Positions 1 to 64,000 of a DNA stretch of 64,000 nt are shown here, in pieces (the stretch's first letter is position 1; each line of letters starts with the position of its first letter). Position numbers and translations under genes: made by a program. The notes beneath the pieces were generated by a model. That model searched no databases. It worked only from the letters and a program-made list of their open reading frames with translations, and had not been told where the DNA came from. Source of the stretch: Rhyzopertha dominica. Lineage: Eukaryota; Arthropoda; Insecta; Coleoptera; Bostrichidae. The DNA is taken from the NCBI GenBank assembly GCA_025024175.1, contig QCXZ01000041.1, forward strand, positions 181,786-245,785, given 5' to 3'.

Positions 1-625
1 CCCCAACTTGTACCAGCAAGCTTATGCAGACTGTTATTTCTATAGTCTGTAATTTTTTTACTGACGTTTTCTAGATGTTTCTTGTACATTAGAGACGTTA
101 CTCCAAGGTATTTTGGCGAGAAGTTATGTTAAAGAATTATCTTATTTGAAATAATTTGAAGCTGTTTCCTTTTTGGTGACTGTTGAGATGAAAGCAAGTT
201 ACTTCTGTCTTCAATGGAATAGGGCACAAGCGCCAGGTTTTAAAATAGCGATTCATAATCTCGATGTCACTAGAAAGGTTTTATTCAAGTACAGAAAAGT
301 CTTTACTTTGCAAAGCCAATGCCATGTCGTCTGCATACACAAATTTTCTCTATTGAGTTACTGGAAGGTCACTTATGTAAAGGTTGAAAAGAATAGGCGG
401 CAGAACCGATCCTTGTGGAAGATCATTATTCAAAATCCTGAATTTGCTACACTTTTCTCTCCCAAAAACACTCTGAATTGACGTTGGGATAGCATTCGTT
501 CGATGAGCTTCACAGTCTTTCCACATTTCAGAGTATTAAATAGTTTTAGGATCAATCCATCTTTCCACACAGTATCGTAGGCCGCCGATAAGTTTATGAA
601 CACTAGTTTCAATTTTCAAAGTAGG
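1..625 (-). mobile_element. Non-LTR retrotransposon reverse-transcriptase relic (Jockey-like), continues off the left edge
   Basis: Read on the minus strand: FINLSAAYDTVWKDGLILKL, then after a frame break RILNNDLPQGSVLPPILFNL, KFVYADDMALALQSKD with the YADD catalytic motif, TWRLCPIPLKTEVTCFHLN, and PKYLGVT and NSLHKLAGTSWG at the left edge. All are ordered as in Jockey-type LINEs. At least two frameshifts and several stops make it inactive. Confidence 0.82.
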
Positions 626-1156
626 CACAATGGACAAATAAAACAAAATACGTCCAGTAACCTTGATCTCTACATTTATTGAATTATAATTATAATAATT
701 AATTAATTAATTTCATGTCGTACTGTTATCGATTTTTGTTGGAATATTTTTTACCGATTTCTTATTTTTAAAATATTATCTTAATTTCATGTTGCTGTGA
801 ACACTCCTAACCTAATTTTTACAATAACTTCTGCTTAAATGAATGTTATTATTTTTTATTTTAGCCTGCATTGCAAAAATTTGCAAACGCCAATCTTTTT
901 GCAATATTATTTCCGTCAGATTTGCAAAGTGTTTGTTATATTTGGTAGGAGTAAACAAAAGCAAAATGTTTATTTCTCCAGTCGTACAAAGAAAATTTCA
1001 AAAAGATTCTGCCAAACTTTGAAGCATTGTTATCTTGTTTACATAAGTGTTTGATTAATTTCTAAGAAATTTTGGAATTTATCTTTTACAGGGTGCTATT
1101 TTTTATAATACCAAAGCCAAAATTGTAATTTTTAAACAACGATTAAAAGCACTCAC
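626..1156. other. Intronic, no gene seen
   Basis: AT-rich sequence between the LINE relic and dynein exon 33. The short open frame at 839-1054 has no recognisable features. Confidence 0.5.
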
Positions 1157-1352
1157 CGCTCTTCTCGGTTTCCGCCATGCTTCCAATAAATATAGCAATA
1201 AACCATTCCAGAGAATACTGATACATCGGATCCACGTTGGACAGATCGGACAAGCAAAAGAACAATATCTGCCCCCGATTGGCCACGGGAATATATTGGG
1301 CCCTCGTATTATCTATGTCGATCTGGGTGATCTCAGCCGCCTCCACCTTATT
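1157..1352 (-). CDS. DNAH1: Dynein exon 33: start of AAA6 (last exon in window)
   Basis: Encodes [40 protein letters not shown] and [15 protein letters not shown]. The exon ends one base into a codon at a GT donor (1155-1156). The remaining C-terminal exons lie to the left, outside the window. Confidence 0.95.
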
Positions 1353-4300
1353 CTGATGGAAACGTTACGCCGTGAGACTCGTATCGAATATAAATAGCTT
1401 GCCGCGCGTTTTTTCTTACCTTTATGTCGTCGCTCTTCACCTTGGACGCCTCCAGAGTTATAATAAAGTCCAAATCGTCCAGTGGAGAGCCCTCTGATGT
1501 GCTCAATTTGTACAGGATACGGTCTTGGATCTCCTTCAGTTCCTGTTTCATCTGCGCGCTGCTGATTACTATGGCGCTCCTTTGTTCCTCTAAATCTGGC
1601 CTTTCCTGCATCACCACTAGAGCCAGCAGTTGGTCTTGCAGGCCACTGAGGAATTAAGAGGATTATAATTGCTACGGGCAACGTAAAGACCCAATGGAAT
1701 GATGGATATTAGGGTTTTAGTTAATCGAATTGCTGCTGAATGGATCGTTAAGAAACAGCGAGTCATTTGTTCAGTACAATCTAATTCTTCCATGGCTAAC
1801 TTCTTCTGATTGATTGAACTAGCGTATGTGTTTGTTTTTTAAGCTTCCTGAATGCTTTGTGAGTCTTCTACAGATCTATTATCGCACTTGAAACAGATCG
1901 GTGTAATTGTATTTGACCTATTTTTGGACATGTCGTGTCTCGCCGTTTTACTCTATTGAACATTAAACAGCTTGCTACAGGCTACTAGAAGCGGATACAT
2001 GTTGTCGACTTTATGCCTGCTAATCCGACAACGAGAGAGGAAAAATGATATAGGAGGCTGCTTCTCAAGGAAGATTTTGTTTCTGTTTCTGATAATTATT
2101 TATTAACAATGGAAACATTCTAAGAGAATATTTTTCTCGGAAATATCGCTGTCTCTTGAAAACACTGACAAAATGTTATTAGTCTGACGTTTCGATTACA
2201 CCTGTAACCTTTGTCAAAGACGTAGAACCTCAAAATTTGTCGGACAAGACTTCAAGCAAAATTTTGAAAGTAAACAACCAAATCACCAAGGAAGCGAGAC
2301 GTCATAGAAATAACGTACTAACCTGATAAAAAAGAACCTAACAACGGAAAAGGAACTAATTACCTACCTACTAAATATACACGAACTACTTGGTAAAAGA
2401 TAACTAATCTCACCTAACTCATAATTTCCACAATCCCTATTAAAATTATTAGTATTCCTACAAATTTCAAAAGCTTCTTTTATTAGACGTTTGTGATAAT
2501 ATTTCTCTCTATGTAAAATTTTTGTTTTATCAAAGTCAATCATGTGTTTAGTCAAATATGAGTGTTCAGCTAGGGAAGATTTATCTATCTATTGCAGCCT
2601 AGCAGCGCGTACGTGTTTTTTCAAATGCGTAACTAATTTTCTTTTAGTTTGACCTAGTATGTAATACTTGCCGCAAGAACAAGTAATCTTGTAAACATCT
2701 TCACTCTCTAAATGTACTTTATCTTTAGTAGAACTTAAAATTTTATCTAAATTATTATATGTACTATCAACAACTAAAATATCGTGTTTTCTAAGCATCC
2801 TCTTTAATTTTTCAGAAGGGCCTTGTACATAAGGCAAACTCAACTTAAACTTACTTTGTCCTGGCTGAGAATTTACTTGATTTGGATGAGCACTTTTATT
2901 AAAAACTGACCAAATATTTTTATTGCTATAACCATTTCTCACTAGCGCTGATTTAAGATGATGTATTTCTTTTTGTAAAGAACTTTCGTCTGAGATCCTT
3001 TGTGCTCTAACAAATAATGTCCTTATAAGACTATTCTTTTGAGAGGGAGGGTGGTGAGATGTGGCATGTGAATATCTGTCTGTGTGTGTTGGTTTTCTGT
3101 AAACCTTGTGTCCTAACTGTCCAGTGTTTGTTCTGTAAATTTGGATATCCAAGAAAGGTAAACTACCATTGCTTTCTAATTCCATAGTAAATTTTATGTC
3201 GGGATTTTTACTATTCAAATGATTCAGAAACCTACCCAACTCTTCTTTACCGTGGGGCCAAATAACAAAAGTGTTATCTACGTACCTATACCAACATTTA
3301 GGCTTAAACTGAAAACTGTTTATCGCTACCTGTTCAAAATTTTCCACAAACAAATTAGCTACTACAGGACTTAGAGGTGAACCCATTGCACAACCTGATT
3401 TGTGTTCATAAAAATTATCGTTCCATAAGAAATAAGTAGATTTTAAACAATGTTCAGGTAATCTAGCTATCTTGTCTCCTAGGGGATCGCTATTAAGCTT
3501 GGATTTGATGATGTCTATCGTTTCAGGGATGGGTACTTTCGTTAATAAAGAAACTACGTCAAAACTAACTAAAATATCACCTTCTGAAATACTTAAACCT
3601 TTTATAATATCAATAAAGTGTGAAGAATTTTTGATGAAAACTACTGGTTTTTCCTACATAAGGTTTTAAATAGTTAGCACAAAATTTTGCCAATCTGTAA
3701 CAAGGACTGCCAATCGTATTGACTATGGGTCTTAACGGGACATTGGTTTTATGGATTTTGGGCAAACCATACAATTTATGTACCTTGCAATCGGAAACAG
3801 TTAAACAAGACTTCTCCTCCTTCGAAAGATTTGAACTTTTGATAAGTTCATTAGTAATTTTGGAAATTTTTGAGGTAGGATCTCGGGATAATTTTTGATA
3901 TGTTTCCTCATCTAACAAATCTCTAACTTTATTCTCATAATATGTTCTATCTAAAATTATTGTGGCTAAACCTAGTAACTATAATGAACTTATCTGTATT
4001 CAAATCCGTAAGAGACAGCGATCTTTCCGAGAAAATATTATCTTATATTATGGACGCTGAAAGCATTCACCCTCGTATATGGAAACATCCTATTAATTTG
4101 TTGTGTGTATCTTCAGGAATCAGTGAAAAATTATAGCTGCAATTGTCACTACCTTCACGTTCGAAAAGAAATAGTATCGAAAGGGATTTGAACAAACTTT
4201 GTCAGCCCTTCTACGCCTAAGCTTACCTGGGTACAAGGGTGAAGTTCACCAGCAACACCTTGATAGACACCTCCGGGGTATAGTGCGGATTCGGAAGCTT

Positions 4301-7300
4301 CGTCGTAATGTACAGTCTAAACGCATCGTCGTATGGCACGACGACGTCCCCCAGCTTGAGCACGAGCGTCGTGCCCTGCTTGTAAACTTGACGCAGCAGA
4401 ATCGGATCAAGGGCGGGATCAAGTTCAGTTCCCACATTTTCAATTAATACCGGCTTGCCGAAGCGAATTGCCGACTCCAGTGTTCGAATGAGATCCTTGT
4501 CGGATAACTTACAGATAGACAGGCTCTTCTGCTTGCCCTGCAAGATGGCAATTGGAGAAGTTGTAATGGGGTAATTTTGGGGGTGATTGTGAGGGGTTAA
4601 CGGATAATCGCTCGATTATAGCGTGATTAATTGAGGTTATTCGATTTATAACGTTTAATAGTGCAATTACGTAATAAACAAAGAAGTGCTGAAAGACTTC
4701 CAACATAGACCTATTGTATATAAAATTGAAATTATACTTATTTACGTTATTAGTACGGTAAGTAAATAGTGTACAATAATTATCAAAATTTAATGTAAAG
4801 AAAATTAAAAAAAATAGCATTATATTTTTGTTTATTTTCTAATGGCTAATTGCTATCTTATATTGTTTTCTTTTGCGTCATTTTAGCCGAAAGTTTTTAA
4901 CTTCAATAAGACATTGATACCAATGTTTTGGATATAATAACACTAAAAACACACGTTTCTTGAAATTTAGATCTACTACATGTAAAAATTCCACCTCCTA
5001 ATTAGGCAGTATAATTGTTTCGAGGTTTTATTCACTGTATATGATAATAAGATATATAATTAAATATATGTACAAATTAATAACGGGTTTAGATATTGCA
5101 GTTTGCAGCCAAGTGAACGAAAATTTCATACATATGTTGTGTTCTATGAAATAGGGTGAAAATTAGGAATATAAACTATTTGTTTATGTAAATTGCCTTC
5201 ACCACATGTATGGGACAAATGTACAAATGGATGTTATACACTATTTGTGAATACATTCATATGCAATACTTTAAAGTAATCCAAAGACCTTTTGGGAAAT
5301 GCATCAATTGCATTTTAGTTTTGCATTATTTAGTAAGTACTCCATTAAATATATTTGCCTGGTGAAGCTTTTAACGATTTAGCTCATCCTTTAATATAAC
5401 AAGCTGCTTTGCTTAAATTTTTAATGAAATGCTGTGCCATTATTTGAGTTTAGATTTGCAACATGTTTCTTAATACTGTTTTAATTCGTTTTTTCTGTTA
5501 ATGCAAAGACTAACATCTTGGATATAATTTGCTCAGATGAAAATCTGTTATTTTCTCGTTTATGTTAATATTTGTATTCCTAGTGTATAATTTTCGTCTC
5601 GTATCCATTATTAAAGTCTATAATGGTTTTATGGTAATTAATTTTTTTTTAAAGACAAGATTTCTTCGAACTGCCGTGCTAAACTGTCTTTTTACGAATG
5701 GAAAAGCAGGAAAAGAATGTCTTTTCTAGATGCTCTGATGTTAAGAAAGGACAACCTTGCGATAAGGATCTACATTCGATTATTTTCGAGTAACTTACCA
5801 TGTTTTTGACCCATTTATTTGCTTGTCCCTGGGGATCAATGAATAACGGCCATCTTCTCGAACAGGAAACCAGGACGGCGTTTTCGGTGGAGAGGTAGTC
5901 TCTAGGAAGGCCATCAATTTGCCAGGACCGTATCAAAACCGGCTCTCCCAATGTACTTACAGGATTACAGTTCGGAGTGTGCGGCACTTGCTGGTCCTAA
6001 ATTTCAAATAAAACGGTTCGCCACGTTGTTATAGACGAGCATTGTGATGGTTGAGCATACCTGTATTACTTTGTACCACTCGGAAAGCAGACCTCTCCTG
6101 TATTTGTCGGTGAATGGTGTTAAATAAGCAACAGCACCAGAGCTGATCAATATGTCTCCTGTAATATTAACGGTGCTGGCTTCTATGTTTTCGATTGTAC
6201 TTATCCACCTTTAATAAAACTATTATTTAAAAAGGTGATCATTCTGTTGTATGGTCTGGTTATGTACAGTACTGATTCTGTTCTGTTTTGGAAGGCAGTT
6301 GTTCAGATTCCACATGCTACAATGGGGAAAAGTTTGAATAGGATTATATGCTCGAATAACACTGTGCTATTGTTTTGCCTGCATTATGTTCAATGTGTTT
6401 TCCCTCTAAAACTGGTAATGTCTGTTTAAAATATAACGGGACAGGCTTATTGTTACTGAGAAAATGTTATTGACACTTTTGTTCACCTTTTTGTATATTC
6501 GTTTAGCATACAACGTAATTTTTGGATCCTACCAAACAGTATTATAAACTTTTTAAATTTAAAGTGTAAATTTAAGTGTTTCAAGCTTAACTGCACATTT
6601 TAGTGTTAAAAAGTGGAATGTAGGTTAAATACAAGTAAAATATACAAATAAAAGTTCCCACCTGACTCTCTCATCAGCCAATCCATTGATCAGACGAACG
6701 GCCCTGTTCATCCTCTCCTGGCACACCGCTATGCCCTTCTCCTTCTCCTCCTTGAAGGCGATCTTCGCCTGGAGTTGGTTGTTGAGCTTCTCAAGTCCAT
6801 CCAGCACCTCCTTCATCTTCGCCTTCGCCGTGGCCAGCGCCCTTTCCGTTATTTCCAGTTCCTCCTTGGCCTGCTTAAGGGCGGCCTTCTTCGGTGCCAC
6901 TTGCAAGTTGACGAAGTAGTACTTGTACATGGCGTGCACCCACATGCACAGGGACATGCAGGCTTTCGACACCTTCGCTATCTTGGCCGGTTCGAACATG
7001 GGGTTCTCGACGTACGACTTCAGTTTGACTATCATGTCTTCGGTTATGGAATCCTTGTCGAAGTTCATCAAAGAGGAGAGAAACGCACCGGGATCGGATA
7101 GCATTTGCCTTCCCGGTTCCCAGTAGTCGTTCAGTTTTTCTCCCGGTCTCGTACCGGGGATCTGGAATGAAATATAGAAGTGTGACGAAAGTTGAAGGGG
7201 TCTACGTACTAGTAAATATAAAAAAAGACGGAATGATGAAAGATGAAAGAATAAAATTGCTGAAGCTGATGTTGGAAGGGCTTTTTCCATTATTCAAAAT

Positions 7301-10300
7301 ATTCTCATAACAAGTATTAGAATTAATTACAAATGAATGATGATATGAACCTACATCATTCCAAGCCTTAGATATATGGTTGAGGTACACACAGCATAGC
7401 ATATACATGCATGTAAATGTGCTTAAGCTATGGCAAATTTAACAAAAGACGTACAGATAAACATGGGTAGGTAGAGATCAGATATCTACTTCATCACGAC
7501 TTGGAGAAGCCAATCTTACCAGTCGTAGACCTGCAGCAGGCCCAGAACTTCTTAGGCGTCATCGTGTTGCTCGACTTCAATTTGCCAGAAATCACTAGCA
7601 CTGGGGTGAAAATGAATGAGGACGCGTTTTGCTTACCGATGAGTCCAGATTTAGCCTGCGTTATCCAGACGGTCGCGAGAGAGTATGGCGAAGACAACAA
7701 GAGCGTTTTACAGAATGTATACCTTCAGTCCCAGGGAAGGTTACCAAGGGGGCTCAGTTATGGTGTAGGCACACACAGAATTGTACATCCTTCCAAGAGG
7801 CTCCTTACCTGCTGCCAGGTACATTGATGAAATTCTCCAAGATCTTGATGTTGATTTTATTGGACATGACTTTAGTCTGATGCATGATAATGCCAGAACG
7901 CTCACCGCGAGAATTACACAACAGTACTTAAACGAATTAGACATTCCTGTTACGGACTGGCCAGCGATAAGTCCAGATGTGAACCCAATTGAACATGTTT
8001 GCGACATGCTTGGACGAAGGATGCGAAGTCGTACCTGCTCCTTTAACTTTAAATCAGATGCAACAGGCTCTTTTAGAGGAATGGGAACGTATTCCTCAAG
8101 TTTTAGGCATGCCAAGGAGAGTATATAAATTAATTCGAGCACGTGGGGGCAACACCCGTTATTAAGAATGCGTCGTTCCAGTTTTTGATAGCAAATTGTT
8201 TCCGTTTTGATTAATTTAATGTCATTTTGCAACAACATCAATTTGTGCTTTCGTCCTCATTTATTAATTTGTAATAAAACAATTTTTCTATTCAAATAAT
8301 CGTTCAATTGTTGTTAAATACTACTAAAGACAAGTTATTATGTCTGTGTTTAAGATATTATAATAATAAAACATCAAAAAGCGTCTTTGCTTTAAAAAAA
8401 ACTCAGCTGCTCCGTTTTTCGTGCCGGTGAGTGTATAATTAAAAAAATGCCAAAATTTCATCCTGATAAAATATCAGCAACTATGTCAGGCCGAGAATTT
8501 TTGGCGTCCATATGGTAAAAATACAGTGGATTATTTTGGAAGCTTGATACGTATAATAATAATTTCGGATTTTAGAAGAATTAAAAGATAAAATATTGCA
8601 GCGTATAATATAATCTTTTGTCATAAAAAAGCACTAAAGCTGTTATTTTGCCCATCTTCCCAGTACCTTAATAAACGTAACTAAGCCGTTAATTTTGGTT
8701 TCACAAAGTTGAAACTATGTAAGAGTGACAGCTGTCTGCAACAAGTTTAGGTATTTCCAAGTATAAAACTAAATTCCTGTTAGACGGAAACACGTTTAAT
8801 ACAATTAATTATAGCAGCTTTGCTCTGCGGACAGTCAGTTGCTCCCTGTTTATATCTCATCAAGCTTCTAGAAAGCTTCGGCGCGTGTTTTTTTTTCCAC
8901 TAATGAGATAATATTATTCGTTCCGAAGAACATGCTGTAACGACATTAATTACGTACCTTATTCGGTTTCACGTTTTTCACGATACAAATGGATTCGATG
9001 ACGTAAATAACGCCAGGCGGTGGTCTTTTCATCGCTCGCACCTCAGTGATGTCATTTTTGTTGAGGGCTTTTAGGCTCGCTTCTGCTGCCAGCAGGGCTG
9101 GCAATGCCAAATCTGGAAACACGAAAGCAACGTTAAAACGCAAAATAATTAAACATTAAAAAATTTCCCTATCATTATAGCTCCTCAGTGCAGTTAACAT
9201 TAAATTGGAAAATTCGTGACTAGTTTAGATCTACAAGGACACACTTCCTAGGATACTTTTGATGAGGTACAAGCTCATTAAGATGCTAAACATCACCCTC
9301 TTTGTGATACCTCAAATTAAAGGTGTTTTCACCAGGATATTAAGCTGTTTTTTTTAGTTCCGACCATTTTTATTTATGCATTAAATGTACAACATACGTT
9401 AGTGTCTTTTTCTGTAAAGTTTGACTGTTCTATTTTGTTTTTGGATGATCTGGAGTGCTTAGACCTTTACACATTTCAAAAACTTACCAAGATCTCTTTG
9501 AGCATCTTCAGCTATCGATTGGGTTGCCATGGCTTTCTCCATTGCAGCAGCTTCCTCTTTTTCGACGATTAACTTGGTTTCCTCTGCTATTTCCTGAAAC
9601 ATACGAGTAGCAACGAATTTGACGCTAAAACCGTAGTAGTAAGAACCAATCAAATCGTAACTTCAGGAGCTTACAGTATCCGCTGCGATCTGCTTGATCA
9701 TCACTTCGGCGTCCTTGGCGGCAACCATCAGCGCCGGCTTCATCTCCTCCAGGTTTATCCTGAGCACCTTCACCTCCTCGGTGGTGCTCTGCAGCTTGTC
9801 CAGGCCCGTTTTCAACCTGCCGACGCCCTCGACGAGGGCGCCCTTCTTCTTGTTCAGCAGATCGGTGTAGCTGGACAGGAGCTCCAAATAGGAAGTCGGC
9901 GTCACGTAGTTGTGCCTCGACAACTCCTGGAGGTAGAGGGCGCTCGCGTCCACAACGCTGGCGTGCATGAACTGGCAGACGATGACGATTCCACGCAGAA
10001 TTTCCGGGGAGACGTCGAGTTCGGTTATGTCCTCCAGGAATTGGAAGGCCACTGACTGTGGTAAGGAAGCCATGGGGTTGAATTTGGATTGCACTTACAT
10101 AGCCAAAACGTACAATGCGACTAAAGTTGTCATTTTTTTTAAATACAGTTCGTCCTAGATGATATTTTTGCACCTGACACATTAAGCATTACTGGTGGAG
10201 GTATCGCTCATTAGAAGCCTATTAAAGAAGTTGAAGCTTCCTTATACCTATGTTTTACGAAGAGATACCAGTTGAAAGGAAAAAATGTAAAAAGAAGAAG

Positions 10301-13300
10301 ACCCATAGTAGAACCAATGAAAGCTTGGGTAAGCAAGTTACGATAAGTAACATGTTTGTGATGATTTACAACTAAACACTCTATTTAACTTTTCATAATT
10401 TTTATGACAACCACTATTTGCCTGTCAGACTTGAAGTCTTTTTTTATTTGGAAACGTATTTGGAATTTTTTCACTCTGAGCAGAATGATATCACGCACTG
10501 TCTAATAAATTATCTGCATTGTCCGAAAGCTTTGACAGCAGGTTATTCTCGAACCAATTTTCAAAAACTTCGTTAATTATACTTTCATGATCCATCATAT
10601 TTTTAGCAGAAAGAAGTAATGNATCTTCCACCCATCAGATTTTAGATCCCGCATGTAAAATAATTATTTTTTTACCATGTGACGGCGGTACACTCAACAC
10701 GCATTTGTTACTCTTTACTTTATAACACCATCCGCCGAGATATATGATTGGTCTATCTGTCGAGAATTTTGCCAGGAGACCACCCCATTTGTAGTAAACG
10801 TGGCTTCATTCGTAAGCATTATTTGTTTGCAAAAAATTCCATTCTTCTCTCTTCATCTCCCTGTTCTAAAGTGTGCAATATTTTTGGTTAAATTTTATTT
10901 TTTTGACATCTGATATTTTCTCTATGTATATTAAGGACTAATCTAGCCGTTCTAATATGATTGAGGATATTGCTCAAAATATTCTAATATTTGCTCACTG
11001 TGTCGTATCGGGCGAGTAGCATTATTTCTATTTTTGAGATTATTTTGGGAAATACTACAGATTTCAATGAAAATTAATAAATAATCTACAGAACGCCTTG
11101 TATGTCGTGAATTTTGGTCCTATAACGACTTAATTTCATAAAAAAAGTTTATGAAAATCGAATGAGAATTACGGGCTTTCATATTTTAAATTTCTTCTAA
11201 TGAAAGGAACGATAAAAATATGTAAGAAAGAATCTTGACAAGAGATATTAAGACAATTTTTTGTAAATGGTTGAGGACTTTTTTCCTTTATAATTCTACG
11301 CTCAATATAAAAGCATAGTATGCAGCCCCAATGGAGTTTGCGAAATCAAAAGAACGAGATCGAAACTTAATTTGATTTTAATAGCATTTAAAAATGTTTA
11401 AGGTTATAATTGTAGGAAAAGACCTATAAAACTCATTATAAGAGCGATTGGTGAGGTGCACAAAGGTTCATGATCAAGGGGTTATTGGTATCATAAAATA
11501 GTAAATAAATGTATTGCGCAAGAGGATGGCAAATGCAGCCTTTTATCTTATGATAAAAAAACTTATTTTGTCGATATATGAGAACAGAAGTGAGAGTGAA
11601 GAAAGCTCCCTAGCAGAGAAATTCAATTTATTTGGAATTCCAAAAACAACCATGTGACAACTGGTGAAATTTGGACCGTCACAAAAAAAAACTTGATTGG
11701 ATGGAGAAGAGTTGAAAAAATTGCTCCCAAATTCAAGACCGATATCGAAAAGCTGTGTATGAATTTTATGGCAAAAAAACTGTGCCTATAGTTAGCTTGT
11801 TGTACAGGCAAATAATTGAGAAAAACTTTGTGTCATTCTGTACTAGTACATGAAGTTCCGAACAACAGCGAAGTTCAAGAATTCCTAATCAAAGATGAGT
11901 TATAATCTAAAGACCATGCATTATAGGTACAAAGAAGAAATTATTGGAAGTTGTTCGTACAAAAACGTATATATACAACGAATTTTGTCAAACAGTCAAT
12001 AGATCAGTAATAAATACTTTAACCACTTGAAAAACCTCGTTATTTCAAGTACTAATACTATTAAATTAGCCTTCTTGCTAAAGTTTTACTCTCTCTGCTA
12101 CCACTATGTAAGTCCACATGCTACGAGAGACATAATTTACAGCAAACGTAAACTCCAGAAACGCTCGTACCCATATGATTCAAAGCGAGCCCATCTACTG
12201 CGGAATTTACCTCCATTTAACTTCATAAATAGCAACCTAATAAATTGTAATTACAAGATGAATACCTCAAAAGGTTTACAGCGGCCGCAAAAGGAACGCT
12301 GATGAATGGGAATATATTCCATCCCTTAGGAAACCGCTAAAGCGTTTCTATCTGAATCTGGTAAGCTTTAACGCAGTATGGGCTTATTTTATCGATATCG
12401 CTGCCGCCCGAAACCGAGTTTCGTTTAGGTTATTTGTATAGCGCGGTTTAATTTCGTCTTGATTAAGTGATTTATTTACGAGCCCTCTTATAAGTGCGAC
12501 TCGTTTAGTGTAGCAGACGCAATCGATACCCTTCGTCCAAGGAAGTAGTTTCGTGTGTTTCTAGTCAGCTGCGTACAATCTTCAAGCAAAAAAAGGTAAA
12601 GGCAGAAAATATATTTTTTATTCACGATAAGATGATAAACACCAAATGGATGCATAAAGATAATGCGTTATCATTGAGCTATAAGCTTAAAACGTTTATA
12701 ATGGATATTGAAACTTTATTGCTAAGTGTATGTAACAAAGTTTCCTNANTATAAGTGCAACAATGTAAGCTAAATATCATTTTAGTGTCAACATACACCA
12801 GATCTAGACAACTTTGTACTTATAGCTTAAATACAGTTCGTGCAATCGATTCATTTGAACAATTTGATATTTTTAGTTTGCTATTAGTCTGCTATTTCTA
12901 AAGCAATTTTTGGCAAAGCCAAATGCCAGTACTTCAACCCCCATGCAGCCTTCTTCAGTGGGTTAACGAATATGTACAGATTAACCGATTTCGGGATTTT
13001 TTTTATTACAATAAGTGATATTTATTCAACGGATTACTTTACCTGTAGCGCAGAATCTGGCCATTCGCTGAACCAGTCGATGGTGCAGCAGTTTACTAAA
13101 GCAGGGAATTGTCGCAGTCTGGCTCTGAATATTTCCCCAATCGGGCTAAAAGGAAAAAGGTCGCTTCACTCCCAAGTTTATTAAGTTACAGGGTGGATTA
13201 AATATTAAGAATAAGACTCGATAAAGAGGACACAATCGTTCGCAGCTTGAAGATTGCAGTTTATATACCTTACTGAGAACGAAACATAATACACATCAGT

Positions 13301-16300
13301 AATTGTAAATCTGTCCAACACCCTGTGAAAGGCTTGTTTATTTGAATGTGAGACATGCTGATGAGAAATGACATCTTCCAACAAACCAGAGTATCAAATC
13401 GCTTTTTTTTCTAAAATTTTGTTATAGAATATGTGCTTTGGTATCAATCCAACCAAGTAATCTTTTATAGGTGATAACAATTGAAATTTAACATTTTTAT
13501 GTGAAGCCTGTCTCTCAATTTAAGACGTAGATTGTTCACTTTTCTTTCAGTTTCAAACAACATCATTTTAACTGTTTTCCTTCATAATTTGAAATCTTCA
13601 CGCCCCAACCTGTGCTGAATACTGCCGATATTCTCTCCCCCTCGCGGTTTGTTGTTTGTTATCGCTGACAAAACGGCTTACCTCATCGATATGACGGTGT
13701 GAAGATTAATCCTCACTTGCTTTTGGTACACAGAAAACAGATTAGACTTCGTCGATGGTAATCCCATCTCTTGTAGCAACCCCTTGACTCCATTATAAAT
13801 TTTGTCCAGCTCCTCAGGCTGATATATATTAGGCACGTCTCCTGAATTAAGTATATTATTCAGATCTTCCAAGAAAGATTCGGATTTTATCTGTGCAAAA
13901 AAGCGTCCGTAAATTAGTGATTAACTAGTAATGAGATAGTTAAAACGGAACTCTGTTTAAGTACAAATACCAATTATGCAAATCAATGTTGTTTTCAATA
14001 TAATAATCAAATCAAGTGCAAGTAAGCAGAAAAACGATTGTTTATACCAAAGAGTATGAAAATATATAGGAATTAATGCCACAGCATCGAAAAAGTAATG
14101 AGAGTTGCAAAAGAAATAGATATCACTAGTAACCATATAAACTGAAGGCGTCCATGAAACGAACAAGTAAAGGATACGATTTTTATAAAACTGTCAAGGG
14201 GCTAAAATTTGCAATAACTGATGATGAACGGTCTATAATGAAGTAGACAGGAATGTTTGGAACCGACGTATATCGTGTTCTTGAAGGTTATTTGCTTGTT
14301 TCAGAGGAGTCTCACATAACTATAACAATGAACAATATAACCTTGCGAACTGTTAACGCGCCTTTGGGCCAAGCAATTATAAAAAAATATGTTGAATGGA
14401 TTCAAAGGTGCATTCATTCTGAAACATCCTGAATCAATTAGGTAGCTTGGGAACAAGCTGATTGAACGTATATGTTTTGTCTCACTTGATTTATCAGATA
14501 ACTGACGATCGTTTCGATCTAAAACGGTCACTGTTGTTTCCTACATTAATGCTCCATCGTATAAATTATGCAAATTCGCCAACAACATTTTGACACAATC
14601 AATTGAATGCCAGTCCAAATACAGCGTGAAGAATTCCGTAGGTTTCGCGAACAAGGTAAAAGAATTATCAATACCACATAATGCTATTCTTGTGTCCTTT
14701 GATGTGTCTACTCTTTTCACTTCCATCCCCCTAAATGAACTTTTAACAATCCTCAAAAATAAAATAGAGAACTGCCACCTGTCAAACGCAGAAAAAACTG
14801 AACTACTGAATATCGTGGAAATTTGCATAGATCACAGTTATTTTACGTTCAATGACACATTCTACAAGCAAGACGATGGACTGCCAATGGGTTCACCTTT
14901 GTCTCCAGTCTTGGACGAAATTTTCGTGTCTTTCTAAGGGAAGCTTTTTGCAAAGAAAAATGAAATTATTAAAAAAATGTTGGACGGGAACTGACAGGCA
15001 GTTGGATGTATTCTTAAAATTCTTAAATACAATAAATAAAAAGATTCAATTTACCCTAGAGAAAAAAAAAGGATGGAGTTCTTCATTTTCTGGACTTATC
15101 ATTGTCAGTAAAAATAGTGAAATAGACTTTGAAATTTATAGAAAACCAACACAGTCAGATGCTACAATCCCGGCTTCTTCAAATTAATCATTGCAGATTA
15201 AGCATTCCGTGTTTTATAGTTTAATAAACAGACTAATAAATACACCACTTAGAAAAGAAGGTTTCGAAAAATAATTGACGACAATTAAACAAAAAGCCTT
15301 TAACAATGGATATGACACAAAAATTGTGGACCAAATACTTAAAAAGCAATATAAAATTAGAATACAAAGAATGCTGTACAATGCTAACATCAATGAAAGA
15401 GAACATATTTTTGATACAATAAATTATGCCAAAGGAGTTAGTGTTGGTGTTAAAAATAGGCTGAATAGACTCGGAATAAAAGCAATAGAGGTTAATACGT
15501 GCAATTTGGGAGGTCTCCTAGTTAACAATAAGCCAAAATAATCCAATAAATTGAACAAAATAAAATGTATGCAATGTGACATGATATACATAGGACAATC
15601 AGGTAAATCTATTAAAAACAGAATTAAATAATATAAATTCAAACAAAAGCACAACAGGTTTTGCTGACCATTACATAAAAAATAACCATCACAGATGAAA
15701 ACGACGTCAAAGTTTTACATTGCGAAAGGAAAGGTAAAAATCTGAACCTTTTAGAACTTTTGGAAATTAAAAAAGCTCAGCGTCAGAAAAAACATTTGGC
15801 AAATACACAAATAGAAATTCCCACGTCCAGTACGCCCTTGATATTGCCGAAATTATAAAGTCTGCCTTGAAACCTAGGCGAGAGATTTTACAACACCTGT
15901 AAAAAAGGGGATGTAAACAAAATTCTGCACATCTGAGTATAGTACAACGCTGTTATCTCTTTGACAATGACCGTTTTAGGTCGAAACGATCGTCAGAGTT
16001 ATCTGATAAATCAAGTGAGACAAAGCACATACGTTCAATCAGCTTGTTTCCAAGCTACCTAATTGATATAAAAAAATGTTTTTTAAACTGCATTATTAAA
16101 TTAAAAATAGCGAATTATTGTAAGTACGGGTGAAAAGGTACAAGAATGAAAACCTACCTGAGTGTCAGAAAACAGGAACACCGTCTCCAACTTGTTGACG
16201 CCCGCGTTCAGCATCAGAGTCTNGATGTCCTCCCTCCATTCGGTATTNTGATAGGCCTTAGTCAGCTCGATTTGGAAACAGTGGAACTCGGCCATGTGAG

Positions 16301-19300
16301 TGGCCAGACGCGTCAAACTCTGTCTTCCTGAAAGCGAAACACGTAGCATCTCGGAACGATTGGAATCCAGCAGAAATACCTGAACCCCCCATTCCGAGCA
16401 ACAGGGCATTCCCCATGGGCTGTCTAATGATGCGCGATATCCTGCATACGTGGGCTATTGCGTCCAAGAAGAGGACCAGCTTCATCGGTCTAGTGCTTTG
16501 GTTGTTGTACTCAAAGAGGTAGTGGTCCAATATCTTCGATAGCTTGAGTAGAAAGTTAGTGTTTTTTGTTTATTCTTACTAATAGTGATATTCAAAGAAG
16601 TTTAATGAGAATTATACAAAAAAATCTAAATATAAATAATACAGATCTGATGCTGAAAGTCACTATTTGGAATATTACATATAACAGGAGTTAGATAAAT
16701 GATAAATGTGTTGTTATTTAGCTATATACTGGTATAAAAGACAACAGAGTCGAGAGGAGATGAGTGAAACTTAAAAAATTGCCTGTGGAATACCTCAAGG
16801 GAGTGTGCTAGATCCTATATTGTTCATATAATGCTACTCTAGCAAGAATTGCGAATTGCCACCAATAAACCCGTTCACATTATTGAATATAAAGAAGACC
16901 AACTATACAGAATATTTCTACAAAATGTTAGGATAAATTTCTGAAATAAATTGTGAGGATATAGCCCAACTTAGTACAAACGTTTTCACCGTAGCTTCCT
17001 TCGCACTTTATCCGGGCTTTATATTGGGCCAAGAAGTTTGAAGCGTATTTAACAACCAATCGATTAACAACAACAAAACTTTATACCAGAAAGAGCTAAT
17101 AATAATGTAAGTAAATAACAAGAGGAATAGCATGCACGGTCAATAACAAACGAAGACAGCAAACTTTTACTAAATTATATATTATTCAATGTTCGAAGTG
17201 AGAAAATTGAATTGCACCTTATTCATCCCTTTAAGTGTTCCTCATAAAAGTAATCCTTGGCAGGACCTATGATAAACCTGTCAATAATTCCTGGCCACAC
17301 GTTAATGCACGACCTTCGATGCAGGTGCAGCCTAGTCTTAATGCGAGATAGATAAGTTCCATTTGAAAAACTCGAGAAAAATTGGTCATATTTGGGACAA
17401 TATTCTGAATACCTTGTATAAAATAAAATAAAAATGGGAGTACTTTCACACCTTCCGCTTCCTCTTAACTTAGTAAAACAAAATAAACAGACTCAAATGT
17501 TAAATTTCAAATTTTATTAGTGTATAAGCGATTGCAGGAGCTTAAATAATTTAGCCTGTATTTCATGATGGCAAAGGAGTGACAATATGTGACCTCTAAC
17601 GAAGGTTGACACGAATTCTGGTACGGAATATTAAGACGCGGTAGAAATGAGGTTTACTGGAGCTCTGCAATACGCTATAGCATTTATACAACAAACAATC
17701 TCGTTACCGACGTGGACATGTAATTGGTTTTAACTGCACGGTATTGTGTATGTAATGAATAGCACACAGCAGTATATGCAGTGTAAGATGCAATGTTCAA
17801 ATGTAATGCGATACTGCCTCGCAATTACCTTGATCAAATAGACTGAAAGCTCCTAAATTCAGAGATGGAAATGCAGGTTTATACTGTTCAATACAATTTC
17901 GTGTTTACGATGTATTCTTTTAGGGAAATGAGTTTACGAAATAAAAATCCAGTTAGCGAGTCTATATCTCAACACGTTTTAAATCTAGTGCATTCTTATC
18001 TGACGTTGCAATCTAATAAACAATGGTTGGGTGTCTGAATTTATCTACTAAGCAGACATAATCTATGAACTGAAGACTCGCCTGAAGATCGATGTTTCAT
18101 ACCTTTTCCATGTCCGTTATGTGGATGTACTGCCTGGCATCCGTCGTGGGGTCTAGGAAATCACCATAGAGGATAACAGCAGTGCCCAAAGAACCCACTG
18201 GATCTGAATCAAAGTCCACCGATATCTTCGACCTCAAGAGGTTGTCAAACCATTCTCTATCCGTGTCGTTTATGAGTCTGTCTTGAAACACTCTGCAATT
18301 CTCGTGGTACCATAGCTTGATAATGTCGTCTATGTGCTGTTATAGAAAAAATAATCATAATAATTAATCTTGTTATCGTAGTCTACGCTATGCCTAGTGC
18401 CTATCAATCTCTATACGTAATCGAAACAACGTTGCTTTTATGTAAATTGAATTGGCCCTGTACCAGAACGCACGGCTTTATGCGTTATATGTATTTTCAG
18501 AACTGATTTAGTGCTAACAAAAAGTGTTATCAATTTCCTTGGTTGGGGGTGAATCCAATCTACCCACGCAGCTTGGTACATAATTCTACCTCCTACTTTC
18601 TTAATGAGACTCATAACGGAAACGCTGCTACCGTATAAGACCTGCATTAATTAATTAAATTCCTTAGAAGGAAAGGTTTTATTGAACTGCGTTTTTACAC
18701 TTCGGCGAAGCTGGGATTATAATCAAAAATAGGGTGAAGTGAGGTATATTCTTGATGTTAGCTTCAAGATTTGTAGAATCTATCACTGAGGTCGAAACAC
18801 TAATAGTTAAAACCTAAGAAAACTTGTAGTAACCCATAGCTACACTGTATTATTCATGAAATGAAGGTATAGTAATGCAGCTCTCTTACCGTTTTAAAAA
18901 CCCTGATGTTTTTTTTGCGATTTTTCGGTGGAAACTAATTTTAGCTCAAAATCGACACACAGATGTATTTTCAGCTGCAGATTCAAAAAATTTGATCAGG
19001 AATGAGCTAGGACGTCGGGTGGCCTAATTTACGCCACATTTAGAGCGAACCGTAGTAGCTAGCGACCAACGGATACCATTCCGAAATCAGGACGTCCAGA
19101 TTACTAAATATATGCTTGAAATTATACAAATCGGAGGTGTAAAAATTTTAACGTCCAAAAAAAAACAGAGGGGTTAGCCTTTGATGTTTTGTGATTTTTC
19201 GGTGGAAACTAATTTTAGCTCAAAACAACGACTTCTTTTAGAATGCTTTTTCCATCCATACTTCTAGCGTGACTTTCTTTATTTATTCTTACATTTTACA

Positions 19301-22300
19301 TCAGCAAACTTTTGTAATCATAAGCCGTTGATGAAGTTTACCAATCACTAACATATTATTGTCAGCAAATCATAAATGAATACATGAGAGAGCTCTCTGA
19401 GAAGTCTAAAAGAATAAACTTCCACGCAGGGATGGTGAGAGCATTTTAAACTGAAAATCTGAAAAACATTAAACTAAACTTGTTACTTTACTATCGCTTA
19501 AATTAAAAGTGACTTTGATCAATAGCCTCAATCGTTAATTTTTTGACAAGGAGTTCTTGTTTACACTTCGTCCATTTGTCTGTTAAACATTCTAGTAAGT
19601 TTTCTAGCGTAAATATGACTAAGCCACTTACATTTTTTATCGTTATACCTTACATCGCCCTGTAAGATGTAGATGATAGAATCCGTAAATAACCGGTAAC
19701 ATAGGCGCTGTAATTTTTACGATCCATATAGTTTAGGTCTTCAGTGCTTTGAACAGGTTTTGTGTGAGGGAAAAACTTACTGATGTGTTGTTTACTTGCT
19801 AGCTGTTAAAAATTAAAAGTAGAAAACATCGTATACCTAGAGAAACGTCAATTTAAGAGAAAGTGATTCAATTTTTATATATAGTGGCGGACACTTATTA
19901 GTATACTTTTGATATACGTCGTTGTAGGAAATGCAACCCCCTTCAAAATTATAAAAATCAAATAAAATAAAATCAGCTGAGTTTTTGTTAAGTCTGTTGA
20001 AATTGTTTGCTACTTACAGTTACACTTTCAGCTTCAAACATCAGCACACCCTGGAATACCTTGCTGAGATCCCGCAAGTTAAAAGTATAGTGCGTTTTAG
20101 CTGGAGTTGGGAGCAGTTCACGCAGTATAGTCGTGTAGACGTACAACGTGGCGGTTAACATGACATCGAAGAAGTCTTGCTGCTCGGGCGTTCTGTCCAA
20201 CCAGAACTTGAGGATAGTTCCGAAGATCTTTCTCTGTTATAAGAATAAAAATACTGAAAATTTTAGGAATTCCGCTTCCATGCTATAAAAATATATTTTC
20301 CTACAACCACACACACAAGCCGCCTCTATCTTACCTGACTGTCCTCCTCCATTTCGGTGAAAGCCAAGTAATGAAAGTGTCTCAGGAGACGGGCTGTCAC
20401 GGGGTTCCTGCCGCCACCTGGGGGTCCCATTGCCGCGGCGAAATTTACGTCTATTATCGTTCTGAACTCACCGATATTTCTCCTATCATACCAACCTAGA
20501 GCGTTCTACAAATTAAACATTTCCTGGACCAAGTAGGTTAACTTACCTCTAAAGTCCATCCACTGGCGTATCAGTTCGATTGGGGGTTGGGCCCCGTACA
20601 CTTCAAGCGCTGGCATGTTGAAGTCGTCAATGAAGAACACTTGACGTTTAAGTACTGGTGGTCCGAATACGCCTTTACGTCTTCTGTCCAGTTTCGAATC
20701 GATCAGGTCCTTTGCAACAATAGAAAAATGTACACTGGATAGTCTATGCTGCATGTTTAATTAACAATGAGCCATCTTCAATAATTCCTATGGGAGATAT
20801 GTACACATATTAAGGGTAACAGTAACTCGCAGAAAGCGAAAAGGCCCAAGATACAAGCAACCACTATTTGGATTGATTTGGAAGTCGTCCTTACAATGAA
20901 GGCCATAGATTTTTACAGATAAGTTTCACTTTATACACTACAAACTGTCTTTGATAGGAATGATTGAACGCGGCTCGTTTTCATTTTTTGTTAAAAAAGT
21001 TCTTGAAATACCTGAGTTTGGTTAGCAGTAGTCCTAGCAGAAAACGTTATGAAATCACAAATGAACTTTTTGTGCATGTTCCTGCTTAATTTCTTGATGA
21101 TCGTCAAGGTCTTTCCGGTACCGGTGGGACCCACGCAAAGTACATTGTTCTCGTTGTACAGCAATACTCCAATCATTTCGGCGTTTCTAACGTTATCCAT
21201 AGTGGGCACTTCGATATCTGCATCAGTCGAATAAAAATCGATGGAGTACTGACGGGATGAGGCGTTGATTCGATACAGTACCTGAATATTTCATGTCTAT
21301 AGTGATCTTGTAGTCCTCTATCCCTTCCATCCAGTTACGCCAGGAGGGAGGTTTTGGTTCTCCGTCTTCTGTTGCATCTGTGAATCCCCCATCGTGAAGC
21401 CTTGAAAAAAAGTCGATAACGTCTTTTTTGCCATAACTTTTCGATAATCTGACCTGAACAACTGTTTTAAAGTATCATTCAAAAGTGTACCGGTTCGTAA
21501 GAAAATGTAAACAAGAATTTACTACCATAAAAGAAGCACAAGTAATGTAATCATCAAGTTAGTGTAGTCATGAAACAAAAGCTTTCGTTTCATGACGCCC
21601 TGTTACTATGTCATTGTTTGTGCTTCCTTCATTGCAGTATAAATCTTTATTCTCATTTTTTGACGAAGCAGTACTCTTAAGACATATGAGAACCATTTTT
21701 GTTTATTTTGAATGGTTCTTTAAGACAGTTAGGTCAGATTATCGAAAATTCGTCTGTATAAAAAGTTATGTCAAAACAAGAAAAATGTTGATAGTGCGGT
21801 CTAAGCAACAATCTAGAAAACCAAGCATTTTCGGGGCTATGTTTATATGAAAAAAATATTTTTATTTTTAGTCGTTGAACCCGTTGCACGCCAATTTCAT
21901 CCTGTATACTGCCAACGACATCTGCACAATTAATTGTACTTAATAAATCTCAAAGTAATCGCGCAATGGGAAAATCCACCAGTTGTTTACTTGTCCCTAC
22001 ATACCAGGAAATGACGACTTCATGTCACATTCAATTTTATTTTGCTTTTACGCTTGTTATAACTTAATACCTATAGTCGTACACGAGTCCTTCGGGGGGG
22101 AAGGGGTACTCGACTTCCTGCTCGGTCATTAGCTGGCGAAGCCAACTGGAAAATATCAACCTTCCTTCGTTATCGCATGTGCTCCCGACGCTCCACGTTA
22201 GTGAAAATACCACCCAAGGCAATAGTAGATCAGCTGCAGAAAAGATTACGATGTAATCATACTGGATATTATGCAAGAAATAAACCATTATTGCTTTAGT

Positions 22301-25300
22301 CATCGATAAAAGATCGTATTGCACTTCATATATCTATGTAAAATTTCCTAAAAATATTGGATCTTCACTTGCATTGTTGTTTATGAGGCTTACCACAAAA
22401 TCGTTCTAGTCCAACTCTGTCGTTTTATGGGTAGGTACAACGCCACGTGAAAAACTGATTGCTCTACGTTTTCTATTTTTGAAACTTTGAAAAAGGTTTG
22501 ATACATATTGTAATAATAATATTACGTAAGAATTTAGGATGGCAATGCCATCTGTCAGCATTACACTGACATGATGACAAAGCCACCTAGCTTTGGTATA
22601 TAAGCAAAACCAGTTCTATGCCGTGCTGTCTACACTAGACCTAAACTGCACTGATGAGCTGTAATGACAGCGAAATAGATCTATATGCAGTTGGTTGAGG
22701 TGTAGACAGTACAGCATAGACATGCATTTTAAGAATATTACGTTTTATATCACCCGTCGTTTATTGCTTTGAATGCGGGCAATTCCGTCGTTATATTGTA
22801 GCATAACTATGACATATGCGATACATCGAGAGCCGTTCGGTATTTGAACAAGTTTGATAAACCGATTTGATTGGTAGACAGCAATACTGCGGGCTTGATT
22901 GCCAACCAAACCAGCAAACGCTATGGATTAGAGGGAATGAAATTGCAAGTTCCTTACATCTAAGTACATTATCTTAAAATGATTTGGTAACACCGATCGT
23001 TATACTAACAGACCTGGATGCTAAATATCTACAACTTACGTATGAGCTTCAAAAATTGCGGGGCCGGAGGGGGTTTGTTATCTCGACCAGACAAGGGTCC
23101 TAACCTGTAGTCCATTAGTCGTAAGAATGACTGCAAGACTGCCGATTCTACTGAGGTAAGGATTTCTTTCATCTCTGATCTAAGCAGGGCGAGACCAGGC
23201 AACAAATAGATCTCGAACATATCTAGGAGGTCTTGACCGAACTCTTCCGCCAGCTGAAAAATAACAATGATGCCATGAAAATGGCAAATATTTTAATAAA
23301 AGTATCTTATCTTTGTTTATGGTAAATCGACCCATAAAAAGTTACTCGACTCTTTTAAAGTGCCCATAATCTTAAGGGAATGGAAATGCAACTTCCCTAT
23401 TATACATCTCGCTGTATATATTTAAAAATTTAAAAATCAACACCCCGATACAAAAATTAAATAGATTAGATTAAGTAGATATTTTCTTGATTCAATAAAA
23501 CATGAAGTTNCTTAGCTCAAAAAATTACCAAGCCTCAAAACCACAAAAACAACGATTAAAAAACTTCTCTGGTATATTAAATTTGAAACGTAGTCAATAA
23601 AGCCTTTGTACCCGAAAATATAATTAAAACCGACACGCGTGAAGTAGGCGTTTATATGTATGACGCTTCATAGGCAAATTCTTGTCATTCCCACCGTAAG
23701 GAGGATAAATCCGCAATCCACAGTAGGTAGCGTGTAGCTCTGTTTTCCGTCCGTGTGCTGTAAGGTGATATTATAGATAATGCGGACTATATATGAATAA
23801 CCCGATCCCATATAGAGACAACCCATAGAATGAGCACGCTAAATGCGTAGGAACTACCGTAGACATTAAGTTATTGATCTAAATGCTTCCTCAGATATGA
23901 AGATTACGACTAAAAGGAAGTATGCAGAGGCCCAACATGATACACTTTTTTTTAGACGCACGGAACTACATCACTGTTACAATACCAACAACATCGACAA
24001 CACAAGAACCTAACACTAGAACACATTATGAGGAGATCTAAGAGTTAATAGCAATTGTTCGGTATGTCGCCGACCATAAGCTAACCACAAGCTGTATTAA
24101 TATTTGAGCTTATATATGCTGCCAACATATTCCCTTTTCCTTATGCATCTATCTTATTGTTTTCTTTCGTTGAGTCGTTGTAACTGTAAGAGATATTTTT
24201 GTATGTTTTTTCTGAAAGAACGCCTGAAAAGACGAAAGTAGTTTTTATTATTTTGCTGGTTAGTTGTTCATTCTACTTGTTCCTACTACGGTATGTATTT
24301 GCTTTCCAAACTTCCTTAATTTATTCTAAAGAAAAAAAGATATATCTGATATTGAATTTGGGAAGTTGTTATTGTTTATAAGACAAATCATGTGCCTGTT
24401 ATATACAATTATACTAAGAATTAGCTGCTTATCATAACACCGGCTAATGTTGGCGTGATCGGTGTTGAATCCCTCTACTCTTCTTTCTTGCTGGCCAGCC
24501 CAACAAACGACACACGACACCCATGACACCCAATCACCATTCACTTTTAATTAACGTGTGCCGATTGTAGTTTTTTTTAACCACAAATTAAAATAAACAC
24601 ACAGATCTTAGGAAGTCACTTCATAGCGCTCAAAAACACGTCCTCTCGGGTCGAATGCCACCACTCGAGAGATTTCTTACAAAATTTACAGCTACATGAG
24701 CAAAAATGTAAACTACAACTAAAATAAGTTATTTGGTATTACAAAACAATAGCTTTAAGAAACAAAAAGAGATCTTTATAAGCTTGATCGTGTCCTTATG
24801 TCGATGAAAGCCGTAGCCTGTTTCAAACGATATTAACATAAAAAGCTTTCCCTTTCAAAAATTTTTGTTTTGAAAATCGAAAACCTAAATTAATGACATT
24901 TATATTATCTGTTTGTGCTAAATTAATAATTAATCGAATAATCTCGTTTTGTTCGATACCATGTACTCACCGGCGGCAACCTTTTGATCCAGCAGTTAAT
25001 GAACGGCATCAGACCCAGCACACCGGGTTCCATGTACACCATTCCGCACCTGGAGACAGTTGCAGGGGAGGCAACAGCTAAATCAGCCACTTCGAACATC
25101 ATCGTCATCGTATCGCGCAACTTTATAATTTCTCCGCTGCTCAGGCACAACTTCTTGTTATCGTCCAGGACGGTGTTCATGTTCTCTATCCAGACTGCGT
25201 CCACTGGACCGTCGAAAACGTACCAGCGCTTGTCTTTTTCAGGAACGTTTAGGTATACTCTGACCAGAGATGGTAATATACCGTCCGTCCTGTAAGAAAG

Positions 25301-28300
25301 GAGCGATATATGAATTGTTGATTAAATAATACAGGATGCATGCCAAAATTCCTGTGTACAAAAGCACAGATCGCAAATTAAAGTATTATGAAAGTATTGT
25401 CGGTAGCAGTAGGACGTCTCCAACTTCTGTGGTCGTAAAGACCAGAGAGTGGGACTCTTGAGGACGTATTAAATCTTGTTCCACTCAGTTTTAGTAGAGT
25501 TTGATAACAGACGTGAAGTCAACAATTTTTGTTGCCATGGAAAACCTTTTTTTTTGCTCTTGTGAAAATTCCCACTATAATAGTGTTTTGATTCGTATGA
25601 CATAAATGACTGAAATTGAATTTTTGATTGGTTTTTAGAAACGTCAAAAAATAATTATCGAATACCACACGAGGGTGAGAATAAATTGGAAAATAATTCT
25701 CCAGAACTTTTATTATCGAATGGGAGCCGTAGGCAACAGTTTCGAAGTTCTGTCTAATTACTTTCAATGTATTTTCACTCTCTTGTGATGTTATAACTGA
25801 AAATATGACGACTGAAATATACTCACAAGCAAAACAAAGGGTTGGTTTGTACTTAAATCTATTTATTCTTTGGCTTCGTTGCTTGTCTAAAATATGCTAC
25901 CTTTCGCATGTTTCCTTGTTTCATTTCGGGGAACAAATTTAATAATACCTGACGCTACCAAATTCAAAGAAGCTTTCTGTTTGTGTTGTACCGTGAAATA
26001 CTTTCACTACAATATCAAGCACCTTCGTTTTTGACCTCAAATTTGTCACTCCTGATTTATCCATCACGTCTAAAATAAGTTATGCTCCCGTGCCATCACG
26101 GCAAAACCAAGTATAGCCGAGTAATCAGCCCATTCGTCAAGATAACGCTCGATTCCTGTTCGCGTCTTTTATCATCGAACGACGGATCGCAAACTTTTGA
26201 GTCGCGATATCTCTCAAATCGAATCACGGCCAAGCTCGCCAAAAACAAAAGAAAAAAAGAACTACCAGTACAGAAACCTTTTAGTAAACGAAACGTGATC
26301 GCATTAGCAATTCGTGCAAGCCCGGTGTGAACGTTAAAAGTTTAAAAACTAAATTCAGACACGTGCGGACAAAATTATGAGGTGTTTCACACTTTAGTAC
26401 GGCTTAGGGATATATCCAAAAAAATAAAATCTTTGACAGTTTTAAATTTCTATGTTTAGTATAACACAGTCGGATATAGTGGAATAGCAATTTCTGTGGG
26501 CCAAGAAGCATAGTTCAGTTCAATTTTAGTTTGTTTTAAAGTGAGGTAAACATCGTTCAGTTATATTGAGCCAAAGATTTCAAGAGAGTCATTTACTTTA
26601 ACTTCTACTGAGGATGACAGCTTAACCGCCGAAATTCCGATAAATATGTGTGCTCGAAAGTGTGTTTTTAAAGTAAGGGTTATTTTCAAAATAGCTAACC
26701 TAAGATGTCGCTCTCCGGTGTTTTCACTAGCTTGAATTCGTGCCCAAAATTATATTTTACATGCATTAACATTTCTGGAGTGATGAATCTACATGCATCA
26801 CGTATTTTATTTTCTAAATGTTCTACACTTTCAATTGGTGTTTGGCATACTTGCTCTTTTACCACTCCCCAGAGAAAAAAAATCCAAAGGAGTAAGGTCC
26901 GGGCTTCTCGGTGGCCAAGGATTAATTGAACCTCTTCCTATCCATCGGTTAGGCAAAACCAAATCAAGATGATTTCGCACTATTCTATGATAATGCGCAG
27001 GTGCCCCATCTTGTTGGAACCATAGATCTTGTCTTACTTGTAAATTTACATTTTGGAGAAGTGCCGGTAAAATGTTTCTTAAAAAATTTAGATAAGTATT
27101 ACCGTTTAGACTATCGCGAAAAAAAGGCCCAACAATTTGATTCCCCGATATTCCGCACCAGACATTCGTCGAGAAGATAGTTAGAAAATGTCCTTCTCGA
27201 ATCGATTTTCTTGCGCATAATAATGCATCTGAGAAGCAAATGTCATAAAATCTCACATTCAAATTTTGGTGTTTCCGAAAAAAGTTACAAAAAGCCAGTC
27301 TTTTAGGATAATCTGTCTCCTTGAAGGCCTCAACCAATTGCAAGTGATACGGATGAAATTGATTGCCTTTAATTATTCGGTGTACTGAAGACAGACTAAT
27401 ACCGGTTGCTCTTGAGACTACCCTTTGACTAATATCAGGATTTTCGTCAATCATTTCCAACACCCTAATTTCATTGTCAGGGCCTGTTGCTGTTCTTTCT
27501 CTTGACTTTTTCAGTGGTGGCCAATTTGTCCTTAAAATTAATTCAAGTCTCTTGGAAATTGTATCGGCAGGAGCTCCATTATTTGTAAAACGTCTGATTA
27601 AACGGGCAGCAGCGGAAGCACTTTTACTTGCATTCACCGTAAATCAAAATCATATCTGTTTTTTTCATCATTTGAATACATTTTGACTTTTAATAAATAC
27701 AGTGACANGAACCATAGCGCATAGCCGTCATGGATTCCCAATTTATTTTTAAAATTATACCGTTATGTAAAATAACCACACTGGTTCTGGAATGTATTTT
27801 GGGTTACATTTTTAATTTCGTCAGTGTCATTATCATTCGTGAAACATCCTGTATACAGTGTTCTGCAATTGTGCATTTGTGGTTAGATATGGAAGGAAAG
27901 AATTTTGAAACGATGTTGTAAAACTTAAATTGCGTTCAACTGCACTAAAGTTGTAAATAAACTTGACGACTTTTTGCAATAAATTTGTCAAAACCATCTT
28001 GATGTAAATACACTTTTGTTATCAAAGCACACTATGAAAATCCTATTAAAAATTTGGATTATAAAGCTGGCGATTCTTCTCACACAGGTAGTATCCAAAC
28101 AAATAATTTTGACATTGTTCCAACGCATGCTTCTGTTTTGCTTTTCTCCTGGCCTGTTATTATGAATTCCCCAGGCCGACAACATCTCCTAAATTGATCT
28201 AACGAGTTGTCTGTTGACGCGCCGTATAAAGTCCGACGGCGACAGTCGAAATTTGATACTCAGTTCCACCTACCACTCGTGCGTTTGCAGATCGAACTCT

Positions 28301-31300
28301 CCATACAGCTGGCCCATAGTGATCGACTTGGGATTTAAAACATAAGCGTGAGCAGCCTGGAACGGATAACCACCGGGAGACGGTTGCCCTTTCAGCGACG
28401 TCATCGCATCCTTGAGCACCATGTAGCACTGAAACAGAGGAATGGCAGTTTTAAGAGAAAAATTGCCACAACAGAATTAATTTTTATTTGAAAATCGGGA
28501 CACAGCGAAATATCGAGCGGTTAGCATGATCGCAAAGATATTATTCAGTCCAATTAACCAAAACTTTATTGAGCTTACGCAGAAATATTACTTTATAATT
28601 TTGGCGGCTATGACTCGTAGTTTTGCAACTTATTCCAGTTTCTATGGTTTGTGGGAAACCAAACTCTTCGCAAAATCTTCCAACGTCCTGTTTTCAACTC
28701 TAAAATACGTAGTAAATGCTTCAGCAATTAATCTGTCTAGGTTCACCCCACTATAAATAACCGATGTTAATAATTGCTTAGGTCCCAAAACGCAGCAACA
28801 CTCAACAAGCCTTCCATAATCTCCGACTCATCATTCCGATATTCCTGCCATGGACGTATTGGTAAAAGTATTATAATTAAAATCGTACCTTTAAAGCATT
28901 ACGACAAAATTGTCGTTATCGTTTAACCTATCATTCAAAACTCTATAAGTAATATCAATAAATAAATAAGTCTGCTTTATTATATACGAAATTTCATTTA
29001 AAAGAACTGAAAAATACAGTGACGTATCACCATGAAATGTTAAACTTGAATACGGGAAGTATGTTACTTTCGACTTCTCTGTAACTTCGTTGTAGATAAA
29101 ACTAAAAGCCTGAATTTTCAGTGGCCAAGACGACATACTATAGCTAGCTACACCCCCGAATTACACACTACTTATATGAAACTTCAAAAGGAAGTGAGAT
29201 CCCATTAAAAATATGACCTGGTTTTACACGAGAATTTCCTTTGATTTCTGATGTATTCGCAAAGTTCATTACCCCGAATTTCAGCTTGTAGGAAAGAGCT
29301 CCCAGTATGCTTCGATTAAATGCTAGCTCTAAGTCATGTAAAATAACGGAATTTCATATACGTATCCAATTACTACTTGCACAGCAAACACAAAGAAACG
29401 TTAATCTAAGTCCATAGTAATAGTTTAATAAATTTCACAATGTAGTAAGCTTTAGATTGAAAGGTTCAACCTAAACCTCAGCAAGCGGAATTTAATAAAC
29501 TTCTCCCTTGAGCTGGCTTACAATATATGGAAACAGACATTCAGAGCAAGTCCTCCTGGAAACAAACAGATGAAAGCAAACGAATAAGAGTGGACATTAC
29601 AGAATAATTTGGAACAGTATTTGCATGGCAATATTTGCCCACGGCAAATACACCTGAACTAATCTGAATTTCATAATGCACTTTGCAAATAATTTATTTC
29701 TGTTACAGTGCACAAACTGGGTTATTGCTTGCGAATTCATAACGCTGGTAGCCCAGCGCTGGTTTTCAGAAAGAGGCGGGGGTCGTTTACGATTGATTGG
29801 CTTCCTTAATTAAAGCCTTGCAGTGCCACTTGAGTTATTTTAAAAATCGATTGTTGAAAATGTCCGCTTGTTCCACAAACAAAACAAAAATGGATAGTAC
29901 GACTAAAAAAACATGCTAAACAAAACAGGCAATCTCTATGTGAACGTAATACTTTTTTGCTCTTTTATATGACAAACTGTCCTTTATACAAGGTGGTGCA
30001 GTTATTATGCTGACTTATTTTCTTTAACAAACAGTGTAGCAACCTTATATAATAGTTACTGGTATTACGAGTAGAGAAAAGCGTCGTTTTTCTTTGCGAA
30101 TCCCGATGAGTAAAAAAACTTATTTTTCTTTAAGAATAAATACATTAAAAAAGCGGACACATCACTGTAGCAACTCTACAAAAATTAGTAAACTAATTAG
30201 TCAAGTGCAGCCGCATAAAATTTCGTGAAAATGGCAATAAACGAAAATCGTCCTGAAAAAAGCTGTTAGTTTATTACCCTCTAAGTCAGGAGATAAATAT
30301 GAGAAAAACTACAATATTTTCAGTATTTAGAAAACTTCAATGAATGTAATGACGTTGATGAGGAAATTATACTTTCTTTTTTCATCAAAGGGATAATTTT
30401 ACTGAATGCACTTATAATTTTTTTATAATAGACTGAAATTTTCCACGGTGTAGTCAACATATTTTATATTGAAAAATACGTTGATAGTGAAAGAAGGGGT
30501 ATGACACGTGACAGATATGTTTAAAATGCCAAATTGAGAAATATGAAGCCAAAAAATTCTATTGTCAAGATTTTTTACAGAAGCGCGTGACGTTAATTTT
30601 TGAACACCTTATGTGTAAAAACGAGTCCGACATGCCAGTATTCAAATATATGTATATGCGAAACTAACGACTAACGGTAAAAAACAAATCGTCTAGAATT
30701 ACGTAAATAAAAATATATTACAACATAGACACATCATTGAAACTTAACATTCGAAATGACTATAGAAACGTATTTTTTTTTGTTTAGTACAACAAACATA
30801 CTCAAAATGGCAAGATAGTGATAGTTTGGATGGGAAACAAATGTCAAAGTCGGATATAACACAACATGCAAGTTAACAACACATGTTATTTTATATAACA
30901 TAATATGCAAGTTAACAACACACGTTATATTATATAACATAACATGCAACTTAATATTATATGTATATTAAATTCACGTTTAAAGAAGTTTGTTGTTTCA
31001 TTCAAGACTGCCAGTCAGTACAAAACCTTGTTAATTTTGATAATTAAAATTATCTTTCCATTAGAATCAAATTGTTTTACCTAAAATTGAATATCTCGGG
31101 AAATATCCAAGATAAATAATTGATTTTAAAAAAATTAAATACTCAGGAAACACCAGGCTAGTTCACAGAATAGTTGGTATGAGTTTTCGTGAAGAAAACA
31201 TGACACTATTTATTCGCCCTGTACAATATGAAGATCTTATTTTCTGGGCATCTCCTCACTACATAATATTCACCCATAAAAGAGGATCATTTAAAGAAAG

Positions 31301-34300
31301 GACATTCCAATACGACCAGTGGTTGCTGAAATATTCGTTGTTAAAATTTTACGAATTTTGAAAATATGCAATACTTTTCTACTATTCCAATCTAAAAACG
31401 ACGCAACGCAAGCGTATCAACCACCCAAACTTATATAAGACCGCCGTCAATGCGGAAAGCGCTCCAGTTACTCGCACCGCGACGGCCGCGACGCGCCATG
31501 GACTCCCTACTGAAAAACTCATCGAACATGACGGAAGCCCTGCTCATCGACCCCGGAGGGATCGAGAACGAACTATACGAAGAGGTCATGTGCGACCCAT
31601 ACCACAAGTACCTCGTCCTGCTGCACACCTACTACATTCCCTTCATAATCGCTGTAGGCCTGATCGGCAACCTCCTCTCCTGCGTGGTGTTCCTGTCGAC
31701 GCCGCTGAACACCAGGAGCTCGAGCTACTACCTGGCGGCCCTCGCCATGGCCGACTTCGGCTTCCTCTGCGTGCTGCTGCTGGTCCACTGCAGCTTCAAC
31801 GGCATCTTCGACATCTACAACAGGGACTGGTGGTGCCAGAGTTTCGTTTATGTCAGCACGGTGTGCGCCAACTTGAGCGTCTGGCTGGTGGTGGCCTTCA
31901 CCGTCGAGAGATTCATCGCGGTGCAGTATCCGCTTCAGAGGCCGCAGATTTGCACGGTGTCGAGGGCGAAGATCGTCGTCGTGTCCTTGACAGTGACCGC
32001 CCTGCTGGTGCACACCTACATATTCAGGGTTGCCGGCATCCTCGACGTCGGTGAGTGCGAGATGAAACAGGAGTATTACGATTTCATGCGCGTCGTTAAC
32101 GTAATTGACACTTTTGCTACCCTGATCGTGCCTTACGTTCTGATTGTCGTCATGAACACGATGATAGCGAGGAACTTGTTCCTGTTCAAGAAAAGGCTTC
32201 AGAGTGGATCCATGGACGAGTGCTTGTATGACGATACTGAGCAAACTGAGTTGCAGAGGACACACACTCAGGTAATATACAAAATAAGTCACATCTACTA
32301 GAGCATTCCGAATAAACGTGAAGATATAGGTTGCTTAATTTTGTACAGAAATATGGTTGTTATGCTAATTAATGAATACTAGAAATGTTAATTTTTATCA
32401 TTTACTTTTAAGTGTTCTATTGGACACTAGAAATTGTAAAGCTATAAGAAATCCTGTAACAACCATGTTCTGATACACACAATAAGCAGGAATTATACAG
32501 GGCATGGGCGTACCCAGCTTTTGGTCTACGGAGGGGCAAAATAGGAACGTCCTTAAGAGTATAATTCAACATAAATAGAAATAATAAATGTTTATAAGAT
32601 ATAGGTACTTAAGTAATTAATGAAGTATTTATTCCATGAATAATTTTCGTGGATTTTCTGCAAGGCGACTTAAAACATCTTCTATGAAATAAAGACCCAA
32701 ATTATTTATATGTTTTCTATGTACACTGATCATACAAAGCCCCTTTATTACTAATTCCCTTATTGATGAACTTAGTTAGGTGAGACGCATTCAGCTGCAT
32801 AGCTCTCGCGATAACAAAAAATGAGTTGATACATTTTATTTGGGAAAATAAAGATCAGTGACCACATAATGTATAATGATATCATACGAAGTACCAAAGG
32901 AACATAAATTTCACCTTAAAAGTTCTACTAATAGGACCACGATTTCTGATTCAGAATTAACACATATCAAAGACTAATGCATTAACCGATGCGCTTTTAG
33001 TACAGTTTCAACTTCCCACACCAGAACCTTTAGAAATTTAAGCTAGAAATTCATTTGTATAGGTGCTAAAGATATAATTGTAGTAATTTTTACTCCCCGG
33101 GGAAAGAGACTCGATGGATAACTAACATTATTAAAACTCAGAATGACAAATGCCTCAGCATTATGCGTCAAGCCAGCCTTCTTAGATTACCAGTGCATTG
33201 CTCTTAAAAATTAACCAAATTAAGCTTCATTTAAATAAACTGAAATATATTTAATTGCATTTTTAACAACACACCGGGTTTTAATTCGTGCTTATAATTC
33301 TTTAACTGGATTCCTAAAACTTATATTAAACTAATTGACTTTCATAAACGTGAGTTCGGATGGATTATTATTTTTTTTGTATTAATTGTTAAAATGTAAT
33401 GTGAATTTAAAAATTTTCCTATAACAGTAGTTAGTTGAACAATCTTTATAAGAAAAGGTAGAAGAGCTGAACTAAGCAGAAATCGTGTTATGACTCATCC
33501 TGACTCAAGATAGTCTTTTAAAGCTATATCCGATTCGTAACAACAAGAATGTTGCAGTCACAGCTTCAAAACGCACATGGCATCGATTAAGTTTGGAAAC
33601 CATTTGACAACGACTTATTAAAGAAGGTCATTTGCAAGGTTCAAATAGGTATGAGTTCTGGATGAAAATTGTGAAATAAACTTGCCTATAATTTTCACTG
33701 CATTTACAATTTTGTAAATAAGACAATTTTTAGGTACATACACATAACTAACCAGCTAAATGTATGGGAAATTGGAAGGGCCCAGAGTTGGCAACCCCCC
33801 TCCTTGTCCTCGCCCCATCGGTACGCCCTTGATACAGGGTGACACTAAAATAAAGACCGCTACTTCTAGGGTGTGCATGTTCTACACGTGAAAATATATG
33901 ATGAAAAGTTATCTGGCGTTTTGACATATGTGGCCCCCCTACCGAGTTGTAGCCTTTTGAAGATGCACGGTAGATAACAGTTTTTTATCGCTAACTTTTT
34001 TATTATCATTTTTAAATTATGGCTCATAGAACTGTGCAAATAGGTCTTTCATACCTCTCTTGAGGACTGAGGTGTTAACCACCCGTAAGAGTCTTCGGCT
34101 TAAATTTTTAGACGGTTATTTATTCCGTTTTGAAATCACATTTTTAAATCCATGATTCATATGAAAAAGAAAATACCCTCTTTTGCTATTTCTCAAAAAT
34201 GCACCATTTACGAGAAAAAAGCATTTAAAGTATGTACTGTTGTTTCGCTCTTACTTGCACTTGATTGCAGACAGTGAACCGTGCACGAAACAGGCACAAA

Positions 34301-37300
34301 ATGCAAAGCAATTTAATTAAAGGAGGTGGTTTTACATCAGTTTCCTTTAGCAAAAGTTAGTACTAAGATATTGTGCATCTGAGTATTAATGGAAGCAATA
34401 AAATGTACAATAAAGAACGGGATTAATTTCATATTAAATTAATGCAACTTTTTAAAAGTACAATAAAGCTCTAGTGGTACTTTTAAAATAAATGCCCAAA
34501 ATTACCACGCATAAAAATCCATTGGATTGAGATCTGGTGAACGCGCAGGGCACGCTATAGGCCCTCCTCGACCAATCCAATTTTCACCGAATTTAAAAGA
34601 CGCCTTACTGTGTGACTAATATGCTGGAGCTCCGTCATGCATATACCACATATCCGCTCTAGCTTGAAGAGGTACATCTTCAAATAAATTGGGCAGCTCA
34701 TTTTCCAAAAAGTTCCTAAAGTTTCTCCAGACAAACGAGGAGGAAGGAGAACAGGACCGATCAAATGCTTTTTTTTCTCGTAAATGGTGCGTTTTTGAGA
34801 AATAACAAAAGAGGGTATTTTCTTTTTCATATGAATCATAGATTTTAATTTATGTGATTTTTTTCAAAACGGAATAAACAACCGTCTGAAAAATTTAAGC
34901 CGAAGACTCTAAAGGCTCGTAAATTATAACTAATTATAATTATCTAAAATTACTATAAATAGCTTTAAGATTACAAAGGTAAATGCTTTCAGCGTCCATT
35001 ACATAATATGCTTTCGGAAGTATCACCGTCACTATAAAACACTGACAAAAAATATTATGAATTCTACAACCGAGGGGAGGCACACAGTTATAATGCAATC
35101 ATGTCACCTTCAACCCTAGAACTTAACTTTTAAGCGAAGACTAACCGAATGTAAAGTTCCAACTTCCATGGAAAATACCAAATATCAAGGAACATTTCTT
35201 AGTATGGATCGTTTACAACCTTCTTTAACATGTTATTGGATACATCAAAAGTTCCAGCTCGTTTTTAACTAGGTAACGTATACTTTTAATTACCGAAGCA
35301 AAGTTCGTAAAGGTATCTCGTAACACGCCTTGCACAAAGAAAACGAGGACGAAGTACAAGAATTAATTATGCTTCCGACTCCGCGATGAATTCAAATAAG
35401 AACTGATTCAGAAACTTGAACAAACATGTTGTATCAAATGAACACTGTTTTCAGTAAATGGCCGAAACCTTAGCAGTTAAATTATATTGCAGACGTTGGA
35501 TGTAGCAAATTACGTACAGCCGCACAATTTCGAACAATTAACACCACCTAATGAGTCCGTAAATTAGACTACGTCGCTGTCTTAGATATATGATGATGTA
35601 AAACGGGATTACACCGTGATTGTACTAAATAGCCACTTCAGTGGTGAGCATTTCATCCCACAAGATGTTAAATAAATTTATATCTTGAGCATAATTAAAT
35701 TTTTCTCGTTTTCATTTAATGTAGGTAGATTTTTTGACAAATATCAATACTAAACAAAATCAATTCGGGTACAGAACCACAAAAATGTAAGGAAAAAGGC
35801 TTTTAACAAAAACACCACCAAAAACATACCAGCTTTTAACAGAGAACGTTCATATCAGACGACTCAACACAAGTTCATTTTTGTCAAAACCCAAAAGTAA
35901 CGAAGATACAGGGTGTCAAAATTATTTTTTCCGATTATCTTCAAATTTGGTACACATATTTCCTATATAATTCTGCAATCTTAATCTGCCCTTGGCTTTT
36001 AAATTATCACCCGGATCTATTTTATTTGTGATTATTTATAAATTTTAACATCACAGAAATTAAGATCGTTAAAAACTCTTCCAAAATGATTCACACAACG
36101 GTTAATACTGAGTTTTGCAATGACGGAAGACAACTGTCGCGGAAGGTGCAGGCTGTAAAGAATCGGTCCAAATGAGCTACCCTGCGACACCCCGAATAAG
36201 CCTTATGCCAATCAGTTCATCACAAATGGCATTATTGACTTTATCCAGCTGTGTTCGACTATCAGTAAGTACTAAAGTGATTTTTAAATAATCTACGCAT
36301 ATATCGCAAGCTTTTACGTAGTATGATAAACGTGATTTTACTATTTGCGACCTTTCAAGAATGCTACATAAGTGTTTAGAAAAACAACGACAGGTACTAT
36401 CATACCTGAACGTAATACGAAAAAAATCATCTAAGGACATGCAGCTGTTCAACTACAACGAGAAGCTGATAATTTTACGTGTTTTTGATGCTCTTTGCCA
36501 ATAAATCATGGATTTTTCACGGCGGCACGGTTTTCACGCTTGAAAGAACCTGTGTAAACAACACTCAACTTCACAATGTAGCACATCTAGAAATATGGAC
36601 AAAATCTGTTTGACCAAACGGAATAAAACCAACAAAACAGAATCGTGTTTAAAGTACATGGCTGGAATTGGTTTGAAACAAAACGCAAGTCCACTTGCAT
36701 AATCGTTATCTATAATTTTTGATACTGTGTGTAACGAAATGTAGCGTAAAAATATCACTAGTTTATAGATCTAGATCTTGTCGTGAAGTGCTTAGCTATA
36801 AAAACTGAGCCGCAAAGATATTATCGACAGAAGTAAACCGTGCACAATTAAATATATTTTGATGATGTAAGCCTCCAATAACAGATTTACGGCGCAAAAA
36901 TATTCCCAATGTTATGCCGAGAGCGACTAAATGAATACACGACAACATTAGAATCTTAAAGATCTCTCATCAAGATTTTCAAATTTGAAGCCAGTTCATC
37001 GTAGCATCTTGAGCTACGAATAAATAATAATGGTTTCGGAAAGATCTGCGCCATGTCCGCGCAATATTAATACAATGGAAGCTTTCCAACTCCAGACGTG
37101 ACTTGACTTCTGAATATTTATAATAAATACTCTTTCGGTGCGCTGTGGTTTACGAGAAACAGAATATGTTTAGAATACCGATGTAATGTCTTGTAGAAAT
37201 ATGAACGAGCTCTTAATATATATATGTTACCTATTGATTCATGGATAAAAAACAGCAGAACTGGAAATTTCTGAAGAATTATTCCAATTGTTTGTCCCAA

Positions 37301-40300
37301 ATGGTGTTCATGTGCTATTTGTAGCAAGAGACAGACAATTACATCAATAATTTTGATAAAGATACAACAAAATGTTATACAATGCTGGTCTGCTGGAGGA
37401 CATTTATGTAATAAATTATTTGCACAAGTTTTGAAATCTGCTGTATATGATACGAATTTTTACAATTCAATATTCATATATTCATTTAAACCTGTAAAAC
37501 ACCCAGTAGAAATACTACTCATTATTTTCCTCTTAGAGAAATTAGTTGCCATTATCATCTTATCGAGTGTTTTACTTATACGATTCATCCGCCTTGGGGG
37601 TTCTAAATATAAATGTACTTATTATACCTTTCATGACACATAGCTTTTTAAAAACTAATGTTGCTTTTACGCAGCACATTTATTCGTTATTCCATCACAT
37701 ACATGCCAACCCTTTTCACCTATTGTGCTGACGTACAATCGTTCTGTCACTCGCATACGTTCGCCTACGCGGTTTCGCCCTTGATCGAGTGAATTATTAA
37801 TTGATTCGTTCACACCTGTCTCAGACTACGCTCTCAAGTTGGATTTGTTTACTGCTCACAGTGGCCGATAACTAACCTCTGTTCTTGGGGGTCGTAAAAA
37901 CACATGCTGAAAGCTCGTGTCATATCAAATTTTGTGCCGTGCTGATGTGTTTGCTGAAACGAGTTATCTGAATTAGCGGACGAGGTCGATGAGGGCAAAT
38001 ATTATCGCGCTTTGTGTATCACTTTTGCAGCTTTCAAACTAAATGTGTTTGCTCTGTCTACCAACTAAAAGCTTTCAGATTTAACAGCTGATGTAAAAGG
38101 TCCAACTGCAATTATAGACGTTTTATTATCCTTGCAATAATCAGGTGATTACATGCGATGAAGGTTTTTATACAGCTCTGTATCCCAGCAATTTTGGAAT
38201 ACGCAGTATAGTGGGTCAAAGAAGAGAAGAGACAAACAAAGCTTTAAAGACAGCGACACCCCATTTGGAATACAGTATCTGTCCTTTATCCGGGCTTATT
38301 ATAAAACAGTTGAACCTGAATAACTCAAAACGTTGTTAAATCAAACCGATCGGGAGTAAACCCTATAGTTCGAATTTTAAATCCTAATTTCGAAACTTAT
38401 AAAGTGTATCCCGACCCGACGGGTTGAAAATTCTATTCTAGGACTAATAATAAAATGAACGTCTACTACATCTAATAATAAAATTAATCTGAAGAAGACA
38501 TCATACAGGCTTGAATACTATCGTTTGGTTATACCAAGTGAATCGGAAGGTTCGCACCGAACTCCAGGACTGCATTCTGAACATCAAAATAATGGAAAAA
38601 AACTCATTCTTATTCGGTTCTCATTTGTTTTCAAGTTATAGCGTAATTTAAAAAATACATTATACATTTGTTTGTCTGCTATGTCTGCGAACAGCCCTTA
38701 CGTTGCTTGTCCTATTGGCTGTTGTTTTTGTTGAAGAACTGCGCCAGTATTAATTATTCGTTGGATTAGAGCGTATTATTAATGCTGTCTTCCAGGTGTA
38801 TAAACTGTACTTTATGTAGATGGTATGAGTATAATCCTTGCTCATAAAGTGTGTGTACTATCCGTCTTTGTTTGGTAAGGGTCGTTGCATCTTCTTCCGC
38901 TAGATCCAAAATATTTTCCACTTCCTCTAAAGTTTGTCGATCAGCTTTTTCAGATGTTATTTTAGCACTTGGAAAAGTTCCAGTCTTGCAAAGTTTGTTA
39001 AAAACTCGAATAAACACGTTTTTGTCATGAGCCCTCCTCTCACGTGGAAAACGTCGTCGATATTCTTCTACATCAGCAGTGGCATTGCCATTACAGAAGC
39101 AATAAACAAAAACGATATTATCATACTACAAATAAGAATAAACTTTTGGCATTTTAAGAAAAAAAAATACCACTGACGTTGATGGTTGCAAACAGACTTA
39201 AGCCTTAAGTAAGCATATTTTTTCAAAGAAGATTAGTTATTCATTCATTTTTTAAATTTCACTTGAAAACAAATAATAATCTAATAAGAACATTTAAGGT
39301 TTTTGTCATTATGCGATCCTTCCGACTACGTAGATTACGTGTGCAGTGTACAAATGTTTGTTCACAGTCGTTCTGCCCTTTGATATTCGACCAATGTTTG
39401 CCTTTAAATACACAAGAGTTACACAAAACACAAAAAACGTGTCTACTTCAAAGTACTGGAGAAACCAAGTATACATGGTTAGTGGAAAATATGGAATAAC
39501 AGAGTATGAATTTTACTGTCATCTTCTAACAAACTAAATGCGCTCATTAGGTGACATGCTTCAGATACTGCTCGGGTGCTGGTCATTTTCTGAATTTTAT
39601 AACGTTCAGTTTTAACAACAAAACAGAAAGTTTGACATGTCGGGAATTAGAGTTTAGCTTGTAACACAATCCTTTCTCCATTTTCGAAAGCGTAAAAGCT
39701 CTGAAAATTTACAAAGTATTGCAGTATCTCGTATAAATTATCGCACCCCTCGGCCAAAGTAGTAATTAAACTTTCAGATGAAGTTTGGTTAACTGGAATC
39801 AGCAGTCAAAAAGATTCCTCGCGTACTGTTCGCTTTCAGCATTAAGAAAATTAAACTCCTGAAATAATGGAAAGTTTCAAATAAGCTAGATTAACTTAAC
39901 CATCAGATTATAAACTTTTCGGACCAGCTATTAAAAAGAGTAATGAAAACTAACTTTTACATTACCTATACAAAATAAACAAGAATGCGCTTTGTTTAAC
40001 AAATAAAGGAGTATAAACACAGCTACACTTAAGGTCTTACAGTTGATATACTTCTATAATAATCTGCATTTCAAATGTACTGTATATCGATGCCCAGTTG
40101 AAATCTAAATAAACAACCGTGACGCTATTCAAACCTATAAATATTTTAGGCGCCGCTTTCACATACTCAGTTTTAAATAAGTATCGCCAGTTTACATTAT
40201 TGTTATAATTTAGATGGAGCACTATAAACATCCGAAAGTAAATACAGTGTCGACTTCACAAATACCGGGATCAGAAAGATACTGAAAACGTGACCTCAAA

Positions 40301-43300
40301 ACTAAGCACCGCATTTTTATCTAGTTTATTTTAAAAACTGATGGCGTTGACATATTTAGTTAGATGTTATCACCACTTCTGAAATATGATATGGTCCCTG
40401 CTCGTTACCCCAAAATCGAAATGGCGATGGCGGGGAATAATGAACAAGGGATTAATTCTGTCACGAACAACTGAAAGGTGCAAGGCCAAAAAATCATGAC
40501 CCAGATCGATACGCTGCTGAAAACCGTCCAAATTTGTTAAACCTCGATAAAAAACGTTATGACTTTTTGTGATGCGTTTGCCACTGCTATTATGGTTTTC
40601 AAATATAAAAATAAATGAGTTACTTGCTTGCTAGGAGTCGTATGCGGATAGTTCGACAATAACTTGATGGAGTAAGCGTTCCAGAGCGTTGGGCTAGTGT
40701 TAAAGACGACCACAGAAGTTGGAGACCTCATACTGCTACCGACAACACTTTCACTGCTATTGTGGCTACAATAATGAAAGAATCTCAGCAAAAAATGCAG
40801 GAATACCTTCGGGACCAGTTAGTTTTTTAACACAGTCTAAACCTCACCCTCATCAAGTTGATATAAAACCCACCCAACAAGTGGCTTTAGTTTTTAAACA
40901 CGTAAAACCTTTTGGTAAAATACACAAAATTTTTCTTCCTTTACTGGCTACTATCCGAAATTACGCGCTTTCCCAAAATAATACCACCTCTCTAAAAGTA
41001 ATAAATGAGTATACGATTATATACGGGGGTGAATGCTTTCAGCGTCCATTAATATAAGATAATATTTCGTCGGATAGATAGCTGTCTCTTGAAAACACTG
41101 ACAAAAAATTAATAGTCTGACGTTTCGATTACAGCTGTAATCTTTGTCAAAGACGAAGAACCTCAAAATTTGCCTGACACAAGTTCAAACAAAATTTTGT
41201 TTGAACTTGAGTATATGATTGATTGAGTATGATTGAGTACGATTGAGTATACGATTATTCGGAATACTAAACAAACAAGAACAAGTAGTAGAATATAAAG
41301 TTTAATACCCAATCTCCTTTCCAGAGCGCCAGTTCTCGGAGGGGTCCACCGTCGCAGAACTCGAACAAGTCGATGCTGACGAAATCGGGCAAGAGAAAAA
41401 ACAACGCTACAGAAATAGCCTGCATACGTAAGTTGATATCTTTGTTCGTACGAGACAGGTTGCAATGGTATTACGTTATTTTTGCAGATATAAAGATGTC
41501 GGCGAGGAACGTAATATCGCCGAAGTGTCAGAGGAATATTACGAAAATGCTCGTCGTCATAGATTCGGTGTTCATAGCCCTCAATTTGCCAAGGTAAACA
41601 CTCCCTAATCTTGGTGCTGTGCAAGAAGTAATTGAATGCCTTTTGCAGAGAGTCGAGTGATTTATGCACAAAACAAACTTAATTATGTGTTATATTTTCT
41701 CAGTTAATTATCAAACGTTAAGACAACAGCGCCTGTCGAGGCATTTAAATACTTCTTGGCTTTGTCAAATTATACTCTTATGTAACGAAAACCCGTTGAA
41801 ACAGGTAACTTGAGATTTTCAAGATTGTGCAATAGGTCTGTTTTGGTGTTCCGTGTTATACCAAACATCCCATGGTTGGTTCAGTCTCCGTTAGGCGCAC
41901 CATTTTAATTAAACATGCAAGTCACAGACTTCTTTGAGAATTGTCACTGTAAATATTGTATATGAGACTTGTCACTCACAATGTCGATTTTTTACAAATT
42001 TTTTACAGACTATAATGAACAATAATGCATATGGTCGTATATGTTTCAGTAATATCAGAATAAATCCCTTTTTTAAATCTGTAGTTATTTGTTTCAGCAG
42101 TCTTGGAATTTTTGCAAATAACCCTTAATTATGCCTTACTTTATCGACATAAGAAATATTCAAATCTCGGCACAGGCGTTATTATTTTTGATACCTATTG
42201 CACCAAACCCGTTAAAAATAATAATAGCAAGTAAACATTCAAGTGTCTCGTTTTCATATAAAATTGACCGAGCGTATAGGTACTTATGCAATAAGACAGT
42301 TAGTACTACTGAATTAGAATAAAATAACGCGCCATACCCAATCATCACAACTTTTAACACATGTATATAAAAGAAATTTAAATAAAACTAGAAATAGAGC
42401 TTCAGAAAACTAATAATACTGGAAACAAAATGGATTACAATTCTATATATAATGCTTGTCTGGCTTTCAATAAATGTAAAGTGGTTGTTGTAGCAAATGC
42501 TTATAAAACGAAGTATACCTATTCCTGCCAGTATATACAATGCGATCAATACCTGGTCAAGTTACATCCTTAGTGGTTGTAGGCTATTGTTCTCTGCATA
42601 ACTTTAGAAGTTAGACTCCGGATATCTAACAAGAGGTCCGATAACACCAAATTATTATACTGCGTTGCCCGAAGCATCTTTCCACATACTTGAGTGACTT
42701 CACATCGATCAATAACAGAGCCTTATGATATACACTATACACAGCTTTTGAACAGTAATAAATAGATTCAATAAAATTGATAAAATCCTTCTGCATAGAG
42801 TTCAGCAAATTATGAGGTAGATTACATAATTATTTTTTTTAGACAACTTAATAGAGATCCCGTAGGTGACATGATAGGCAGATTATCCGAGCACTGTGTA
42901 AAATCAACTTATTTCTTATGAAAAGGTAATTTTTATGAACAAAAATCAGGTTATACAAAATCCTATAGTAGTCAATTTTTTTATGGAAAATTTTCATGAG
43001 ATAGGGGTCAACAGTTATCAGTTAAAGCCAAAATGTTGGTATGTGTATCTAGATGATACTTTTCTTATCCGGCCCCATGGTATAGAAGAATTAGGTAGTT
43101 TCTAAATCATTTGAAAACAGTCACATACAAAAGACGTTATTTGTTAGAGCACAAGGAATCTCAGACGAAAGTTCTTTACAAAAGAAATAGTGAGAGATGG
43201 TTATAGCAATAAGAATAATAAATAATTAAATAAAAATGCTCATCCAAATCAAGTAAATTCTCAGCCTGGACAAAGTAAATTAAAGCTGAATTTATCTTAT

Positions 43301-46300
43301 GTACAATTTCTTTACGAGGTTTTGGTCTTTGACAAAGATTACAGGCGTAATTGAAACGTCAGATTAATAACTTTTTGTCAGTGTTTTATAGTGATAGAGA
43401 TTTTTCCGAAAACATTATTTTCACATTATGGACGCTGAAAGCATTCACTCTCGCACATAAAAATTTTGTTTCGCTTCTTTATAACTATATCCGAAAACGT
43501 ACTTATAATTCACAAGTATACAAGGTAGGATTTTTTTGTGATTTCTTCAGCTAAATGTTGAATTTAAGGTAAATATAGATTTTGAATGTATGCAAATTCT
43601 ATATTACAATTATGGAAAGAAATAAGTAAGCTGATTTTTTAAATCATGATGAAAAAAATGATAATTTTAGTTGGGAATGGTCGTCCTCCTATCAATGCAC
43701 GCTTGTACTTGTTTGCCTTGGTCATGATGCAAACAGCAGTTCCGAATCCTTTTTTTTTCCAATTGCGTTATATCAGACATGTGCAAAAAAGCTCTTTGAT
43801 ACCTACATTTGAAACCCTACTGTTCAGACATGTATTCAAAATATTGTGTGCGTGTCTCTCTTGACGCCTACGAACGGATCAAAGTGACATAGGCTTCCAT
43901 TCATCAACGCGCTCGTCAAAACTGCTGAATAGATGAGCTGACATATACCGAATAAAGTACTTTATCTGCTTAGGCTGCACGTTTAAACTCCCATTTCTAG
44001 GTTACATACTGCGTGTAATTCAGATTACGAGGGCATATTCATGGCTAGTTGTCCTCGATGTTTTATAAATAAGCCGTCAAAATTTGGCATCCGAAAGTTT
44101 AATTGTGACAAAACTGTGAGTTTTTTAAAATGACCTAAAAAATCGAAAACTAACGAAATATACGGTTTTCTTATTTTCATTGACTTTATTACGTTTCATT
44201 GTGGTTGTCATTGAGTTTATTATATTGTTTATAGCTTCTTACTTATTTGTTATTTTCATTGAGTTATTATATTTAAATATTAAGCTAGGTAGGCTTCGAC
44301 GAAGATTAAAGACTTTTAATATAAAGTGATTGCACTGCTATCGTCAACAGACAACATTAATATTGCGAAGTGAATGCTATATTACTTCTTAATTAAATTT
44401 CTTAGTGCACGACTGTCTTCTACAACCAAACATTGCCCTAAAAGGACTTTTTTCTACAGCCGTCAAAAAATCGTGACATTTATGCATGGTTACCTATGCG
44501 CGAAGTTTGACGTTTTTTCACTGTGAAAAAATATTATTTTTTCACGGTCTCACAGTGAAAAAATAATATTTTTTAACTGTGCAGGCAACTCGATACCTAT
44601 TGTGACAAATTTTTCGCAACTATCACTTTTATTTATCATCGTAACCATGCAAGCAACTCGATTTATCAGACCATTTTGTTCCAACTAATTTCTGTTACTT
44701 TTTTCTTCATCTGGAGGCTGTAGAAAAAACGATGTTTGTATTTCGTGGCGAAATTCATGTTTTAATGGCGCCTTCGAATGTCTTTTAGGTCTCGACCTGG
44801 CGGTCTCGACTAAAATAACANTCTCAGGCGCCATTAAAAAAACACTCATTTCGCGCACTTAATANAAAAATTACTATTTTCTCTGTATTTTAATTTCAAA
44901 ACAAAATGAAAATGAGAACAATCTGGTCTTGACGTTTTCGACGCGAAAAAAATTGTATCGCTCTCCCAACGTTGTTGCTATTGTACAATGAAAAAGAAAC
45001 CCCTGAAACTTATTTACCCATTTTATGGTAACAAAGCTTGAATTGAATTCGTGCGTCACAAACAAAGAAACAGTACAAAAAATTCTGATGGTAAATACAT
45101 AAAACGCATGTAAGTATTGTATTATAACACGAACGCATGAATTATCTCAGAAAACGCGTCTGGTAAGTCATCTATATCAATAAAAAAAAAGTGAAAAACT
45201 ATTGGTTGGAGAAATGTCGGTAAGTAATTCCTTTCAATATTTTCTTGTAATCAAGAAAGTAAGAGATGTACTTGATAAGTCTTTATCAAATTACAGCTTC
45301 TTCATCAACTCCAAATTAAAGCCCTTTTTAACGATTTCGACAACCACTTCTGGTATGTTTATTATGCACATGCAAGACAATTCCGAACTAGAAAATTTCG
45401 AACAAGCTATTAAACACCGTCTATACAACTTGTAAAACAAGTTCAATAAGAATCCAAAGCTAATAACGGTTTACCCTGTAGCTCGTGAATAATCTTTAAC
45501 TACTAAACTAGGAATCGTGTTTCTGATGTTTGCGTGAAGCCTCATATTGGAAAATCCCTTACGATATACTGATGGCAGGTTGTATAGTTCAATGTTCACT
45601 ACTTTCGATTATGTTAATAGTTCACCTACATAACTTTGTTACCACTAAACTTCTGTAATAGCATCCGGGAGATAAAACAACCCCAAAAATACTTCCAGTA
45701 AGTGTTGAAAAGTTATTTATACCTTATACCTTCACATTTTCCAAAGCACGTTTCAGCACACCGAGAGCTAATGCGCCTATAAATTGCAAGAAAACTGGTT
45801 TACGTATGCAATCCAATTTAAGCAAAAACCCAGATTCTACCTCGCTTAAAGCTACAACGTAAAATTTAGCCGTGCAGAGATAAACCTTTTAACAGCCTCG
45901 TATAACTTCTTAACAGCACACCTGCGCCCTCCCCGCACACATGAATCCATCCACCTAAATGAGATACGCGGTTGTTCCCTAAACGCGATTTGTTCCCAGC
46001 TATACCATCAGAGTCTACATCTTCTTCGTGTACGGCATATGGCAAGAAATGCCGCCCAACGGGCTGTGGTGTGCTCAGCAGTTCGCTATGCTCCTCTACT
46101 ACACGAACTTCAGTGTCAATTTCCTGCTGTACGCGATGTGCGGTATAACTTTCAGGAGACGGATGTGGCAATTGCTAAGGAACAAACTGAAAAGGATCAC
46201 CAGGAAGCCGTGCCAGCTCAACTAAGTATTTGGAGGGGAACAGAGAGAGAAAAGTCTGGTTAAGATGAAGGTAGGTGAATCCTCGTTTATATAGTTATAG

Positions 46301-49300
46301 CTGAATACATAAATGAGCGAGTGGATACCAAGTAAACAAAAAGAATCGATGCTGTATTAGCAAAAAAACTGCAACTATTGTTATATCACATTAATGATTG
46401 GAAAAATTAATATGACGACACTTAACAAAGGAAATTATCATTAGAGGTCTAGTTGCAAATGAAAACTTCTTGTATATATTGTCTCAAGTCCAGTTTACCC
46501 AATTCATAACAACAAATAATAACGACAACACTGTTAGTTGGCCACTCAAAGCTATAAAATAATAAAGTTAGCCACCAAAAATCGGCTACCATAAGCAATT
46601 TTGTAGAATGTCTTAACTGTAGGACAAAATTTCAAGCTGTTTATATTCCCTTTATGAAAAGCATTATTGTATTTGGTTGTTATTTGCCTGTACCCTTCAA
46701 AATTTAATCGTTTTTTAGGTATAAACGGTCGTGCAGGACTCTTATCTGACAAATGAGATCTGCTGTCATGAGCTCCTTTTCTTTACTGCCGTAATGAAGG
46801 ATGGCCGAAAAATAAGGCAGTATAAGATGGATTTTGAGTTCCACAATGCGAAGCTATCTATCAAGCAGATACTCGTATATTGTGTAAGAGAATCCCCGAC
46901 GTTATAAATTATATCACACTGATTCTTATCGCCAAGTAATTGGTCTCGCAGGTTTTATGAAATCTTCTTGAAAACAGCAACAGCCAAAGTGTCAAGCTTA
47001 TTTGAGTTTGGCTTCGCAATTTTTACACAAAATACAAAACAAATAAATTAATTAACCAAATCGTGCGTAAATTTAATATTTTTCGTCCTTCTGAAAATTG
47101 CAACATGCTGCCCCCTCTCGCAATTATATAGATTTTCTCTCCGCTTCCAAAGCAAACAAGTATGTTTAGGTATAGTAATGCAACTCTCTTACCGTTATTA
47201 CAACCCTGCAATACAATTTATCTTTCATCTCCAACAGCAGGCGGCCCCTCACAAATTACCGCAAATAACCGGATTAACATAAATTTAGGTCCGATTTTCG
47301 GAAGATGGTTAAGCAGGGTCGGATTATTAAAAGTTCACTACCGGTCAAACCAAAACTAGCATTCAGTCTTAGTATTTCTGTGCGCGAGACAAGAGAAGCG
47401 AAAAATGTTCCGTCCTTGGGAAAAAGCTGCTCCAAGTATCGCTCAAGAATGAAGTTGCTGACGCTGACATGGAAGTGCAAATTGAAGAAAACAATAAGAA
47501 TCGTCGTTACCTTACCCAAGATGCCAAAGAAATCATAAAAAATGTATACAATTTTTAGATAAAAAAAGAGTGCAGTGCTCCGTTAAAAGTGACAAGTGAA
47601 ATGGTTGGTGTCCCCTACACGACTGTGAGATATATTATTGAAAATAAAGGCAATTCAAGAAAATCACGCAATTCGGAGAAATTTCTAAATATATCAAAAG
47701 AGCTTGGCAAAGAAATTAAAAAAGTGATTTACCAAATGTATAAGAAAAATAACGTTCCAACTACGGCAAGTCTGAAATTAAAACTTTTGGAATGATTAAA
47801 AACTACTTAGAATAATATGCACTACACAAACAAAAAACGAGTTTTAAAACGGCTTAAAGCCGGCACTGGAAGTTCGCAAAATCACAAAGAGAGGGTCTGA
47901 TTTGTGAGGGGTCGCGTGCCGTTCCAACTGTGCCTGTAAATGAAAGGTAAATAGTATTGCAGGGTTGTAAAAACGGTAAGAGAGTTGCATTACTATAACA
48001 CATTGTTTACATATAAGGATGAGTATAAGCGCTATACACAAGAAAACTCGTGCATTTAAACAACTTATGTTGCCAAAGTGCTTACCAGGATATTATGAAT
48101 ATTTTAATTTTTAAACCTCATTCATTTTTAGGGAAATTTTTCAAATCGTTTCGAATAAGATTGTGGACAAACACAGTTATTAGAATAGTTTGTCATATAC
48201 ATGTAAACTCGTAAATGTAAAGTATCATTTCAAGAAGAGGCGTTTCGTGATTGAAGAAAAACAGAACTGTATATTAAAGATATAAAAAACGAAAGACAAA
48301 TGTTGACGAACAAGTTAAAATGAAAGGTCGACAAAGGGGATATACGAGTATTTTGACAATATTAAAGATGTACCATAGTAGAAGGACACGTATCTTTAAT
48401 TTAAGTGCCAGAACACTTATAACTAGTTATAATGTGTATATATGTATAATACGAAGAAACAAACTTTATTTTTCACTCTAATATTTGAATATTGATTTAA
48501 ATACGATATTGTCAGTGCTAGAAAAAAATATAAAATTCTCGCGAAATACTAAGTACAGAAGGAGATTTTTACCCGTGCCATCCCTTGTACATCAAGTTCC
48601 ACCTAATAATTCAAGACAAGCCAAACATTTTTCGAAGTATGTTTAAACAAAACCGTTGAATATTTAATTATCTTGCTAGATCCATGCCTACTGTACGTAT
48701 GATGAACTTTTACCTTTCCCTCGAAAAACAGAGGTTCAGAGCGTTCCACTTAATATAAAGTAAACCAATATTTACACGCGAGTAGCTGATAATTTCAGGC
48801 AGAAAGCTTTTCCGTTTATTATTACGACGTCCGCTTTCGAAAAAATAAGGGCGAGAGCGAGAGTAAACGGTGCTTATTTGATTTCAGTCTCTGTCTATCC
48901 AGAACTGAGCTCTGTGATTGAAGTCAACAAGTTATCTCTTTTAGATTATTCGGTTGCGTTAGTTCACTCGGGCAAATAGATTTAGCCCTTTTAAATCATT
49001 TGAAGAAGATTAAACCGGTATTAATTTACACTAGTTAGATATGAGTTGGAAAAAAGACAATTTTTTCAAGTCGGAAAGAAATTTGGAATGCGCCTTCAAC
49101 TAGAGGGAGCTTAGATTGACAAATAATAATAATAATGTTTTTTTTTCCTCGAACAGGATATCACCAAATTTCTCATCTTAACATACATTCAGACGTTCTA
49201 GCGATTCAAAAGAGAGAAATGGACTGTCTACTGCAGATGCTGCACTATAAATAACTGATAACAGAATACAGGTGTGGATCGCACACGTCAAGATTGCTTG

Positions 49301-52300
49301 TGCGACGGGAAATTACATCGAAAACTAAGTTTATACTTCATGCTATGAAATGTCTCCTTTTTTCGTCTTGGGAGGGTACGATATTGAAAAATTTCTGTGT
49401 GCATGACATTATTTCGATTAACACAATAGATTGGCAGCAAAGAAACCTTAGTTACCAAAAGCTACACCGGCACTTTCAATAAAAACGAGGCTTTCGCTTG
49501 AAAGATCGACGATAGCTATAAATGGGGGTAAGAAAAATAAGATGGGACATGCGGAAGCCCTTTTGGGGGTATCTATAGCACATTTAATTTAGCTAATGGA
49601 AACCTTTCTTTTCAGACATAATGGTGATGTCTGCGGCTGTAATACCTACACAAAAATGTGATAGCCATGTGACTAAGATATTTTGGATTACGGAGCGAGG
49701 AAGAAGACGTAGAGCGAAGCATGTTACACGTAAATTTTCTCGAATTGTAGGTGTGTTATTTGTTATATCTATCTAATATCAAAAATTGTACAATTTCGTT
49801 GTGTTGATGTATAATAAGCTTCGTCGATTAATAAAATAGCTGTTTCACAGACATCCACCATTAATGAATTAAGTTCAATACATCTTTTGGTTCAAAAAAA
49901 TTAACTATCTAATAGCCAGCGCTTCAAATATGGGGTACAAGATTAAGCAACGTAGGGATGCTTCAAACTCAAAAAGAAATTATTGACATGGTGTTTATTC
50001 CTGGAAAATGTCACAGGAATTGGTTATTAGCGCCATGAGTTTAGCTATCCAACGGTATGAGTACTTGATGCTTATGATCACGTAGCCCGTTGTTCAAACC
50101 ACACTACGACCTGATTTTTTTTATTACGTCATAATATTGTAAACAGTAATTGTCAAATGTCAAAGCTAACACGCCAACCGTTACTTGTTGCTATTATTAC
50201 GTATTATAAATCAATGTTAGAGATTATAAGTGATATTAAGCAAGCGGTAGAAATCTTCTCTTATTAAATTAAAACGAACGAATCTTGTTAATTAACACAC
50301 CATCCCGACCAGAATTGTCCTTCAACTATCCAGTCGTATTTTGTGATTCCACGCAGTGTTACGGACGCAACTAACTCTTGCCACTCTAACTACGCTATTT
50401 TATGAGCGCGGGCACATAAAATTGACAGGATACGGCGACGAATAATGGCCACTAATTGGACGACATGCACGGGTTTGCACAAACTCGACAAACAACGGAA
50501 AACGCAACTAAAGGGTGAGGCCTACCTTTGTTTTTCCTGAACCGGTGGGCCCAACAAGCATAAGCCCGTGCCTGACGACCGTCGTTTCGTACAGCTGGAT
50601 GACTTTCTTCACGAATTCTGCGAAAAGGAAATTTAATTCAGGACAGAATTTCTGTGAAGCAATTCGAGATCTCTCAAAGAAATTAAACATTTTCGATAAA
50701 AGTCACGTGCGAACGCTTTAAAAAATAAACGAGGCATTTTAGGGACCTGATTTTTGTTTATAAAGATTACTGTTCTATAATAAATAAGTAGATTTTAAAC
50801 AGAGCTCAGATAGAAGAATTAGGCTTGGATTTGATATCTATTGTTTCAGCTATAGTTACTTCCAAAATAAAGAAACCGCGAAATTTTTATAACGCTCGTG
50901 AAGTAGGGGAAATTATTAATGAAATTACTGTTTCTTTCATACACAAGGCTTTAAATAGAGTTAGAGCTTAACGAATTTTAGACGAAAGTTCTTTACAACA
51001 ACACATATACATACTGCGTGTCAAAATTGCTGGAGACTTGTAAATTTTGCAGGAAAAAAGCTTCATCGTTTAAATACTCTGTAGATATTGAACATTGAAA
51101 TTAAAATGAAAATTTTGAAAACAGCATCATTGCTGAGAAATGAAGTTACAATTGAAACCATAGATCATCAGAGTCAGATTAGCCGTTCAAGAGAAAATCC
51201 ACTCTAAAGTTGTAGTCAACTCTTAGTAGTGCATTAATTTTTATGAGCAGCGTATTATGGTTATAGCAATAAAATTAAAGTCAAAAATATTAGTAAAAGA
51301 TCCAAAAATCTATAGTTTTCGGGTGGTTTTCAACTTTTAGAGGGTAAATTATTTTTACGGAAGTGTTATTTAATACTTCCGTAGGATTTTGCTAAAAAAC
51401 ATCTTAAACTTAATGCTCATGCATTTAATGAATTCAGACTTAAAAGTGAACCCGGTTATGCCTTTGTAATTTTATCCTAATTGATATAATCAAGTTGCGA
51501 AGAAAATCATCGCCAAATAACTAACGTTTTTAAGGCGATACTATGTAATCATCGTCGCTGAAGGTTATATATTATCAGTTCGGATGGCATCCAAAAAGAA
51601 ATCGTTTGTTACAAATTTTCTGCACAAGGAAAATCAATGATTTATTATGTGAATACCCAATGACTCGAAGATACTTCATAGGTGACACTCACGTGTTTAT
51701 CTTATAGAGATTTATTGATTTCCTCAAACATACAGCTCAACTTCATATATTTCCTCAGCGATCACGCAGTTCATTAATAACACTCGAAACCACCTCACAC
51801 AATCATCCATTGGACTAAGATAAATGGTCAACTCAAAATTGCTACTTCCAGTACAATTTCAGCGTTTATTCGCAAACATTTGCAAGTAACTGTTGGAAGG
51901 AGACAACTATTTCATAGAAATTTTTATGTAGAATTGAAGAAAAAATCTGCAGTCTGCAAACTTAGATAACATAATGCACATTTGGTAGAGAGGGCTTCTA
52001 TTGAATTAAACAAAGACGTAGTGTCCTCCTCTTTGATAAACAACATTTTCATGTATATCCACAGAAAATAATCCAAAATAAATAGATCTGGAGATCTGGG
52101 CGGCCAGTGAACTGGACCACTGATTTGGAAAGTATTGATTTAAGCAATCCCTAACTTAATCTGCGTTGTGGACCATTATGCTGGAATGTAATGTTAAATA
52201 ACCATTTTTTTCAATTGAATCTTTAAATAATAGGAGGCGAATAAGACAAAAATGCATATGGTCCTATTAAAAAAATGATAATGTTATATCTTCGTCCTAG

Positions 52301-55300
52301 TTTCAATCGTATCAAAATAAAGTTCTTTTTATCAACACTCGCTACAATATTCCTTAGAGCCTTAGACGAAATAATCCAATGACAGATAGAAACTTACCAT
52401 CAACATCCTCCAATCCTAGCTTGATACAAGAATTCCTAATGGCCTCCTCCAAGGCTCCATAGTCCACTTTCTCTTCGACCATCCTCGGGAACAAGTCAGA
52501 AACAATACCTTGAAGGATCAGAAGAAGAAGTCAATAAACAATATTCCATCACAAAACCCAACCCTACCGTTGAACAACTTAAGATCGTCCTTCAGGAACT
52601 TAGGGACGTTCACATCCCTGAGCGCCCTCAACACTATCTGTCTCTCGTCCATGTTGGGCCGTTCCCTCTTCAAATTCCCAGCCACGGCGATCACCGTCTT
52701 GACGGCCCTCATCCCAAAATCGTAGTGATCCTGGGAGCTCAGCTGCTCGGAGCTCAGCTTGAAGGTGGTCGTGATCTTGTTGGCCAGTTGCTTGGCATTG
52801 CCGAAGCCAAACGAGAACAACGAGATCTCGGCTATCAAGGAATAGTTGGGCACCATCATGGCCACAGGGCGGAAAAGAGCCTTCAGGTTGTCGGGCAGCT
52901 CCGTTCTGCCGGCGTAGCCGGGGTTCATTGTGATGAACACAGCGCAGGACTCCTTCAGGACGATTTCGGAGCCCTCAAACAGGAATCTGGGAAAGGTAGA
53001 ATGAATACCATCCGTTAACCAAAAGAAGCGTTAGACAAAGGAGTTTACCATTAAAAATGTCTAATATGGCTCACTCTTTATAGCTATACCCAACTTTAAA
53101 TTTCGATTGTTAAATTTATCAAGATGCTCCCAATAACGCTTCTTTTGAAACTTTAAGGCCTTAGATCTTTCAACTCGGGAAAACCCTTCGTCCTTGCCAT
53201 TAGACTTAGAACAACAGTTTATGGCAAGGTTTTGTCAGGTTCTCCTCAGTAACAAATTTAAAGAACATTGAAGCATATTATCATGTAATTACGTAAAAAA
53301 GTCACTGTCGCCAAGCTGAATTTAGAACAACTATTTGCTGTCATTCTCTTACTGGATAGTTTGTATGATGCTATCACTAAGTTTTGGTGGAGTATTTTTT
53401 CTCCTTACATCAATCTTAAGTTCATGCCAAATCATTTCAGTTCGATTAAAAATAATCTTTGATTTCTTGTTTATTTGAAGACGTATTTGGCATTTTTTTC
53501 AATCTGAATAGAAGATGGCAATAAGACAAAAATTACAGATAAGACACGTCTTAGAGGTGGCGTTTTCTACGCCTTTAAACAGTAGAAGAAAATCAACAGC
53601 TCAGCGACAGCAAAAAAAGTTTTCTCACTATGTTATTCGAGGAAACAAACAACTTCTTTGGCACTCTTTTTAAGGGGTTGTATCACCAAAGGAGATGTCT
53701 AAAGAAGACTTATTTTATACGGAAGATGATCTTTAATTTTTTACATAATGTGGGCTTTCTTCAAACTTGTTTGTTTAAACCATGTACAAAATTACGTTAC
53801 GTAAGAAACCAGGCTTGTTTTCAGTTAGCATGCTCCGTTTCCGGTACGTGTGGTATTATTTCTTTACATATAACGGTCAGATGCTTGGTATAATTAACAA
53901 AGTATGTTCCTCGGCTTTTTCTCAATTTCACACACCATTAACGGTGTGGCGTAACCATTGAGATGGGCTTCAATATTTAGATCTACAGACTAGTTTGCTG
54001 ATTGATATGCATACAAAATAAGTATTACCACTAACCGTATTAATTGAATTTATATCTCCGTTACAAATTATGTATACTCTAACCCAGCCCTTCAGTTTCC
54101 GCTTTGTTAAAATCAGATACGGAATAAGTAGCCGGATACTTAAGCTTAAAGGATCCGTAGTAAGCCGAATTTAAGGGGCACGAACAAGGCTAATCCTCTA
54201 GTTTATTTTGTGTTTTTTAGTCAACCTTAAATCAAAGCATGTCAAATAACAAGGCGTAAAGAGATGTGTTGTTGTTTACTTTGGACGTTAAACATCGCGT
54301 CATTAGACAAAAAAAATAAGCAGTTTCCAATTTATTACATTCATTGGCCAAAAATTAAAGACTGAAGGTTGTTGCTAAATTACTTTAAGAATAACTGCAA
54401 TATTCAGTCATGTGATTTGCAAGGGGCGTGGTCCTGTTTGTAAATAACAAAAAACAATATGACATCTTCCTATGACACAGAACGTGACGAGAATGGGGTT
54501 TCCAGTTTCATACTTCTGATTTATGTTTTGNTATGCCACGATGCGCTAAGCGCAAGCTTGAAACACCATGTCGAAAATGGAGTTACACGAGACAAAATGC
54601 ACTGATATTGCATACTAATGATGTTGTGTAACATGATATACCTCCAAAATAGGCACGAACCGCATAATCAAACTAAAAATTTAATATAACAGATAGCACA
54701 GATTAAAAAAACTTACATACTCTGACTGAACTATTCTATAATTCTAGTAAATTAATTACGTGGTAATAAATACGAAACTAAAAAATCTTCTGCTTTTCAT
54801 CCGTTCCGCGTTCCTGAAATACGCACAGCTTGATTGTTAGCTGTCCATTTAAATCAGCACTTTTTACGACTGAAACTGACGTACCTACAACACACCCCTG
54901 GTTGAATTCCAGATCGATTCCGCATTTTGTTCGATATAATCTGATTTGATACACGTATTCTGAATATCGTTGCTACCTTTTGTTCTGTTAAATGTATGAA
55001 TGTATGCGAAATTTGTCTGAAAGGGGAACGTGAAGTGTATTATTGATCCTGTCCAAGTGAGGCCACATTTGATGAGATAAATTCTCTGGACAAAAATTTA
55101 AATTAATTATTGGAAGATTAAATAGAAAGCTGTGTTTGTAACTGCGTGGTGTTTCTAACTAATGAGAGTGGACGTGTTTAACTAACGATGGGTAGGTTAG
55201 GATAATTTCTTTAAGAGACAAATCATGCAAATAAACTGTTTCAAATAATGTATACAAGTTCTTTGAGTTGCTTTAGAAATCTTAGATCAGAGTATATTAC

Positions 55301-58300
55301 ATCTGCATTACCTCAGCATGTTAACAAATACAGTCGGTAAGTCCCGCCAAAATAATACATCCAGAAATCAATACTAGTATAAACAATTCCCAGTAATATA
55401 AGAACACGATGTTTTGCTCGATACCCTTGTCTATACGTACGTATATTCAATCCCCACAAGGAGATTTATTACTGAACAAACTGTTTTATGTCTGCGAAGG
55501 CCAGTATAGGCAAACATGGTTCGTTAAATTTATCTCAAATAATAGCAGATTTATTCACCCTTGCTGATTCACCAGCCTGATAATAAATGATAAAAATATC
55601 TGAAACACTGCAAACGTAAAATTTTGCACAAAACGTGACTCAGCCCAACCCAATTTAATATTAACAAAGTGGCATTTATTAAGAAACTAAAAGGTCTCTC
55701 TTTATAGACAGGTATCTTTTTGTGCATTACTTGCATAAAGACATCAATTTTGCTTTATAAGCACAATCATCCTCGAAGGTAATTTCCAAGGGTTACACGG
55801 AGCATGCACGCGTTAATAAAGTTATATGTTTGCTATTTACTCCTACTTTATGTTTACTCATAACAGCAGCTCATGCGGGTCCAGCTGTTATGTGCATTAA
55901 TAAAGGACGTTACTTCACCCACAGTGGTTGTAACGAACTTTCCGTATCATGAAAGTAAAGTAATACCACAGTATCGATCTGGTTACGCTTTTAGCTATGT
56001 CTGGGAGAAAATTTTAGCTCTCAGTGGGAAAGCATCACTTTTTATGTTATTACTGATTATAATATGTTAAAAAGATATACAAATCAAGTGAAAAATTGGT
56101 GCATTACAAATATACAAAAGTAACCGGCTAAGTTAACATCAAACAAACATCTTTTGTTAAAATTTAACACAACATTTGTTAGGTATTGTTATTTATACCA
56201 TGTGATCGATATGAAGAAACGGTTACAGCAACAGCCGGCTTAAAATATTGCATTTCTAATAGAATTTTTGAAAACTAAAGTGGATGCTCTTATAAGTAAC
56301 AAAAGAGTACGTCGGCAAAACATGTCTTTTTTAATCCCATGATATAATATTTCTTTCTAAGGAGTTAATAATTCAACTTGACGACGATGATGAAAAGGAC
56401 TAAGATCTTTTGAATGTAAATGTAACGGTTGAAAGATTCCCAGTTTTACAGCGGTCTGTGGTATATGCAAGTAGCTTAATTGAATTTGCACTAATTTGCT
56501 AGACAACAATAATCATGAATTCCCTAAAGCGATCGATCAACTGCGGTTGGGAGGATTTCAGCAGTTGGCAAAGACGACGATAACATCTTGTTAAGGGTCG
56601 TACAAGCAAAGTGACTGCTTACCTGTCTAATCTGGCCTGCTGCGCCTTCTGAATTGTGGTAATCTGCTGAGCGACGACGGAAAGTACCTCTATGTCGATC
56701 CTGTTGAACTCGTCGAAGCACGCCCACGCCCCTGAACTGCGAAGGGTGAATTAAACGATTTGGAATTAAGGGCGCGTGCACAATCGAATGACTAAGATTA
56801 AAGCGAGTTATTAGCGATATACTTCGCGATTTTTACGCTTAACATGACAGTGGAAGCTAGATGGAAACCATCGAAGTGAACAGATCGATAATAGAATACA
56901 CATTGTCCAATATAATTTATTTAAATGGAATGTGTCCTCTCTTTATCCATAAAATGATACAGTCGTTATTATTCACTTGACAATAATTCTGTAAAAAGGT
57001 AAAGTGACCTCTGTTTTTTCATAAATCATTTTCAGAACAAATATACGTGTCAGATTGTTAATTTATTTTATGTTTTTGTTTGTCTAATAACTTAGTGATC
57101 ATTTGTTTTTATACTCATTTAAGTAAAACCAACCATTTTGATTCAGAAGACATAATCAGTGGTGTAGAAAATGTGATAAAGCAAAAAAGTTTTAGAGAAA
57201 GAAGGAGAAGATGTATTTCTTGATTTTTCATTATATAGACATATCCTCTTTTTGGTTCGGCTCATTTTGTTCTAACCAATTGGGTTTTGCTTCTTCGACA
57301 CAATGTTTGGTCACATTTTCTATTCTTCGTTTTAAAATTAATTATACTTTACCTTTACCTTTTCTCAAAACAGCTGAATTATTCTCATGTATTCTCTCAT
57401 CGTTAATTATCAGATTTGGACATTTCTTAGTTAGTTAGATTTAAAAACACAAACATGGAATTAAATCAATTAAAAATTTATCAATATGAAGGAAAATATA
57501 AAACTCCAAAAAGGATGATAACAATAATGGAAATAGACTCTGCTTCTAGAGAAACCTTCGTAATATAACACGGGTCAACAACTCTTACATAAATTGACAA
57601 AGGGGCGATGCAGCACACGGCTGGTATGTATAAAGCTGAAATAACGAAACATATGAACGAGGATGCTAGTATATCTGCGCAAAGTACAAAGGCACAGGTT
57701 TTGAGATCGGGCAGACACGAGCAGAATTTTCAGCTGAATGGGTATTGTTTGCACGTACCCAGTCGAAATATTTACCTCGATGTTTATTGCTTGCGCAGAA
57801 TATTTCTTAATGACTTGCAAACAGGACCAGCGACGAAAGATTATAACAGACATTTAGTAAAAGCGATGATAAATACAGTTCTTGTTAAACCTGTCTTGTA
57901 TTCTATTCTAGTGTGATTTTGTGACCTGGATGCTGATTTTTAACCGACAAGACTGTACAGTTGGAGTAATACAACAAAATACCTGTGTAAAAAATATTCT
58001 GAAAGCGTTGTAGATACAACAACTTCATTTGGTTGCTTTAAAATGAAATTTGTATCAATAAATAAATAAATTGTGCTGGCAATGTACAGCTTCGAAAATT
58101 ACGTGGTGAAACAAATAATTGAAACGATGACAAGATACATGGTGAATCTAATTGATTGTTAAGTAGCTTATACATGAACATAATATCAGAAACACATCTA
58201 CGTTTAACGAGTGGAAGCATATTATGACGTTGCATTATTGTCGATATATTTTCGGTTTCATATAATCCTGTGGATTTATAGATAACACATTTAAGGAGTC

Positions 58301-61300
58301 TAGTTTGAAGTGCTTGAAGTCTATGTATATGAGGATTCCACACCACAGATGCATAGTTTATATTATTTAATATGAGTTTATTTGTTAAGCAGTGATTAGA
58401 AAAGTTGTTTAAATCGTTCTAGAACAGCAAAGTGTCTGACAAAGTACAAATACATGAATTAAATTTCCGATCATCGGCGTATAATATCGTTTATGTATAT
58501 TAGAAAGACTAATGGTCCTAGATGAGAACCCTGAGGGACTGCAGAGGTAGCACAATAAGGAAGGGAAGATGTATTATTAATATGAACTATTTCAGTTCTA
58601 TTAAAAATGTAAGAAACCAACCACCTTAATAAATTAATATATTAATATAGGAGCGTGTGAACGCTCCTATATTAATCAGTTTTATAATCCGGATGTTATG
58701 ATTAATTTTGTCAAACGCTTCTGTAAAATCTGTAGTTTTTGGAAGTGTTTGCATTAATTCAAGATATTCAATACTCGATTGGATTTTTTCCTTTGAGGAT
58801 ATCCAAAAGGCGTACAACTTCCGAATTTGGATGGACTATACTGTAAAAAGTATGACGGTTATGTGATATTACTAATTTTTGTCACATGTCTTCTAAAATC
58901 CACTGGTAAAATCGCTTTTTTCTAAATCGCTTCACCTTATACCACACCAATTCATAACTCAATTGTTTCTCCCCTTACCTCGCAAGACCCTTGAAGAACT
59001 TCCCCATGGCCATGAAGTCCAGCTGGTCGGAGCAGTTGAACACCACGCACTGGATGGCCATGGCTTTGGCGAGGTCCTTTGTCGTTTCCGTTTTACCGGT
59101 GCCCGCGGGTCCTGCCGGAGCCCCGCCGAATTTCAGATGCAAAGCGCCGGTTAACGTCAAATAGCAGCGGTCCGTCAAAGGAGTTATGACCAAACGGCCG
59201 CTATTCCCCAGGTACTCGTAACCGTACTGAAATTCAGCGTTTACGGCCCTCACTTTCAGCTGGCTCTCCACCCAGTAATAGCTGAAACGGTATCGAGATT
59301 ATGGAGGGAAGCTTTTCCTTTACCGGAATTACTAATAACAATAATTGATTTCATGAATAAAATACAGCTTTATTGTCTGATAACTTTGCTGCGTTCACTA
59401 TGAAAGTAAAGGACTTCTCATCAAAGTAGACAAAATGTGTATTAAAAAAAGCATGTGGAGGTCTTGTGCAGTTAGCACCTCTTATTTATCATATACTAAT
59501 GTCAAACAGATCATATTTTCCAAATTTATTTCTATTCAATTCAACTATAATTCTTAGTTCACTTCGTTGCTAACGTCAGTATCAGCATTTTTTTATGTTC
59601 AGTGTACTTCCCGTGAACGGCGGATTATACGCTAGTTCAACAGGGCGCGACATTGTGGTGGAGGCGCCTCCACCACAATGTCACGTTGGGTACTTCGGAA
59701 TCGAAAGGGCGCCTCCACCACAATGTCGCGCCCTGGAGTGCCCCTAGAGTATGCTGTTTGCGTTGCCGAAGATAGGGACCTATAACAGAACTTGGGACAA
59801 GGGCAGTAGTGATACGACTTAGGTCGTTTTAACATAAACATTTACATAAAGTAAGTAATAAAATATTAATAAAGACAAAAGTAATCAAACAAACATTATC
59901 GGAACTTACATTGTTGCTTGAGGGTCAGCTCCTGTCTGAGGGTCTTCGAGTCTAAGTATTAGACTGTTTTATGATTGATTATTTTCACTATTTATGCTAG
60001 AATAAGCGCATACGTCACATAGATCGTACGATCGTACGATTGAACATAAAAAATGCTGATACTGACGTTAGCAATGAAGTGAACTAAGAATTATAGTTGA
60101 ATTGAATAGAGATAAATTTGGAAAATATGATCTGTTTGACACTATTATATAATATAATAATATAAGCCCTATTTACAACGAAGGTTATTGAGTTATTTGT
60201 TCCTGTGGAACCAATACTCATGTTTTACTGATCCATTTAGAAATTGTACACTTATGATCATTATAGTTATTTGTGCATACCATTAAAGCTTTTGNTTTGT
60301 TTCATCATTATCAATATAATTGCAATATGGAAACTAGTTTTGTTATGTTTTCGAATTAAACGTTTACTTGTGACATTCCTACAAATAAAGAAGTTGCCCA
60401 TGCATAAACCCCAAGAGTGGGACGCTTCCGTTTTCGAAATGCTAACCAAAGTTGATTATATATTAATTATTGTGCCCTGGCGAATAATTTAGCCAACCAA
60501 CACATATCAAGAACTGCAAGTTCTTTGTTTCATTAGACGACGTACTAGAAGGTTAATGAAATAAGACCACCGTCTTTTGTATAGTAGAACTTCATTAGCT
60601 GATGCGGTCAGGCTCAAGAGTAATTGGCCCACCCATGCGCATGTTATTAGAAGGAAATACTGCTCCGACCTACAGTCGATAAAATTGCACGTGCACTGCA
60701 AACGAAGTAATTACTTCAGGCAACGAATTTAATAGTGATACGAATCCTCTTTTATCGAAAACAACGATAAATTCTTGTCTTTGAATAAGAACTTCTAAAA
60801 ATCAGCTGATCTCAAAAAAATCAATGTTTCAGTTAATAGCTGAAGTATGTTGATTAAGTAAAATAAAGTCTAAAGTCTAAATTTAAGCTTATCTTAAGAG
60901 TATTGAGAACGTAAACATTTGATAATTTGTAAGGACAGCTCTATTGTAGCAAGATGAGTTGAAAGGAAATATTTTCGTACTTATGCCACGTCCAGTTCAC
61001 CGAAAGTAGATGTTAACTTTATTATTTTAAATGGCATGTAGTAGTTTCTTTACGTTACTGAATTCTTTAATAAATTCCAATACAAAAAACCTTAATATCC
61101 AAACAACTACTTTTAAGGGGCTATTAGCATTTATGCAAAAGAAAGAACTTATAATTGATTTTCAAAAATGTTACAGTTTTTGTCATCATGAATAATAGAG
61201 TGTATGCAAATGCATTTAATTGTAAAAAAAATATTTTTGTTTTATTATTTCCTGGCCATTTAAATTTCTTCTATTTACTACTTCTTAGGACGCCAAATCA

Positions 61301-63719
61301 CCAAAATCCACAGGCAAGTCATTTATTTCAAATATAGGTAAAACCAACCCGAAATTTACGTCGTTTAATTTATCACCATAATAAACAATCAGAATCAGAC
61401 AGTTAATCATACTCATTTTAAGCTACCTACTCACCGTAGCTGGCTTATCCAATCAAAATCGTTTATGTTGCTGACTTTCTCGTCGACCAAAGTTTGAGTG
61501 ACGTCGCGTGCATGTACTTCGATTACTATCAAGGCGGACAGGACCTCCCTTTGCAGAAAGGTTAGGGACCCCTTCACTAAGCTTCTTAGTCCATCAAGCT
61601 GTATAACGAAGATGTAAGAGTTTTACTTTATGACACATTCGATATAAAAGTTATGGTTTACATTTATGTCAATAGTAAATTTTCTGTAATTTTCACGTAA
61701 TTTGTACTGATACTCTGAATATGCATAATAACCTAATTATATACAGATGCATGCATGCCTAAATATGTAAATTAATTGCAATTACATTGTATGGAAATCA
61801 CATTATTTACCACGTGGCAATTACGACAAGTGGGCATAACAGCAATGTTCTATATCGCTTATTAATTATGAACGCGTCGATTACCAGATTACATAGAAAT
61901 GACAACAATAATGTTCCGTTGTACAGGTATGTCATTCTGACTGTAACAGATGTATACCTGAAAGCTGCTGTTTAACATATAATCAAATTATAGCGTAAAT
62001 AGACCGTCTGATAGTGACAAATGCACGCTAAAGAAAATATAAATAACAGGAAATAGTCGAAACTAATACCACATTTGAAAACCATATCCAAGTCCAGAAT
62101 TCTAACGAAATAGGAAATTGAGAGATTTTTACAAGAGGCACCTGATAGTAGGTTTCTGTTGGAAAAGGTAATTCAAATTAATATAAATCATAAATAAAAA
62201 TCGAAAGAATGATGAATTATATTAACATTTGTTTTATGTTCTAGACTGACAAATACTTTGGCTTTCTAAAACACAAAAGTATTTCGCAGCTAGGTGACAA
62301 AAAAGGTTCCCTTTGTCAACTGAAAATTTAACGAAAATGCCAGCTTTTTATGACAGCTTTCAAAAGAATTATTGATCTAAAGTTGTGTCCTAACTGTCCA
62401 GTGTATACTCTGTGAATTTGGATATCCAATAAGCGTAAAATACACTACCGTTGCTTTCTAAATCTATAGTAAACATTATGTCAGGATTTTGACTGTTCAA
62501 ATGATTTAGAAATAAGATGATTTTAAATAGTGCACAGCTAATCTAGCTATCTCTCTTAAATTCAAATTTGATGACATATAAATATCAAATTCTGAAACAC
62601 TTAAGCCTTTTATAACGTCAATAAAGTCTGACAATTTTTGATAAAACTACTGGTTTTTCCTACATAAGGTTTTAAATAGTTGGCACAAAATTTTGCCAAT
62701 CTGTAAAAAGAGCTGCCAATGGTATATCGATTATTAGTTGGAGAAAATATTTTTTGTTATCAAGGTGTTTTGATTAAATTGTCTTTTCTTTTTAATTAAA
62801 TATTATTGAGGTAATTTACCGTGTGTTGTATATAAAAAAAATCACCATTATCTACTTACGTTCATAAGCATGACCCCCTCCAAGAAGAAATCCAATCTTC
62901 CCTCGGCGATTCCATTTTCAACTCCGGTCGTCCAGAACGTTTGACTGCCAGCTATCACGAGTTGCCCTGGCCACTCCAAGACCCATTCAGTCCTCGGCTT
63001 ATCCATTATGTCGTCCAGGGACCGTCCCAAGGTGACTCTTACTAAAAATCCAAGGAAGGAATGAGATAGGACCTTCAGGTGAGATTTGTTATATAACATA
63101 CGTGTGTTTCGCATACTTTGCTCGACGAGAAGCAGCCAGTCCTCTACATTTCCTTTCGGGTAAAGCGTCGGTTCCAAGTCGACGCATTCCTCTTCGGCTG
63201 AGAACATTTGCGTAATGTGGAGGTCCTCTTCGAAATTCAGCTGAAAATATTAACACAATGTCTAAAGAAAATCACGCTTCCTCAGCTTCCACGCTTACCC
63301 TGGCTATATTCTCGAAGCACTTCCTTAAATGCGGTTGCACGGCCAGCGGATTCTTAGCTTGCGACAGTATCTCCAACAGCTCGTCGTCGCTGAGAAAGTA
63401 AAACCTCGGGAAGACGATGCGTTTAGTTTCCAGGTAATCGGACAGTCCCTTCTGAACTATCTCCAACAGGTGGTTGCAATCCTTCAGGCTTTCTAGGAGT
63501 TTTCTGTCGCCGCACGTGATCAGAATCTATAGGAGAGATCAACAGGTGGAAAGCGTCGCTTTGTTGGATTGTCGGAGGCCGCTTACGTTGGGGCAGTCGA
63601 AGGCGTTCCTCATGATCCTCCTCCAGGTCCTCTCCATCGAGTTGTATTTCTTGCTTTCGACCGGCAGCTGCCGGGAGATGTCTTCGCTCGTGAAGATCGG
63701 TTCTAGGTACATCCACTGC
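1157..63719 (-). CDS. DNAH1: Axonemal dynein heavy chain, DNAH1-like, 33 internal exons (partial at both ends)
   Basis: Motor subunit of an inner-arm axonemal dynein, an AAA+ ATPase that slides doublet microtubules in cilia and sperm flagella. Thirty-three exons with GT-AG borders were joined from 63719 down to 1157. Every phase is compatible and no stop occurs in about 2,250 codons. Domain order is linker, AAA1 ([10 protein letters not shown]), AAA2 (GPTGSGKT), AAA3 (GPTGTGKT), AAA4 (GMGGSGRQ), coiled-coil stalk with microtubule-binding domain, AAA5 and the start of AAA6. The family call rests on sustained resemblance, as I know it, to DNAH1 over the whole length (for example [20 protein letters not shown] and [10 protein letters not shown]). 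Full-length heavy chains exceed 4,000 residues, so the N-terminal tail and the C-terminal part of AAA6 lie outside. Dynein identity is near certain; the DNAH1 subclass is strong but was not checked by alignment. Confidence 0.93.
1420..1645 (-). CDS. DNAH1: Dynein exon 32: AAA5 to AAA6 helices
   Basis: Completes Ser and continues [20 protein letters not shown], then [19 protein letters not shown] and [12 protein letters not shown]. The SGLQDQLL and RPDLEE blocks place it before AAA6. Confidence 0.95.
2182..2221 (-). ncRNA. Hammerhead-like motif in Penelope family A 3' region
   Basis: On the minus strand: GTCT, core TTGACAA, stem II GGTTACA-GG-TGTAATC, GAAA, ACGT, cleavage C, AGAC. Stem I (GTCT/AGAC) and stem II pair. 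The core differs from CUGANGA only at positions 3 and 8, which normally pair; here they are U and A. Penelope-like elements are known to carry hammerheads in this position. Confidence 0.6.
2589..3386 (-). pseudogene. Penelope-like reverse transcriptase/GIY-YIG fragment, family A
   Basis: A 265-codon open frame starting at PMGSPLSP and covering the palm (YVDN replacing YVDD), [29 protein letters not shown] and the GIY-YIG nuclease at its end. It is uninterrupted for 800 nt, so the insertion is not ancient. A change of frame near 3390-3620 separates it from the upstream segment at 3610-3918. Confidence 0.85.
3610..3960 (-). pseudogene. Penelope-like reverse transcriptase, upstream fragment
   Basis: Encodes [35 protein letters not shown] and [20 protein letters not shown], the fingers region of Penelope-type reverse transcriptases. 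It is in a different frame from the downstream palm fragment. Confidence 0.82.
4227..4537 (-). CDS. DNAH1: Dynein exon 31: AAA5 to AAA6
   Basis: Contains [40 protein letters not shown] and [11 protein letters not shown]. Both GKPVLIENV and [10 protein letters not shown] are canonical. Confidence 0.96.
4538..5798. other. Intron between dynein exons 30 and 31, no element recognised
   Basis: AT-rich throughout. Short open frames only, none with recognisable motifs. Confidence 0.5.
5799..5996 (-). CDS. DNAH1: Dynein exon 30: AAA5
   Basis: 66 whole codons containing [20 protein letters not shown] and [20 protein letters not shown]. The [11 protein letters not shown] and [13 protein letters not shown] blocks are diagnostic for AAA5. 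Confidence 0.96.
6061..6208 (-). CDS. DNAH1: Dynein exon 29: AAA5 start
   Basis: A 148-nt exon encoding [40 protein letters not shown] and LSEWYKVIQ. It has no ORF start of its own and was found by phase continuity and the [13 protein letters not shown] motif. Confidence 0.91.
6662..7161 (-). CDS. DNAH1: Dynein exon 28: microtubule-binding domain and stalk coiled coil 2
   Basis: The longest exon, 500 nt. It starts [20 protein letters not shown] and continues through [20 protein letters not shown] (microtubule-binding domain), a charged coiled coil, and [11 protein letters not shown] at the base of the stalk. Confidence 0.96.
7495..8436 (+). mobile_element. Tc1-like DNA transposon relic, 5'-truncated
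   Basis: DDE transposase remnants in shifting frames: [20 protein letters not shown] (first Asp), [20 protein letters not shown] (second Asp), [20 protein letters not shown] (Glu of the triad), and [18 protein letters not shown] with stop near 8163. The sequence GCCGGTGAGTGTATA around 8422-8436 resembles a Tc1-type right terminus; no matching left terminus was found. Frameshifts lie near 7760 and 8050. Confidence 0.85.
8437..8957. other. Remainder of the intron between dynein exons 27 and 28
   Basis: Nothing recognised between the Tc1 relic and exon 27. The introns at 6209-6661 and 9113-9487 are likewise plain. Confidence 0.5.
8958..9112 (-). CDS. DNAH1: Dynein exon 27: stalk tip
   Basis: Encodes [20 protein letters not shown] and [14 protein letters not shown], the conserved approach to the microtubule-binding domain, ending VKPNK. 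Confidence 0.94.
9488..9593 (-). CDS. DNAH1: Dynein exon 26: stalk coiled coil 1
   Basis: Encodes [20 protein letters not shown] and [13 protein letters not shown], an Ala/Glu-rich coiled-coil stretch joining exons 25 and 27 in phase. Confidence 0.93.
9675..10055 (-). CDS. DNAH1: Dynein exon 25: AAA4 C-terminal helices and stalk coiled coil 1
   Basis: 127 whole codons. It contains [20 protein letters not shown], which starts the stalk, then a long heptad-rich helix ([20 protein letters not shown]). It is flanked by AG at 10056-10057 and GT at 9673-9674. Confidence 0.95.
10640..10830 (-). mobile_element. Tc1/mariner-superfamily transposase scrap
   Basis: The minus strand reads [20 protein letters not shown], resembling the catalytic SDEATF region of mariner-like transposases with one substitution in place of the Asp. 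It is short and degraded. Confidence 0.5.
10831..13042. other. Intron between dynein exons 24 and 25, largely unexplained
   Basis: AT-rich with undetermined bases at 12747 and 12749. Around 11620-11700 the plus strand gives [13 protein letters not shown], reminiscent of a transposase HTH, but too little to call. The 91-codon frame at 12027-12302 is unrecognised. Confidence 0.4.
13043..13145 (-). CDS. DNAH1: Dynein exon 24: AAA4 end
   Basis: A 103-nt exon encoding [20 protein letters not shown] and [27 protein letters not shown] is one of the best-conserved dynein motifs. Confidence 0.95.
13682..13890 (-). CDS. DNAH1: Dynein exon 23: AAA4
   Basis: Encodes [40 protein letters not shown] and [10 protein letters not shown]. 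The [18 protein letters not shown] block marks AAA4. Confidence 0.94.
14590..15540 (+). pseudogene. Penelope-like reverse transcriptase, family B, broken
   Basis: Three consecutive open segments in shifting frames (14590-14937, about 14940-15187, 15275-15541). The first carries the palm lead-in with [15 protein letters not shown]; the YVDD motif falls in a deleted or frame-shifted stretch near 14940. The GIY-YIG domain follows after a stop. Confidence 0.8.
15957..15998 (+). ncRNA. Hammerhead-like motif in Penelope family B right terminus
   Basis: CTCT, core TTGACAA (15961-15967), stem II GACC/GGTC with loop GTTTTA, GAAA (15983-15986), palindromic stem III ACGATCGT, cleavage C15994, AGAG. Stem I is CTCT/AGAG where family A has GTCT/AGAC, a compensatory change. 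It has the same U3/A8 core variant as family A. The copy at the left terminus has lost the core. Confidence 0.6.
16158..16327 (-). CDS. DNAH1: Dynein exon 22: AAA4 P-loop, second half; contains two undetermined bases
   Basis: Encodes [20 protein letters not shown] and ends TVFLFSDTQ. Bases 16223 and 16248 are N, leaving two residues undetermined. Everything else matches the AAA4 block. Confidence 0.92.
16380..16542 (-). CDS. DNAH1: Dynein exon 21: AAA4 P-loop, first half
   Basis: Encodes [20 protein letters not shown] and [12 protein letters not shown]. The AAA4 Walker A (GMGGSGRQSL) is split here. The following 52-nt intron has a clear pyrimidine-rich acceptor. Confidence 0.93.
16765..16860 (+). 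mobile_element. Non-LTR reverse-transcriptase scrap
   Basis: Encodes [14 protein letters not shown], the conserved fingers/palm motif of LINE reverse transcriptases, with no extended open frame around it. Confidence 0.55.
16861..18102. other. Intron between dynein exons 20 and 21, nothing recognised
   Basis: No coding motif, inverted repeat or tandem array was seen beyond the LINE scrap at its right end. Confidence 0.45.
18103..18336 (-). CDS. DNAH1: Dynein exon 20: AAA3 to AAA4
   Basis: 78 whole codons: [34 protein letters not shown] and [31 protein letters not shown] is conserved among heavy chains. Confidence 0.94.
18866..18952 (+). repeat. Solo terminal repeat related to the element at 47.2 kb, plus a 45-bp unit repeated downstream
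   Basis: GGTATAGTAATGCA and CTCTCTTACCGTT match the left TIR at 47169. The following TTTTTCGGTGGAAACTAATT and TTAGCTCAAAA recur at 19190-19223, so a related unit is present twice in direct orientation 270 bp apart. Both lie in the intron between dynein exons 19 and 20. Confidence 0.6.
19178..19223 (+). repeat. Second direct copy of the 45-bp unit
   Basis: GATGTTTTGTGATTTTTCGG and TGGAAACTAATTTTAGCTCA match 18902-18952 with few differences. Confidence 0.7.
20018..20233 (-). CDS. DNAH1: Dynein exon 19: AAA3
   Basis: 72 whole codons: [15 protein letters not shown], then [20 protein letters not shown] and [14 protein letters not shown]. The [11 protein letters not shown] motif is diagnostic for dynein AAA3. 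Confidence 0.95.
20335..20495 (-). CDS. DNAH1: Dynein exon 18: AAA3
   Basis: Encodes [40 protein letters not shown] and [14 protein letters not shown]. The MGPPGGGRN block is strongly conserved in AAA3. Confidence 0.95.
20547..20709 (-). CDS. DNAH1: Dynein exon 17: AAA3 Walker B
   Basis: Encodes [40 protein letters not shown] and [21 protein letters not shown] is the AAA3 Walker B motif. Confidence 0.96.
21012..21217 (-). CDS. DNAH1: Dynein exon 16: AAA3 P-loop
   Basis: Begins by completing Asp in [20 protein letters not shown], then [13 protein letters not shown] and [22 protein letters not shown] is the AAA3 Walker A, a regulatory nucleotide site in dynein. Confidence 0.95.
21282..21448 (-). 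CDS. DNAH1: Dynein exon 15: before AAA3
   Basis: Encodes [20 protein letters not shown], then [20 protein letters not shown] and ends KYS. The acceptor used is the downstream one of two AGs five bases apart, because only it keeps the frame (DYR|LSKS). A 64-nt intron separates it from exon 16; reading through that intron meets a stop. Confidence 0.82.
21449..22070. other. Intron between dynein exons 14 and 15, nothing recognised
   Basis: Contains an 80-codon plus-strand frame (21608-21850) with no recognisable motif. Probably fortuitous. Confidence 0.45.
22071..22233 (-). CDS. DNAH1: Dynein exon 14: AAA2 to AAA3 connector
   Basis: Encodes [40 protein letters not shown] and EGLVYDYR. The FSLTWSVG and EGLVYDYR elements are characteristic of this position in axonemal dyneins. 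Confidence 0.88.
22528..22733 (+). mobile_element. 206-bp hammerhead-bearing insertion with target-site duplication (retrozyme/SINE-like)
   Basis: The exact 10-mer AATATTACGT occurs at 22518-22527 and again at 22734-22743, bracketing 206 bp. The insert has a 15-nt palindrome near its left end (GATGGCAATGCCATC, 22538-22552) and, in its right half, a complete hammerhead ribozyme inside a long hairpin. It has no coding capacity and no obvious TIRs. The flanking repeat has the form of a target-site duplication, which implies mobilisation by a retrotransposon machinery in trans. Known relatives by architecture are animal retrozymes and hammerhead satellites. It sits in a dynein intron but on the opposite strand to that gene. 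Confidence 0.7.
22645..22691 (+). ncRNA. Type I hammerhead ribozyme, canonical core
   Basis: Core CTGATGA at 22651-22657; stem II GCTGT/ACAGC (22658-22662 with 22667-22671) closed by loop AATG; GAAA at 22672-22675; stem III as the palindrome ATAGATCTAT (22675-22684); cleavage base A at 22685; stem I ACTGCA/TGCAGT (22645-22650 with 22686-22691). A2.1-U1.1, G10.1-C11.1 and A15.1-U16.1 are all present. An internal loop follows, then an outer stem CTGTCTACA/TGTAGACAG (22626-22634 with 22701-22709) continues the hairpin. Predicted to cleave its own transcript after A22685. Activity was not tested. Confidence 0.85.
23040..23253 (-). CDS. DNAH1: Dynein exon 13: AAA2 to AAA3 connector
   Basis: Encodes [20 protein letters not shown] and a helical stretch ending APQFLKLI. 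This is the poorly conserved AAA2 C-terminal bundle. The call depends mostly on phase continuity with exons 12 and 14. Confidence 0.82.
23254..24970. other. Intron between dynein exons 12 and 13, nothing recognised
   Basis: AT-rich, one undetermined base at 23510. No repeats or coding motifs noticed. Confidence 0.45.
24971..25289 (-). CDS. DNAH1: Dynein exon 12: AAA2 Walker B and sensor
   Basis: Encodes [56 protein letters not shown] and [24 protein letters not shown] is the AAA2 Walker B region and [10 protein letters not shown] the sensor-type motif. Confidence 0.96.
25391..25441 (-). repeat. Dispersed repeat, copy 1
   Basis: About 51 bp, inverted relative to 40702-40753, sharing GACCACAGAAGTTGGAGAC and CTGCTACCGACAA. 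Origin unknown. Confidence 0.7.
26377..27855 (-). mobile_element. Mariner-superfamily transposon, nearly complete but frame-broken
   Basis: The transposase runs from MYSNDEK (about 27686) to about 26700 on the minus strand. It has an HTH domain ([20 protein letters not shown]), [15 protein letters not shown] with the second catalytic Asp, and [14 protein letters not shown] with the third. The run of T at 26878-26885 shifts the frame; afterwards [20 protein letters not shown] and KYNFGHEFK continue. Another break lies near 27640. Short terminal matches TGTTTCAC at 26383-26390 and inverted at 27839-27846 suggest the ends. Located in the intron between dynein exons 11 and 12. Confidence 0.82.
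26700..27690 (-). pseudogene. Mariner-superfamily transposase, two frameshifts
   Basis: About 330 codons if frames are followed in order. The central open frame is uninterrupted for 268 codons (27637-26831). The first acidic residue appears to be in [18 protein letters not shown]. Two small indels prevent a complete protein. Confidence 0.8.
28274..28428 (-). CDS. DNAH1: Dynein exon 11: AAA2
   Basis: Encodes [20 protein letters not shown] and [19 protein letters not shown], the [12 protein letters not shown] block of AAA2. It joins exon 10 exactly at the codon after the P-loop, despite 22 kb of intervening DNA. Confidence 0.94.
28429..31431. other. Dynein intron segment upstream of the nested GPCR
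   Basis: Three kilobases without a recognisable gene. It contains the 39-bp tandem repeat and must hold the GPCR promoter if transcription starts near 31.46 kb. Any upstream non-coding exon of the GPCR could not be recognised. Confidence 0.4.
30867..30957 (+). repeat. Tandem repeat, 39-bp unit, about 2.3 copies
   Basis: Unit starting TGCAAGTTAACAACACATGT and ending ATATAACATAATA at 30867-30905, repeated at 30906-30944 and partly after. Differences are single bases. Confidence 0.75.
31432..31439 (+). promoter_or_regulatory. TATA-like box upstream of the GPCR start codon
   Basis: TATATAAG lies 66 bases before the ATG at 31498. A start site about 30 bases downstream would fall after the alternative ATG at 31450 and favour 31498 as initiator. 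The region is AT-rich, so a chance match is possible. Confidence 0.35.
31498..32271 (+). CDS. GPCR exon 1: N-terminus to TM5 and start of loop 3
   Basis: 258 whole codons, N-terminus through TM5. It ends TELQRTHTQ at a CAG|GTAATA donor. GC content is much higher than the surroundings, as expected for constrained coding sequence. Confidence 0.92.
31498..46225 (+). CDS. Class A (rhodopsin-family) neuropeptide-type GPCR, four exons, nested in a dynein intron
   Basis: Spliced from 31498-32271, 41325-41427, 41488-41593 and 46000-46225, giving 402 residues with stop TAA at 46223. Expected to be a plasma-membrane peptide receptor signalling through G proteins. Visible landmarks: N-glycosylation sites at N7 and N10; TM1 with GN (N58); TM2 with AMAD (D86); disulphide partners C113 and C187; TM3 ending E137-R138-F139 in place of the usual DRY; TM5 with P212; a long basic third intracellular loop (231-308); TM6 with NLPS (P327); TM7 with N368-F-L-L-Y372; then a short basic tail. 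The ligand cannot be read from the sequence. NLPS in TM6 and the overall look suggest the insect CNMamide / TRH-receptor-like group, which is only a guess. The start at 31498 has a better context than an in-frame ATG at 31450. It lies wholly inside the 22-kb dynein intron on the opposite strand. Confidence 0.9.
32498..33834. mobile_element. Possible non-coding DNA transposon with GGGCGTACC termini
   Basis: Left end ACAGGGCATGGGCGTACC (32496-32513) and right end with GGTACGCCCTT (33820-33830) are inverted. A GGAGGGG block follows inside each end. There is no open frame between. It lies in GPCR intron 1. Confidence 0.4.
34088..34910. mobile_element. Foldback structure (about 145-bp arms) enclosing a mariner transposase fragment
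   Basis: Arms at 34088-34228 and 34761-34910 are inverted copies (AGAGTCTTCGGCTTAAATTT outermost). Between them, on the minus strand at 34480-34780, frames encode [16 protein letters not shown], a degraded FHDGAPA-like MWYMHDGAP region, HTVRRLLNS and [11 protein letters not shown], typical of mariner-type transposases. The transposase is truncated exactly where the right arm starts. Confidence 0.65.
34985..35060 (-). mobile_element. Penelope family A terminus, degenerate
   Basis: Contains AATGCTTTCAGCGTCCATTA and, further right, AAAACACTGACAAAAAATAT, collinear with 41030-41110 but diverged. The hammerhead part is missing. Confidence 0.55.
36080..36460 (-). mobile_element. Non-LTR reverse-transcriptase relic
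   Basis: The minus strand reads [20 protein letters not shown] after a frame change from [19 protein letters not shown] sequence, matching the palm lead-in of Jockey/CR1-type LINEs. No catalytic motif is visible. Confidence 0.55.
38775..39150 (-). mobile_element. Mariner-type transposase N-terminal fragment
   Basis: On the minus strand: [58 protein letters not shown] and [20 protein letters not shown]. This is the DNA-binding HTH half; no DDE half follows. Located in GPCR intron 1. Confidence 0.7.
40702..40753 (+). repeat. Dispersed repeat, copy 2
   Basis: Second copy of the 51-bp repeat at 25391-25441, in GPCR intron 1. Adjacent sequence is only weakly similar. Confidence 0.7.
41020..41205 (-). 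mobile_element. Penelope family A terminal fragment
   Basis: Non-coding terminal piece only: the TGGACGCTGAAAGCATTCAC terminus (inverted, near 41030-41050), then CTGTCTCTTGAAAACACTGA and the hammerhead-like block, matching 2140-2250. It lies in GPCR intron 1, about 120 bp before exon 2. Confidence 0.75.
41115..41154 (-). ncRNA. Hammerhead-like motif, Penelope family A fragment
   Basis: GTCT, TTGACAA, stem II GATTACA-GC-TGTAATC (seven perfect pairs), GAAA, ACGT, C, AGAC. This is the best-paired of the family A copies. Core positions 3 and 8 are again U and A. Confidence 0.6.
41325..41427 (+). CDS. GPCR exon 2: third intracellular loop
   Basis: 103 nt after a CTCCTTTCCAG acceptor. It encodes [20 protein letters not shown] and [14 protein letters not shown], a basic Ser-rich loop. 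It ends one base into a codon at C|GTAAGT. Loop sequence is poorly conserved, so the call rests on splice signals and phase. Confidence 0.75.
41488..41593 (+). CDS. GPCR exon 3: end of loop 3 and TM6
   Basis: 106 nt, separated from exon 2 by a 60-nt intron. It encodes [20 protein letters not shown] and ends in Pro plus two bases of Ser. This is a typical TM6 approach (RNITKML) and helix. Confidence 0.85.
42950..43470 (+). mobile_element. Penelope family A fragment with internal deletion
   Basis: Encodes degraded [20 protein letters not shown] and [11 protein letters not shown], matching the palm of the copy at 2.6-3.4 kb but with an intact-looking YLDDT. Then comes a jump to a region near [10 protein letters not shown], the hammerhead-like block, and the 3' terminus ending in the TGGACGCTGAAAGCATTCAC motif. 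It lies in GPCR intron 3, same strand as the GPCR. Confidence 0.78.
43325..43364 (+). ncRNA. Hammerhead-like motif, Penelope family A fragment
   Basis: GTCT, TTGACAA, stem II GATTACA-GG-CGTAATT (two G-U pairs), GAAA, ACGT, C, AGAT. Stem I keeps pairing through a G-U wobble. Confidence 0.55.
44448..44729. mobile_element. Small hairpin element with 14-bp TIRs
   Basis: TIRs TTTTTTCTACAGCC (44448-44461) and the exact inverse (44716-44729). Internally there is an inverted pair around 44520-44580 (CAGTGAAAAAATAATATTTT against its complement) and CATGGTTAC/GTAACCATG. Non-coding. It lies in GPCR intron 3. Confidence 0.6.
44744..44853. repeat. Imperfect inverted repeat with ATGGCGCC ends
   Basis: GCGAAATTCATG...TTTTAATGGCGCC at left is mirrored by GGCGCCATTAAAAAAACACT and CATTTCGC at right. 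It contains an undetermined base at 44821. It is adjacent to the hairpin element and could be a second foldback. Confidence 0.55.
46000..46225 (+). CDS. GPCR exon 4: TM6 end, TM7, C-terminal tail and stop
   Basis: Starts after TTGTTCCCAG. It encodes [39 protein letters not shown] and a basic tail [16 protein letters not shown], then stop TAA at 46223-46225. The NFLLY motif and FRRR after it mark TM7 and helix 8. Confidence 0.9.
46226..50525. other. Dynein intron downstream of the GPCR
   Basis: The GPCR 3' UTR should lie at the start; no single polyadenylation signal stands out. The TIR element at 47.2-48.0 kb is the only structured insertion. The interval 48000-50525 shows nothing recognisable. 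Confidence 0.4.
47169..47997. mobile_element. Non-autonomous DNA transposon with long TIRs and transposase N-terminal remnant
   Basis: Inverted ends share TATAGTAATGCAACTCTCTT, then ACCG and a CAACCCTGCAATAC block, about 75-85 bp with a gap. Inside, on the plus strand, lie short open frames including [17 protein letters not shown] (about 47600), an HTH-like stretch as found in N-termini of insect transposases. There is no catalytic domain. Confidence 0.65.
50526..50617 (-). CDS. DNAH1: Dynein exon 10: AAA2 P-loop
   Basis: Encodes [20 protein letters not shown] and then the AAA2 Walker A sequence [11 protein letters not shown]. The 22.1-kb intron after it contains the nested GPCR gene. Confidence 0.93.
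50750..51000 (-). mobile_element. Penelope family A coding fragment, degenerate
   Basis: Collinear at DNA level with 3390-3660 of the family A copy (shared AATAAGTAGATTTTAAACA and GGATTTGAT blocks). It then jumps to a piece matching the TTTAGACGAAAGTTCTTTAC region. Many indels, no open frame. Confidence 0.6.
51930..52200 (-). mobile_element. Mariner-type transposase C-terminal scrap
   Basis: The minus strand gives [18 protein letters not shown] followed by a degraded helical tail. WPPRSPDL is the block around the third catalytic Asp of mariner-type transposases. Confidence 0.65.
52398..52508 (-). CDS. DNAH1: Dynein exon 9: between AAA1 and AAA2
   Basis: A 111-nt exon found by phase and homology. 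It encodes [20 protein letters not shown] and [18 protein letters not shown]. Both junctions share a split Gly/Glu codon with its neighbours. Confidence 0.88.
52568..52986 (-). CDS. DNAH1: Dynein exon 8: AAA1 sensor region to AAA1/AAA2 linker
   Basis: Encodes [40 protein letters not shown] and then [18 protein letters not shown] and [13 protein letters not shown]. The [10 protein letters not shown] sensor I motif and the following block are invariant features of dynein AAA1. Confidence 0.96.
53330..53560 (-). mobile_element. Tc1-like transposase C-terminal scrap
   Basis: The minus strand gives [20 protein letters not shown] and [10 protein letters not shown], the region after the last catalytic residue of Tc1-like transposases. 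A diverged copy of its upstream portion occurs near 10436-10480 (shared TATTTGRARACGTATTTGG). Confidence 0.6.
53561..56622. other. Intron between dynein exons 7 and 8, nothing recognised
   Basis: Long AT-rich stretch with an undetermined base at 54531. The 87-codon frame at 53630 and 65-codon frame at 55873 have no recognisable motifs. Confidence 0.4.
56623..56736 (-). CDS. DNAH1: Dynein exon 7: AAA1 Walker B
   Basis: A 114-nt exon encoding [20 protein letters not shown] and [23 protein letters not shown] carries the Walker B acidic pair of AAA1. Confidence 0.95.
56737..58044. other. Intron between dynein exons 6 and 7, unexplained part
   Basis: Overlapping frames of about 100 codons on both strands at 57575-57916 carry no recognisable motif. 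The rest is AT-rich. Confidence 0.4.
58045..58860 (-). mobile_element. Non-LTR retrotransposon 3' fragment (reverse transcriptase)
   Basis: The minus strand encodes [20 protein letters not shown] and FDKINHN (58626-58817), then [20 protein letters not shown] and [19 protein letters not shown] (about 58500-58620), and finally [20 protein letters not shown] (58038-58346) from the C-terminal region. The palm YADD region is lost. The 3' side ends in an AATA-rich tail near 58060. Confidence 0.75.
58641..58676. repeat. Perfect 16-bp hairpin inside the LINE relic
   Basis: Arms ATTAATATAGGAGCGT (58641-58656) and its exact reverse complement (58661-58676) around GTGA. It sits at the break between two reverse-transcriptase segments. 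Confidence 0.8.
58979..59281 (-). CDS. DNAH1: Dynein exon 6: AAA1 P-loop, the main ATP hydrolysis site
   Basis: Encodes [38 protein letters not shown] and the Walker A sequence [13 protein letters not shown], followed by [18 protein letters not shown]. This is the catalytic AAA1 site of the motor, and all canonical P-loop residues are present. Confidence 0.96.
59501..60140. mobile_element. Foldback element with about 100-bp inverted arms and a GC-rich palindromic core
   Basis: Arms at 59501-59600 and 60042-60140 are inverted copies with few differences. Inside lie a 28-bp inverted pair (59641-59668 and 59708-59735) and a perfect 34-bp palindrome (59649-59682). No coding sequence was seen. 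The architecture fits a non-autonomous foldback or MITE-like transposon. Confidence 0.75.
59649..59682. repeat. Perfect 34-bp palindrome without spacer
   Basis: GACATTGTGGTGGAGGC followed directly by its reverse complement, centred on GGCGCC. A third copy of the half-site follows at 59708-59727. It is strikingly GC-rich against the AT-rich surroundings. Confidence 0.95.
60141..61434. other. Intron between dynein exons 5 and 6, nothing recognised
   Basis: AT-rich, one undetermined base at 60295. No gene or repeat noticed. The interval 61599-62384 is similar. Confidence 0.4.
61435..61598 (-). CDS. DNAH1: Dynein exon 5: end of linker, pre-AAA1
   Basis: Encodes [20 protein letters not shown] and [12 protein letters not shown]. 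The [12 protein letters not shown] block directly precedes AAA1 in axonemal heavy chains. The exon ends with two bases of the Arg codon completed in exon 6. Confidence 0.92.
62385..62735 (-). mobile_element. Penelope family A coding fragment with internal deletions
   Basis: Matches three separated blocks of the 2.1-4.1 kb copy: 3110-3230, 3460-3610 and 3640-3710. The shared strings include GTGTCCTAACTGTCCAGTGT and TTTTTCCTACATAAGGTTTT. No open frame remains. Confidence 0.7.
62860..63041 (-). CDS. DNAH1: Dynein exon 4: linker domain
   Basis: Encodes [20 protein letters not shown] and then [19 protein letters not shown], the WPGQ block conserved before AAA1. It joins in phase to exon 5 as MLMN|LDGL. 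Confidence 0.92.
63102..63240 (-). CDS. DNAH1: Dynein exon 3: linker domain
   Basis: Starts [18 protein letters not shown] and runs through [20 protein letters not shown]. It ends with one base of a split codon. The spacing of SAEEE, LYP and NVEDWL is what I associate with DNAH1. A 60-nt intron follows; reading through it gives non-dynein sequence, which confirms the splice. Confidence 0.9.
63299..63526 (-). CDS. DNAH1: Dynein exon 2: linker domain
   Basis: 76 whole codons, phase 0 at both ends. It contains [20 protein letters not shown] and the [15 protein letters not shown] stretch, both highly conserved in axonemal dynein linkers. Confidence 0.92.
63587..63719 (-). CDS. DNAH1: Dynein exon 1 of window: linker domain
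   Basis: Its first base completes a codon split with an exon beyond the window. It opens with [14 protein letters not shown], the signature of the dynein linker, and ends FDCPN. The acceptor AG is at 63720-63721 and the donor GT at 63585-63586. Confidence 0.88.
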
Positions 63720-64000
63720 CTATTTGACAGTATTTAGTTTGATTTACAGTGTTGGTTATTCATGAAGACTTCGTGAATGAAACAATTTTTCTGTAGATAG
63801 CTAGTACATTTTTTACAGCAATTATCATTTTGCATAAGTCGTATAATACTCGAAGGTACACTTTTTGAATCCTGACACGGATGTGGTAGAAATAATAGTG
63901 GGAGCTAATTAAATATTAATGCAGAATAATCAAAACCGGCTTCAAAAAATGTTAATGAAGAATAATTATACCTTCAAGCATCGAGTTCATCAAACACCGT

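Follow-up and report, generated by a model that had tools for sequence, protein, structure and literature searches.

A candidate single-unit animal non-LTR retrozyme with a type I hammerhead motif, antisense to a DNAH1-like dynein gene

What a short segment enclosed by exact direct repeats and encoding a hammerhead motif might be, and how it came to its present place, is the question raised by positions 22528-22733 of the 64,000-nucleotide stretch of Rhyzopertha dominica DNA analysed here (the window). The 206-bp insert (+) lies between two exact copies of the 10-bp direct repeat AATATTACGT (22518-22527 and 22734-22743; no strand assigned), a putative target-site duplication which had been reported in a preliminary description and is borne out at both positions. 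In an equal search space, random 105-bp cores had a 10-bp repeat in 99 of 5000 cases (about 2%); the flanking repeat on its own is modest, not decisive, evidence of insertion. The two ends of the insert, compared by eye, do not form an inverted repeat, and its inverted self-match is internal; on this reading of the ends, a terminal-inverted-repeat DNA transposon or MITE was rejected. The insert has no simple-repeat tail and no protein-coding frame of note in its 206 bp, and the frame read from the AUG in the hammerhead core meets a stop after 14 codons. No tandem copies were found within the 64-kb window, so that, as far as the window extends, the description of a single insertion and not a satellite array holds.

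A descriptor of type I hammerheads (stems I, II and III of at least 4, 4 and 3 bp, respectively; both strands scanned) recognized a complete motif on the plus strand of the insert at 22644-22692. It comprises the 5' strand of stem I (AACTGCA, 22644-22650), the core CUGAUGA (CTGATGA in DNA, 22651-22657), the 5-bp stem-loop II (GCTGT/ACAGC with an AAUG loop, 22658-22671), GAAA (22672-22675, A15.1 being 22675), the palindrome of stem III (ATAGATCTAT, 22675-22684), H17 (A22685), and the 3' strand of stem I (TGCAGTT, 22686-22692), all on the plus strand. CUGANGA, stem II, GAAA, A15.1-U16.1, H17, and three stems are present, and the motif is open at stem I, whose two strands form 7 contiguous base pairs and not the 6 given earlier. 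Self-cleavage 3' of A22685 is predicted from the motif.

This was the only match to the descriptor in the real window, compared with 8 matches over 1000 dinucleotide shuffles, and none of the 1000 shuffles reached equally long stems (6/5/3 bp), which bears out the earlier claim of a complete, correctly spaced hammerhead and led us to reject a chance motif. In the Rfam scan of the window, proposed in the preliminary description as a covariance-model check, nothing reached the gathering score; the best hammerhead match was HH9, which falls below the threshold (26.3 bits vs gathering 52), with an E value of 0.028 for the whole window and of 0.00022 for 501 bases. A match to mir-214 over the long hairpin was set aside (15.5 bits vs 66.7). 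The sub-gathering score, together with the frequency at which a 10-bp repeat arises by chance, speaks for a coincidence of hammerhead match and flanking repeat. Given the result of the shuffles, the long outer hairpin, and the related fragments described below, one of which contains the ribozyme core as well, we regard such a coincidence as extremely improbable.

The predicted RNA fold places the hammerhead at the tip of an outer hairpin (22616-22719, +), in agreement with the outer stem claimed at about 22616-22721, and its pairing joins 22616 with 22719. The sequence 22616-22721 folds to -51.6 kcal/mol with z -8.86, an energy that none of 200 shuffles attained, the GC content of the hairpin region in the cmscan line being 42%. 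As RNA, the entire insert folds to -81 kcal/mol, lower than any of 200 shuffles (z -7.45), and its 5' part (22528-22610), in which a 5' lobe is predicted (22535-22605, +), reaches -27.2 kcal/mol, a value matched by none of 300 shuffles. The active fold of the monomer, at -48.2 kcal/mol, lies 3.4 kcal/mol above the best fold (-51.6 kcal/mol) and makes up about 0.08% of the ensemble as computed without tertiary contacts. The sequence of stem III forms a perfect palindrome of 10 nt, with 3 bp and a GATC loop in the monomer and 10 bp in the dimer, which would allow two copies to pair as a more stable double hammerhead. The computed energies (-112.6 kcal/mol for the nested double hammerhead, whose stem III has 10 bp, vs -103.2 kcal/mol for two monomers, 2 x -51.6) back the dimer preference earlier proposed from the short stem III. 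For the insert folded as a circle, two lobes are predicted, 22535-22605 and 22611-22724, connected by an unpaired A/U-rich stretch that consists of the two ends of the insert; the insertion point would lie in this hinge, 48 nt beyond the cleavage site.

The element lies among minus-strand open reading frames (ORFs) whose matches to dynein axonemal heavy chain 1 are colinear. Numbered by residues of 9fqr_X1, these are 24923-25321 (residues 1919-2030), 23029-23292 (residues 2031-2095; none at 0.001, the sole match being a weak one, E 0.13), 22064-22333 (residues 2101-2155), 20991-21290 (residues 2198-2268), and 6625-7293 (residues 2966-3135). Since it falls between 23029-23292 and 22064-22333, the element is placed within an intron, its position being derived from the ORFs and not from mapped exon ends. 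Such a position, with HH9 as the best Rfam family, which we take to be a conserved amniote intronic hammerhead, would suit a ribozyme recruited by the host to cut the transcript of the surrounding gene, as amniote intronic hammerheads would. The ribozyme is, however, on the plus strand and the DNAH1-like gene on the minus strand, so that the pre-mRNA would be without the ribozyme; we rejected a recruited intronic ribozyme because of this antisense orientation and consider the explanation highly improbable. Elsewhere in the window, a 301-amino-acid open frame on the strand opposite the dynein gene (31396-32301, +) matches rhodopsin-family GPCRs (7tm_1, 64.5 bits), and two transposase-like remnants with helix-turn-helix and DDE_3 matches (26831-27643, -, and 7769-8128, +) are presumably of mariner type and Tc1 type.

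Comparison of the insert with the whole 64-kb window by BLAST and nhmmer newly revealed two decayed fragments. The first (7377-7417, +; 33/41 identical) corresponds to the 3' end of the element and ends one base before its 3' boundary; no alignment was found further upstream, and no convincing duplication surrounds it, the best being 4 bp, equalled by 299 of 600 random placements. The second (9163-9195, -; 29/33 identical) is half a ribozyme, which keeps the 5' strand of stem I, the core CUGAGGA, stem II with an identical AAUG loop, and GAAA; its core still agrees with the consensus because position 7 is free. The 9-bp repeat TTTAATGTT occurs on its 3' side (9152-9160, -) and its 5' side (9196-9204, -), and a flanking pair of this kind was equalled by 5 of 1500 random and 0 of 1480 local placements. 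In the interval 9152-9204 (-), a hammerhead piece of 33-35 bp thus lies exactly between 9-bp repeats, as though inserted alone. Between the element and this fragment, one pair of stem II is changed on both sides (G-C vs A-U) and one is broken; with two sequences, the compensatory pair is non-significant (236/500 shuffles). An Rfam scan of the 9163 fragment gave no hammerhead match.

The nhmmer E values of the two fragments are weak (0.0075 and 0.014). Among shuffled inserts, a BLAST partner as strong as 39.9 bits appeared in 0 of 1000, and one as strong as 34.4 bits in 2 of 1000; among ordinary 206-bp pieces of the window, such partners appeared in 39 of 300 and 42 of 300, respectively, a consequence of the many repeats that the window contains. 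The sequence similarity suggests that the two fragments are remains of a dispersed element family. Together with the motif, they support the part of the preliminary description that proposed a mobile non-autonomous type I hammerhead element. Exact-pattern scans of viral contigs and of genome contigs in viral and prokaryote collections gave 0 matches, and blastn of phages gave no match to the element; given the viral and prokaryote content of these collections, this says little about copy number.

Could the insert be a SINE-like linear element with its own transcription, whose hammerhead either trims the RNA or is simply carried along, without formation of a circle? Such an element would be a single flanked unit, as this one is, and in the insert there are strings resembling an A box, one at 22613 that resembles a B box under relaxed criteria, and a TATA-box-like string (TATATAAG, 22597-22604, +). 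The A-like and B-like strings are nevertheless spaced too closely for a usual tRNA head, a tRNA search found none, and neither a strict B box nor a simple-repeat tail is present, which makes a tRNA-type SINE unlikely. Although Smalpha of Schistosoma is termed a SINE-like retrotransposon with a hammerhead in the excerpted text of PMC8490949, we consider a SINE-like origin of the insert quite improbable.

Another candidate source is suggested by the content of the window, in which putative Penelope-like elements co-occur with the insert as reverse transcriptase (RT) remnants and three pseudo-LTR (pLTR)-like motifs. The RT remnant at 3978-2589 (-) matches RVT_1 with 28.7 bits (cut-off 29.6), and at its end is what we take to be a GIY-YIG-like stretch. 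The pLTR-like motifs, of minimal-hammerhead shape, are found, by pattern and alignment, at 2186-2207 (-), about 380 bp downstream of this ORF, and at 41119-41140 (-) and 43339-43360 (+), within copies that span 2186-2225, 41119-41160, and 43320-43360, respectively; these 3 window matches compare with a mean of 0.00 in 100 shuffles. They share an ACGU stem III, and all three have the core UUGACAA, which differs from CUGANGA by C3 to U and G8 to A, so that the 3-8 base pair would persist as U-A for C-G. To judge from its sequence, the UUGACAA motif could be a variant or dead ribozyme. A relaxed descriptor allowing at most one core mismatch detected no hammerhead over 1-5300 and 13500-17500, nor did Rfam scans of the two RT regions. 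We take the three motifs to be putative Penelope pseudo-LTR hammerheads, in part after PMC11167929 and PMC7761336.

Pieces of one Penelope-like family are present at 1000-4300, 41019-41199, 42844-43453, 50745-51012, and 62383-62725, and in the copy at ~4075-2120 (-), part of the 3' region recurs in inverted orientation close to the 5' end (4010-4045 vs 2121-2157). A second RT remnant (14506-15187, +) lies within 14433-16067, flanked by 104-bp inverted repeats (14433-14534 and 15964-16067, 93% alike); a sub-threshold Histone3 stem-loop match (16036-16082; 27.1 bits vs 34) overlaps one of their arms.

With such elements at hand, the insert might be what severe 5' truncation has left of a longer, protein-coding retroelement, whether Penelope-like or of another kind, with the hammerhead and a short tail at its 3' end. 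This would agree with the position of the Penelope-like hammerhead upstream of the internal RT start (PMC11167929, excerpts), since here, likewise, the 3' end lies 48 nt past the cut, and with the fragment at 7377-7417, which resembles a still shorter copy with a nearly equal 3' end. Penelope hammerheads are, however, described in the excerpted text of PMC7761336 as minimal forms that lack helix III and loop contacts, whereas the insert has stem III, and reading from the core AUG stops after those 14 codons. Moreover, when five stretches of the window that are Penelope-like or bear RT sequence were compared with the insert (50745-51012 not among them), none resembled it (best E 0.64). A truncated copy of the window's own Penelope-like stretches was rejected on these five comparisons, and we consider the truncated-copy explanation as a whole unlikely.

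The reading that we favour, with somewhat better than even confidence, is that the 206 bp represent one insertion of a non-autonomous animal non-LTR retrozyme, spread by its predicted self-cleaving RNA and, probably, a Penelope-like RT. Counting against it are that no second full copy was seen, that the Rfam score is sub-gathering, and that the fragments are weak. The steps beyond transcription, including cleavage, circle, enzyme, and their order, are what we infer as the most likely route. In a tandem or read-through transcript, the hammerhead would fold at the tip of the long hairpin, two copies could pair by the palindromic stem III into a double hammerhead, and the RNA would cut itself after A22685. 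The unit RNA would then be closed to a circle, probably by a host ligase, and copied into DNA by the RT of another element, most likely a Penelope-like one; insertion at a staggered A/T-rich break would leave the 10-bp duplication. The self-cleaving RNA would probably be circular, and the element was probably moved by a Penelope-like RT.

Several published observations bear on this route, each cited here from excerpts. Circular unit RNA is reported in coral, mussel, and axolotl retrozymes, and axolotl dimers cleave better than monomers; according to the same source, animal retrozymes are tandem repeats, and no circles are expected from isolated hammerheads (PMC7229834). A single unit would therefore need a tandem source or a read-through partner, as one unit by itself cannot yield unit-length RNA. 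Penelope-like elements are named only as likely candidates for moving retrozymes in the excerpts of PMC7761336. A Penelope-like protein of a lizard initiates reverse transcription at an internal site of the RNA, past the hammerhead on its downstream side, and its DNA target, which it cleaves at ATT, is A/T-rich; as far as the excerpts of that paper go, hammerhead mutants had no effect on in vitro insertion, and no RNA ends were found at the hammerhead cleavage site (PMC11167929). Since such mutants leave insertion intact in vitro, the ribozyme may not matter for the insertion step, and the missing RNA ends likewise speak against a need for cleavage there. The duplication AATATTACGT also contains ATT, which means little at an A+T content of 61-65%.

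Within the retrozyme reading, the position of the hinge invites a more specific and tentative proposal, which we hold to be improbable as it stands: on an RNA circle, a Penelope-type enzyme would start at a fixed hinge site 48 nt past the cut and make one turn, giving a single unit with a 10-bp duplication. If true, it would tie retrozymes to Penelope-like machinery through their junctions. A clean single-unit insertion that preserves its two ends and the target duplication bears on what moves animal retrozymes, and on which template, since its exact junction can be set against those of other copies to test directly whether initiation is internal on a circular template; apart from the value of this junction, the element is one more lineage of a known, widespread group.

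The insert was not recognized among published hammerhead elements, with which it is comparable by the description given in excerpts of the papers and not by sequence. Its structure, size, composition, and self-pairing fit published animal non-LTR retrozymes (coral, mussel, axolotl; PMC7229834, PMC7761336), which likewise have a type I hammerhead, low GC, and strong self-pairing, are ~170-400 nt long, a range that includes the 206 bp of the insert, and are also without coding capacity. It falls within the retrozyme definition of a type I hammerhead in a low-GC non-coding unit of about 150-450 bp. As in those retrozymes, the duplication is >4 bp (when one is present) and Penelope-like elements occur in the same genome; they are tandem, whereas the insert, likened to them by description and not by sequence, is one unit between direct repeats. 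Penelope-like pseudo-LTR hammerheads resemble the insert in lying a short distance upstream of the insertion's 3' end and in their A/T-rich target (PMC11167929, PMC7761336, excerpts), but are minimal, in contrast to the insert with its stem III and no coding region. The type I hammerhead in a short non-autonomous repeat is shared with Smalpha and the W-elements of Schistosoma (PMC8490949, PMC6155905, excerpts), a likeness of description and not of sequence; these, unlike the insert, mostly form long satellite arrays. One W25.2 unit is described as possibly flanked by a target duplication (PMC8490949). Closer in arrangement, again by description and not by sequence, are the dispersed hammerhead repeats reported for Aedes, Nematostella, and Xenopus, which are interspersed like the insert; in those of Aedes, a palindromic loop III was proposed to give a 10-bp dimer stem, as stem III of the insert would (PMC3088659, excerpts).
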